This document shows, one piece after another, positions 1-64,000 of a stretch of DNA of 64,000 bases. The notes under the pieces were generated by a model, which did not search any database, had not been told where the DNA came from, and saw only the letters and a list, made by a program, of their open reading frames with translations. A program made the translations under genes and the position numbers. The DNA comes from Panopea generosa (Eukaryota; Mollusca; Bivalvia; Adapedonta; Hiatellidae), in NCBI GenBank assembly GCA_029582155.1, contig CM055911.1:24443514-24507513 (forward strand), given 5' to 3'. Numbering within the stretch: the stretch's first letter is position 1; every line of letters begins with the position of its first letter.

Positions 1-195
1 TGCAAAATTCATATTATTTAAAAAAAGTGCAACAGTGTATATTTGGTAAACTGCACAACTCCATAGCATAACCGTTTGAAATGAGAACAAAATGTTTTCT
101 TATGTATCGTGAAATAGTAAAAAAGATTTTTGGAAAATGTTACCTGAAGCGGACACTTTTTCTCAAATTGTTTAACATCACTCCATAGCATTAGG

Positions 196-233
196 TCACG
201 TGGGTTTGCCACCGTCACGTGGGTTCACCACCG
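196..233. repeat. 19-bp tandem duplication with two CACGTG boxes (copy A)
   Basis: Two adjacent copies of a 19-bp sequence (tcacgtgggtttgccaccg and tcacgtgggttcaccaccg), each starting with CACGTG, lie just downstream of the gene's stop, within its probable 3' UTR. The same pair is found at 10,520-10,557 and 20,774-20,811; in copy D (30,559-30,596) the first box is mutated to CACGTA. Confidence 0.7.
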
Positions 234-260
234 TGTAGCTATATTCTTGAGGCTGATGTG

Positions 261-1994
261 TCAATTATAAGAATGATCCAATACGATAACAACACAACTG
301 GCATTATTAGATGCCTGCACGTTTGTGCCTGCCCCGTACGGAGAGTGGATATGTACGAGGTGTCCATTTCTTGAAGGGTTAGGACGCCATGTCCGTATCA
401 CTCCCTCTGTGTTGTAGGCGTATACTACTCCACCAAACGGTTCGAATATACTTTGCGAGTTTCCATACCCGGGAAAACGATAGCCCTTATTTGGACCGTC
501 ATTGGCCTGCACGTACAGCCATACTAAATCGTTATTTAATGTTGGGTTATTGTTTGAGAAGTTCAAAATATTCAGAGTACCTTTAAATATGGTTGTTTTT
601 GCTATTAGGGAATCTTGTGACCAGGCTAGGACTCTAATTTCTCCGTTCTTAGCGGCTAAGTACTCATAAAACTGCATTCCCCATCCATCATTTGAGCCAA
701 ATAATCTGTAGTAAGTTACTTTTCCATCGTTTATTTGAGTTTTATTGAAATATGAAGTCCACACTCTGACAGACTTATCGTTATAACCCCACGTGACGCC
801 GCCTCCGTTTAGATAGTCTCGATGAAATATCGATGATCCTACACCCTCAGAGATCAGATAATGATCCGATGTTTTACAACGTATCTGTACGTTGACAAGG
901 GCCGGATAACCGTTTATACCATGTTGTATATCATTGAAAGACAACGACCTGTTAGTTACATCCAACTTGAGCCAATCTGACTTAAAATCTGGCGTAATTA
1001 TATCCTTTGGTCCCCACACTTGAACACGAACCAATGCCTCGCCAGAGGTTTGATGATTGTCACCAATTCTTCTCGAGTCTTCCTCCCCGGTATGGATAAC
1101 AGCTCCGGTAGCTCCATTGTTGTATTTCTTTGGTGCGAACAAACGAACAAGTCTTTCGTTATACAAATAAACAATACCACCATATGTCCTCCCCGTGTCG
1201 TCGTCACTTTGGAATGCAGAGTCTCCGTTGAAAATCCAGCCGGCATTTGGACCAGATGTCGGTTTTATTTGAACTCGAACTTTATACGGAATAGTTCCTA
1301 GCCCATGAACAATGGAAAGTTCGGACAGTTTGGCATCTTGTGACTTCATCAAAGTCCACTCACTAACGAAACTCGGATTTTCAAGATTCTGTTGCTTAAG
1401 TCGTTTTTCAATTTCATGAAGTGATTGTGCCAGGTTTGTTACTGAACCATTTATACTTTCAATACCATTTTCATTTTTATTGAGTCGTCCTTCTGCGGAA
1501 TGAAATGAAGCAGGTAACTCAGTACATATCTTGGTCATCTCGTTTTGCGCGTTCTTCACACCAGTCACAGTTGAATTGAGCTCCTTAATCCTCCGTTCAT
1601 TAGTCTCAGTACGTATCTTCTCTGCTTTAAAGGCTTCTACTAAAATCGTATATCTTGTAGAGTTATTTGATATCTCCCCGGTCACTGGTCGGCTCTTTTT
1701 TGAATTTGCTGTATTTAAACCTGAACACGATTGTAATTGCTGATCATGAAACGCAAGTTTTTCAGTGAGCGCTTGTACCTCGGATGTCATTTTCTGGTCT
1801 TGTGTTGCCAGTTTTTCACTGAGCACTTGTATCTGAGATGCCATTTCGATCCAAACTTCTTGTTTAATCATGTCAATATCGGCACGGATAAGTTTCTGTG
1901 TATTGCTCAGTTTGCGCAACATAGCGTGAACGTTTGTATTACACTCCGTGTATTGTATCACAAAGTAAAATATTAAATACAGAATAATCTTCAT
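261..1994 (-). CDS. Secreted coiled-coil protein with three beta-rich repeats, copy A
   Basis: Intact single-exon reading frame of 577 codons. I start it at the ATG at 1,994: the open frame runs eight codons further upstream but only from a TTG, and this ATG has A at -3 (ACAATGA) and directly begins a hydrophobic signal peptide (MKIILYLIFYFVIQYTEC). Residues of about 45-205 are rich in E, K, Q and L with heptad character and several N-x-S/T sites. The C-terminal part has three related repeats, starting near SEWTLMK, SDWLKLD and SQDSLIA. Each has a buried hydrophobic strand pattern and a YGG or GGV motif followed by V-R-x-W/F/T. A secreted, oligomeric stalk-plus-head protein is inferred. I do not recognise the family or its function. 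The last residues read VIVLDHSYN, unlike copies B and C. No intron is needed. Confidence 0.85.
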   Translation of the reverse strand: MKIILYLIFYFVIQYTECNTNVHAMLRKLSNTQKLIRADIDMIKQEVWIEMASQIQVLSEKLATQDQKMTSEVQALTEKLAFHDQQLQSCSGLNTANSKKSRPVTGEISNNSTRYTILVEAFKAEKIRTETNERRIKELNSTVTGVKNAQNEMTKICTELPASFHSAEGRLNKNENGIESINGSVTNLAQSLHEIEKRLKQQNLENPSFVSEWTLMKSQDAKLSELSIVHGLGTIPYKVRVQIKPTSGPNAGWIFNGDSAFQSDDDTGRTYGGIVYLYNERLVRLFAPKKYNNGATGAVIHTGEEDSRRIGDNHQTSGEALVRVQVWGPKDIITPDFKSDWLKLDVTNRSLSFNDIQHGINGYPALVNVQIRCKTSDHYLISEGVGSSIFHRDYLNGGGVTWGYNDKSVRVWTSYFNKTQINDGKVTYYRLFGSNDGWGMQFYEYLAAKNGEIRVLAWSQDSLIAKTTIFKGTLNILNFSNNNPTLNNDLVWLYVQANDGPNKGYRFPGYGNSQSIFEPFGGVVYAYNTEGVIRTWRPNPSRNGHLVHIHSPYGAGTNVQASNNASCVVIVLDHSYN

Positions 1995-2249
1995 TGTGAC
2001 TAATGTTTTCAAAACCAAATTGTCCTCTTAGTCGGGAATGTCAAATGTATATGCGCAGTTATGCATACTTCCGTATTTTAAAATACCACTTACCCGAATA
2101 GCATCCTGCACGAAAATATGAACCGGATTTCGCATGATGGCAGTTTCAAGTAGTTGTTGTTTTTAAATACCGAGGGAATTTACCAAAACATACTTATTGG
2201 TGTATTTGTATATGTCAAACGAGGTCATATGTTAGATTCAAACAGGATT

Positions 2250-2462
2250 AACCGAACTCAGCTAGCTCAGTTGATAACGCGTCTGACTGCCAATCCAGCG
2301 GCCGTAAATTCGAATCCCCGGCCGTCTCTGGTATGATTAGCAATAACGTTGTTCTGTGGCCATATGCATCCTACATCTGACTATGTGAGGAAGTAGTCAT
2401 CGATTTGTAGCTATAAGATGTGTCTAGTATTGGTTAAAACACTAACTGTGTAAAGATGTCGT
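2250..2462 (+). mobile_element. tRNA-derived SINE-like element upstream of gene copy A
   Basis: A tRNA-like head with an A-box-like TAGCTCAGTTGATAA and a B-box-like aattcgaatcc is followed by a conserved tail of about 130 bp. It lies about 260 bp upstream of the gene's ATG. Copy A lacks the ccatataaaaacggc segment present near the end in B and C. Boundaries are approximate. Confidence 0.55.
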
Positions 2463-2640
2463 ACATGTTCAAAATTTCACAGGCATCAATGCATTGTTTT
2501 TGTTAGAATGTTGCATACTACTAGATTATTGATAAAACAATTGATAGGCAAACATATAATTTCAAAAAAGTGCATGTTTGAAAAACATGTTTAACTCCAA
2601 CAGCCAAGAGATGCACACTATACATATGGATCTGTGTGTT

Positions 2641-3288
2641 CACCATCAGCAGATAGCCTAGTGTAGCGTTGTAATTCACCATCAGCAGATAGCCTAGTGT
2701 AGTGTTGTAATTCACCATCAGCAGATAGCCTAGTGTTGCGTTGTAATTCACCATCAGCAGATAGCCTAGTGTAGTGTTGTAATTTACCATCAGCAGATAG
2801 CCTAGTGTTGCGTTGTAATTCACTATCAGCAGATAGCCTAGTGTAGTGTTGTAATTCACCATCAGCAGATAGCCTAGTGTAGCGTTGTAATTTACCATCA
2901 GCAGATAGCCTAGTGTTGCGTTGTAATTCACTATCAGCAGATAGCCTAGTGTAGTGTTGTAATTCACCATCAGCAGATAGCCTGGTGTAGCGTTGTAATT
3001 CACCATCAGCAGATAGCCTAGTGTAGCGCTGTAATTCACCGTCAGCAGATAGCCTAGTGTAGCGCTGTAATTCACCATCAGCAGATAGCCTAGTGTAGCG
3101 CTGTAATTCACCATCAGCAGATAGCCTGGTGTAGAGTTGTAATTCACCATCAGCAGATAGCCTGGTGTAGCGTTGTAATTCACCATCAGCAGATAGCCTA
3201 GTGTAGCGCTGTAATTCACCGTCAGCAGATAGTCTAGTGTAGCGCTGTAATTCACCATCAGCAGATAGCCTAGTGTAGCGCTGTAATT
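2641..3288. repeat. 36-bp minisatellite, 18 units (copy A)
   Basis: Exactly 648 bp, 18 units of 36 bp, each around cagcagatagcctagtgt. Because 36 is a multiple of three, long open frames result on the minus strand (a 12-residue repeat, MVNYNATLGYLL); I regard them as by-products and not a gene. Units differ by a few substitutions (cgtt/cgct, cacc/cact). Confidence 0.97.
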
Positions 3289-5049
3289 TGATAGTCTCCT
3301 CCTACAAATATTAACTATAATGACAGTGAAAGTTTAACCGCTGAGCAGATCATATGATTAGTTGCACGGACCGCCTTTATATAATAAGACTTCATGTAAA
3401 CAAACAGTTTGATTTTAAGGGAATCCACTCTTTAATCGAAAAATATAAAAATGGTTGTTGTTATCGCCCTTTACTAGACACGGACTGTAAGGGACAACTA
3501 TCAGTAGCCCTTTATAATGGTATCAATGGCAAATTATGCATAATGATTTGAATCAAATCCCATTTACTTGTGTTTGACTATACATCAATGTGCAAATCCT
3601 GATAAAAATTAGTGAATTATATTTTATATAATATATACCCGCCGCAAAAGGATAGACCATGACATTTTCAAGGAAGAATCTCAATATTCGAGGGAATCAT
3701 ACAACACAGAGACACATTCTTTTTAATGGCTGGTCAACAACTTTGTTATACTGCCATACATTTCCTACCTCTGAATATGTAGGTAAGCAGTCAGCGACAT
3801 GCAGATATAAGTTGTATTTAGTACTGATTACGTGCGCCGTTATATAACTGAAATGCTGTTGGAAAAGGCGAAACATTCAGATCTTAATTATCCATTACAT
3901 TGTAGGATTTGGAATCGAATATTGATATTGATATGTTTCGGACTGTATTGTCAACAAAATGGCGTCTTAATAGAATCCATATTTAATACATCCGTTTTAT
4001 TTATTTATTTCGTTTCTTTATTATATTCTGCGGTCATAACATGATTTAACCTAAATTGATATATTTAGCAAAGACTATTTTAATTTTTTTTTTCAAAAAA
4101 GGAAACATATTCTCAAAAAAGTGATTCTCAATCCTGAATTCCCGTCATTTATAACGAATTGTTCGAAAATGGAATACCACCTAAGTCGGATCTAGGCCGC
4201 TTCAAACGTGTTGCGTATTTTATGTTAACACAGAATTGATGGTGCTGGAGTAATATCACTTCCGATTCATCGCTCGGTGTTTTCCGTATAACTTGGCTGT
4301 CGTAGGTAAAATTCCGAACTACCAAGTTCCGACTTGTCCGAATATACAAATGACTTTGATTGGTCATGGTAAAATGACGATTTATTCTCTTTCGTTATTG
4401 AGGTTATCTGAAAATGTACCATTTATTTCTGAGTTATGTGATAAGATATCAAGTACATTCGTGTGCATTTATCATTTAATTTACAATACTCGTTGGCTAA
4501 AATGGTATAATGCTATGCAGAGCCTCGCATAATGTATGTTTTACAAACTCGTTTAATAAAGTCAGTAATAAATGGGCACTCATATAAGATTCTCTTGATA
4601 TATCGTAAACAAACGCATTAGGATAGTCTGTGAATTTTTCTTTAACGCGTTCTTGTCTTGGTTTCCAAGTGACCCGTTTTAGTCATTTTAGTAAATGAAT
4701 GCCAGAAAGGACCGTAGGTTTGCCTTAGTTTTGTATATGAAAACCATTTTCTGATGTTAATTACAAGTAACAGATATGTTTTAAGAACCGTATACTATTT
4801 TGAGATTTTCATGCTGTTTGTTAATAGATAAATGGCAGTTTCAATATCACACACTTTTCATTGTTTTAATTTCCATTGCCAGTTCATGAATAACGTTCAT
4901 AATTGATATATGTTTATTTGTATGGCTGGGGAGTGTGCGTAATGCGAATATTTATTGGTCTTAATTACCTGTTACCATACATTTTGTGTAATACACTTTC
5001 AAGCGTGTGTTATTGTTTTATTTATTTGTTTTGTTGTTAATTTATTTTA
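3289..5049. other. Non-coding spacer (same in B 13,553-15,310 and C 23,266-25,020)
   Basis: No gene recognised. Short open frames (for example 4,149-4,367 minus) are identical or nearly so in copies A and B, but recent duplication explains that. Variants in this stretch are shared in a patchwork among A, B and C. Confidence 0.6.
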
Positions 5050-5130
5050 CTCGGGTCGGGTTAGCTCAGTCTGTAACGCGTTTGATTTTCAATCCGGGGC
5101 TCATGAGTTTGAAGTTCCGCCTTGCTAGTC
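5050..5130 (+). mobile_element. tRNA-like sequence (copy A)
   Basis: The segment gggttagctcagtctgtaac, a T-loop-like gagtttgaagttc and the spacing between them resemble a tRNA-derived SINE head. No clear cloverleaf, so not a functional tRNA. Counterparts are at about 15,311-15,390 and 25,022-25,100, where part of the T-arm is deleted. Confidence 0.45.
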
Positions 5131-5652
5131 GCCACCGTCTTTGTAGCGATTGGCAATGAACTGTGTTATCCTAAAATTCAAAGTTCTCTGTTGTTTGTGT
5201 GCGATCGTATAAACCATATTACATGTTTGTGTACCGTCTTAACATTTGTAAACACAGAAATAATGATGTTAATTTCGACATTTAAATACTTAGTATATTA
5301 CCTTATTTCTTTTACATTCTAAATATTGTATATTTTTATCAAGAAAACAGTTAATCAAAATCCCAGTTTGAATTTTGATAGTATGAGCAGATAATTTAAT
5401 TCTAGTTACAAACAATCTTCATCGTTTTGGAGAATATCTGAATATTGCTCAAATGCAAAACTGTTTTACAAATACTTCTTCAATAACATGACTATTGTTA
5501 ACTGTACCATACCATTCTTGAATAAAACACCCAGTTCCACGTTTTTTTCAATATACATGGAAATGTTGTTTGTTTATCAATCGAAGCATTATCTGTTAAT
5601 ACGTACGATATAACTTCTAAACATGAGAAACCCATTTTATACATCAGTTGCA

Positions 5653-6069
5653 GCCCGTGTTGTTCCGGCTAAGAATAGAATCACTTTCGATCTCTGCAGA
5701 GGGGTAGGAATCCTCCGAATGGGTGTCATGTTCATTTTATCATTTTTTGTTATGTTCACTATTGTGGTTAAATTATCAACCACTGTGTGGCTCCAGGGAG
5801 CCATGAGTGATGGCAAGAATCACTGTGGCTTATGCATGTCGTAAGAAGCGACAAATTGAGTAATACGATAGAATTTGCTGAAACTCTGCAGTTCTGCAGG
5901 TAATAAGGTTCTAGGTTCATTCTGCATATATATTTGTTGATGTATGTTTTTTTTAATCGGTATGTTAATTTGTTGTTTTTGTACATGTAGAGTGAACCTG
6001 GAATCTTCCTTCCTGTTGGCGTCGAATAACCTATTATGTGGTGGTACGCCGTAAAACCCTATTCATTCA
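5653..6069 (+). mobile_element. SINE of about 417 bp with target-site duplications (copy A)
   Basis: The head gcccgtgttgttccggc with a degenerate B box (ggggtaggaatcctccg) is followed by a body and a 3' end gccgtaaaaccctattcatt, which resembles the 3' ends of mollusc SINEs. The flanks ttatacatcagttgc (5,637-5,651) and ttatacatctgttgc (6,070-6,084) form a target-site duplication with one mismatch. Confidence 0.7.
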
Positions 6070-6129
6070 TTATACATCTGTTGCTCTCTCACTTAAAACC
6101 TTGTTGATGTAATTTACGTATAATGATAT

Positions 6130-6900
6130 TGCCAGTATTATGAACATGTTTACAGGTACGTTCCGGTAATAACAATATTTTACAGGTACCAGGTACATCC
6201 CCAATACAACATATTTCACAGGTGCATACCTCCTATAGCTTGTATTATAGGTACGTAACTCAAACAGCATCTTTTACAAATATGTTCCTCTAACAGCATG
6301 TTTTACAGGTATGTACCTCAAACAGCATGTTTTACAAATATGTATCTCTAACAGCATGTTTTACAGGTATGTACCTCAAACAGCATGTTTTGCAGATATG
6401 TACCTCTAACAGCATGTTTTACAGATATGTACCTCTAACAGCATGTTTTACAGACAGCATGTTTTACAGATATGTACCTCTAACAGCATGTTTTACAGAT
6501 ATGTACCTCTAATAGCATGCTTTACAGATGTGTACCTCTAACAGCATGTTTTACAGATATGTACCTCTAACAGCATGTTTTATAGATATGTACCTCTAAT
6601 AGCATGCTTTACAGATGTGTACCTCTAACAGCATGCTTTACATATATGAACCTCTAACAGCATGTTTTACAGATATGTACGTCTACCAGCATGTTTTACA
6701 GATATGTTCCTCTAACAGCATGTTTTACAGATATGTACCTCTAACAACATGTTTTACAGATTCTAACAGCATGTTTTACAGATATGTACCTCTGACAGCA
6801 TGTTTTACAGATATGTACCTCTAACAGCATGTTTTTACAGATATGTACTACTAATATGTACCTCTAATATCATGCTTTTAAAGTACGTATCTCTTACTGC
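6130..6900. repeat. 29-bp minisatellite array (copy A)
   Basis: Roughly 25 units of a 29-bp repeat around ctctaacagcatgttttaca gatatgtac, degenerate at both edges and with partial units (acagacagcatg). The period is not a multiple of three, so no long frames result. Confidence 0.95.
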
Positions 6901-8109
6901 AAGTATAAATGCTTCAAATACATAGTTCAGGGCTGCAGCCATACTTAGGCAAACGGAGGTACTTACCTACTGTAGAATTAGTGGAGGTTTACATGTTTAT
7001 TAGTGCTTTTATAAAACTAATAAAGTTTACCCCAAAATATGAATTAATCTTGCAAAAATATGACACATCACATATACTATTTTCAAAATGAATGTATCGT
7101 AATACCCAGGGTATACTTGTTTTGCAGTGTATTAGCAAGAGTTGATATGTACTGTTATGTCGGGTCTTAAACGTCACCATTGTGCTCAAGATAATAGTGT
7201 AAAAATGAGTAATTTATAAAATTCAGTTTGTGTTATATATTTAAAATGTCTCTGAAATATCAGAAAAATGCAGGAAATGCATGCTAGGAGCTAAATATTT
7301 TTTCGTGGCAGCATGTCCCTGGAGCCCCTAGCAAAGTTGGAATTGTGCCTCCTGTAAAATCAAACTTTGGCAACGGCCCTGATATCCATTGAATCAATGT
7401 TTTTCTGTCGTAACCACGTGTAATTATTTAGCCTACAGGGTGGTAAAAAATTTGTAACATCTGTTAACTTCGTAACTGACAAGTCAATCTTGTCAATTGC
7501 ATATTAATTATGCAAAAGTTTCAATAAAATTTCAGACGAGATGGAGACACTGGATGGCAATAAAAAAAACAACAGAAACGGCATGTTTTGAGCCAAATGA
7601 TGATTATTTAATATATCTCACATACAATAGTCAATAAAGTTGCAGTCGTACACTTGATTACTTGCATATCTAAATAATTTGAAAATGATAAAATTTGAAG
7701 AATATTTTAAATAATATATATTTAAAAACATTATTATTATTATCATCAGGTATTATCATACCTGAGCCGCTATTTACGGAAGATCTATTAAAAATATACA
7801 TATCACCATTTTAAAAGTTAAATTCGAAAAATAATGCATCATGTATGTACATGAAGCATAAACTGAATATATTAGATGAAACCTGTATTACTACTGTCAA
7901 TAAATTAGATAATTGTTACTAAGTTGTGACTACAGACTTTCTCAACACTCTGTAAACAGAAAAAACAAATATTGAAATAAATGGCTACATGCATATTATA
8001 ATATACATTCTCGAATGTCAAATATGAATCTTATTATTTCGATATGTATTAAATAAATGTTAATACTTTGTTCCACCGATATGCACTTTTTTGATGAATT
8101 TAATTGCAT
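6901..8109. other. Non-coding spacer (copies at B 17,155-18,363 and C 27,181-28,335)
   Basis: AT-rich, no gene recognised. Copy C lacks about 70 bp around an att-rich hairpin-like stretch (tatcatcaggtattatcatacctgag in A). Confidence 0.6.
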
Positions 8110-9308
8110 GTTGGATATCTTTTTAATGTCTGTTTAATAGTTGAACGTCTCTTTAAGGTCTGTTTGTATAGCTGAATGAATCCTTAATGTCTGTTTTTAT
8201 AGTTGAATATCTGTTTAAGGTCTATTTGTATAGTTGAATGTCTGTTTAAGGTATGTTTATATTGCTGAATGTCTGCCTAATGTCTGTTTGTATAGTTGAA
8301 TGTCTGTTTAAGGTCTGTTTGTATAATTGAATGTCTGTTTAAGGTATGTTTGTATAGCTGAATATCTGCTTAATGTCTGTTTGTATAGCTGAATGTCTGA
8401 TTAATGTCTGTTTGTATAGCTGAATGTCTGTTAAAGGTCTGTTTGTATAGCTGAATCCCTGATTAATGTCTGTTTGTATAGATGAATGTCTGTTTAAGGT
8501 CTGTGTGTATAGCTGAATGCCTGATTAATGCCTGTTTGTATAGTTGAATGTCTGTTTAATGTCTGTTTAGTACTTGAATGTCTCTTTAAGGTTTGTTTGT
8601 GTAGTTGAATGTCTCCTTAATGTCTGTTTTTTATAGTTGAATGTCTGTTTTGACGTCTGTTTGTATAGTTAAATGTCTGTTTAAGGTATTTTTGTATACC
8701 TGAATGTCTGTTTAATGTCTGTTTGCATAGTTGAATGACTGTTTGTATAGTTGACTGTCTGTTTAAGGTTTTTTGTATGGCTGAATGTCTGCTTAATGTC
8801 TGTTTGTATAGTTTAATGTCTGTTTAAGGTCTGTTTGTATAGTTGAATGTCTGTTTCAAGTATGTTTGTTTAGCTTAATGTCTGCTTAATGTCTGTTTGT
8901 ATAGTTTAATGTCTGTTTAACGGTTTTTTTGTATTCTTGAATGTTTGATTAATGTCTGTTTGTATAGTTGAATGTCTGTTAAGGTATGTTTGTATAGCTG
9001 AATGTCTGCTTCGTGTCTGTTTGTATAGTTGAATGTCTGTTTAAGATATGTTTGTATAGCTGAATACCTGCTCAATTTCTGTTTGTTTAATTGAATATCT
9101 GTTTAATGTATGTTTGTATAGCTGAATGTCTGCTTAATGTCTGTTTGTATAGTTTGATATCTGTTTAAGATATGTTTGTATAGCTGAATGTCTGCTAAAT
9201 TTCTGTTTGTTTAGTTGAATATCTGTTTTAGGTCTGTTTGTATAGTTGAATGTCTGTATAAGGTCTGTTTGTATAGTTGAATGTCTGTTTAAGGTGTGTT
9301 TGTATAAT
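8110..9308. repeat. 31-bp minisatellite array (copy A)
   Basis: About 1.2 kb of a degenerate 31-bp repeat around gttgaatgtctgtttaaggt and ctgtttgtata. Two alternating variants (aaggt and taatgt) give a partial higher-order period of about 62 bp. Confidence 0.94.
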
Positions 9309-9445
9309 GGATGTGTCTTTTACTTTAAATACGGTTAAATGTCGGACAGAAGAAAGTCTAAAGCCTAGAGCTAAAAACATTAACAAACACAGCAGCAAAA
9401 TAGTACAGACATAACACACTTTTAAAATCATAGTATGTACACGTA

Positions 9446-9649
9446 CAGTAGGACTTCGTTGGCTCGAAAACGGATGGCTTGAACAGCATATATAGATTGA
9501 ACAACTTATCTGGTCCTGGCAGAATTCCTATTTTGATGTATATACATGTATGGTATAATGTTGAATAATGCTTAGCTCGAACAAACCTTAACTCGAACTA
9601 TATATATTTTGTCCAGAACAGTCGGGTTCGAGCCATCGAAGTTCTTCTG
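9446..9649. mobile_element. pogo/mariner-like MITE, 204 bp (copy A)
   Basis: Terminal inverted repeats of about 23 bp: left CAGTAGGACTTCGTTGGCTC, right end complementary to CAGAAGAACTTCGATGGCTC (three mismatches in these 20), flanked by TA on both sides. No coding capacity. Starting CAGT next to TA is typical of pogo/Tigger-type elements. Confidence 0.82.
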
Positions 9650-9651
9650 TA

Positions 9652-10560
9652 TGTTAAAATATGAGAATACGGTCATGGTTCATCACCTAGGAGGGTTAGC
9701 AGTAAACCGTTTAAACCTGGGTAACTGGGGCATAAGAACTCGTTCATGTCTCCGTCATCAATATCATAACACGTGACTGAGATTGACCGCCGTCCTCTTC
9801 CAAATGCGACAACATGTACGTGTGTGTGATGTAAAACACCGAAATGCTTAAAATGGCTATTCTTAAATACACGTATAACTAAAATATCACGAAATTAAAA
9901 TATAATTTTACTGTTATGTCTCGTACATGTATATTCGTATATGTTTTACAATTACTTTATTTGGTAGCATTGACATCTATCCTTATAACAGCAGCTTCTT
10001 GTATGATATATATTTTACAAACAAATACGTAGTACATGTATTTTTATTATTCAGATATATTTTTATACAAGCTGTAAACCTCTTTTTCGTAAATCAAAGG
10101 TCTTAGATACATAGCTGTGCTCCACAATTACTCTCAAAACAGTTAGTTCACGTGTTGAACCCACGTGACTCAATGCTTTGGCGTGGTGTAAAAAGCGGAG
10201 GAAATATGACCACCATTTCAAGTAACGTTTTACAGAAAACTTTATTAACAGTTCGTGATTTTTTTTCACTAATCACAGACCAACATTCTCTCTTTGTTGA
10301 GATGAGCCATATGTTTAATAAATATTCAATGCAAAAAAAGTGCAACGGTGTATATTTTGTAAACTGCACCACTCCATAACATAATTGTTTAAAATGAAAA
10401 CGCAACGTTCTTATTTTGTATCGTGAAGTTTCATGAAATAGTAAAAAAGATCTTTGGAAAATGTTACCTGAAGAGAACACTTTTTCTCAAATTGTTTAAC
10501 ATTACACCATAGCATTGGGTCACGTGGGTTTGCCACCGTCACGTGGGTTCACCACCGTGT
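9652..10560. other. Non-coding spacer and 3' flank of gene copy B (also 19,906-20,815)
   Basis: No gene seen. It contains the minus-strand AATAAA at 10,246-10,241 and CACGTG boxes; small plus-strand frames here only shadow the 3' flank of the gene. Confidence 0.55.
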
Positions 10561-10588
10561 AGCTATATTCTGGAGGCTGATGTGTCAA

Positions 10589-12319
10589 TTAGAAGAAGGA
10601 TCCAATACGAATGACAACACAACTGGCATTATTAGATGCCTGTACATTTGTGCCTGCCCCGTACGGAGAGTGGATATGTACGAGGTGTCCATTTCTTGAA
10701 GGGTTAGGACGCCATGTCCGTATCACTCCCTCTGTATTGTAGGCGTATACTACTCCACCAAACGGTTCGAGTGTACTTTGCGAGTTTCCATACCCGGGAA
10801 AACGATAGCCCTTATTTGGACCGTCATTGGCCTGCACGTACAGCGATAATAAATCGTTATTTAATATTGGCTTATTATTTGAGAAGTTCAAAATATTCAG
10901 AGTACCTTTAAATATGGTTGTTTTTGCTATTAGGGAATCTTGTGACCAGGCTAGGACTCTAATTTCTCCGTTCTTAGCGGCTAAGTAGCCATAAAACTTC
11001 ATTCCCCATCCATCATTTGAGCCAAATAATCTGTAATAAAGTACGTTTCCATCGTTTATTTGATTTTTATTGAGATATGAAGTCCACACCCTGACAGACT
11101 TATCGTTATATCCCCACGTGACGCCGCCTCCGTTTAGATAGTCTCGATGAAATATCGATGATCCTACACCCTCAGAGATCAGATAATGATCCGATGTTTT
11201 ACAACGTATCTGTACGTTGACAAGGGCCGGATAACCGTGTATACCATGTTTTATATCATTAAAAGACAACGACCTGTTAGTTACATCCAACTTGAGCCAA
11301 TCTGACTTAAAGTCTGGAGTAATAATATCCTTTGGTCCCCACACTTGAACACGAACCAATGCCTCGCCAGAGGTTTGATGATTGTCACCAATTCTTCTCG
11401 AGTCTTCTTCCCCGGTATGGATAACAGATCCGGTAGCTCCATTGTTGTTTATCTTTGGTGCGAACAAACGAACATGTCTTTCGTTATACAAAAAAACAAT
11501 GCCACCATATGTTCTCCCCGTGTCATCGTCACTTTGGAATGCAGAGTCTCCGTTAAAAATCCAGCCGGCATTTGGACCAGATGTCGGTTTTATTTGAACT
11601 CGAACTTTATACGGAATAGTTCCTAGCCCATGAGCAATGGAAAGTTCGGACAGTTTGGCATCTTGTGACTTCATCAAAGTCCACTCACTAACGAAACTCG
11701 GATTTCCAAGATTCTGTTGTTTAAGTCGTTTTTCAATGGCATTAAGTGATTGTGCTAGGTTCATTACAGAACCATTTAAACTTTTAATATAATTTTCATT
11801 TTTATCGAGTCGTCCTTCTGTGGAATGAAATGAAGCAGGTAACTCAGTACATATTTCGGTCATCTCGTTTTGCATGTTTTTCACACCAGTCACAGTTGAA
11901 TTGAGCTCCTTAATCCTCCGTTCATTAGTCACAGAACGTATCTTCTCTGCTTTAAAGGCTTCTTCTAAAATCGTATATCTTGTAAAGTTATTTGATATCT
12001 CTCCGGCCACTGGTCGGATCTTTTTTGAATTCGGTGTATTTAAACATGAACACGATTGTAATTGCTGATCTTGCAACGCAAGTTTTTCAGCGAGAGCTTG
12101 TACCTCGGATGTCATTTTCTGGTCTTGTGTTGCCAGTTTTTCACTGAGCACTTGTATCTGAGATGTCATTTCGATCCAAACTTTTTGTTTAATCATGTCA
12201 ATATCGGCACGGTTAAGTTTCTGCGTATTGCTTAGTTTGCGCAACATAGCGTGAACGTTTGTATTACACTCCGTGTATTTAATCACAAAGTAAAATATTA
12301 AATACAGAATAATCTTCAT
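10589..12319 (-). CDS. Secreted coiled-coil protein with three beta-rich repeats, copy B
   Basis: Paralogue of the copy A gene: 576 codons, same signal peptide, stalk and three C-terminal repeats. The ATG at 12,319 is chosen for the same reason (the upstream extension begins with TTG). A one-base length difference near the 3' end shifts the final residues to VVIRIGSFF, as in copy C. A cluster of replacements lies in the stalk (11,737-11,823). A minus-strand AATAAA at 10,246-10,241, about 340 bp after the stop, is a plausible polyadenylation signal. AT-rich TATA-like sequences lie about 50 and 85 bp before the ATG. Function unknown; most likely secreted. Confidence 0.85.
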   Translation of the reverse strand: MKIILYLIFYFVIKYTECNTNVHAMLRKLSNTQKLNRADIDMIKQKVWIEMTSQIQVLSEKLATQDQKMTSEVQALAEKLALQDQQLQSCSCLNTPNSKKIRPVAGEISNNFTRYTILEEAFKAEKIRSVTNERRIKELNSTVTGVKNMQNEMTEICTELPASFHSTEGRLDKNENYIKSLNGSVMNLAQSLNAIEKRLKQQNLGNPSFVSEWTLMKSQDAKLSELSIAHGLGTIPYKVRVQIKPTSGPNAGWIFNGDSAFQSDDDTGRTYGGIVFLYNERHVRLFAPKINNNGATGSVIHTGEEDSRRIGDNHQTSGEALVRVQVWGPKDIITPDFKSDWLKLDVTNRSLSFNDIKHGIHGYPALVNVQIRCKTSDHYLISEGVGSSIFHRDYLNGGGVTWGYNDKSVRVWTSYLNKNQINDGNVLYYRLFGSNDGWGMKFYGYLAAKNGEIRVLAWSQDSLIAKTTIFKGTLNILNFSNNKPILNNDLLSLYVQANDGPNKGYRFPGYGNSQSTLEPFGGVVYAYNTEGVIRTWRPNPSRNGHLVHIHSPYGAGTNVQASNNASCVVIRIGSFF

Positions 12320-12575
12320 TGTGGCTGATGTTTTCAAAACCAAATTGTCCTCTTAGTCGCGAATGCTAAATGTATATGCGCAGTTGTGCATACATCCATA
12401 TTTTAAAATACCACTTAGCCTAACTGCATCCTGTATGAAAATATGAACCGGATTTCGCATGATGGCAGTTTCAAGTAGTTGTTGTTTTTAAATACCGAGG
12501 GAATGTACCAAAATATAGTAATTGGTGTATTTGTATATGTAAAACGAGGTCATATGTTAGATTCAAACAGGATTA

Positions 12576-12795
12576 ATCAAACCCAGCTCGATCATTTGAT
12601 AACGTGTCTGGCTGCCAACTCAGTGGCCGTAAATTCGAATCCCCGACCGTCTCTGGTATGATTAGCTATAATGTTATTCTGTGACCATATGTTTCCTACA
12701 TCTGGATATGTGAGGAAGTAGTCATCGATTTGTAGCTATAAGATGTGTCTAGTACTAGTTAAAACACTAACTGCCATATAAAAACGGCAAGATGT
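12576..12795 (+). mobile_element. tRNA-derived SINE-like element upstream of gene copy B
   Basis: Orthologous to the copy A element; it retains the ccatataaaaacggc stretch near its end. Divergent head: the A box reads AGCTCGATCATTTGATAA. Confidence 0.5.
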
Positions 12796-12976
12796 AGTAC
12801 ATGTTCAAAATTTCACAGGCATCAATTCATTGCTTTTGTTAGAATGTTGCATACTACTAGATTATTGATAAAACAATTGATTGGCAAACATATAATTTCA
12901 AAAAAGTGCTTGTTTGAAAAAGAAGTTTAACTCCAACTGCCAAGAGATGCACACTTTACACATGGATCTGTGTGTT

Positions 12977-13552
12977 CACCGTCAGCAGATAGCCTAGTGT
13001 AGCGCTGTAATTCACCGTCAGCAGATAGTCTGGTGTAGCGCTGTAATTCACTATCAGCAGATAGCCTGGTGTAGCGCTGTAATTCACCGTCAGCAGATAG
13101 CCTGGTGTAGCGCTGTAATTCACCATCAGCAGATAGCCTGGTGTAGCGCTGTAATTCACCGTCAGCAGATAGCCTGGTGTAGCGCTGTAATTCACCATCA
13201 GCAGATAGCCTGGTGTAGCGCTGTAATTCACCATCAGCAGATAGCCTAGTGTAGCGCTGTAATTCACCATCAGCAGATAGCATAGTGTAGCGTTGTAATT
13301 CACCATCAGCAGATAGCCTGGTGTAGCGCTGTAATTCACCATCAGCAGATAGCCTGGTGTAGCGCTGTAATTCACCATAAGCAGATATCCTAGTGTAGCG
13401 CTGTAATTCACCGTCAGCAGATAGCCTAGTGTAGCGCTGTAATTCACCGTCAGCAGATAGCCTGGTGTTGCGTTGTAATTCACTATCAGCAGATAGCCTA
13501 GTGTAGCGCTGTAATTCATCATCAGCAGATAGCCAAGTGTAGCGCTGTAATT
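12977..13552. repeat. 36-bp minisatellite, 16 units (copy B)
   Basis: Exactly 576 bp, 16 units of the same 36-bp repeat at the orthologous site. Most units here carry the cgct variant, unlike copy A, where cgtt variants dominate the left half. Two minus-strand frames are open throughout. Confidence 0.97.
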
Positions 13553-15310
13553 TGATAGTCTCCTCTTACAAATATGTACTAGCATGACAGTAAAAGTTTA
13601 ACCGCAGAGCAGATCATATGATAAGTTGCACGGACCGCCTTTATATAATAAGACTTCATGTAAACAAACAGTTTGATTTTAAGGGAATCCACTCTTTCAT
13701 CGAAATATATAAAAATGGTTGTTGTTATCGCCCTTACCTAGACACGGACTGTAAGGGACGCCTATCAGTAGCCCTTTATAATGGTATCAATGGCAAATTA
13801 TGCATAATGTGTTTAATCAAATACTATTTACTTGTGTATGACTATACATCAATGTGCAAATCCTGATAAAAATCAGTGAATTATATTTTATATAATATAT
13901 ACCCGCCGCAAAAGGATAGACCATGACATTTTCAAGGAAGAATCTCAATATTCGAGGGAATCATACAACACAGAGACACATTCTTTTTAATGGCTGGTCA
14001 ACAACTTTGTTATACTGCCATACATTTCCTACCTCTGAATATGTAGGTAAGCAGTCAGCGACATGCAGATATAAGTTGTATTTAGTACTGATTACGTGCG
14101 CCGTTATATAACTGAAATGCTGTTGGAAAAGGCGAAACATTCAGATCTTAATTATCCATTACATTGTAGGATTTGGAATTGAATATTGATATTGATATGT
14201 TTCGGACTGTATTGTCAACAAAATGGCGTCTTATAGAACCCATATTTAATACATCCGTTTTATTTATTTATTTCGTTTCTTTATTATATTCTGCGGTCAT
14301 AGCGTGATTTTAGCCTAAATTGATATATTTCGCACAGACTATTTTTTTTTTTTTTCAAAATAGGAAACATATTCTCAAAAAAGTGATTCTCAATCCTGAA
14401 TTCCCGTCATTTATAACGAATTGTTCGAAAATGGAATACCACCTAAGTCGGATCTAGGCCGCTTCAGACGTGTTGCGTATTTTATGTTAACACAGAATTG
14501 ATGGTGCTGGAGTAATATCACTTCCGATTCATCGCTCGGTGTTTTCCGTATAACTTGGCTGTCGTAGGTAAAATTCCGAACTACCAAGTTCCGACTTGTC
14601 CGAATATACAAATGACTTTGATTGGTCATGGTAAAATGACGATTTATTCTCTTTCGTTATTGAGGTTATCTGAAAATGTACCATTTATTTCTGAGTAATG
14701 TGATAAGATATCAAGTACATTCGTGTGCATTTATCATTTAATTTATAATACTCGTTGGCTAAAATGGTATAATGCTATGCAGAGCCTCGCATAATGTATG
14801 TTTTACAAACTCGTTTAATAAAGTCAGTAATAAATGGGCACTCATATAAGATTCTCTTGATATATCGTAAACAAACGCATTAGGATAGTCTGTGAATTTT
14901 TCTTGAACGCGTTCTTGTCTTGGTTTCCAAGTGACCCGTTTTAGTCATTTTAGTAAATGAATGCCAGAAAGGACCTTTGGTTTGCCTTAGTTTTGTATAT
15001 GAAAACCATTTTCTGATGTTAATTACAAGTAACAGATATGTTTTAAGAACCGTATAATATTTTGAGAATTTCAAGCTGTTTGTTAATAGATAAATGGCAG
15101 TTTCAATATCACACACTTTTCATTGTTTTAATTTCCATTGCCAGTTCATGAATAACGTTCATAATTGATATATGTTTATTTGTATGGCTAGGGAGTGTGC
15201 GTAATGCGAATATGTATTGGTCTTAATTACATGTTACCATACATTTTGTGTAATACACTTTCAAGCGTGTGTTATTGTTTCATTTCTTTGTTTTGTTTTA
15301 AATTTATTTT

Positions 15311-15390
15311 ACTGGAGTCTGGTTAGCTCAGTCTATAACGCGTTTGATTTTCAATCTTGGGCTCAAGTTCCGCCTTGCCAGTTGCCCCTG
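15311..15390 (+). mobile_element. tRNA-like sequence (copy B)
   Basis: Same element as at 5,050 with tctggttagctcagtctata and a shortened T-arm region; shares these changes with copy C and not A. Confidence 0.42.
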
Positions 15391-15906
15391 TCAAATTTAA
15401 CGATTGGCAATGAACTGTGTTATCCTAAAATTCAAAGTTCTCTGTTGTTTGTGTGCGATCGTATAAACCATATTACATGTTTGTGTACCATCTTAACATT
15501 TGTAAACATAGAAATAATGATGTTAATTTCGACATTTAAATACTTAGTATATTACCTTATTTCTTTTACAATCTAAATATTGTATATTTTCATCAAGAAA
15601 ACAGTTTATCAAAATCCCATTTTGAATTTTGATAGTATGAGCAGATAATTTAATTCTAGTTACAAACAATCTTTATCGTTTTGGAGAATATCTGAATATT
15701 GCTCAAATGCAAAACTGTTTTACAAATACTTCTTCAATAACATGACTATTGTTAACTGTACCATACCATTCTTGAATAAAACACCCAGTTCCACGTTTTT
15801 TTCAATATACATGGAAATGTTGTTTGTTTATCAATCGAAGCATTATCTGTTAATACGTACGATATAACTTCTAAACATGAGAAACCCATTTTATACATCA
15901 GTTGCA

Positions 15907-16323
15907 GCCCGTGTTGTTCCGGCTAAGAATAGAATCACTTTCGATCTCTGCAGAGGGGTAGGAATCCTCCGAATGGGTGTCATGTTCATTTTATCATTTT
16001 TTGTTATGTTCACTATTGTGGTTAAATTATCAACCACTGTGTGGCTCCAGGGAGCCATGAGTGATGGCAAGAATCACTGTGGCTTATGCATGTCGTAAGA
16101 AGCGACAAATTGAGTAATACGATAGAATTTGCTGAAACTCTGCAGTTCTGCAGGTAATAAGGTTCTAGGTTCATTCTGCATATATATTTGTTGATGTATG
16201 TTTTTTTTAATCGGTATGTTAATTTGTTGTTTTTGTACATGTAGAGTGAACCTGGAATCTTCCTTCCTGTTGGCGTCGAATAACCTATTATGTGGTGGTA
16301 CGCCGTAAAACCCTATTCATTCA
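15907..16323 (+). mobile_element. SINE of about 417 bp with target-site duplications (copy B)
   Basis: Identical in layout to the copy A element at offset 10,254, including the one-mismatch duplication of the flanks. Confidence 0.7.
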
Positions 16324-16383
16324 TTATACATCTGTTGCTCTCTCACTTAAAACCTTGTTGATGTAATTTACGTATAATGATAT

Positions 16384-17154
16384 TGCCAGTATTATGAACA
16401 TGTTTACAGGTACGTTCCGGTAATAACAATATTTTACAGGTACCAGGTACATCCCCAATACAACATATTTCACAGGTGCATACCTCCTATAGCTTGTATT
16501 ATAGGTACGTAACTCAAACAGCATCTTTTACAAATATGTTCCTCTAACAGCATGTTTTACAGGTATGTACCTCAAACAGCATGTTTTACAAATATGTATC
16601 TCTAACAGCATGTTTTACAGGTATGTACCTCAAACAGCATGTTTTGCAGATATGTACCTCTAACAGCATGTTTTACAGATATGTACCTCTAACAGCATGT
16701 TTTACAGACAGCATGTTTTACAGATATGTACCTCTAACAGCATGTTTTACAGATATGTACCTCTAATAGCATGCTTTACAGATGTGTACCTCTAACAGCA
16801 TGTTTTACAGATATGTACCTCTAACAGCATGTTTTATAGATATGTACCTCTAATAGCATGCTTTACAGATGTGTACCTCTAACAGCATGCTTTACATATA
16901 TGGACCTCTAACAGCATGTTTTACAGATATGTACGTCTACCAGCATGTTTTACAGATATGTTCCTCTAACAGCATGTTTTACAGATATGTACCTCTAACA
17001 ACATGTTTTACAGATTCTAACAGCATGTTTTACAGATATGTACCTCTGACAGCATGTTTTACAGATATGTACCTCTAACAGCATGTTTTTACAGATATGT
17101 ACTACTAATATGTACCTCTAATATCATGCTTTTAAAGTACGTATCTCTTACTGC
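16384..17154. repeat. 29-bp minisatellite array (copy B)
   Basis: Almost identical to the copy A array, including the irregular partial units, at offset 10,254. Confidence 0.95.
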
Positions 17155-18363
17155 AAGTATAAATGCTTCAAATACATAGTTCAGGGCTGCAGCCATACTT
17201 AGGCAAACGGAGGTACTTACCTACTGTAGAATTAGTGGAGGTTTACATGTTTATTAGTGCTTTTATAAAACTAATAAAGTTTACCCCAAAATATGAATTA
17301 ATCTTGCAAAAATATGACACATCACATATACTATTTTCAAAATGAATGTATCGTAATACCCAGGGTATACTTGTTTTGCAGTGTATTAGCAAGAGTTGAT
17401 ATGTACTGTTATGTCGGGTCTTAAACGTCACCATTGTGCTCAAGATAATAGTGTAAAAATGAGTAATTTATAAAATTCAGTTTGTGTTATATATTTAAAA
17501 TGTCTCTGAAATATCAGAAAAATGCAGGAAATGCATGCTAGGAGCTAAATATTTTTTCGTGGCAGCATGTCCCTGGAGCCCCTAGCAAAGTTGGAATTGT
17601 GCCTCCTGTAAAATCAAACTTTGGCAACGGCCCTGATATCCATTGAATCAATGTTTTTCTGTCGTAACCACGTGTAATTATTTAGCCTACAGGGTGGTAA
17701 AAAATTTGTAACATCTGTTAACTTTGTAACTGACAAGTCAATCTTGTCAATTGCATATTAATTATGCAAAAGTTTCAATAAAATTTCAGACGAGATGGAG
17801 ACACTGGATGGCAATAAAAAAAACAACAGAAACGGCATGTTTTGAGCCAAATGATGATTATTTAATATATCTCACATACAATAGTCAATAAAGTTGCAGT
17901 CGTACACTTGATTACTTGCATATCTAAATAATTTGAAAATGATAAAATTTGAAGAATATTTTAAATAATATATATTTAAAAACATTATTATTATTATCAT
18001 CAGGTATTATCATACCTGAGCCGCTATTTACGGAAGATCTATTAAAAATATACATATCACCATTTTAAAAGTTAAATTCGAAAAATAATGCATCATGTAT
18101 GTACATGAAGCATAAACTGAATATATTAGATGAAACCTGTATTACTACTGTCAATAAATTAGATAATTGTTACTAAGTTGTGACTACAGACTTTCTCAAC
18201 ACTCTGTAAACAGAAAAAACAAATATTGAAATAAATGGCTACATGCATATTATAATATACATTCTCGAATGTCAAATATGAATCTTATTATTTCGATATG
18301 TATTAAATAAATGTTAATACTTTGTTCCACCGATATGCACTTTTTTGATGAATTTAATTGCAT

Positions 18364-19562
18364 GTTGGATATCTTTTTAATGTCTGTTTAATAGTTGAAC
18401 GTCTCTTTAAGGTCTGTTTGTATAGCTGAATGAATCCTTAATGTCTGTTTTTATAGTTGAATATCTGTTTAAGGTCTATTTGTATAGTTGAATGTCTGTT
18501 TAAGGTATGTTTATATTGCTGAATGTCTGCTTAATGTCTGTTTGTATAGTTGAATGTCTGTTTAAGGTCTGTTTGTATAATTGAATGTCTGTTTAAGGTA
18601 TGTTTGTATAGCTGAATATCTGCTTAATGTCTGTTTGTATAGCTGAATGTCTGATTAATGTCTGTTTGTATAGCTGAATGTCTGTTAAAGGTCTGTTTGT
18701 ATAGCTGAATCCCTGATTAATGTCTGTTTGTATAGATGAATGTCTGTTTAAGGTCTGTGTGTATAGCTGAATGCCTGATTAATGCCTGTTTGTATAGTTG
18801 AATGTCTGTTTAATGTCTGTTTAATACTTGAATGTCTCTTTAAGGTTTGTTTGTGTAGTTGAATGTCTCCTTAATGTCTGTTTTTTATAGTTGAATGTCT
18901 GTTTTGACGTCTGTTTGTATAGTTAAATGTCTGTTTAAGGTATTTTTGTATACCTGAATGTCTGTTTAATGTCTATTTGCATAGTTGAATGACTGTTTGT
19001 ATAGTTGACTGTCTGTTTAAGGTTTTTTGTATAGCTGAATGTCTGCTTAATGTCTGTTTGTATAGTTTAATGTCTGTTTAAGGTCTGTTTGTATAGTTGA
19101 ATGTCTGTTTCAAGTATGTTTGTTTAGCTTAATGTCTGCTTAATGTCTGTTTGTATAGTTTAATGTCTGTTTAACGGTTTTTTTGTATTCTTGAATGTTT
19201 GATTAATGTCTGTTTGTATAGTTGAATGTCTGTTAAGGTATGTTTGTATAGCTGAATGTCTGCTTCGTGTCTGTTTGTATAGTTGAATGTCTGTTTAAGA
19301 TATGTTTGTATAGCTGAATACCTGCTCAATTTCTGTTTGTTTAATTGAATATCTGTTTAATGTATGTTTGTATAGCTGAATGTCTGCTTAATGTCTGTTT
19401 GTATAGTTGGATATCTGTTTAAGATATGTTTGTATAGCTGAATGTCTGCTAAATTTCTGTTTGTTTAGTTGAATATCTGTTTTAGGTCTGTTTGTATAGT
19501 TGAATGTCTGTATAAGGTCTGTTTGTATAGTTGAATGTCTGTTTAAGGTGTGTTTGTATAAT
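18364..19562. repeat. 31-bp minisatellite array (copy B)
   Basis: Same array as copy A at offset 10,254 with only a few substitutions. Confidence 0.94.
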
Positions 19563-19699
19563 GGATGTGTCTTTTACTTTAAATACGGTTAAATGTCGGA
19601 CAGAAGAAAGTCTAAAGCCTAGAGCTAAAAACATTAACAAACACAGCAGCAAAATAGTACAGACATAACACACTTTTAAAATCATAGTATGTACACGTA

Positions 19700-19903
19700 C
19701 AGTAGGACTTCGTTGGCTCGAAAACGGATGGCTTGAACAGCATATATAGATTGAACAACTTATCTGGTCCTGGCAGAATTCCTATTTTGATGTATATACA
19801 TGTATGGTATAATGTTGAATAATGCTTAGCTCGAACAAACCTTAACTCGAACTATATATATTTTGTCCAGAACAGTCGGGTTCGAGCCATCGAAGTTCTT
19901 CTG
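19700..19903. mobile_element. pogo/mariner-like MITE, 204 bp (copy B)
   Basis: Same element and TA flanks as copy A, at offset 10,254. Confidence 0.82.
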
Positions 19904-20842
19904 TATGTTAAAATATGAGAATACGGTCATGGTTCATCACCTAGGAGGGTTAGCAGTAAACCGTTTAAACCTGGGTAACTGGGGCATAAGAACTCGTTCA
20001 TGTCTCCGTCATCAATATCATAACACGTGACTGAGATTGACCTCCGTCCTCTTCCAAATGCGACAACATGTACGTGTGTGTGATGTAAAACACCGAAATG
20101 CTTAAAATGGCTATTCTTAAATACACGTATAACTAAAATATCACGAAATTAAAATATAATTTTACTGTTATGTCTCGTACATTTATATTCGTATATGTTT
20201 TACAATTACTTTATTTGGTAGCATTGACATCTATCCTTATAACAGCAGCTTCTTGTATGATATATATTTTACAAACAAATACGTAGTACATGTATTTTTA
20301 TTATTCAGATATATTTTTATACAAGCTGTAAACCTCTTTTTCGTAAATCAAAGGTCTTAGATACATAGCTGTGCTCCACAATTACTCTCAAAACAGTTAG
20401 TTCACGTGTTGAACCCACGTGACTCAATGCTTTGGCGTGGTGTAAAAAGCGGAGGAAATATGACCACCATTTCAAGTAACGTTTTACAGAAAACTTTATT
20501 AACAGTTCGTGATTTTTTTTCACTAATCACAGACCAACATTCTCTCTTTGTTGAGATGAGCCATCTGTTTAATAAATATTCAATGCAAAAAAAGTGCAAC
20601 GGTGTATATTTTGTAAACTGCACCACTCCATAACATAATTGTTTAAAATGAAAACGCAACGTTCTTATTTTGTATCGTGAAGTTTCATGAAATAGTAAAA
20701 AAGATCTCTGGAAAATGTTACCTGAAGAGAACACTTTTTCTCAAATTGTTTAACATTACACCATAGCATTGGGTCACGTGGGTTTGCCACCGTCACGTGG
20801 GTTCACCACCGTGTAGCTATATTCTGGAGGCTGATGTGTCAA

Positions 20843-22573
20843 TTAGAAGAAGGATCCAATACGAATGACAACACAACTGGCATTATTAGATGCCTGTACA
20901 TTTGTGCCTGCCCCGTACGGAGAGTGGATATGTACGAGGTGTCCATTTCTTGAAGGGTTAGGACGCCATGTCCGTATCACTCCCTCTGTATTGTAGGCGT
21001 ATACTACCCCACCAAACGGTTCGAGTGTACTTTGCGAGTTTCCATACCCGGGAAAACGATAGCCCTTATTTGGACCGTCATTGGCCTGCACGTACAGCGA
21101 TAATAAATCGCTATCTAATATTGGCCTATTGTTTGAGAAGTTCAAAATATTCAGAGTACCTTTAAATATGGTTGTTTTTGCTATTAGGGAATCTTGTGAC
21201 CAGGCTAGGACTCTAATTTCTCCGTTCTTAGCGGCTAAGTAGCCATAAAACTTCATTCCCCATCCATCATTTGAGCCAAATAATCTGTAATAAAATACGT
21301 TTCCATCGTTTATTTGATTTTTATTGAGATATGAAGTCCACACCCTGACAGACTTATCGTTATATCCCCACGTGACGCCGCCTCCGTTTAGATAGTCTCG
21401 ATGGAATATCGATGATCCTACACCCTCAGAGATCAGATAATGATCCGATGTTTTACAACGTATCTGTACGTTGACAAGGGCCGGATAACCGTGTATACCA
21501 TGTTTTATATCATTAAAAGACAACGACCTGTTAGTTACATCCAACTTGAGCCAATCTGACTTAAAGTCTGGAGTAATAATATCCTTTGGTCCCCACACTT
21601 GAACACGAACCAATGCCTCGCCAGAGGTTTGATGATTGTCACCAATTCTTCTCGAGTCTTCTTCCCCGGTATGGATAACAGATCCGGTAGCTCCATTGTT
21701 GTTTTTCTTTGGTGCAAACAAACGAACAAGTCTTTCGTTATACAAATAAACAATGCCACCATATGTCCTCCCCGTGTCATCGTCACTTTGGAATGCAGAG
21801 TCTCCGTTAAAAATCCAGCCGGCATTAGGACCAGATGTTGGTTTTATTTGAACTCGAACTTTATACGGAATAGTTCCTAGCCCATGAGCAATGGAAAGTT
21901 CGGAAAGTTTGGCATCTTGTGACTTCATCAAAGTCCACTTACTAACGAAACTAGGATTTCCAAGATTCTGTTGTTTAAGTCGTTTTTCAATTTCATGAAG
22001 TGATTGTGCCAGGTTTGTTACTGAACCATTTATATTTTCAATATCATTTTCATTTTTATTGAGTCGTCCTTCTGCGGAATGAAATGAAGCAGGTAACTCA
22101 GTACATATTTCGGTCATCTCGTTTTGCATGTTTTTCACACCAGTCACAGTTGAATTGAGCTCCTTAATCCTCCGTTCATTAGTCACAGAGCGTATCTTCT
22201 CTGCTTTAAAGGCTTCTTCTAAAATCGTATATCTTGTAAAGTTATTTGATATCTCCCCGGCCACTGGTCGGATCTTTTTTGAATTCGCTGTATTTAAACA
22301 TGAACACGATTGTAATTGCTGATCTTGCAACGCAAGTTTTTCAGCGAGTGCTTGTACCTCGGATGTCATTTTCTGGTCTTGTGTTGCCAGTTTTTCACTG
22401 AGCACTTGTATCTGAGATGTTATTTCGATCCAAACTTTTTGTTTAATCATGTCAATATCGGCACGGTTAAGTTTCTGCGTATTGCTCAGTTTGCGCAACA
22501 TAGCGTGAACGTTTGTATTACACTCCGTGTATTGAATCACAAAGTAAAATATTAAATACAGAATAATCTTCAT
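20843..22573 (-). CDS. Secreted coiled-coil protein with three beta-rich repeats, copy C
   Basis: Third intact paralogue, 576 codons, at a constant offset of 10,254 from copy B. It shares the signal peptide starting at the ATG at 22,573, the glutamine- and lysine-rich stalk with N-glycosylation sequons, and three C-terminal repeats. It ends VVIRIGSFF like copy B, but in the stalk (residues equivalent to SAEGRLNKNEN) it agrees with copy A. A candidate AATAAA lies on the minus strand at 20,500-20,495. The retained frame in three copies that have drifted at many sites suggests functional constraint. I cannot assign a family name; a lectin-like or matrix role is only a possibility. Confidence 0.85.
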   Translation of the reverse strand: MKIILYLIFYFVIQYTECNTNVHAMLRKLSNTQKLNRADIDMIKQKVWIEITSQIQVLSEKLATQDQKMTSEVQALAEKLALQDQQLQSCSCLNTANSKKIRPVAGEISNNFTRYTILEEAFKAEKIRSVTNERRIKELNSTVTGVKNMQNEMTEICTELPASFHSAEGRLNKNENDIENINGSVTNLAQSLHEIEKRLKQQNLGNPSFVSKWTLMKSQDAKLSELSIAHGLGTIPYKVRVQIKPTSGPNAGWIFNGDSAFQSDDDTGRTYGGIVYLYNERLVRLFAPKKNNNGATGSVIHTGEEDSRRIGDNHQTSGEALVRVQVWGPKDIITPDFKSDWLKLDVTNRSLSFNDIKHGIHGYPALVNVQIRCKTSDHYLISEGVGSSIFHRDYLNGGGVTWGYNDKSVRVWTSYLNKNQINDGNVFYYRLFGSNDGWGMKFYGYLAAKNGEIRVLAWSQDSLIAKTTIFKGTLNILNFSNNRPILDSDLLSLYVQANDGPNKGYRFPGYGNSQSTLEPFGGVVYAYNTEGVIRTWRPNPSRNGHLVHIHSPYGAGTNVQASNNASCVVIRIGSFF

Positions 22574-22829
22574 TGTGGCTGATGTTTTCAAAACCAAATT
22601 GTCCTCTTAGTCGCGAATGCTAAATGTATATGCGCAGTTGTGTATACATCCATATTTTAAAATACCACTTAGCCTAACTGCATCCTGTATGAAAATATGA
22701 ACCGGATTTCGCATGATGGCAGTTTCAAGTAGTTGTTGTTTTTAAATACCGAGGGAATGTACCAAAATATAGTAATTGGTGTATTTGTATATGTAAAACG
22801 AGGTCATATGTTAGATTCAAACAGGATTA

Positions 22830-23049
22830 ATCGAACCCAGCTCGATCATTTGATAACGTGTCTGACTGCCAACTCAGTGGCCATGAATTCGAATCCCCAG
22901 TCGTCTCTGGTATGATTAGCTATAACGTTATTCTGTGGCCATATGTTTCCTACATCTGAATATGTGAGGAAGTAGTCATCGATTTGTAGCTATAAGATGT
23001 GTCTAGTACTGGTTAAAGCACTAACTGCCATATAAAAACGGCAAGATGT
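22830..23049 (+). mobile_element. tRNA-derived SINE-like element upstream of gene copy C
   Basis: Same element as in copy B with a few substitutions (B box region gaattcgaatcccca). It lies about 260 bp upstream of the copy C start codon. Confidence 0.5.
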
Positions 23050-23193
23050 CGTACATGTTCAAAATTTCACAGGAATCAGTTCATTGTTTTTGTTAGAATG
23101 TTGCATACTACTAGATTATTGATAAAACAATTGATAGGCATGTTTAACTCCAACTGCCAAGAGATGCACACTTTACACATGGATCTGTGTGTT

Positions 23194-23265
23194 CACCATC
23201 AGCAGATAGCCTAGTGTAGCGCTGTAATTCACCATCAGCAGATAGCCTAATGTAGCGCTGTAATT
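23194..23265. repeat. 36-bp minisatellite, 2 units (copy C)
   Basis: Only two units (72 bp) at the orthologous site, immediately followed by the shared flank tttgatagtctcctc. Confidence 0.97.
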
Positions 23266-25021
23266 TGATAGTCTCCTCTTGCAAATATTAAATATAATGA
23301 CAGTGAAAGTTTAACCGCAGAGCATATCATATGATTAGTTGCACGGACCGCCTTTATATAATAAGACTTCTTGTAAACAGTTTGATTTAAGGGAATCCAC
23401 TCTTTCATCGAATTATATAAAAATGGTTGTTGTTATCGCCCTTACCTAGACACGGACTGTAAGGGACGACTATCAGTAGCCCTTTATAATGGTGTCAATG
23501 GCAAATTATGCATAATGTTTTTTAATCAAATACCATTTACTTGTGTATGACTATTCATAAATGTGCAAATCCTGATAAAAATCAGTGAATTATATTTTAT
23601 TTAATATCTACCCGCCGCAAAAGGATAGACCATGACATTTTCAAGGAATAATCTCAATATTCGAGGGAATCATACAACACTGAGACACATTCTTTTTAAT
23701 GGCTTGTCATCAACTTTGTTATACTGCAATACATTTCCTACCTCTGAATATGTAGGTAAGCAGTCAGCGACATGCAGATATAAGTTGTATTTAGTACTGA
23801 TTACGTACGCCGTTATATAACTGAAATGCTGTTAGAAAAGGCGAAACATTCAGCTCTTAATTATCCATTACATTGTAGGATTTGGAATTGAATATTGATA
23901 TTGATATGTTTCGGACTGTACTGTCAACAAAATGGCGTCTTATAGAACCCATATTTAATACATCTGTTTTATTTATTTATTTCGTTTCTTTATTATATTC
24001 TGCGGTCATAGCGTGATTTTAGTCTAAATTGATATATTTTGCAAAGACTATTTTAATTTTTTTTTTCAAAATAGGAAACATATTCTCAAAAAAGTGATTC
24101 TCAATCCTGAATTCCCGTCATTTATAACGAATTGTTCGAAAATGGAATACCACCTAAGTCGGATCTAGGCCACTTCAGACGTGTTGCGTATTTTATGTTA
24201 ACACAGAATTGATGGTGCAGGAGTAATATCACTTCCGATTCATCGCTCGGTGTTTTCCGTATAACTTGGCTGTCGTAAGTAAAATTCTGAACTACCAAGT
24301 TCCGACTTGTCCGAATATACAAATGACTTTGATTGGTCATGGTAAAATGACGATTTATTCTCTTTCGTTATTGAGGTTATCTGAAAATGTACCATTTATT
24401 TCTGAGTAATGTGATAAGATATCAAGTACATTCGTGTGTATTTATCATTTAATTTATAATACTCGTTGGCTAAAATGGTATAATGCTATGCAGAGCCTCG
24501 CATAATGTATGTTTTACAAACTCGTTTAATAAAGTCAGTAATAAATGGGCACTCATATAAGATTCTCTTGATATATCGTAAACAAACGCATTAGGATAGT
24601 CTGTGAATTTTTCTTGAACGCGTTCTTGTCTTGGTTTCCAAGTGACCCGTTTTAGTCATTTTAGTAAATGAATGCCAGAAAGGACCTTTGGTTTGCCTTA
24701 GTTTTGTATATGAAAACCATTTTCTGATGTTAACTACAAGTAACAGATATGTTTTAAGAACCGTATACTATTTTGAGAATTTCAAGCTGTTTGTTAATAG
24801 ATAAATGGCAGTTTCAATATCACACACTTTTCATTGTTTTAATTTCCATTGCCAGTTCATGAATAACGTTCATAATTGATATATGTTTATTTGTATGGCT
24901 AGGGAGTGTGCGTAATGCGAATATGTATTGGTCTTAATTACATGTTACCATACATTTTGTGTAATACACTTTCAAGCGTGTGTTATTGTTTTATTTCTTT
25001 GTTTTGTTTTAAATTTATTTT

Positions 25022-25100
25022 ACTGGAGTCTGGTTAGCTCAGTCTATAACGCGTTTGATTTTCAATCTTGGGCTCAAGTTCCGCCTTGCCAGTTGCCCCT
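25022..25100 (+). mobile_element. tRNA-like sequence (copy C)
   Basis: Identical in its diagnostic changes to the copy B element. Confidence 0.42.
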
Positions 25101-25616
25101 GTCAAATTTAACGATTGGCAATGAACTGTGTTATCCTAAAATTCAAAGTTCTCTGTTGTTTGTGTGCGATCGTATAAACCATATTACATGTTTGTGTACC
25201 ATCTTAACATTTGTAAACATAGAAATAATGATGTTAATTTCGACATTTAAATACTTAGTATATTACCTTATTTCTTTTACAATCTAAATATTGTATATTT
25301 TCATCAAGAAAACAGTTTATCAAAATCCCATTTTGAATTTTGATAGTATGAGCAGATAATTTAATTCTAGTTACAAACAATCTTTATCGTTTTGGAGAAT
25401 ATCTGAATATTGCTCAAATGCAAAACTGTTTTTAAAATACTTCTTCAATAACATGACTATTGTTAACTGTACCATACCATTCTTGAATAAAACACTCAGT
25501 TACACGTTTTTTCAATATACATGGAAATGTTGTTTGTTTATCAATCGAAGCATTTTCTGTTAATACGAACGATATAACTTCTAAACATTAGAAACCCATT
25601 TTATACATCTGTTGCA

Positions 25617-26032
25617 GCCCGTGTTGTTCCGGCAAAGAATAGAATCACTGTCGATCTCTGCAGAGGGGTACGAATCCTCCGAATGGGTGTCATGTTCATT
25701 TTATCATTTTTTGTTATGTTCACTATTGTGGTTAAATTATCAACCACTGTGTAGTTCCAGGGAGCCATGAGTGATGGCAAGAATCACTGTGGCTTATGCA
25801 TGTCGTAAGAAGCGACAAATTGAGTAATACGAACGAATTTGCTGAAACTCTGAAGTTCTGCAGGTAACAAGGTTCTAGGTTCATTCTGCATATACATTTG
25901 TTGATGTATGTTTTTTTAATCGGTATGTTAATTTGTTGTTTTTGTACATGTAGAGTGAACCTGGAATCTTCCTTCCTGTTGGCGTCGAATAACCTATTAT
26001 GTGGTGGTACGCCGTAAAACCCTATTCATTTA
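25617..26032 (+). mobile_element. SINE of 416 bp with perfect 16-bp target-site duplication (copy C)
   Basis: The flanks ttatacatctgttgca at 25,601-25,616 and 26,033-26,048 are identical, which fixes both ends of the element. Head gcccgtgttgttccggc, tail gccgtaaaaccctattcatt. The insertion predates the tandem duplication because all three units carry it. Confidence 0.82.
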
Positions 26033-26099
26033 TTATACATCTGTTGCACTCTCACTTAAAACCTTGTTGATGTAATTTACGTATAATGATATTGCCAGT

Positions 26100-27180
26100 A
26101 TTAAGAACATGTTTACAGGTACATTCCGGTAATAACAATATTTTACAGGTACCAGGTACATCCCCAATACAACATATTTCACAGGTTCATACCTCCGATA
26201 GCTTGTATTATAGGTACGTAACTCAAACAGTATCTTTTACAAATATGTACCTCTAACAGCATGTTTTACAGGTATGTACCTCAAACAGCATGTTTTACAA
26301 ATATGTATCTCTAATAGCATGTTTTACAGATATGTACCTCAAACAGCATGTTTTGCAGATATGAACCTATAACAGCATGTTTTGCAGATATGTACCTCTA
26401 ATAGCATGTTTTACAGATATGTACCTCTAACAGCATGTTTTAAAGATATGTACCTCTAACAGCATGTTTTACAGATATGTACCTCTAACAGCATGTTTTA
26501 CAGATATGTACCTCTAATAGCATGTTTTACAGATATGTACGTCTAACAGCATGCTTTACAGATATGAACCTCTAACAGCATGTTTTACAGATATGTACGT
26601 CTAACAGCATGTTTTACAGATATGTTCCTCTAACAGAATGTTTTACAGATATGTACCTCTAATAGCATGTTTTACAGATATGTACCTCTAACAGCATGTT
26701 TTACAGATATGTACCTCTAACAACATGTTTTACAAATTCTAACAGCATGTTTTACAGATATGTACCTCTAACAGCATGTTTTACAGATATGTACCTCTAA
26801 TAGCATGTTTTATAGATATGTACCTCTTACAGCATGCTTTACAGATATGTACCTCTAACAGCATGCTTTACAGATATGAACCTCTATCAGCATGTTTTAC
26901 AGATATGTACGTCTAACAGCATGTTTTACAGATATGTTCCTCTAACAGCATGTTTTACAGATATGTACCTCTAATAGCATGTTTTACAGATATGTACCTC
27001 TAACAGCATGTTTTACAGATATGTACCTCTAACAACATGTTTTACAGATTCTAACAGCATGTTTTACAGATATGTACCTCTAACAGCATGTTTTACAGAT
27101 ATGTACCTCTAACAGCATGTTTTTACAGATATGAACTTCTAATATGTACCTCTAGTATCATGCTTTTAAAGTACGTATCT
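26100..27180. repeat. 29-bp minisatellite array, expanded (copy C)
   Basis: Same repeat family, about 300 bp longer than in A and B (roughly 36 units), with an internal higher-order duplication: the run from about 26,520 to 26,760 is repeated at about 26,820-27,070. Confidence 0.93.
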
Positions 27181-28339
27181 CTTACTGCAAGTATAAATGC
27201 TTCAAATACATAGTTCAGGGCTGCAGCCATACTTAGGCAAACGGAGGTACTTACCTTCTGTAAAATTAGTGGAGGTTCACATGTTTATTAGTGTTTTTAT
27301 AAAACTAATAAAGTTAACCCCAAAATATGAATTAATCTTGCAAAAATATGACACATCACATATACTATTTTCAAAATGAATGTATCGTTATACCCAGGGT
27401 ATACTTGTTTTGCAGTGTATTAACAAGAGTTGATATGTACCGTTATGTCGGGTCTTAAACGTTACCACTGTGTACTCAAGATAATAGTGTAAAAATGAGT
27501 AATTGTATAAAATTCAGTTTTGTGTTATATATTTAAAATGTCTCTGAAATATCAGAAAAATGCAGGAAATGCATTCTAGGAGCTAAATATTTTTTCGTGG
27601 CAGCATGTCCCTGGAGCCCCTAGCAAAGTTGGAATTGTGCCTCCTGTAAAATCAAACTTTGGCAACGGCCCTAATATCCAATGAATCAATGTTTTTCTGT
27701 CGTAACCACGTGTGATTACTTAGCCTACAGGGTGGTGAAAAGTTTGTAACATCTGTTAACTTCGTAACTGACAAGTCAATCTTGTCAATTGCATATTAAT
27801 TATGCAAAAGTTTTAATAAAATTTCAGACGAGCTGGAGACACGGGATGGCAATAAAAAAACAACAGAAACGGCATGTTTTGAGACAAATGATGATTATTT
27901 AATATATCTTACATACAATAGTCAATAAATTTGCAGTCGTACACTTCATTACTTGCATATCTAAATAAATTGAAAATGATAAAATTTGAAGATTTTAAAT
28001 AATATATATTTATTAGAAAAATACATTTCACCATTCTTAAAGTTAAATTCAGAAAATAATGCATTATGCATGTACATGGAGCATAAATTGAATATAAAAG
28101 TTGAAGCCTGTATTACTATTGTCAATAAATTTGATAACTGTAACTAAGTTGTGCCTACATACTTTTTCAACACTCTGTATTCCAACAGAAAAACAAATAT
28201 TGAAATAAATGGCTACATACATTTAATAATATACATTCTCGAATGTCAAATATGAAACTTATTATTTCGATATGTATTAAACAAATGTTAATACTTTGTT
28301 CCACCGATATGCAAGTTTTTGATGAATTTAATTGCACGT

Positions 28340-28865
28340 AAGATATCTGTTTAATGTCTGTTTAATACTTGAATGTCTCCTTTATGTCTGTTTGTATAGC
28401 TGAATGTCCCCTTAATGTCTGTTTGTATAGTTGAATGTATATTTAAGGTATGTTTGTTTATTTGAATGTCTGTTTAATTTATGTTTGTATAGTTGAATGT
28501 CTGCTTAACGTAAGTTTGTAAAGTTGAATGTCTGTTTAAGGTATGTTTGTTTAGTTGAATGTCTCCTTAATGTCTGTTTGTATAGTTGAATGTCTTTTTA
28601 AGCTATGTTTGTTTAGTTGAATGTTTGTTTAATGTATGTTTGTATAGTTGAATGTCTGTTTAATGTAAGTTTGTAAAGTTGAATGTCTGTTTAAGGTATG
28701 TTTGTTTAGTTGAATGTCTGTTTAATGTATGTTTGTATAGTTGAATGTCTCCTTAATGTCTGTTTGTATAGTTGAATGTCTGTTTAATGTCTGTTTGAAT
28801 AGTTGAATGTCTGTTTAAGGTAAGTTTGTATAGTTGAATGTCTGTTTAAGGTATGTTTGTATAAC
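28340..28865. repeat. 31-bp minisatellite array, contracted (copy C)
   Basis: Same family but only about 525 bp (about 17 units), with more uniform units than in A and B. Confidence 0.93.
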
Positions 28866-29037
28866 GGATGTGTCTTCTATTTTCCGATATTAATGCTTGC
28901 TCTTTTTTCGATAGTGTCTAAAATTATCTTATCATTTCATAGGGTTAAAGGTCGGACACAAGAAAGTCTAAAGCCTATAGCCAAAAGCATTAACAAACAC
29001 AGCAGCAAAATAGTACAGACATAACACACGCACATAA

Positions 29038-29498
29038 GGTCAGCTACAACCATTGAGACGAGCTCTCTGATTGGCTGAAAAAAGTATAGGGATGTTCAGG
29101 GCATATATTTTGTATAGTAAGCTTAATTTAGTTGGATGAAAATGTTAAACTGTCAAATGATCACAGTAAAATATAAGTTTATTATGTTTGTGTCAATAAA
29201 AAATTAGAATTATGTTTCTGTGACTGACTAAATTCATTTTATCAAGGAAACTACATGGAAAGTAAAATTTGTGAAATTTACTTTTTTTCATGCTGAAAGT
29301 GGGAGTACCCTATTTCAGGGGGCAAAAAGGGGTAAAAAGGGGTACTTTTGACCCCATTTTGGGGATATTTTAATTTGAGTCTAGGACAGTTCTTTAATAT
29401 GATATAGGACGTTTTGGACTGCGAATGATAGAAATAGTGAAAATTAGGTCAAACATTATAATGTAAGTCTATGGAAAACGCAATGGTGGTAGCCGACC
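29038..29498. mobile_element. MITE with 18-bp terminal inverted repeats and 4-bp TSD, element 1
   Basis: 461 bp. Left end GGTCAGCTACAACCATTG; right end complementary to GGTCGGCTACCACCATTG (two mismatches in 18). Flanked by ATAA at 29,034-29,037 and 29,499-29,502. Non-coding. About 80-90% similar to the neighbouring element 2. Absent from the equivalent site in copies A and B. The superfamily is uncertain. Confidence 0.88.
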
Positions 29499-29519
29499 AT
29501 AATCATAATATGTACACAT

Positions 29520-29981
29520 GGTCAGCTACCACTATTGAGACGATCTCTCTGATTGGCTGAAAAAAGTATAGAAATGTTCAGGGCATATATTTTTATATTA
29601 AGCTTAATTCTGGTTGGATGAAAATGTTTAACTGGCAAATGTTCATAATAAAATATAAGTTTATTATGTTTGTGCCAATAAAAAAGTAAAATTATGTTTC
29701 TGTGACTGATTAAATTCATTTTATCAAGGAAACTGCATGGAACGTAAAATTTGTGAAATTTACCTTTTTTCAGCCCGAAAGTGGAGGTGCCCAACTTCAG
29801 TGTGCAAAAAGTGGTAAAAAGTGGTACTTCCGACCCAGTTTTGGGGACATTTTAATTTGAGTCTAAGACAGTACTTCAATATGATATAGGACTTTTTTGG
29901 TCCGCAAATGATAGAAATAGTGCAAATTAGGTCAAACGTGATAATGTAAGTCTATGGAAAACGCAATGGTGGTAGCTGACC
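29520..29981. mobile_element. MITE with 18-bp terminal inverted repeats and 4-bp TSD, element 2
   Basis: 462 bp. Left end GGTCAGCTACCACTATTG; right end complementary to GGTCAGCTACCACCATTG (one mismatch). Flanked by ACAT at 29,516-29,519 and 29,982-29,985. Same orientation as element 1 and only 21 bp from it. Copies A and B show the empty site. Confidence 0.9.
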
Positions 29982-29986
29982 ACATA

Positions 29987-30105
29987 CAGTAGAACTTCGT
30001 TGGCTCGAAACGGATGGCTGGAACACAAATATAGATTGAACAACTTATCTGGTCCCGGCATAATTCCTAGTTCGATGTATATACATATACATGTATGGTA
30101 TGATA
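29987..30105. mobile_element. pogo/mariner-like MITE, truncated (copy C)
   Basis: The left end CAGTAGAACTTCGTTGGCTC is present, but the element stops at about 30,105 where the deletion at the C/D junction removed the right half and about 400 bp beyond. Confidence 0.78.
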
Positions 30106-30623
30106 CTTCTTTTTCGTCAAAAGTCAAAGGTCAAAGATATATAGTTGCACTCGACAGTTACTCTCAAAACAGTAAGTTTATGGTGAAAAACCCACGTGAC
30201 TAAATGATTTGGCGTCGTGTAAATAAGTATCGTGGAAATATGCCCACTTCAGGTAACATTTTTGCAGTAAACTTTATTAACAGTTCATGATGATATTTCA
30301 CGAAACAAAGACCAACATTCTCTCTGTATAGAAAAGATGACCCATCTGTTTTATGAATATTCAATGCAAAATTCATATTATTTAAAAAAGTGCAACAGTG
30401 TATATTTGGTAAACTGCACAATTCCATAGCATAACCGTTTGAAATGAGAACAAAATGTTCTCTTATGTATCGTGAAATAGTAAAAAAGATTTTTGGAAAA
30501 TGTTACCTGAAGCGGACACTTTTTCTCAAATTGTTTAACATCACTCCATAACATTGGGTCACGTAGGTTTGCCACCGTCACGTGGGTTCACCACCGTGTA
30601 GCTATATTCTTGAGGCTGATGTG

Positions 30624-31856
30624 TCAATTATAAGAAGGATCCAATACGATAACAACACAACTGGCATTATTAGATGCCTGCACGTTTGTGCCTGCCCCGT
30701 ACAGAGAGTGGATATGTACGAGGTGTCCATTTCTTGAAGGGTTAGGACGCCATGTCCGTATCACTCCCTCTGTGTTGTAGGCGTATACTACTCCACCAAA
30801 CGGTTCGAATATACTTTGCGAGTTTCCATATCCGGGAAAACGATAGCCCTTATTTAGACCGTCATTGGCCTGCACGTACAGCGATACTAAATCGTTATTT
30901 AATGTTGGGTTATTGTTTGAGAAGTTCAAAATATTCAGAGTACCTTTAAATATGGTTGTGTTTGCTATTAGGGAATCTTGTGACCAGGCTAGGACTCTAA
31001 TTTCTCCGTTCTTAGCGGCTAAGTAGTCATAAAACTGCATTCCCCATCCATCATTTAAACCAAGTAATCTGTGGTAAGTTACTTTTCCATCGTTTATTTG
31101 AGTTTATTTGAAATATGAAGTCCACACCCTGACAGACTTATCGTTATATCCCCACGTGACGCCGCCTCCGTTTAGATAGTCTCGATGAAACATCGACGAT
31201 CCTACACCCTCAGAGATCAGATAATGATCCGATGTTTTACAACGTATCTGTACGTTGACAAGGGCCGGATAACCGTGTATACCATGTTGTATATCATTAA
31301 AAGACAACGACCTGTTAGTTACATCCAACTTGAGCCAATCTGACTTAAAGTCTGGAGTAATAATATCCTTTGGTCCCCACACTTGAACACGAACCAATGC
31401 CTCGCCAGAGGTTTGATGATTGTCACCAATTCTTCTCGAGTGTTCCTCCCCGGTATGGATAACAGCTCCGGTAGCTCCATTGTTGTATTTGTTTGGTGCG
31501 AACAAACGAACAAGTCTTTCGTTATACAAATAAACAATACCACCATATGTCCTCCCCGTGTCGTCGTCACTTTGGAATGCAGAGTCTCCGTTGAAAATCC
31601 AGCCGGCATTTGGACCAGATGTCGGTTTTATTTAAACTCGAACTTTATACGGAATAGTTCCTAGTCCATGAACAATGGAAAGTTTGGACAGTTTGGCATC
31701 TTGTGACTTCATCAAAGTCCACCCACTAACGAAACTCGGATTTTCAAGATGTTGTTGTTTAAGTCGTTTTTCAATTTCATGAAGTGATTGTGCCAGGTAC
31801 GTTAATGAACCATTTATACTTTCAATATCATTTTCATTTTTAATGAGTAGTTTATA
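30624..31856 (-). pseudogene. 5'-deleted copy D of the secreted repeat-protein gene
   Basis: Homologous to the three intact genes but broken in three ways. First, a deletion of about 780 bp (equivalent to A about 1,485-2,267) removes the start codon, signal peptide, the first half of the stalk and the proximal promoter, and fuses the stalk directly to the upstream SINE. Second, a CAA to TAA change at about 31,634 interrupts the first C-terminal repeat (IPYKVRV then stop). Third, a small change at about 31,105 makes a stop after WTSYFK in the second repeat. The C-terminal end (VIVLDPSYN) has the same frame as copy A, so copy D belongs to the A subtype. Not expected to make protein. Confidence 0.93.
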
Positions 31857-32045
31857 ACGCTCCTGACTGTCAATCCGGTGGCCGTACATTCGAATTCCCG
31901 GCCGTCTCTGGGATTATTAGCTATAACGTTGTTCTGCGGCCATATGTTTCCTACCTCTGAATATTTGGGGAAGTAGTCATCGACTTGTAGCAATAAGATG
32001 TGTCTAGTACTGGTTAAAGCACCAACTGCCATATAAATGCCGCAA
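31857..32045 (+). mobile_element. Truncated SINE-like element fused to pseudogene D
   Basis: Only the part from the middle of the tRNA-like head onward remains (tttataacgctcctgactg...); the deletion that removed the gene's 5' end also removed the A-box part. The tail ends gccatataaatgccgc. Confidence 0.5.
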
Positions 32046-32268
32046 GACGCCGAACATGTTTCAAATTCAAAACTCTTTTTCAAAATTTCACAGACATCAA
32101 TGCATTTTTTTGTTATAATGTTGCATACTACTAGTTTATTGTTAATACATTTAATAGGCAAAAATATAATTTCAAAAGTGCTTGATGTTTGTTGTTTAAA
32201 AGCAAGTTTAACTCCAACTCAAGAATTTAAAATTGCGAGAGGAACACTATACACATGGATCTGTGTTT

Positions 32269-32303
32269 CACCATAGCAGATAGCCTAGTGTAGCGCTGTA
32301 ATT
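32269..32303. repeat. 36-bp minisatellite, single unit (copy D)
   Basis: A single 35-bp unit (one base missing in caccatagcag) at the orthologous site; it may approximate the pre-expansion state or be a complete collapse. Confidence 0.92.
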
Positions 32304-32879
32304 TGAAAGTCTCCTCTAACAAATATTTACTAGCATAACAGTAAATGTTTAACCGCAGAGCAGATCATGTGATTAGCTGCACTGACCGAATATTGTTTGA
32401 AACAGGACTCAAGACTTCATATAAACAGTTTGATTTTAAGGGAAACCACTCTTGCATCGAAATATATAAAGTGGTTGTTGTTATCGCCCTTACATAGACA
32501 CGGACTGTAAGGGACGACCATCGGTAGCCCTTTATAATGGTATCAATGGCAAATTCTGCATCATTTTTTAAATCCAATACCATTTACTTGTGTATAACTA
32601 TTCATAAATGTGCAAATCCTGATACAAATGTGATACAAATGTGTGAATTATATATTTTATTTAGTATCTACCCGCCGTAGAAGGATAGACCATGACATTT
32701 TAAAGGCAAAGTCTCAATATTCGAGAGAATCATACAACACGAAGACACATTCTTTTCAATGGCTGGTCATCAACTTTGTTATACTGCCATACATTTCCTA
32801 CCTCTGAATATGTAGGTAAGCAGTCAGGGATTTGCCATATACTTTTATACTGGTGATTTGTACACAAGCAGTTGAGACT

Positions 32880-35420
32880 CATATGTATCTTACATGAGAA
32901 TGATCATCAAATATCTCATATGAGAATAATCATCGAACATCTCATATGAGAATAATCATAGAATATCTCATATGAGAATAATCATCGAACATCTCATATG
33001 ATAGTAATCATAGAATATCTCATATGAGAATAATTATAGAATATCTGTTAGAATAGTCATCGAATATCTCATATAAGAATAGGCATCTCATATCTCATAT
33101 AAGAATAGTCATCAAACATCTAATATAAAAATAGTCATCAATTATCTCCTATGAGAGTACTCATCAAACATATCATAAAAAATAGTCATCGAACATCTTA
33201 TAAAAAAAGGTCATCAATTATCTCATATGAGAATAGTCATCGAACATCTCAAATGAGAATAGTCATCAAACATATCATATAAAAATAGTCATCGAACATC
33301 TCATATAAGAAAAGTCATCAAACATCCTATATAAAAATTGTCATATCAGAATAGGCATCTCATATCTCATATAAAAATAGTCATCAAACATCTAATATAA
33401 AAATAGTCCACAATTATCTCCTATGAGAATACTCATCAAACATATCATATATAATAGTCATCGAACATCTAATATAAAAAAGGTCATCAACTATCTCATA
33501 TAAGCATAGTCATCGATTTTCTCATATGAGAATAGTCATCGAACATCTTATATGGAAATAGTCATCAAACATGTATTATTAGAATATTCATCGATTATCT
33601 CATATGAGAATAGTCATCGAACATCTCATACGAGAATAATCATCAAATATCTCATATGCCAATAGCAATCGAACATTTCATATAAGAATAGTCATCGAAC
33701 ACCTTATATGAGAATAGTCTTCAACATCTCATATGGGAATATTCATCGAACACCTCATATAAGAATAATCATCAAACATCTCATAGGACAATAGTCATCA
33801 AACATCTCATATGAGAATAGTCACTGAACATTTAAAATGAGAATAATCATCAACACCTTATATGAGAATAGTCATCGAATATCTCATATGAGAATAGTCA
33901 TCGAACATCTCATACGAGAATATTCATCGAATATCTCGTACGACAAAAGTAATCAAATATTTCATACGACAACAGTTATCAAACATCTCATATAAGAAAA
34001 GTCATCAAACATCTCATATAATAATTATAGTCATCAAACATCTCATATGAGAACAGCAATCAAACATCTCATATAAGAATATCAAACATTTCATATGATA
34101 AAAGTCATCGAGCATCTCATATAAGAATATTCATCGAACATCTGATATGAGAAAAGTCATCAACCATCTCATTTAAGAATAGTCATCGAACATCTCATAC
34201 TAGAATAATCATCGAACATCTCATATGAGAATAGTCATTGAACTTCTCATATAAGAATATTCATCGAACATCTCATATGAGAATAGTCATCAAACATCTC
34301 ATATGAGAATAGTCATCGAATATTTCATATGATAATAGTCATCGAACATCTCATATAAGAATATTCATCGAACATCTCATACGACAGGAGTTATCAAACA
34401 TCTCATATGAGAATAGTCATCGAACATCTCATATGACAATAGTAATCAAACATCTCATATGAGAATAGTCATCAAACATCTCATATGACAATAGTCATTA
34501 AACATCTCATATAAGAATATCAAACATCTAATATGAGCATATTCATCGAACATCTCATACGACAATAGTCATCAAACATCTCATATAAGAATATCAAATA
34601 TCTCATATGAGAATAGTCATCGAACATCTTAATGAGTAAATTCATCAAGCATCTCATATGAGAATAGTAATTGAACATCTCATATGAGAATAGTCATCGA
34701 ACATCTAATATGATAATAATCATCAAACATCTCATATGAGAATAGTCATCAAACATCTCATATAAGAATAGTCATCGAACATCTCATACTAGAATAATCA
34801 TCGAACATCTCATTCGATAAGAGTAATCAAACATCTCACATGAGAATAGTCCTCGAACATCTCATATCAGAATAGTCATCGAACATCTAATATGATAATA
34901 GTCATTAAACATCTCATATGAAAATAGTCATCAAACATCTCATATAAGAATAGTCATCGAACATCTCATACTAGAATAATCATCGAACATCTCATTCGAT
35001 AAGAGTAATCAAACATCTCATATGAGAATAGTCATCGAACATCTCATATGAGAATAGTCATCAAACATCTCATATGACAATAGTCATCGAACATCTTATA
35101 TGAGAATAGTCATCAAACATCTCATACTAGAATAATCATCGAACATCTCATACGACAAGAGTAATCAAACATCTCATACGAGAATAGTCATCGATCATCT
35201 CATACGAGAATAGTCATCAAATATCTCATATGAGAATAGTCATCGAACACATCATATGAGAATAATCATCAACATCTTATATGAGAATATTCATCGAACA
35301 CCTCACAAACGAATAATCATCGAACATCCATACGACAATAGTCATCAAACATCTCATATGTGATTAGTCATCGAACATCCATATGAAATAGTCATCAAAC
35401 ATCTCATATATATATCTCAT
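32880..35420. repeat. 26-bp satellite array, block 1
   Basis: About 2.5 kb of a 26-bp repeat whose common unit is catctcatatgagaatag followed by tcatcgaa. Degenerate at the left end; occasional units lose the second half (aagaatatcaaacat). The unit contains the palindrome catatg. Confidence 0.96.
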
Positions 35421-36045
35421 GTTCCACATATCCTGAGCGTTTTTAATCTCTTTTCTTTGCTTTGTGTATCTGTATCAAGGAGTTTGTGGGAAGGGGAAGG
35501 CCCTCCAGCTGGCGAGGGAACGGCTGCACCCCCCCCCCCCCCCCCCCCCCACACACCCAAGAGAAATTTCAAACGTCAATCAGATGCTGCAGTTTCGTGT
35601 GAAAATGGAATTCTCTGATGTTAATCCTTATGGTGATAAATTGTCTTATGTTATTTTGTATTACTATTTTCCTTATACTGGTCAAGTCCGTGGCAGGTTT
35701 GGTGAAAAAAAGCAAGCTATAGCTATGCATAGCTCAGTTTAATTTTGAGAAAATGTACAGTGATATATTATACCAACGTTTTCATTAAAACTTGCTTAAA
35801 TGTGTGTTTATATACTGCACTAAAGATGTTATGTACACTAAACAGGTGTCATTGTACAAAGAATGACAGCTTGTATTACGCATACTATTATAAACCTATG
35901 ACAATATCTTTTGAACAAATGTAATAGATATGCACACGAACTGCGCATATTAAATGTTTATATTATATATTTATGCAGATGTTAATATATTTTTATATTT
36001 GGTTTTAAATTCAAAAAAAGTGTTACCTGTATGATAAGCAGGTGG
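35421..36045. other. Unique spacer with a 22-bp C tract
   Basis: It separates the two satellite blocks and includes an uninterrupted run of 22 C (35,529-35,550). A plus-strand open frame of 92 codons crosses the C tract; with proline runs and no recognisable motif I do not call it a gene. Confidence 0.6.
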
Positions 36046-36282
36046 CACGTGTTTGGAATTTAAATAACACAAGACAAGCACCAGCCCCAAGAGAACATTT
36101 GTTTTGGTCCCTTCGCAAGCACAAACTGCATGATAAGCACACGTTTGGTACCTAACTTACACAAATAACGCATAGAACCACACGTTATGTATGTAAATTA
36201 CACACGACAACCACCAAAGGCATGAGAACCACGCGTTTGGTACATAAATTACACTAGACAAGCACAAACTGCATGTTAAGTA
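36046..36282. repeat. 51-bp repeat family, short leading block
   Basis: Several degenerate units of the family at 37,887-41,110 (ggcatgagaaccac, aaattacactagacaagca). The last 90 bp recur almost unchanged at 37,887-37,985. Confidence 0.85.
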
Positions 36283-36283
36283 A

Positions 36284-37835
36284 ATATCTCATATGCCAAT
36301 AGCAATCGAACATTTCATATAAGAATAGTCATCGAACACCTTATATGAGAATAGTCTTCAACATCTCATATGGGAATATTCATCGAACACCTCATATAAG
36401 AATAATCATCAAACATCTCAAAGGACAATAGTCATCAAACATCTCATATGAGAATAGTCATTGAACATTTAAAATGAGAATAATCATCAACACCTTATAT
36501 GAGAATAGTCATCGAATATCTCATATGAGAATAGTCATTGAACATCTCATACGAGAATATTCATCGAATATCTCGTACGACAAAAGTAATCAAATATTTC
36601 ATACGACAATAGTAATCAAACATCTCATATAAGAAAAGTCATCAAACATCTCATATAATAATTATAGTCATCAAACATCTCATATGAGAACAGTAATCAA
36701 ACATCTCATATAAGAATATCAAACATTTCATATGATAAAAGTCATCGAGTATCTCATATAAGAATATTCATCGAACATTAGATATGAGAAAAGTCATCAA
36801 CCATCTCATTTAAGAATAGTCATCGAACATCTCATACTAGAATAATCATCGAACATCTCATATGAGAATAGTCATTGAACTTCTCATATAAGAATATTCA
36901 TCGAACATCTCATATGAGAATAGTCATCAAACATCTCATATGAGAATAGTCATCGAACATTTCATATGATAATAGTCATCGAACATCTCATATAAGAATA
37001 TTCATCGAACATCTCATACGACAGGAGTTATCAAACATCTCATATGAGAATAGTCATCGAACATCTCATATGACAATAGTAATCAAACATCTCATATGAG
37101 AATAGTCATCGAACATCTCATATGACAATAGTCATTAAACATCTCATATAAGAATATCCAACATCTAATATGAGCATAGTCATCGAACATCTCATACGAC
37201 AATAGTCATCAAACATCTCATATAAGAATATCAAATATCTCATATGAGAATAGTCATCGAACATCTTAATGAGTAAAGTCATCAAGCATCTCATATGAGA
37301 ATAGTAATTGAACATCTCATATGAGAATAGTCATCGAACATCTAATATGATAATAGTCATCAAACATCTCATATGAGAATAGTCATCAAACATCTCATAT
37401 AAGAATAGTCATCGAACATCTCATACTAGAATAATCATCGAACATCTCATTCGATAAGAGTAATCAAACATCTCACATGAGAATAGTCATCGAACATCTC
37501 ATATGAGAATAGTCATCGAACATCTAATATGATAATAGTCATTAAACATCTCATATGAAAATAGTCATCAAACATCTCATATAAGAATAGTCATCGAACA
37601 TCTCATACTAGAATAATCATCGAACACCTCATTCGATAAGAGTAATCAAAGATCTCATATGAGAATAGTCATCGAACATCTCATATGAGAATAGTCATCA
37701 AACATCTCATATGACAAACGAATAATCATCGAACATCCATACGACAATAGTCATCAAACATCTCATATGAGAATAGTCATCGAACATCCATATGAAATAG
37801 TCATCAAACATCTCATATATATATCTCATGTTCCA
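36284..37835. repeat. 26-bp satellite array, block 2 (duplicate of block 1)
   Basis: A near-identical copy of 33,647-35,410, sharing irregular units such as catatgccaatagcaatcg in the same order. The shared downstream flank (cctgagcgtttttaatctct and following) is at 35,438 and again at 37,840. Short internal indels separate the copies. Confidence 0.95.
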
Positions 37836-37886
37836 CATATCCTGAGCGTTTTTAATCTCTTTTCTTTGCTTTGTGTATCTGTATCA

Positions 37887-39262
37887 CACGTTATGTATGT
37901 ATATTACACACGACAACCACCAAAGGCATGAGAACCACGCGTTTGGTACATAAATTACACTAGACAAGCACAAACTGCATGTTAAGCACACGTTTTTGGT
38001 CCCTATTATACAATTAAAGCATAAACGGAATGATAAACACACGTTAAGTACTAGGTAAATTAAAAACGACAAGTACCAACGGCATGAGAACTACGCGTTT
38101 GGTACCTAAATTACACAAGACAAGAACCAACTGCTTGATAAGCACACGTTTGGTACCTAAAATAGACAAGAAAGGCACCAACGGCGTCAGATCCACACGT
38201 TTGGTACCTAAATTACACAAGGCAATCAGCAACTGCAATATATGCACACGTTTGGTACCTAAATAACACAAAGTATCAAGGCCAAAAGTATAACACATTT
38301 GGTACCTTAATTACATAAGACAAGTGCTACTTACATGATTAGCACGTGTTTGGTACCTAAATAAAAGCACCAACGGAAAGAAAAACAAACATTAGGTACT
38401 CAAATTACACAATTGGAACATAAACGGCATGAAAAAAAAAACACGTTAAATACATAAATTACAAACGAAAAGCACCAACAGCATGAGAACCAAGCACGTG
38501 GTACCTAAATTACACTAGAAAAGCACCAACTGCATGATAAGCACACGATTGGTACATAAATTACACAATTAAATTATAAATGGCATGAGAATCACACGTT
38601 AAGCACGTAAATTACGAAAAGCACCAACGGCATGAGAAACACGCGTTTTGTACCTACATTATATTAGACAAGCACCAACTGCATGATAAGCACGCATTTG
38701 GTACCTAAAATATATACGACAGGTACCAACGACAATTAGAACCACACGTCTAGAACCTTAATTACACAAAGCATGATCAGCATGAGAAGCATGAGTTTGA
38801 TACCTTAATTACACACGACTACTACCAACGGTAAAGAACCTTGCGTTTGGTACATAAATTACACATGTCAAGCACCACATACAAGATACAAGCATATATT
38901 TGGTACCTAAAATACACAAGACATGCATCAACGAAACGAGAAACACACATTTGGTACCTTAATTACATAAGACAAATACAAACTGCATGAAAAGCACACG
39001 TTTGGTACCGGAAAAGCACGAACGTCATGAGAAACACGCGTTTGTATCTAAATTACACACAACAAGCACCAACTGCATGATAAGCACACGTTTTGGTACC
39101 TTTTTACACAATTAAAGCACCAACAACATGAGAACCACGTGTCTGGTACTTACATTACACAAAATAAGGACCAACTGCATAATAACCACACGTTCGGTAC
39201 CTACATTACATAAGACGAGCACAAATCACACGATAAGCACACAGTTAGGTACCTAAATGACA
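37887..39262 (+). repeat. 51-bp repeat array, forward block
   Basis: Degenerate tandem units of about 51 bp (ggtacctaaattacacaaga, then caagcaccaacggcatgaga accacacgttt). Arbitrarily called forward. Confidence 0.92.
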
Positions 39263-40555
39263 CAATCAACGTGTGGTTCTCATGCTGTTAGTGACTGTCT
39301 TTTGTAAATTAGGTATCAAACGTGTGGTGCTTCCGCTGTTGGTGCTTGTCTTGTGTAATTTAAGTACCAAACACGTCTCAAGTGCGTATCATGCAGGTAA
39401 CAATAGACTCGTATAGATTAGGTACCAAACGTTTGCTTATCATGCAGCTGGTGCTTGTTTTGTGTAATTTAGGTACCAAAAGCGTGGTTTTCATGTCATA
39501 AGCGCCTGTCTTTTGTATAATAGGCATCAAACGTGTGATTCTTCTGCGGTTGGTGCTTGTCTTGTGTAATTTAAGTAACAAACACGTCTCAAGTGCTTAT
39601 CATGCAGGTAACATTTTTTCTCGTATAGTGTAGGTACCAAACGTTTGCCTATCATGCAATTGGTGCTTGTCTTGTGTTATTTAGGTACCAAACGTGTGGT
39701 TCTCATGCCGTTAGTGTCTGTCTTTTGTATATTAGGCATCAAACGTGTGGTTCTTCTGCAGTTGATGCTTGTCTTGTGTAATTTAAGTACCAAACACCTC
39801 TCATGTGCTTATCATGCAGGTAACATTTTTCTCGTAAAGTTTAGGTACCAAATGTTTGCTTATCACGCAATTGGTGCTTGTCTTGTGTGATGTAGATACC
39901 AATCGCGTGACCCCGATGCCGTTGGTGCGTGTGTTGTGTAATTTAGGTACCAAACGTGTGGTTCTCATGTCGTTAGTGCCTGTCTTGAGAATTTTATGCA
40001 TCAAACGTGTGGTTCTCATGTCGTTAGTGCCTGTCTTGAGTATTTTATGCAACAAAAGTGTGGTTCTCATGTCGTAAGTGCCTGTCTTGAGTATTTCATG
40101 CACCAAACGTGTGGTTCTCATGTCGTTAGTGCCTGTCTTGAGTATTTCATGCATCAAACATGTGGTTCTCCTATGGTTGGTGCTTGTCTTTTGCAATTCA
40201 AGAATACACGTGCTTATCATGCCTGTAGCGCTTGTTTTGTGTTATTTATGTAACACACATGTACATATCATGAGGTTTTTGCTTGTCTTGTATAATTTAG
40301 GTACCAAACGTATGTATAGCATGCCGTTGGTGCCTGTCTTGTGCATATTAGGTATCAGACATGTGGTTCTCTTATGCGGTTGTTGCTTGTTTATTTAAGT
40401 AACATACACATACTTATCATGCTGGTAGAGCTTGTCGTGTGCAAACGTGTGGTTCTCGTGCAGTTGTTACGTATATTGTGTATATTGTGTTAATAAGTAT
40501 GGAACAGGTGCTTATCATACACTTGGGGCTTGTCTTGTGCAACTAATGTTCAAAA
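39263..40555 (-). repeat. 51-bp repeat array, inverted block
   Basis: The same family in reverse complement (aggtaccaaacgtgtggttc, tcatgccgttggtgcttgtc). Orientation switches at about 39,263 and back at about 40,556, so the block forms long imperfect inverted repeats with both neighbours. Confidence 0.93.
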
Positions 40556-41110
40556 CATGCTTGTTTGGTACTTAAATTACACAAGAAAAGTACCAACTGC
40601 ATGCGAACCACACGTTTGATACTTAAAATACACAAGACAGGTACCAACGGCATGAGAACCACATGTCTGGTACCAAATTACACAAGGCAAGCACTTACTG
40701 CATAATAAGCAAACGTTTGGAACATAAATTACACAATTAAAGCACCAACGGCATGAGAACCACACGATTGATGCCTAAATTGCACACGACATGCCTTATC
40801 TGCATAAGCACGTTTATGGTACTTTAAATACACAAGACAGTCAACAACCACATATTAAGAGAACCACATGTTTGATATCTAAATACCCAAGACAGGCACC
40901 AACGGCATGATATGCACACGCTTGGTACCTAAGTTACACAAGAAAAACAACGCATTCATGATATGCACACGATTGGTACCTAAATTACACAATTAAAGAA
41001 CCAACAACATTATAACCACACGTTTGGTACTTAAATTACAAAAGACAAGCACTATCTGTATGATAAGCACGTGTTTTGAACATAAATTACAAAAGACAAG
41101 CATTATTTGC
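40556..41110 (+). repeat. 51-bp repeat array, second forward block
   Basis: Units again in the forward orientation (tggtacttaaattacacaag) ending near 41,110, where non-repetitive sequence begins. Confidence 0.92.
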
Positions 41111-41222
41111 AGGAGAAAAATATACATTGCTCGGAAATAAGTAAATTTTGGATGATTTCTTTTCTGTTAAAAAATATACTGGTAGCTTTGACAATATGAC
41201 CGATTGAAAATGTATTATATTA

Positions 41223-41297
41223 AATGAGTTTTGTCAGGTTTAAATATTTCTTTCTTGAAACTCAATAAAGAAACATGAAAACCTGGCAAAACTCATT
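41223..41297. repeat. 19-bp inverted repeat (hairpin)
   Basis: Arms 41,223-41,241 (aatgagttttgtcaggttt) and 41,279-41,297 pair with one mismatch around a 37-nt loop. Confidence 0.75.
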
Positions 41298-42162
41298 CGA
41301 GATTAAGGTTTCAAAAAGAACCAATTGAGGATAAAACCGCACATTTTGACAATATTGATCGATTTTAAATGCAACTTTAAACATTTTATTGGACGAAATA
41401 TTTCGTCTAACCTTTACCAATGTGAAGTTTATGTATTATGAAACAAATCATTTATATATCAATACATAACTTATAGTAACACCAGATAAATAAGCATTAT
41501 TGTACACCTATAAAGTGTGGACTTTCCGTAGTACGTGTGAATCTAACGTGACACCGGTATGAACCTTACCAAAACAGACATTTACGCATGAGCGTGGGAG
41601 CGGTTCAATTATTATGGGGATATTCTAGGGAGAGAGTTTATATGGAAACAAACTGCACAATTTAATTGCATGTATTGAATGAACTAAAACGTTTGCTGTC
41701 GTCTATTTGATGACTGTGACGTCACCGTGCGTCAGCTAATATCAAAGGAATATGGTAAGGGTGAAACGTACATGATTTCAAGTCCTTGAAAGTGGCATGT
41801 TTATGTCGTTTCTTTTTGAAAACTGAAGCATGTTTTTGGATTGCGAAGTTAGTAATATGGAGGAAATATTAATGGATAAGATATATAAACGGTATGGAAA
41901 TTTCATATAAATAATTTAGTTCAAGTTACGTTGATGATGCACAGATCTGTACTCTGTCGACAACAACTTCTCCAAACGTTATGGCTAACGCAAACAATTT
42001 CGGTCCGACATCAAAATGAAATCGGTCCAGGTTTGATCACTTTCCTTAATTAATGTCATTAATATAATAATTAAAGTCATTGTTAAAGAACAAACAAGTA
42101 ATACTGTGCGATTTTATTAAATATTTAAATGGGGCAAGCAATTTTCGGTCCGATAGCCCCAG

Positions 42163-42163
<1 letters not shown>

Positions 42164-42216
<53 letters not shown>
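42164..42216. repeat. TA dinucleotide microsatellite
   Basis: About 53 bp of alternating T and A, followed by further imperfect TA runs to about 42,230. Confidence 0.97.
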
Positions 42217-42222
<6 letters not shown>

Positions 42223-45200
42223 TATAATAACATATAACGTATATCAAAGAAATTTAAGCTAAATTAATCACATAAATATCGCACTATGTTTTAATTGGTG
42301 GTGAAGCGACAGTGTAAGGATTGCTTGCATGTTGGCGCAGTAATATTCATGGAACTGCATGCGAAAAGAAAAAAAATATATATATATAGGACTCCCATAT
42401 ACGATATATACTTTTGAACCACCAAAGATAATATAGTACATTGACGACCTCGTATTATAGTGTTACAGCTCAAAGGATGAAATCTATATTACAGCAACAA
42501 TGAAAACGTATTCAACATCCTCCTTTCCCGAGCCGCAATCGCACTTTTCATTCTCTTCCAAATGATTGAAGTTGAATTGAAGCTGACGAGCTATCTATTT
42601 TACCATTTGTTAATGCTGTACAGATCATGATTAAAAATTCCTTCTTAATCATTTACATTACGGGCAGAAAATGCTAACGCGGTATCGGAAGCGAAGAGTT
42701 GCTTCAGAATATCATAAACATATACATAAACATATACATGCGTACGTGCGTGTGTGTGTGCACTTGGTACTTTTCATTCGTTTGACAATGCAGCTAAGTA
42801 AAAGTGTTGGTCTGTTCTTTGAAACAACCGGAATCCCACTTTTTAAACAGTGCTATTTTTTATATATGATTTCCTAGTGCTTAGAAATATACATTCATAT
42901 AAATATTCATTTAAACGTTTGCAAAGTGGTTTTGATAAATGGATACGAGGGAATAACTTTGCTGTGGGTTGATATCAAACGCACTTATTTAAGAGGGAGA
43001 TAAATATGCAGTTGGTCTAAAAAAAATATTTTTGACAAAGGTTGTGAAACAAATAGGTTTCCATAACTTTCCTGGACAGAGACATTACTAAGAATATACT
43101 GATTATGTGTTTTGCTCAAGGCGGTGATTGAACTATTTGATCATTAAACTGATGATTCCTCACGAGACGCTGTTCTGCACACCGTAAATAACGACACTCA
43201 AGAATATTCACTTTATAGACATAATAAAAACCAGTGGAAGTTTTACTTCTTATTATTATATATTTTGAATATCTTTTTATTTTATTCAAGCCAAATATGG
43301 CCCATGAATATATTTACATAGTACAAATATTATAACATAAATAAAGAAGAACAGTTGGTAATGACTATAATCAATGTTCTGTTTGATGTAGCAAGTGTAA
43401 TTTATTATGAATGGTAGCAATAGTTTCAGTGTGAATTATAGCATATTTAAGTTGTTGTTTTTAAAGTCTCACTGTTGAAAAGATCCATTAATTATTGAAA
43501 ACAAAACAACAACATGCATAATAGAAACCAACAATACCAACGACATTCGAGAGAAAACATCCACATAATAGACTTGCTGTATTGTATTTATGCATCTGCT
43601 TTAACAAATATTTAAATGGAATTAGTATTTGTTCACAAACCTTCCGAAGTTCGAAAGATTTGTATATGAACACTGAAAACCTCCTAATCTCAGAATTACA
43701 TGTACTATTGATACCTTTTGTAAATTTCAGTTAACTCGGATATTCCTAAAATATTTTATAAATTTTTCCTAAATCTGCCTAGTTTTTAGATTTGATTATA
43801 AAATGATTCTTATCTTCTAATAAATTTTATTTTCTAACAAATTTCATGTTCTAATAAATTGCAGCTTCTAATAAATTGCAGCTTCTAACAAAATGCATTG
43901 TAATTATATCATTAGCATAACATTGCTCCATAACGTGTTGTCGCATTAGATGACGATGACGTGGCTTGTAAATATGGCATTAGCCATTAACCAGTATTGT
44001 TCTTAACAAAGTGACAGTACTATAAGGTCGGATGTTATAAACTGGTTGGTACATAAAACAAAGGATACGTCTATTTACAAGCGTGTTTATTCACTTTACA
44101 ATTTCGATATACCATTATATATGATAACGACAATATACAGAAATCACAATGTCATGTACATTAATAAGTATGCATGTTATCACATGTAAGTAATTAAACT
44201 TATCATATAACGAACACTTTAATCAACCAATGTACAGTACAATCGACGTAATGAAAAAGTGCTGCGTTCAATCCGTAATTTTAAAGGGACATGCACCAAT
44301 ACCAAAATCGAGTTTACTTGCATTGTATGTTTACGCATCAAAGCATTTTACAAATATGAACGTATGAAAAAATTAAAGATATTTATCATTAAGTGCTACA
44401 ATATGGTTAAAAAATATATTCTAATGAAAAAAACCGTCAGATGAAAGGGCCTTAAATCTTCGTTAAAGGGAGGTTATCAGAAAAAACACGCTAGAAATGT
44501 TTTAAAAAATAAAATAATTATGAAATGGATAAAAAGCATCTCATTATCATTTATAATTCAAATCCGAATAGTTTCATATGGGACATCCACCAAAACGTGA
44601 CGAAATCGATATTAAGATTATAGTCACTGTGGTAAATTTGAAACGAAACATCCATACTTAGACAGCACTTAACAATAGTTACTCCTTGACGTCATTCGCA
44701 CTCTTTCTAATATGCAACATTTTTACTTAGTGTAAACCTATATCAATGGCTGATCTACTCTTAAAAAAGGCGTACGTCCCGCTCCCCCTAAACTTATTAA
44801 AAACTATTTGCCCGTTTAGAGTTTTGTTGCGTTCTTCCCGGCCCTCTAAACTGTATCCACCCCTGTGTATAGCGGATCAGTTTGGAATTAAAATGAAATA
44901 ACGTCACTCATTTAAAACGTCACAAAATATGTTTTAGTCTAACCTAGGCGCGTAGCCCAAGTTAGGAAACCCCTTTTTAATATATTATTTTGACATGTTT
45001 AAATATATATTATTAAGAAATCTTTAAAGACATATCCTTGAGACAGAAACATTCGCATTTACTGCAGCTAACTTTCTGACATTTTATATATATAGTTTGA
45101 AAAATTCTGATAAATTCCCTTTAAAGAGTGACTTTAATCATTTTAATAGTAATGGCCCTTTCAAAAATAGAAACAAAATGTTTTATCTGATTACATACTG

Positions 45201-45504
45201 TGATCATTTAATTTTTTAATGACATGTAGATAATATTTTTGAAGTTGTGATCAACAGAATTAATCAAACTTGCCATTTATCTTTTTAAAATACGATTCAT
45301 TTCTGTTATCATTTGATATTGTTTTATAAAATTATATCATCATAATTTCACTTATAACAATATATACAAAGTATTACATTCAATCAATCAATAGTGTTCT
45401 CTTCTACTACACAACGATAGGTAAAGCAATAAAACACAGCGCCGTGCTAGTACCGTTAAACTTTTGTAAATATTCTCTAATGTAGTTTCCATGAGGATCC
45501 TCAA

Positions 45505-45700
45505 GAGCGAGTGGTCTAAGTTACCTTGTCAAGACCACTAGCATGAACCTCTCACAGCTAATGTCGTAGGTTCGAGTCCCACTCGCTCCAAAATCTTTAA
45601 CTGAGAAAGTTTGTCAGTAACTTGCGGAATGACGATGGTTCTGCTCAGATTCAATCCGAGGTCTTCAACCATCAACAAATCTGGATATGCAACCAAATAT
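45505..45700 (+). mobile_element. tRNA-derived SINE with intact acceptor-stem pairing
   Basis: The first 85 nt resemble a class II tRNA: GAGCGAG (45,505-45,511) pairs perfectly with CTCGCTC (45,582-45,588), an A-box-like GTGGTCTAAG follows, and a B box GGTTCGAGTCC is present. I cannot draw a convincing anticodon stem. The downstream body (gtttgtcagtaacttgcgga) resembles mollusc SINE bodies, so this is a SINE and not a functional tRNA gene. The right end is approximate and no target-site duplication was seen. Confidence 0.65.
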
Positions 45701-46578
45701 ATATAAATTAAAATGTGTATTTAAATGTGTCATGAAATAAAAAGTTTCTTCGGCACTGGCTAAGCATCAAATTTGCCCACATCACACACTTAGTTTAACG
45801 ATGCAGACAGTAGATGTGTAAATTTGGCTGTTTAACAGTGCTGAACTGGTTGTTTAAAAGATAATGAAATACAAACTGGCGCCAGTACAAAGAATACAAA
45901 TCAGAAGTCAGCAAACTAGGTTAGTAACCCTAAGATTGGATCAATGTACACAGAGGTGGATTCGGTACAAAGAATGACTAATGTTATTTTCTGCTCTCAA
46001 AAATAGTGCCAATCGTAAAACATAAACTGGTTGCAGTAATAACTGTATCAATAAATATGCTAAAATTTCGGAACAAAACACGCTGATCATGGGTAATTTT
46101 TCGAAAATAACAACATATTTTTCATTAAATCTTATTTGAATTCGGTCATGGTTAATATGTGGGGAAAACCGATATTAAGACATCTTTGAAGTTTTATTGC
46201 AATAAAATATTACCCAACCAGATATTTTAAACATGTTTAACTCAATGTATTTTGAAGTGAAACCACTTAATATTATATAAAGACATGTACTTGAGACAGA
46301 AACATTGGCATTTATTGCAGCTAATTTTGAACTTTCTGACATCTTCATTGCACTATTGTCATGTAGGTATTTTATCATGAAGGTATTTTATATTTTCCAA
46401 TAAAATGTTAGATATCCAGTAAGAAATTAGTTGCCTTGATACCTGTTCCAAGTTTTATCAAATAACCTTATCAATCGATGTTACATTCGTTGGCTGCTAT
46501 ACCCCCGTACAAATAAATATTACACAAGACAAATTAAACGTTTAATGCTTTTCCACTGCTACATTTTTTCATGATATT
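45701..46578. other. Intergenic with a dispersed repeat pair
   Basis: About 60 bp at 46,286-46,345 (cttgagacagaaacattggc, then attgcagctaa and ctttctgacat) resembles 45,045-45,090. No gene seen. Confidence 0.5.
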
Positions 46579-46593
46579 TAGATTAAACTATAA

Positions 46594-46779
46594 TGAGTGA
46601 ACCAAACCACTGTTTCCTAGGATTTACCAGTACTCGAGCACACCCCATCTCTTCAAGTAACTGATAACTTTCCCACTTGAATCAGTGGGGAGAGACGAAT
46701 GATAATGAGACACAATGTCGTATATCAATCAACACGGAGACTGTTGTCGGGCGGGGGATTCGAACTCACGACCCCTGGA
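46594..46779 (-). mobile_element. 5'-truncated tRNA-derived SINE with perfect 15-bp TSD
   Basis: 186 bp between identical 15-bp flanks tagattaaactataa (46,579-46,593 and 46,780-46,794). Read on the minus strand it starts just before the B box (GTGAGTTCGAATCC), so the A-box half of the tRNA head is missing, and it ends CAGTGGTTTGGTTCACTCA. The perfect duplication indicates a recent insertion. Confidence 0.9.
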
Positions 46780-46794
46780 TAGATTAAACTATAA

Positions 46795-48384
46795 ACATAT
46801 TAATATAGAATAACGGTACTTTACAAAAGTAATTACAATAGATTAATTGTTAATCTTTTCCTCCTGGCTATTAACAAACATCACAAAATAATACACAGGA
46901 AAAATGAGAAAAACATATGTTTAAATCATCATTTAAGGTAGTTCGCGACGTCTCAATTGGATTTTTTTTATATCTGGCGTAATTTATCAAAAATATGTAC
47001 AATTGATCCATGAAGACTCAGCTTCGTTAAACCTTTCATTTTTTCAATATAGTACCGCAGTTTCTCGTTAATAGCGCCTCCTGGCAGTATTTTTCGGACC
47101 ATTTTCGCCGTTTTTCCCTTGTAAAATAAGCAATATTAATTCAAAATTGTTTCTAATAACATTACTCAATTACTTATTTTATTTTCTGTGATAAGATTAT
47201 AAGTTTCATGTAGATAAAATACAATTTGTGTTACCTTTACACCTAATTATTCTTCGGAGTTGATATAAACGCGGGTTTAAAAACAACAAATTTTGAATAT
47301 TCACAGCTGATTGCGCGAAAAAGCCGGAACGCCACAAACCACCTAAATAACATATACCTCTTTTAGAAATACAGATACATAAAAAACTATCTTTGTTATC
47401 TAATTCTCAAATCTCATTGTTTTCTAAAATGTATTTTGTTAAATGGATTCATTGCAGTTTTAATTAAAATGAACTAATGTACACACATTAAATCTGCCTC
47501 TATGGACATCTAGTGCCTCTAGTCTGGCGTCTGCTGGATACATTAGACACCATTTATTAGCGTATGTAACTTCAGATTCTATAAATATTTTCAAGTGTTA
47601 AATTTTGCGGAGACTGCAGTGTGCCCCTTTAAGGGTAACACATACATGTTTATTTAACTTACTTATGTAAATATACATGTACGGTTTGTTAGAAATTGGC
47701 CCATTTTGACCATCGTAAACCTATTACGTGGTAAATAATAAATTGATCACTTTTCAATGATTGAAATCTAAAAACAAGTTTAAAACAAAGACAAATGATC
47801 TGTTATTCTCAAATAACCCGTTCTACATTTGATCAAGATGAGCAACATGTATTTCCTTAACTGACATATTAAACACATTTAATTACATGTATCTTCTTTA
47901 TGGTGCGTTATTTAATACAGTTTTGTCCGCAGCACTATTTTCCATTTGGAATCTTCTTTCTTTCTATTAAACTTGTAGATGAACTATATTTGTGAATGTT
48001 CCTCCATCTGTTAAAACATAAACACCAGATTAGTTTTAACTATCCTTAACCAAATTTAAACTTGAATAGTCATAACACAAAGTATTATACAATTGCTAAT
48101 TAATCGAGTTTTAACAACTGTAGCAGAACTCATTTCTCTGAACTTACTCATTGTTTTATTATATAAATAAAACATTATGTTTGTGCTAATTCATTTAACA
48201 GCGATTGCGTAGTTAGCTCAGAGCTAATATGGATAGCTTATTTAGTCATTATTTTTTAGTAGAACCAGAATGTTGTTTATTGAAATGTCGTCTGTTCAAG
48301 CCGAGAACCAATTTAATGTTAATATATAAAGCTATATGCGCGTTACTCGTCTCACTATTAAGCTCCTTGTCCTATAAGATATAC
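46795..48384. other. Intergenic, no gene recognised
   Basis: AT-rich, only short open frames without motifs. It lies beyond the 3' end of the ankyrin gene and may include its 3' UTR. Confidence 0.5.
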
Positions 48385-49603
48385 TCAACATTTTAACTGT
48401 CCTCTTTCTGCAGCATAATGAGCAGCAGTGAAGTCATTATTGTCTTTTTTCTGAATAAAGCTCGTATGATTATAACATAAATATTCCACAAATTCAAATT
48501 CTATGATGCACTTTGTAATACAGTGACAACAGTCGAATCCGCCGTCATCCGATCTACTTCCCGGCCCATAAACTAGGCTAAACATTCTAGTTGTCGAACG
48601 TCGCCTGCAAAATGAGCAGCAGTTTTTATTTTTCTTATACATTAAGGACAGATAGTTCTTACATAAACTAAACATTTTAAATGTCCTCTCTCTGCAGTAT
48701 AATGAGCAGCAGTGAAGTCATTATTATCTTTCTTATGAATTAAGGACGGATAGTTCTTACACAGATATTTAACTATTTCCAACTGTCCATTATATGATGC
48801 ACAATGTAATACAGTATAACAAGCATCGTTCTTTATCATGGGGACTATTCCTTGTCCTAAAAGATAAACTAAACATTTTAATTATCCAACGTCAGCTGAT
48901 AAATAAACAGCAGTGAAGCTACTTTTATTTGTCTTATGAATGATTATATGATGCACAATGTAATTCAGAATTACCAGCATAGTTTGTTGCCATCGGGTCT
49001 ACTCCTTGTTTTATAAGATAAACTAAACATTTTAAATGTCCTCTCTCTCTGCAACATAATAAGCAGTAGTGAAGTCATTATTATCTTTCTTATGAATTAA
49101 GGACGGATATTTCTCACACAGATATTTAACAACTTTCAGCTATCCATTATATGATGCACAATGTAATTCAGTATTACCAGCATCGGTCATTGCCATGGGG
49201 TATATTCCTTGTTCTAAAAGATGAATGAAACACGTTAAATGTCCTCTCACTGCAGCATAATGAGCAGCCGTGAAACCATTCTTGTCTTTTGTCTTAATTA
49301 AGCTCGTATGATTATTACATAGATATTCCACAACTTCCAGTTGTCCATTATGTGATGCAGTATGTAATACAGTGACACAAGTCGAATTAACCGTCACCCG
49401 ATCTGCGTTTTGTTCTATAAGACAAACTAAACATTCTAAATGTCCGACCTTAGCTGCTTCATGAGCAGCAGTGGCGCCATCATTAGTTTCCCTGTGAATT
49501 AAGCTGGGAAAGGTATTGCATATAAATTTTACAACATTTAATTTTCCACACTGTGATGCTGTATGTAAAACAGTTTCACCTGCAGAAGTAGTCGCCATTG
49601 GAT
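48385..49603 (-). pseudogene. Decayed ankyrin-repeat tail downstream of the HEPN-nSTAND-ANK gene
   Basis: Ankyrin repeats continue past the stop of the upstream gene but in shifted frames. Frame 49,140-49,640 holds several good repeats (TVLHTASHNGQLEVVEYLC type) and ends at a CAA to TAG change in a conserved NGQLEVV context. Further fragments at 48,642-48,839 and 48,385-48,675 and between them are broken by indels. Because repeats closest to the gene are best preserved, this looks like a former C-terminal extension now decaying as 3' UTR. An assembly indel at about 49,612 could explain the first break but not the later ones. Confidence 0.82.
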
Positions 49604-52600
49604 TTACTCCTTTCCTATTCCTGTAAGATACTTTAAACACTCTAAATGTCCGTCATCAGCTGCTTCATGAGCAGCAGTGGCGCCATCATTAGTTTCCCTG
49701 TGAATTAAGCTGGGATAGGTATTGCATATAAATTTTACAACATTTAATTGTCCACACTGTGATGCTGTATGTAAAACAGTTTCACCTCCAAAAGTAGTCG
49801 CCATTGGATTAACTCCTTTTCTTATAAGATACTTTAAACACTCTAAATGTCCGGCCTCAGCTGCTTCATGAGCAGCAGTGGCGCGATTATTAGTATCCCT
49901 GTCAATTAAGCTGGGATAGGTTTTGCATATAAATTTTACAACATTTAATTGTCCACACTGTGATGCTGTATGTAAAACAGTTTCACCTGCAGAAGAAGTC
50001 GCCATTGGATTAACTCCTTTTCCTATAAGACACTTTAAACACTCTAAATGTCCACTCACTGCAGCATAATGAGCAGCCGTGAAACCATCCATGTCTTTTG
50101 TCGTAATTAAGCTCGTATGATTATTACATAGATATTCCACAACTTCCAGTTGTCCATTATGAGATGCAGTATGTAATACAGTGACACAAGTCAAATTAGC
50201 CGTCACCCGATCTGCGTTTTGTTCTATAAGACAAACTAAACATTCTAAATGTCCGGCCTCAGCTGCTTCATGAGCAGCAGTGGCGCCATCATTAGTTTCC
50301 CTGTCAATTAAGCTGGGATAGGTATTACATATAAATTTTACAACATTTAATTTTCCATACTGTGATGCTGTATGTAAAACAGTTTCACCTCCAAAAGTAG
50401 TCGCCATTGGATTAACTCCTTTTCTTATAAGATACTTTAAACACTCTAAATGTCCGGCCTCAGCTGCTTCATGAGCAGCAGTGGCGCGATTATTAGTTTC
50501 CCTGTCAATTAAGCTGGGATAGGTTTTGCATATAAATTTTACAACATTTAATTGTCCACACTGTGATGCTGTATGTAAAACAGTTTCACCTGCAGAAGAA
50601 GTCGCCATTGGATTAACTCCTTTTCCTATAAGATACTTTAAACACTCTAAATGTCCACTCACTGCAGCATAATGAGCAGCCGTGAAACCATTCTTGTCTT
50701 TTGTCTTAATTAAGCTCGTATGATTATTACATAGATATTCCACAACTTCCAGTTGTCCTTTATGTGATGCAGTATGTAATACAGTGACACAAGTCAAATT
50801 AGCCGTCACCCGAACTGCGTTTTGTTCTATAAGACAAACTAAACATTCTAAATGTCCGGCCTCAGCTGCTTTATGAGCAGCAGTGGTGCCATTATTAGTT
50901 TCCCTGTGAATTAAGCTGAGATAGGTATTACATATAAATTTTACAACATTTAATTGTCCACACTGTGATGCTGTATGTAAAACAGTTTCACCTGCAGAAG
51001 TAGTCGCCAAAGGATTAACTCCTTTTCCTATAAGACACTTTAAACACTCTAAATGTCCAGCCTCAGCTGCTTCATGACCAGCAGTGCGGTTACAATTATC
51101 TTTCATCAGAGTTAAACTAGTATACTTCTCGCATAGATAATTCACAACTTCCAACCGTCCATTATAAGATGCCACATGTAATACAGTGCTACCACTAGAA
51201 TTAGTTGCCGTTATATCTAATCCGATATCTATGATATAATCTACACATTCACAACTCCCTCCTATTGCAGCAATATGTAAACTAGTGTTATTTAGATTAT
51301 CTTTCTTGTGAACCAAACTATAATGATTATCACAGAGATATTGGACAACTTTAAAACGTCTACATGCGAGAGCAAAATGTAATATATTTACCCCATTGAT
51401 ATGGGTTTCCTCTGGATCTATTCCTTGTTTTATAAGATATCTGACAGATTTTAATCTCTCTGAAAACGGTGTCAAATCAGTATCGTTATATCTGTGGTTA
51501 ATTAAAACATGATTGAGACAATCGAACTGATTAATATCTTTACACGTAACGTCAGAACCTGCGTTTACCAACAGTTTCAACATATCAAAAGTAGAATCTG
51601 ATGCAGCGAAATGAATAGGTCTTTGTTGCTTATCAATAGTTTCTGCCGCGAGTAATTCTAATTTCTCATAACGTTCACATCGTCTTAGTATGCATTTAGC
51701 CATTGCAATATCACTATAACGGCAAGCTAAATGAAGTAAATTCCCACCATTTCGCGGATTTCGAGCTCTGATATTACCACCAGCATTCAGAAGCATCTCA
51801 AGAACCTCAACGTTCTTTCCTTTTACAGCGAAATACATACTTACTGTTGTTATTTCGATTTTGTAACTTATGAAGTATTTCACTATTTCACCTTTCCCAC
51901 ATAGACATGCTCTATGCATAGCGGTGTTGGTTTGTTCTTTCCTTTTGTTTATGTTTATTAACGATGGGGCCTCGTCAATTTTTTTTTCTATCTCCTCTAT
52001 GATTTCAAGGCACCCACATCCAGCAAAATATACTACAAGCGATTTTCCAGTGTCATCTTCCTGATAATATACTTCCGGTGATATCACCCTTACAGCATTT
52101 TTAATAAAATCTGTGTGTTTCCAGAGTGATGATCCTGCGATGCATTTTATATCTGTTGTCGATTTTACTGACAGAACCGTTTCTTTAAAACGTTCCAATA
52201 ACAGTTGATATTGTAACGCACCTGTTGTAGCTGTCTTTGGATCAACTAAAAATGATTCACTGAATGTTACAAGGGTATTTATGGGACAAAACTGTATGAG
52301 AATCTCTGGCATAATGATCTTTGCTGCCATAAAAGTAGCTTCAAGGATTGTATCATGAACAAACGCGTAACATGTAACATCTTTAATTTTAAGATACGTT
52401 TGTGACATAGATTGTGCTGCCTTTTCCAATTCGTATTGATCCAGAATAATTCCCCCGAAATATTTTTTTATTTTCTCAATACACTGCGTCTCATTCTTAC
52501 TGAGGCGTGATATTTTGAATGTGTCATCACAAAACAGTGTCATAATTAAACAAACAAAACTTGCAGTATCTTTTTCAGGCATGCATAGTATATCTTTCTT

Positions 52601-53271
52601 TATAACTTCCACGGGTTTCGTAAAGAAATCTAAAACATTTTGACCTTTCATGACACGACACAGTACAGGGAACCCGACTCCATAGATGGTTTTATTGATA
52701 ACTTTATCTATATCTAAATTTGAAATATCAACGTCTAAGTGTTCAGCATAGCTTTTAAACATGATTCGTTTTTCGTCGTCATTCATTGTAGACACATCTA
52801 AATCTAAATTCCAAATACTACTGAAAATGTTGTCAACACTTTCATTTGCACATTTGGTTTTTATATTCTTTCTTATAGTGATAACTAAAAACACTTTATC
52901 GGAATTGGTGTAAGATATTAATGTGTTAATGTATCGATTCCATTCGGACACTTTTGTTGTGTCTATGTTTATTCTACCTAAAAAATCATCAAACATTAGT
53001 AGATATTTATTTGAAATATCAATAACTTCTTCAACTTCATTTACAGTTGGATCACAAAATACCAAAGTTGTTAAATCGGGAACAGAGTCAGACAGTTCCT
53101 TTAAAACGTTCTTTGCAATGTGGGATTTTCCAACTCCAGGTTTACCTTGCAGCACCAATACATGTTTGTCCAGAAGTAGATTTGCTGCTATCTGAGTTAG
53201 TCTTGTTTTGTGGCCCATATGTAGTTCACCTAAGTCACGCATGTGATTCGCTAGTATTGATTTGGTTTCCG
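49604..53271 (-). CDS. nSTAND3-like NTPase plus ankyrin array (last exon of HEPN-nSTAND-ANK gene)
   Basis: This exon starts at 53,271 after the acceptor TTTTTAG, completing an Ala codon; the open frame upstream of this begins with a TTG and is intron. It opens with AETKSILANH and a P-loop, GKPGVGKS, then a Walker B-like YLLMFDDF about 45 residues later. This spacing and the FDDFLG context match novel STAND NTPase 3 domains. A helical region follows (to about residue 410 of this exon), then about 24 ankyrin repeats of 33-34 residues to the end. The last third is built of almost identical blocks of 67 codons. The frame ends by a 5-bp length change at about 49,612 relative to sister repeats. By family knowledge such proteins use ankyrins for ligand recognition and the NTPase as an oligomerisation switch. 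A cytoplasmic immune sensor role is inferred. Confidence 0.88.
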
Positions 53272-53885
53272 CTAAAAACGTGTACAATACAAAATGTCAA
53301 TAACTACGAATTGTTCAATAAGTATACTGTAATATAAATATCAACAATGATCTTCTTTTAGTATGAAAATTGGATTTCATTTATTATGTCTGGTGTATCT
53401 CCTCATAATTAACAGTTTTAGTATTATGAAAATAACGAAATCAGTGTGTTAACGCATCGTCAAGATGGCGTTAATATTGACCATGATATCACAAATGATG
53501 AAATGGTATTTATATTACTTTTGCAATCGATCTAAGGAAACAGATCAAATAATGTAAAATAGCTAGAACGTACACTGTAAGCATTGAAAGCACCGTTTTG
53601 AGTTTTCTTCGAATGATCAAAAATATAGTTTAGATCTAACTTAATGTCATGGAGAGACGCCCCGGGTTTTACAGATATTAAACTAGCATTTTGTTATATT
53701 TTTCACCCAAAACTATAAAAAGTGTGTTTTTAATCCTTAGATAGAGATTTTATTTAACTAAGGGAATTCGTTTGAACAATCTTATCTACCATGGGACGTC
53801 GACATTTTACATACAGTACTTAACAAAATATACAGAAAAATGAATTATTATGATAAAACACTAATAAATCTTAGATATGTCTTAC

Positions 53886-53987
53886 CGATTTTTCTCTTCA
53901 GTTTTCGTTGATCAATAGTTTGATATTGTTGGTTTTCAATTGACGTGTTTATCTTCTGCTGCAAGTGTTTCATGGTTTGAACGTCAC
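53886..53987 (-). CDS. 102-bp linker exon of HEPN-nSTAND-ANK gene
   Basis: Acceptor ATGATTTAG before 53,987 and donor CG|GTAAG after 53,886. Enters and leaves in phase 1, matching both exon 1 and the large exon. It encodes about 34 residues rich in Q and K (DVQTMKHLQQKINTSIENQQ), probably an extension of the coiled coil between HEPN and NTPase domains. Confidence 0.75.
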
Positions 53988-55023
53988 CTAAATCATATGA
54001 AAGCATAGGAGATTTGATGTTACAAGAATAAATACAAAAACTTAAACCAATCTTTGACTGTCTGGTCCGCGTGCAATTTAAGAACTCGAAACTGAACTTA
54101 GTCTAATGCCTTAAAGATGTATAAGGTACCAGGAAGGTTAGTCGCACAAGTTGACGTGTTCCAAAATGTTTCAAAATTCTATTTTCGATGAAGTTGTGGT
54201 TATTTTAGGGTTGAGGCCTGCAGGGCGAACGCGTAAGTTCACCATTGCGTGGAATGCACTTTTGTCTTCTGTCATCGTTCCACAGTGCAGTTAAATATTT
54301 TAAGTTTTCTATCATGTCTAATGCCTAAATGAACAACATAATCGGAATGTTCGATATAAAATGTCGATGTATTCAGAAAGCAATAATGAAGGGCTACTGT
54401 GTTTACCAAAATGATAAAACACACGATATATTCATGTTTGCGTAAAAATATTATGTTTTTGTGTAAATATACACACATTTTTATAGGTTAATAGAATGGA
54501 AATGTCAGCTGCAAAGGTTGAATTGCAACATTTGAGGTTAAACACGTTTGCTCCAACATCGAATTTTCTAATTCTTGTGAAGCAATCGTTAACGAAGATT
54601 AAGTACAGAAAATGAAGAGCACACCTCTTTGACGGGTACCTCGCTCTATTTTTATTGGTCGATGAGCTGTTTCATTATAGCCTATATCTATAATAACCCT
54701 TGGTATGAATTCGGTATAGTTCGCCACATTTTCCCTATTATTCCAAGCTTTGCAAACGTGTAAGACAGCCCACTGTGCCATACAGTGTCACCTGTTACTA
54801 TAAAAATCGCGGCATGGACATTACTGCAAAGCTCCATGCTGAAATACACAATTTCTAATAAATTGAACGCTGTTGTGCAATTGAGATTTTCCCTAAAACC
54901 ATGCTGCTTGATAAAAACTGCACAGATATAATTACTTTATGTTGTTACTGTTATACTTTTTACTTGTATACACGTTTTATACTTTTCAGACTTGGTAGAT
55001 TTATTAACGTTTTAACTGTATAC
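53988..55023. other. Intron sequence
   Basis: No exon or mobile element recognised. A minus-strand open frame of 60 codons at 54,599-54,781 has no splice context or recognised motif. Confidence 0.5.
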
Positions 55024-55165
55024 CTTTGAGATTGAAGAAACAATGCCATTGAATAGGTAAAATCTTCAGACGAGCGTTAAAAATGTCAACACGTTTGTCT
55101 TTAAGATAATCAAGCGTCGCTTGATCAAGACTATCACTCATTGATGGGTCAATATACCAGACTAC
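55024..55165 (-). other. Possible alternative exon
   Basis: 142 bp bounded by a good acceptor (TGTTCTTAG) and donor (CAAAG|GTATAC), with one clean frame beginning VVWYIDPSMSDSLDQATLDY. It enters in phase 0 and leaves in phase 1, so it can precede the 102-bp exon but cannot directly follow exon 1 (phase 1), where it would meet a stop after four residues. It may belong to an alternative transcript, follow an unseen exon, or be a relic. Confidence 0.45.
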
Positions 55166-55970
55166 CTAAGAACAAACAGGTTAACGGTATGCTGCCAAAA
55201 TGAGATTACCAACGCGTAGAACGCGTAGAAAAAAGTATTATTGTTTTTATTTTTGTAAAAGTCCTTTAGTTAAGTATTTTTGTTATAGTGATTGTTTCAT
55301 AACAACCAAAGTTCCCTATGAAACCACTTTTGAAAGGTTATACCACAGAAGCTGCGTTCACTAATATTGTTTTATTTTACTATATAATGAAATTTTATTT
55401 TTCATATTGTGTGCGCGCATAAAGACAAATGAAGAATTAGTATAATCATAGGTCTATCTCTAATAACACTTCTTCTAAGGTGTTATCTTGTTGAATTAGA
55501 AAAAAACGTTCATATATACTTTAATAACAAATAAGAATAGTCAGGATACAATAAAATAAAGAAAATGTCATTCAAATCATTTTCCTCAGGAACGTAGATA
55601 TAAAATGAAAGAATCATTCCGTATTAAATTTTCGACCACCAGGCCTTTATAAATAATGAACAAATTGTAACAGGCTGTAACTTCACGTCATCATAACAAA
55701 CCAATATTGTCAAATTGGATGTAACATATGTGCATTAATGAGTTATCATTTCTTTGACAAGGATCCAGTGGCCGAACATTTTTTAATTTGAAAATAAAAT
55801 AGACAAAATGACAAGATAATATAAATTCATGAAATGACCTTGTCAAGAACGTAATTGACAGTTTCATATATTTATATGTATTATGTCATTGTTATAAAGA
55901 TTTTACCCTTATTTACTAGAGGGTATTTGTGTACTGTCTTTACAATACATGTATATTAAAATACCCATAC
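55166..55970. other. Intron sequence
   Basis: AT-rich; begins (minus) with the donor GTATGG of exon 1. I looked for but did not find a further exon that would reconcile the phases. Confidence 0.5.
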
Positions 55971-56727
55971 CTTTTGTATCTTCTAACACCCGTCTCACTG
56001 ACGTAACTTCTGTTTTCAATTCCTCCTTTAGCTCTCCCATCTTCTCCTTCAAACCTCCCATCTTCATCCCCAAACCTCCCATCTTCTCCCCCAGACTTCC
56101 TATCTTCTCCTCCAAACCTCCCATCTTCTCCCCCAGCCCTACTATCATCTCCTCCACTTGTCTATCTGATCGGTACCATTCCCTCAGTGTTTCTACGACT
56201 TTGTTTGAAGACAGTGCCTCGTGCTCTACTGAAGCAATCATATCTACTATAACAGTCTGGCATTGTGTATCTGTCAACAATGCGGATATACGCGTTAGTG
56301 TGGAGGAAATATCTGCCCAGGTTGTCTGGAATGTTGACTCAGTCATAGTCAGGTGTACAGTATGTCCATGGACGTTGTTTCTCAACTCCCGTACATCTTT
56401 TATGGCGTTTTTTTGTGTCTTATTTAATGTGAGACAGCTAGTTAGTATTACGGTAACTAGAGTTATGTCCCAATGTTCCAAATTTGTAGGACTGCCATTT
56501 TTTGGAAACATGAGAAGGTACTGTGTGTCGTTTATTGTTTTTCTGGCTTTAAGACTAAAAATTGTTTTTTTCTTAGCTGCAAAGAATGCACCTAGGTCTG
56601 TAAATGATCCATTGTTCACAGTTTCCTGCAGGAGGAGTTGTTTACAGAAATATCCTCCGCCATCTAAGGTCAACTTACAACATCGGAAGCAGTTGTCTTG
56701 TTCCTGCCACGCAGGTGATCCCGCCAT
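55971..56727 (-). CDS. DZIP3-like HEPN domain and coiled coil (first coding exon)
   Basis: It begins at an ATG at 56,727 in good context (AAACATGGCG); a TATTACAG just upstream suggests a 5' UTR intron. Residues 10-155 match the DZIP3-like HEPN family: conserved NGSPTNLEHWDITLVTVIL, then RNNVHGH (R116 to H122), which fits the Rx4-6H signature of HEPN ribonucleases, then a W-x-DI motif. Residues of about 190-245 form a strikingly regular heptad array (EKMGGLEEKIGSLGEKMGGL), a coiled coil. The frame leaves this exon in phase 1 at AAAG|GTATGG and splices in frame to the 102-bp exon and the nSTAND3-ankyrin exon, giving 1,508 codons in total. RNA cleavage activity is possible from the motif but unproven; many animal members act in scaffolding. 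Confidence 0.85.
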
Positions 56728-57213
56728 GTTTATGTCTTAACGAGTTTCTGTAATATCAAAAGAAAGGGCAAATGATAATTTTACCTCATACGCATTAAAC
56801 AGCTGTTAACCAATTCACCGTGGGGAAACAAAGAATGAAACGTCATCACGCAGATATTCAAATGAGCTGTCCACACCGAGATATGGCGACAATCGTGTCT
56901 TTCCTAATGTTTAAACAATCGACATGCGATAAAGAGCCCGAATCCGTCTGCTGATAATATAGAATTAATGTTAGATTTGCTGCACCATGCCTACTCTCTT
57001 GCCGAAAACGAAGAAAGTTTACAAAGCTGACATGAGTACTTGCACATCTAAGTCATAGAGGTGACGTTCACATTCCCATTCTATCAAGTTATTACCCATT
57101 TGAGGTTGGAAAATGACACTTATATATTATAAATGTTGGTTATTTTTTGTTTTGAAAAAACGTTTGGAATTATTTATAGGAAAATTAAAAAAAATTATGA
57201 GACATTCCACACC

Positions 57214-57264
<51 letters not shown>

Positions 57265-58100
57265 GACGACGACGACGACGACAGCGACGATGACAACAAC
57301 AAAACTTGTTTTAATAATGTTACGTTGAATACTGAGAACATTCCGATAGATTGTTCTTGTTTCTCATATAGTATTTGTAGTTTGCTACTTATATAACTGT
57401 GTGTATATACTAAAGGGATCAGAAAGTTCATAGACTTTTGTCAAACCGTATTTGTTTATCAGTGTATTTGAATAAATCTGGCGAATTCAACGTCGTCATT
57501 TTGTCCTGACATATCTAAATGTTATGGTTTGAGTATCGCCTTATATTTTCATGGTTGACGTATCATGTTAAACTTTCCAAAATATGTCCCATATACATTT
57601 ATTTCAAATACAATAGCAGTATTGTTTATTACATAATTGATAGAATTAAATTATGGCAAAGGTCTACGAACTTTCTGACCCCCACCCCCACCCCCACACT
57701 TCGTATGCCATTTAAGATTTTGAACTGTACATGTATTGTGCCTTGATCATATGTATTTGAACTGCCGTAAATGGCCAAAAGCAAATGTTGATTTTGTCAA
57801 TACAATTTTATTTCATTGAATTTTTTATCTGTGCTAATGTAACTCGTATTAATATACTTAGTAGCATTTTATTCATTTGTTCAGCCTGTTGCAGTATTTA
57901 ATTCTAGTTCATTGCAAATGCTCATATTTCTTAAGTTATTAAGTTGTAGTTCATATCAAAATACATGAATAATTAACAAAAAGGAATTTTAAAATTTAAA
58001 TAAAAATAACAAATACAAAACCGAACCGTAATTGTAAAAAATAAAGCAACAGAATGTTACATTATGGTAGTTTATAATTATATATATATATATATATGAC
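56728..58100. other. Upstream region and intergenic DNA, no gene recognised
   Basis: Probable promoter and 5' UTR region of the HEPN gene on the minus strand, then AT-rich intergenic sequence with microsatellites at 57,217-57,281 and a short cccccac repeat at about 57,680-57,700. Confidence 0.5.
57217..57281. repeat. Compound microsatellite (AG)n(GAC)n
   Basis: About 45 bp of AG repeats followed directly by seven GAC-type triplets and imperfect extensions; it generates spurious R-E and D-rich frames. Confidence 0.97.
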
Positions 58101-58592
58101 TGGTTAATAAGATAAATAATAGCCTAAGGTTATCTCGATGTATAGTTGACAGTAAGTTTCTGGGCGGGATTTTAAACTCCGTAATTAAAATACTGACCAA
58201 TAGAAAAGTAAAAATGAATTGACCAATGATCGAATAGTTGTTTATTCAGTGAGAGACAGATTTAAGTAGAGACAGGTCATTCAGTTGGAACTTAGATGCG
58301 AATCTGGTGACATGTCAGTTTAGACTAGGTTAAGTTTAAACGAATGAAAGCGAGTTTAAAATGTTAGCTTGTGACTTTGAACTTATGCGGAGTATATAAA
58401 TATGTGAATAAAATTACTTATATAAAACCACGCTGTTGAGTCGATTATGCCACATGGGTATAATAAATGATGCGCGATTCCAGGACTGGATTGGATTAAC
58501 ACAACGCAGAGTATAGGTCACGTATACGACATGGAGATGAGGGAAAAACCGGTGAGTGTGTTTATGTGATTTATTTTCTTACGAGTACGAAA

Positions 58593-59440
58593 ATGACAGA
58601 CCAAAATGTTGCTTCTGTATTTAAAAACTTAGCAGATCAATTCGCACAAGTAAATACTTATGTCAGGGTTAAGGGAATTACAAAATTCATAAAACATTTT
58701 GATGGAGATTCAAAACAATTTAAAACTTGGGTAAAAAATATTGAAAAATATGCAATTTTTACAAAAACAGATGAAAGTCAAATCAAACTAATAGCATTAC
58801 AAGCCAGTAATGGGGTAGTAAGCGATTTTATTCAAAGATGGATAATTACTTATCCTAGTAAAACTTGGTCACAATTGAAAAATGGACATGCAACGCGAAA
58901 CGCCGAGGTAAAAGTCTCTCATAATTAATAAATGTTTCTAGGTATAATTTTGCAAAAACAAAATGAAAATGTACAAAATTATGCAGAAAGATTGCTAGAT
59001 TCGGGTCAAGATGCATTCAACGAATATCAGGGAGATTTACAATTGATTGAAAAAATGTAAGTTGGATATTTCATAAATGGGTTGGTTTATGATTATATGA
59101 AAATGAGGTTAATGAGAGAAAATCACGTAACTCTCCAAGCAGCGGTTAAATTCAGCATTGATAGAACAAAATCTTAGGAAAAAATTAGAATTAAGAACAA
59201 GTCAAAATGCAAGAATTAATTTTCAAAAGAGACATCAGATAAATCTTTTAAATGACAAACAAAACCAGGTTATCAGTAAAAAATCCACAGGTTTCAAACA
59301 AAGCAATGCTCAAGGCAAATTCACATGTTGGAAATGTAGGAAGAAGGGTCATTTTAAGCGACAATGCAGATCAAAATCTAGGGTCAATCAAAATAAAATA
59401 TTCTTCAGGAAAACTAGTATGCTCTTCATATTATCGAGCT
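58593..59440 (+). pseudogene. gag: gag remnant with CCHC zinc knuckle
   Basis: ATG at 58,593 begins MTDQNVASVFKNLADQF; the first 112 codons include a capsid-like stretch (HFDGDSKQFKTWVKNIEKYA). A stop at 58,926 and shifted frames after it break the gene; capsid-like residues resume (NYAERLLDSGQDAFNEY, YFINGLVYDYMKMRLMREN). A single CX2CX4HX4C knuckle, CWKCRKKGHFKRQC, lies at 59,326-59,367 in a different frame from the start. The knuckle would bind the element's RNA. Not functional as it stands. Confidence 0.8.
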
Positions 59441-59812
59441 GATATGAAGAGAGATAAAATTCCTACATACAATATTGCAATCGCGGGAAGCCCATGTTCA
59501 TGCATTTTGAAAATTAATGGAATAAGAATTAGATCTTTAGTGGATTCTGGAGCGGAAATTTCATTAATACATAGAAGACTTTATCAATCTTTGCGCAATG
59601 TACCGAAACTTTGCAAGAAATTAATCGCATTACAATCTGTAAATGGAGGAGCATTGTCAGTAGATGGTTATTTTGAATTGGATTTTGAATTAGGAGGTAA
59701 AAAATTTAGTCATACCTTTTTTGTGGTACCAAACATGAATCGAAGAATGATATTAGGTAGAGATTTTTTGACTGAGAAAAAGGTTAGAGTTTATTTTAAT
59801 CTAAATTTGTAA
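59400..59812 (+). pseudogene. Aspartic protease region of the gypsy element
   Basis: Frame 59,252-59,812, meaningful from about 59,400. The active-site triad region reads LVDSGAEISLI (D-S-G at 59,543-59,551), followed by a MILGRDFL motif near the end, typical of retroelement proteases. The stop at 59,810 separates it from the following pol sequence, which continues in the same frame, so it is a simple nonsense break. Confidence 0.78.
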
Positions 59813-59836
59813 AGTATTGAAGGAATTTACGTAAAA

Positions 59837-60550
59837 ATGGAAGAGGATCTTCATATCTCTTCAATAGTAAGACTTAAATCTACCAACATTTTAAAACCAC
59901 AAACAATAAATGTTGTAAATCGAAAATTAGAATATAATCCAGATTTGCAAACGCGTTGTGATTATGAAACAAGGCCGTTTGAAACAGGATTTGTTAGTTC
60001 AAAACCATGTTTAGTAGTTTTAAATTCAGTACTTCAATTAAATAATGATCATACGTTTCTGGTAATGCTTATTAATAATTCACATAAAACTCTTAAGCTA
60101 AGAAAGGGTTGTGTGATTGCAAAAGTTGAAAAACTAAAGCGTGCTAAATTTACTTCAGTAAATGAGATAACATGTCAGTCAGAGGTGACAACTGAAAAGT
60201 TCAATCGTAAGGATATTACGTCACCTAGCGAACATTTAGACGACATGTATAGCTTTTTACAGGAAAATTCAGAATTATTTGCTAAAACAGATTTAGATTG
60301 AGGTAGGGCAATTGGACAAAAAATGACATTAGATACAGGAAATCATCCTCTGATTAAATCAAGACCGTATCGCACCAAGATAAACAATAGGAAACATATA
60401 CATAAAGCAGTAAGTGACATGCTCGAAGCTAAAGTTATACAAAGATCAAACTCAGCATGGAGTTCTCCGATAGTTTTAGTAGATAAGAAAGATGGTACGA
60501 AACGATTATGTGTTGATTATAGAAACATTAATCAAATATTTAAGCTATAG
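59837..60550 (+). pseudogene. Linker and N-terminal reverse transcriptase remnant
   Basis: Continues in the protease frame: a linker to 60,301, a TGA stop, then the RT start (LDTGNHPLIKSRPYRT, ending VDKKDGTKRLCVDYRNINQ), the standard Ty3/gypsy RT fingers. The frame is lost at 60,550 before the palm domain. Confidence 0.8.
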
Positions 60551-61390
60551 CTTATCCAATCCCGTTAATAGATGATATATTGTCGTTGTTACATAACACC
60601 GCTTTTGTATGTCATAAAGGCGTGTATGAATCTAATGTCGCTCCTTTTGGGTTACGTTCGAGCCCTGCTGTGTTTATGGAGTTAATGAATAAGGTATTAG
60701 AGATTAATTTGAAGTTAATTATCTAAATTTGCTAATCAGTGAACAAGGTATTCGCCAAGACCGAAGAAAGGTCAAAGCATTTAAAACACTAAAAGGGCCA
60801 AGGTCTGTTAGAGAAATAAGATCCTTTATTGGAATGGTAGGATATTATTGACGTTTTTTTTTCAAGGGTTTTCAAAGATAGCAAATCCGCTAATAGAATT
60901 GACAAAGAAGTTTGCAAGATTTTAGTGGGATCAAATCTGTCAAAATGCTTTTGAAATAATAAAAGAACGTCTTGGTTCACTTCCACTGCTTGAACATCCA
61001 AATCCATCTAAAATATATGTTTTACATACCGACGCCTCTAATTATGCGATAGGAAGTGTGTTATCCCAACCAGTAGATGAAGTATTTCGGATTTAGATAG
61101 TAGTAATCTGTTGCCGATATATCTCTTATCACACAAATAAAGTAAAACACAACAGAAATGGCAGACATTGTTATAGAATGATTTGCCATTTATTTTTCAC
61201 TGTCAAAGTTAGATCATCATCTATATTTTGCGATCATCAACCGTTGAAATATGTTTTAGAATCTCCAAATCAAAATAAACAAATACAGCTTTGGTCATTA
61301 GCGATATCAGCATATAACGCAAAGATTGAATTGATCGAAGGTCGTTAAAATGCTTCAGCAGATTTATTATCTAGAATACCAGAATTAGAC
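60550..61390 (+). pseudogene. Reverse transcriptase palm and RNase H remnants with internal deletions
   Basis: A shifted frame gives AYPIPLIDDILSLLHNTAF, then jumps directly to CHKGVYESNVAPFGLRSSPA: the segment with the first catalytic aspartate (LDLxSGY in relatives) is missing. A second deletion after LMNKVLEIN removes the YxDD box. RT thumb and connection residues follow with stops, then RNase H (YVLHTDASNYAIGSVLSQ), and a final NASADLLSRIP. Catalytically dead. Confidence 0.8.
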
Positions 61391-62058
61391 GTGTTACCAG
61401 TAGGTTCTAGTGAGGAGATAACATTAGAAGATGTAAATGACAGGAGTTTTCAGATTAAAACAGTAACAACAAATCAATTGTTAGAACAACGACTAAAATC
61501 ATTTAATTTTGTACATAAAAAATTAGACAAAGTAGAGAAAACGCAACCAAAATGCAACAATGAAATAAGGTCAGAAGTTTTACTTAAAATAGGAGACGCG
61601 GTATATTCTAAAAATTATAAAAAGAGTTCAAAGTTAGATAAAAACTGGAATGCATTTTACAGAATTACTGAAGAAAGATCTCCTGTAACATTCATAATAC
61701 GTAATCAATTAACTGGGTCAACTACAAAAGCACATGCGTCATAATTAATTAAAGTCAATGTTGACGAATGGGTCATTCCAGAGGCTCAAACAAGTCACCG
61801 GACAGTACAGAAACAATATTTTGTTGCACCTCCGGTTAGATCTGACTCAGAAACAGATTCTGAAATCCCAATAGAATCACCGGTAAAGCGTCAAACAAAT
61901 TGGTATAGAAACCAAAGATTAAATTTCAATGATGAAAGTGATATACCATTATTAGAGTTAGCTAAAAGATTAAGAAATCAAAATAAGGTAAATTCTGATA
62001 TTAAATCTGAAGAGTCTGATTTGGCCGATATGTCTTCTGCAATCAGCACAAGCTACCA
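61391..62058 (+). pseudogene. C-terminal pol remnant, integrase core deleted
   Basis: Directly after the RNase H end comes a sequence typical of the C terminus of pol (LLKIGDAVYSKNYKKSSKLD, then NWNAFYRITEERSPVTFI), with no HHCC zinc finger or DDE core between them. A TAA at 61,742 interrupts this frame, which continues as LIKVNVDEWVIPEAQ and an acidic tail to about 62,058. Confidence 0.75.
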
Positions 62059-62086
62059 ATAGCACGCATCGAATAACTATCAAGAT

Positions 62087-62269
62087 ATGACCGATATGGT
62101 CGCTGAAAACCAACTGAGCGATGGGGCTAATATGTCAATTAAAAACATAAAACAAAGAAATATACCATCAAAACATATTAATCGGAGACAAGTTAGGCCT
62201 AAAAAATCGCAAACGGCTAAGACATTGTTAAAATCAGTAATTAACATGTTGAAGGAAAAAGGCTCGTAA
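62087..62269 (+). CDS. Small open frame at the 3' end of the gypsy element
   Basis: 60 codons from an ATG, basic and lysine/asparagine rich (MSIKNIKQRNIPSKHINRRQ). It may be the tail of pol after a further break, or chance. I do not recognise it. Confidence 0.3.
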   Translation: MTDMVAENQLSDGANMSIKNIKQRNIPSKHINRRQVRPKKSQTAKTLLKSVINMLKEKGS

Positions 62270-62270
62270 G

Positions 62271-64000
62271 TTATAAAACATTTATAACTTGAAAATATAA
62301 GTATGGTTGAAGGGGAACAGAAAATTATATAAATTATAATAATGTAAAGTACAGAAGTAAATTATGTTTTTTCTTCAAAATACTAATTATTAATGTATAC
62401 CAAAGTGGTATGGGACATAAGGTTATGATATGATTATCAGAAGCAATATGGAGGTTTGTCAAAATGAGTATTTGTAGAAATGGGATCACGTTTAAAAGCA
62501 CAAATCGATTCGAACTACGAAAGCACAGATTTTTGCTAGACAGTTTATTAAAAACTGCGCCGAGAAATTACAGCATTGTAAACAGTGTGCGTGTGTCCAA
62601 TTAATGACAACATAAAAACAGTCATTAAAGTAAATATATCAACATGACGATATATGACATTATTGTGTAAATAACCTTTGTATGGATAGTATATTATGAC
62701 AGGCACCAGCGGTCAAAGGTTGATAACAGTCAACGTGTCACAGCAACAGCAATTGTTTGGACAAACACTGTAATTAATGTCCAAATGTAACTACAGGGGA
62801 ACATTGTAAGCAACATTAGCTTAATGATAAACTGTCAAGGATACCTATACCATTAATTTTATGTCAACATGGCGACGTTTTATGAAAGTAATTCATATAT
62901 ATTTCATCGTCTGTCAATCAAGTGTGACGGCAATACAGAGATAACCTTTTCCTCATAAGTAAACAACGATTGTGGAACACATTAAGTTGTCACGGGTGAG
63001 ACACCAACCATGCTATACAAGGGACAATGGGACAACACCTATATCCTCAGGCTACATGAAGAAACAACCGTTTCCCAGCAAAAACAATTTTCAACAATAG
63101 TGAAGTCTTGTGTTAAGAAAGCAATGAGGGTATCCAGAAAAATGTGTTAAACCAATTAAGCAAATTCCAATTCCAAAGTTAAAAGGAAAATTGTGTTATC
63201 AATAAATATTAAATTCACGGTGTTACAAAATTAAATTCAAATGATGGCTTCCGGTAGTTTTGATACTTTGATTTAAAAAAGAACGCAAAGCAGAAATCTT
63301 CAAATCGTGAAATTTAAAGAAAACAACAACAAAACAACGTGATTTTAATATGAACGCTACGCAGAAAGAGGCATACGAGTAGTTTGCAGTTACCATGAAC
63401 AATAATTAGATTATCAGATATACTATAAGAACATTAATGACATTTGTGTCGACATTTCATTTTACTTATATTTGCATTTTGTGGTGACGGGTTGTTTAAT
63501 ACTGTTGTTTGATTTTATGGTTAGTATTGTTTTTTGTTTGGTAGGATGGTATTGCTTAAGGTAGAGTTTATTAGTTACAACAATTTAACTTTCCCGTTCT
63601 CAAGTTGATATTAAAGTAGAATACGAAAAAGAAATTTAGATATATTCATCTAGTAAATATTTTCTTATTTGATATGGGCGTATACTATTTATTTAACAAA
63701 TATAAGATTTGATAGAACAAGGTAGAAAATTAAAATAGAAGAAACAAAAATAGTATGAAATAAAAATTGGCATACGTATAAATAACATTATACATATTGA
63801 TAACTGTATAAAAAATGTTAGAATATTACAAAACAAAATGTTATGTAATATAAAGTTACGATACCAATCAAAATGATTTAAAGTTAAAACAATTTACAAT
63901 CAGACATTATTGCAAACTCTTACTTGAGTGTCTTGAACAACTGAGTGTTTATGATAAGGTACAGAATTTGTGAAATATATATATCAAGATTGAAATCAAA
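62271..64000. other. No gene recognised
   Basis: AT-rich sequence without long open frames. A purine-rich ttgaaggggaacag at about 62,306-62,320 could be the element's polypurine tract, but no LTR matching the 58,100-58,500 region follows. Confidence 0.5.

Follow-up and report, generated by a model that had tools for sequence, protein, structure and literature searches.

A candidate HEPN–nSTAND3–ankyrin immune sensor gene with a recently enlarged repeat array in Panopea generosa

A locus on the minus strand of Panopea generosa contig CM055911.1 raises the question of whether a DZIP3-like HEPN domain, a coiled coil, a STAND NTPase and an ankyrin array belong to one gene, and whether the product could serve as an innate immune sensor. 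The window (the whole stretch of DNA analysed, 64,000 nt) gave no matches in tRNA and Rfam scans.

Gene model and splice joins

Three minus-strand segments (56727–55971, 53987–53886 and 53271–49604; 757 + 102 + 3,668 nt) join in frame to give 1,508 codons plus a stop. The single frame proposed in the first-pass annotation is thus present; splicing at the two joins (55971/53987 and 53886/53271) is predicted from sequence and plausible.

55971..56727, minus strand: coding exon 1, with the ATG, the HEPN domain and the coiled coil (residues 1-252 and the first base of codon 253)
53886..53987, minus strand: proposed exon 2 (102 nt, phase 1-1, 34 residues), coiled-coil-like by eye
49604..53271, minus strand: large exon 3, STAND NTPase and ankyrins, terminating at a frameshift-induced stop

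By a generic splice score, with weights taken from textbook consensus so that ranks are rough, the three-segment model is second among 19,403 in-frame models. Exon 1 terminates at donor AAAAG/GTATGG (rank 2 of the 202 GT sites in 56727-53100), the two donors used are the second- and fourth-best of 202, and the two acceptors rank 15 and 25 of 195. The choice of exon 2 is not unique by this score and the exon is optional, as skipping it leaves the reading frame unchanged; the ORF around it has no Pfam match reaching cut-off. The top-ranked model uses another middle exon (54681-54624) and the third-ranked model a further one (54917-54791). Both score like exon 2 and were set aside as lying in a LINE-like stretch, presumably a decayed reverse transcriptase judging by eye; Pfam gave one unrelated row only for this stretch (E 0.25).

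Exon 1 has an in-frame stop of its own 62 nt past the proposed donor, so that two adjacent genes might be present instead: one for a HEPN–coiled-coil protein (exon 1 to the stop at 55909, 272 codons), the other for a separate nSTAND3–ankyrin protein. The rank of the exon 3 acceptor (25th) and the abundance in pearl oyster of DZIP3-HEPN proteins without NACHT (PMC9646362) point the same way. However, all segments share one strand and compatible phases, a strong donor lies inside the coiled coil, the exon 3 ORF opens just 25 nt ahead of the proposed acceptor, the nSTAND3 match begins 20 residues into exon 3, and fusion of HEPN to a STAND NTPase is a recurrent layout in the published accounts, making two separate genes improbable.

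HEPN and nSTAND3 domains

The domains and motifs of the predicted single-gene product, ahead of the ankyrins, are:

56278..56598, minus strand: HEPN_DZIP3 domain, residues 44-150 (Pfam PF18738, E=6e-16, 59 bits on exon 1)
56362..56382, minus strand: RNNVHGH, candidate HEPN RNase active site, R116...H122 (Rx5H)
55972..56136, minus strand: heptad-repeat coiled coil, residues about 198-252, from sequence
52745..53209, minus strand: nSTAND3 NTPase domain, residues 308-462 (Pfam PF20720, E=6.2e-23, 81.7 bits)
53123..53146, minus strand: Walker A, GKPGVGKS, residues 329-336
52985..53005, minus strand: Walker B, YLLMFDD, residues 376-382
52871..52888, minus strand: sensor-1-like LVITIR, residues 415-420
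52664..52675, minus strand: STAND-type GxP motif, GFPV, residues 486-489

The DZIP3-like HEPN and nSTAND3 assignments of the first-pass annotation, for which it had proposed Pfam searches, both proved to be backed by matches far over the curated cut-offs, contrary to the outcome it had named as refuting. HEPN_DZIP3 scores 59 bits on exon 1 alone and 48.7 bits on the whole protein (cut-off 27), and nSTAND3 scores 81.7 bits on the fragment and 77.4 on the whole protein (cut-off 27.2). The Rx4-6H motif named earlier, with a polar residue after the arginine, is present as R116-N-N-V-H-G-H122 (located by pattern), specifically as Rx5H. On its own this motif is weak evidence, because 7.8% of 5,000 shuffled versions of residues 1-190 contain R[NDH]x3-5H and two further such strings occur elsewhere in the protein (at 298 and 793); the HEPN prediction is carried by the profile match, and the metal-independent RNase activity of the domain is putative.

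STAND NTPases are characterised by Walker A, Walker B, sensor 1 and GxP motifs. All four are present here and in order, LVITIR being taken as sensor 1 and GFPV as the STAND-type GxP motif, in agreement with the earlier identification of a P-loop STAND NTPase. The NACHT profile stays below its cut-off of 26.7 (21.7 bits for the fragment and 18 for the full protein), and Pfam matches no LRR family at a threshold of E 0.1, ankyrins being found instead; classification as an NLR was rejected on these two grounds. The same threshold yielded no Sir2, kinase, KEN or RING family either.

Structure models generated without an alignment were too poor to test either fold, including the four-helix HEPN fold (exon 1, mean pLDDT 46.4, residues 1-134 below 50; 611 residues of exon 3, mean pLDDT 34.2). 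The coiled coil is the best-predicted part of the exon 1 model (block pLDDT 71-88, residues 201-250), and RNNVHGH falls in a low-confidence helix (106-123). Against solved structures, phmmer with exon 1 returned 11 distinct sequences at E up to 1, the best being a coiled-coil chain (0.013) and none a recognisable HEPN relative; the NTPase gave one match, Dicer-like 3 (E 0.11). PADLOC matches for exon 1 were weak (best E 0.0071), none coming from a model named Avs. Single-sequence scans, which reach close relatives only, gave 7 pattern-fitting stretches for exon 1 and 2 for the NTPase region in IMG/VR, and 34 for the NTPase region in the prokaryote genome collection, with 0 confirmed in each case.

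Ankyrin array and its decayed tail

Beyond the NTPase, ankyrin families score up to 380.5 bits (Pfam), and the repeat-coding DNA falls into three overlapping or adjoining parts:

49604..51928, minus strand: ankyrin array inside the ORF, about 23 repeats, residues about 735-1508
49682..51087, minus strand: young tandem array of 201-bp ankyrin dimers, seven in all, among which a 603-bp higher-order duplication is seen
48360..49603, minus strand: decayed ankyrin tail beyond the ORF, with frameshifts, stops and deletions

The repeat number, estimated by dividing the stretch of residues about 735-1508 by a repeat length of 33/34 residues, is close to the earlier count of about 24. The 3′ end previously placed at 49604 is correct for the ORF but not for the array: the stop there is due to a 5-nt insertion, short of the array's end, and ankyrin-coding DNA reaches about 48360. 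The first part of this tail (49652-49140) is still open in another frame. Dimers 603 bp apart have 96-99% identity. Duplication has recently enlarged the array, and its far end is in decay; both the recent amplification and the decayed tail are additions to the first-pass annotation.

The ankyrin DNA at 49680-48360 (1,321 nt) contains 4 frameshifting indels and 5 stops, and one out-of-phase junction besides these 9 disruptions. Exon 3 has zero frame disruptions across 3,668 nt, and this difference suggests that selection has preserved the coding part. The seven ankyrin dimers form 21 pairs. For the 10 distant ones dN/dS is 0.55-0.84; of the 11 close ones, 10 give 0.86-2.12 and one is undefined. 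Values near 1 in the close pairs are compatible with relaxed constraint.

These same close-pair values, together with the truncating insertion and the 9 disruptions around and behind it, could also mark a gene in decay, with a truncated ankyrin C-terminus and the locus a recent pseudogene or null allele. This seems unlikely given a joined coding sequence of 4.5 kb without stop or frameshift. Had the 2,184 nt of exon 3 ahead of the young array decayed freely for as long, it should hold about 16 disruptions at the density of the tail (9 disruptions plus the out-of-phase junction per 1,321 nt); this figure treats the tail as neutral and of the same age, and applies to an ORF picked as open.

Relatives and proposed mechanism

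In 2013 Anantharaman et al. (PMC3710099) tabulated animal fusions of the DZIP3-HEPN domain with ankyrin, NACHT, DEATH, CARD and LRR, and an expansion in oyster; the ankyrin and NACHT fusions of that set come nearest to the present protein, and the passages on this family neither name nSTAND3 nor give the exact architecture. Over 50 N-terminal HEPN–NACHT proteins are described from the pearl oyster (Takeuchi et al. 2022, PMC9646362), and DZIP3/hRUL138-like HEPN–NACHT–repeat proteins are numerous both there and in anthozoans (PMC8260672), with the layout found here: N-terminal DZIP3-like HEPN, central STAND NTPase and C-terminal repeats. Given the 2013 and 2022 papers, the earlier view of this architecture as largely undescribed was too strong. 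The NTPase here scores as nSTAND3 (81.7 bits), NACHT reaching 21.7 bits against its cut-off of 26.7, and the repeats are ankyrins, whereas the pearl oyster paper names LRR, TPR and WD40, its main text being without the word 'ankyrin' (PMC9646362). Kaur et al. 2021 (PMC8195603) describe bivalve-specific TRADD-N expansions in which STAND NTPases, HEPN RNases and ankyrins can occur in the variable region, but these proteins are built on a DED–TRADD-N core, of which none is matched here at E up to 0.1. In the literature searched, the combination of nSTAND3, HEPN and ankyrins was not found. Judged by its domains, the gene appears to fit a class of putative immune sensors for which expansion in bivalves is on record and, because that class is already in print, the locus alone opens no new kind of system.

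In RNase L, ankyrins sense 2-5A, a pseudokinase stands where the present protein has its STAND NTPase, and the domain order is opposite. RNase L has a HEPN-type RNase with ankyrins like the candidate here, but from a different HEPN family; its KEN domain, a HEPN RNase, is tabulated beside kinase and ankyrin repeats (PMC3710099). Avs5 (AVAST type 5), a bacterial anti-jumbo-phage protein annotated with PF20720, has the same effector–nSTAND3–repeat order and the same Pfam NTPase family, with a Sir2-like effector and TPR/Sel1/PPR repeats in place of HEPN and ankyrins (PMC12931631). Profiles and motifs support the parallel drawn earlier with bacterial STAND defence proteins and NLRs.

RNase activity and an immune role of DZIP3-like HEPN proteins are stated as predictions in the published accounts (PMC3710099, PMC9646362). 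A regulatory protein in which, by analogy with the ubiquitin ligase DZIP3, the HEPN domain would be an RNA- or protein-binding adaptor and the NTPase a scaffold switch is very unlikely: the family takes its name from DZIP3 and includes tabulated RING fusions (PMC3710099), catalysis by DZIP3-like members is itself a prediction and motif-less HEPN domains are predicted to be non-catalytic RNA binders, but no RING is matched here at E up to 0.1 and the Rx4-6H motif, lacking from HEPN domains called non-catalytic, is intact.

A single gene for a cytosolic NLR-like sensor is the more probable reading. The HEPN_DZIP3 and nSTAND3 matches, the ordered STAND motifs and the in-frame three-segment join count for it; the non-unique exon 2, the acceptor ranks (15 and 25 of 195) and the poor structure models count against, as does an Rx5H motif, within the allowed range, where Rx4H is commonest in pearl oyster HEPN proteins (131 proteins; Rx4-6H in 194 of 202; PMC9646362). 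In such a sensor, the C-terminal ankyrin array would bind a pathogen or damage ligand, freeing the nSTAND3 NTPase for exchange of ADP for ATP and then oligomerisation. The coiled coil would draw the N-terminal HEPN domains together, and the paired domains may act as an RNase that cuts viral or cellular RNA, leading to a translation halt or death of the infected cell. If so, an animal protein would have the switch NTPase family of Avs5 but a HEPN RNase effector, and prokaryotic STAND defence would be tied to the intracellular immunity of invertebrates in a direct way that is open to test.

More tentatively, the protein could be an animal counterpart of Avs5, with an nSTAND3 switch, a HEPN RNase replacing Sir2 and a fast-turnover ankyrin array reading pathogens; 603-bp duplications would supply new repeats and frameshifts at the 3′ end would remove old ones, possibly allowing specificity to change in one step. 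The array, whose new repeats are nearly identical and whose old end has decayed, could serve to measure sensor turnover by comparing haplotypes.

Gene model and domain content

The candidate HEPN–nSTAND3–ankyrin gene lies on the minus strand, where segments 56727–55971 (exon 1, 757 nt), 53987–53886 (exon 2, 102 nt) and 53271–49604 (exon 3, 3,668 nt) join in frame across 55971/53987 and 53886/53271 to give 1,508 codons plus stop, as proposed in the first-pass annotation, with both junctions in phase 1. The start codon of exon 1 is within AAACATGG, and an acceptor-like site 5′ of it (exon start 56747, generic splice score 3.25) makes a non-coding first exon further upstream possible. The stretch from 56727 to 53100 has 202 GT sites, among which the same generic score ranks the two donors 2nd and 4th, and 195 AG sites, where the acceptors come 15th and 25th; the full three-exon model is 2nd of 19,403 in-frame models. 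As the weights are textbook consensus, this ranking supports the predicted model without proving it. The 1st- and 3rd-ranked models have a different middle exon, with the exon 1 donor and exon 3 acceptor unchanged. Because exon 2 is symmetric (102 nt, phase 1-1), joining exon 1 directly to exon 3 would also preserve the frame.

In Pfam searches HEPN_DZIP3 matches residues 44–150 (E 6e-16 with exon 1, 8.8e-13 with the whole protein) and nSTAND3 residues 308–462 (E 6.2e-23 with the NTPase stretch, 1.2e-21 with the whole protein), bearing out the DZIP3-like HEPN and STAND NTPase originally proposed, and ankyrins continue up to the C-terminus (best family E 3.5e-116). NACHT scores 21.7 bits, below its cut-off of 26.7, and no LRR family matches the protein at E up to 0.1. 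The NTPase motifs GKPGVGKS, YLLMFDD, LVITIR and GFPV, which we take to be the named STAND motifs, occur in the same order as in STAND proteins. In the PADLOC library (proteins from known and candidate anti-phage systems), the NTPase stretch matches PDC-S73 best (E 2.2e-11). The candidate HEPN motif is R116-NNVHG-H122. Shuffling residues 1–190 5,000 times yields such a motif in 7.8% of cases, which makes it weak evidence alone; it gains meaning from the surrounding HEPN profile match. That match is on the minus strand, not in a 280-aa plus-strand open frame (55898–56740) running antisense across the entire exon 1, which is probably a by-product of exon 1 composition and a 21-bp heptad repeat.

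Growth and decay of the ankyrin array

Ankyrin repeats are alternately 33 and 34 residues long, giving a DNA periodicity of 201 bp. In the young array of tandem dimers (49682–51087), identity is highest at a spacing of 603 bp:

u1149/u1350, dimer pair 603 bp apart, 99.0% identity
u1216/u1417, dimer pair 603 bp apart, 98.0% identity
u1082/u1283, dimer pair 603 bp apart, 96.0% identity

Since dimers at this distance are the most alike, recent growth was by a 603-bp (six-ankyrin) duplication. Distant pairs (10 of 21) have dN/dS of 0.55–0.84 and close pairs 0.86–2.12 in 10/11 (undefined in one), values that, given small numbers and possible gene conversion, may fit relaxed constraint or diversification alike.

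Five extra bases near 49613–49617, compared with the other repeats, are responsible for the ORF stop at 49604, although they may be an assembly error. Ankyrin-coding DNA extends past the stop to 48360, and the eight profile matches from 49680 on contain four frameshifting indels and five stops (consensus phase), with one further junction out of phase. The first segment of the tail, 49652–49140, retains an open frame in a different phase, where ankyrin families match at E 1.5e-34, so truncation looks more recent than decay further along this tail. AATAAA at 48281–48276 could be an old poly(A) signal, a weak hint because the surrounding DNA is AT-rich. In contrast, exon 3 has zero disruptions across 3,668 nt, where the density of the tail would predict ~16 in the 2,184 bases before the young array, assuming tail and exon equally long free to decay. 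We take this as evidence that selection keeps the coding part while the array end is shed, although the ORF was chosen for its openness.

Relationship to known architectures

Bivalve proteins of the HEPN/nSTAND3/ankyrin kind are common in databases. Published DZIP3-HEPN fusions place the gene in a known architecture class, whose reported distribution, along with the look of the window, suggests a bivalve host. In animals, DZIP3/hRUL138 HEPN domains are fused to TPR, Zn-ribbon, RING, ankyrin, CARD, NACHT, DEATH and LRR, and the family is expanded in Nematostella, oyster and Capsaspora (Anantharaman et al. 2013, PMC3710099). The pearl oyster haploid genome has >200 NACHT genes, >50 of them with an N-terminal DZIP3-like HEPN, and Rx4-6H is present in 194/202 HEPN proteins (Takeuchi et al. 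2022, PMC9646362). HEPN is the commonest non-LRR NACHT partner in 9/15 cnidarian species (PMC8260672), and STAND NTPases, HEPN RNases and ankyrins are among the variable parts of Crassostrea TRADD-N expansions (Kaur et al. 2021, PMC8195603). In an Aplysia survey one NACHT-LRR protein also carries Death-like and HEPN domains, and table rows of a mussel expression study name one HEPN and one NACHT gene. Among the papers listed by searches of mostly open-access literature, none was found to describe an animal protein that combines nSTAND3, HEPN and ankyrins; the name nSTAND3 occurs there in two papers, one on Avs5 and one on a mosquito virome.

The predicted effector–STAND–repeat layout matches that of NLRs and bacterial Avs proteins, and to this extent the parallel drawn earlier with bacterial STAND defence proteins and NLRs holds. 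Bacterial proteins with N-terminal HEPN and a STAND NTPase are also mentioned (PMC3710099, section 16). For Avs5, an anti-jumbo-phage protein, the layout described is Sir2–nSTAND3–repeat; in its predicted closed state the repeats fold back onto the ATPase, and a structural resemblance to human SAMD9 is noted (PMC12931631). There nSTAND3 and repeats accompany Sir2, whereas here nSTAND3 and ankyrins accompany HEPN. HEPN RNases, which include the RNase L KEN domain, act through Rx4-6H (PMC3710099). In the simplest mechanism, ankyrins would bind ligand, NTP would drive oligomerisation, HEPN domains would pair and the pair would cleave RNA; we infer every functional step, the parts list alone being established directly.

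Other elements in the window

261–2027, 10589–12352, 20843–22606 and 30624–31631, minus strand: ORFs of a four-copy gene encoding a ~588-aa protein
2495–3406 and about 12867–13600: tandem arrays of a 36-bp repeat, with two frames open
45500–45600 and 46730–46770: stretches resembling tRNA-derived promoter boxes by eye
54599–54936, minus strand: short ORFs inside intron 1
58500–61744, plus strand: retroelement upstream of the candidate gene, with interrupted ORFs

The broken retroelement includes an aspartyl protease (RVP) match at 59252–59812 (E 1e-9). By eye, we take the intron 1 ORFs to resemble decayed LINE reverse transcriptase, for which Pfam gave no support. The promoter box-like stretches are possible SINE remnants; ARAGORN and Rfam scans of the window identified no tRNA or RNA families there. 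The ~588-aa protein is hydrophobic at its N-terminus and contains a coiled coil, and no Pfam family was above cut-off in two full copies and two pieces of the fourth, which is incomplete and split into two ORFs. Copies are spaced ~10 kb apart, 300-nt stretches at their 3′ ends are 95–99% identical, and the 36-bp arrays lie inside this 10-kb repeated unit.
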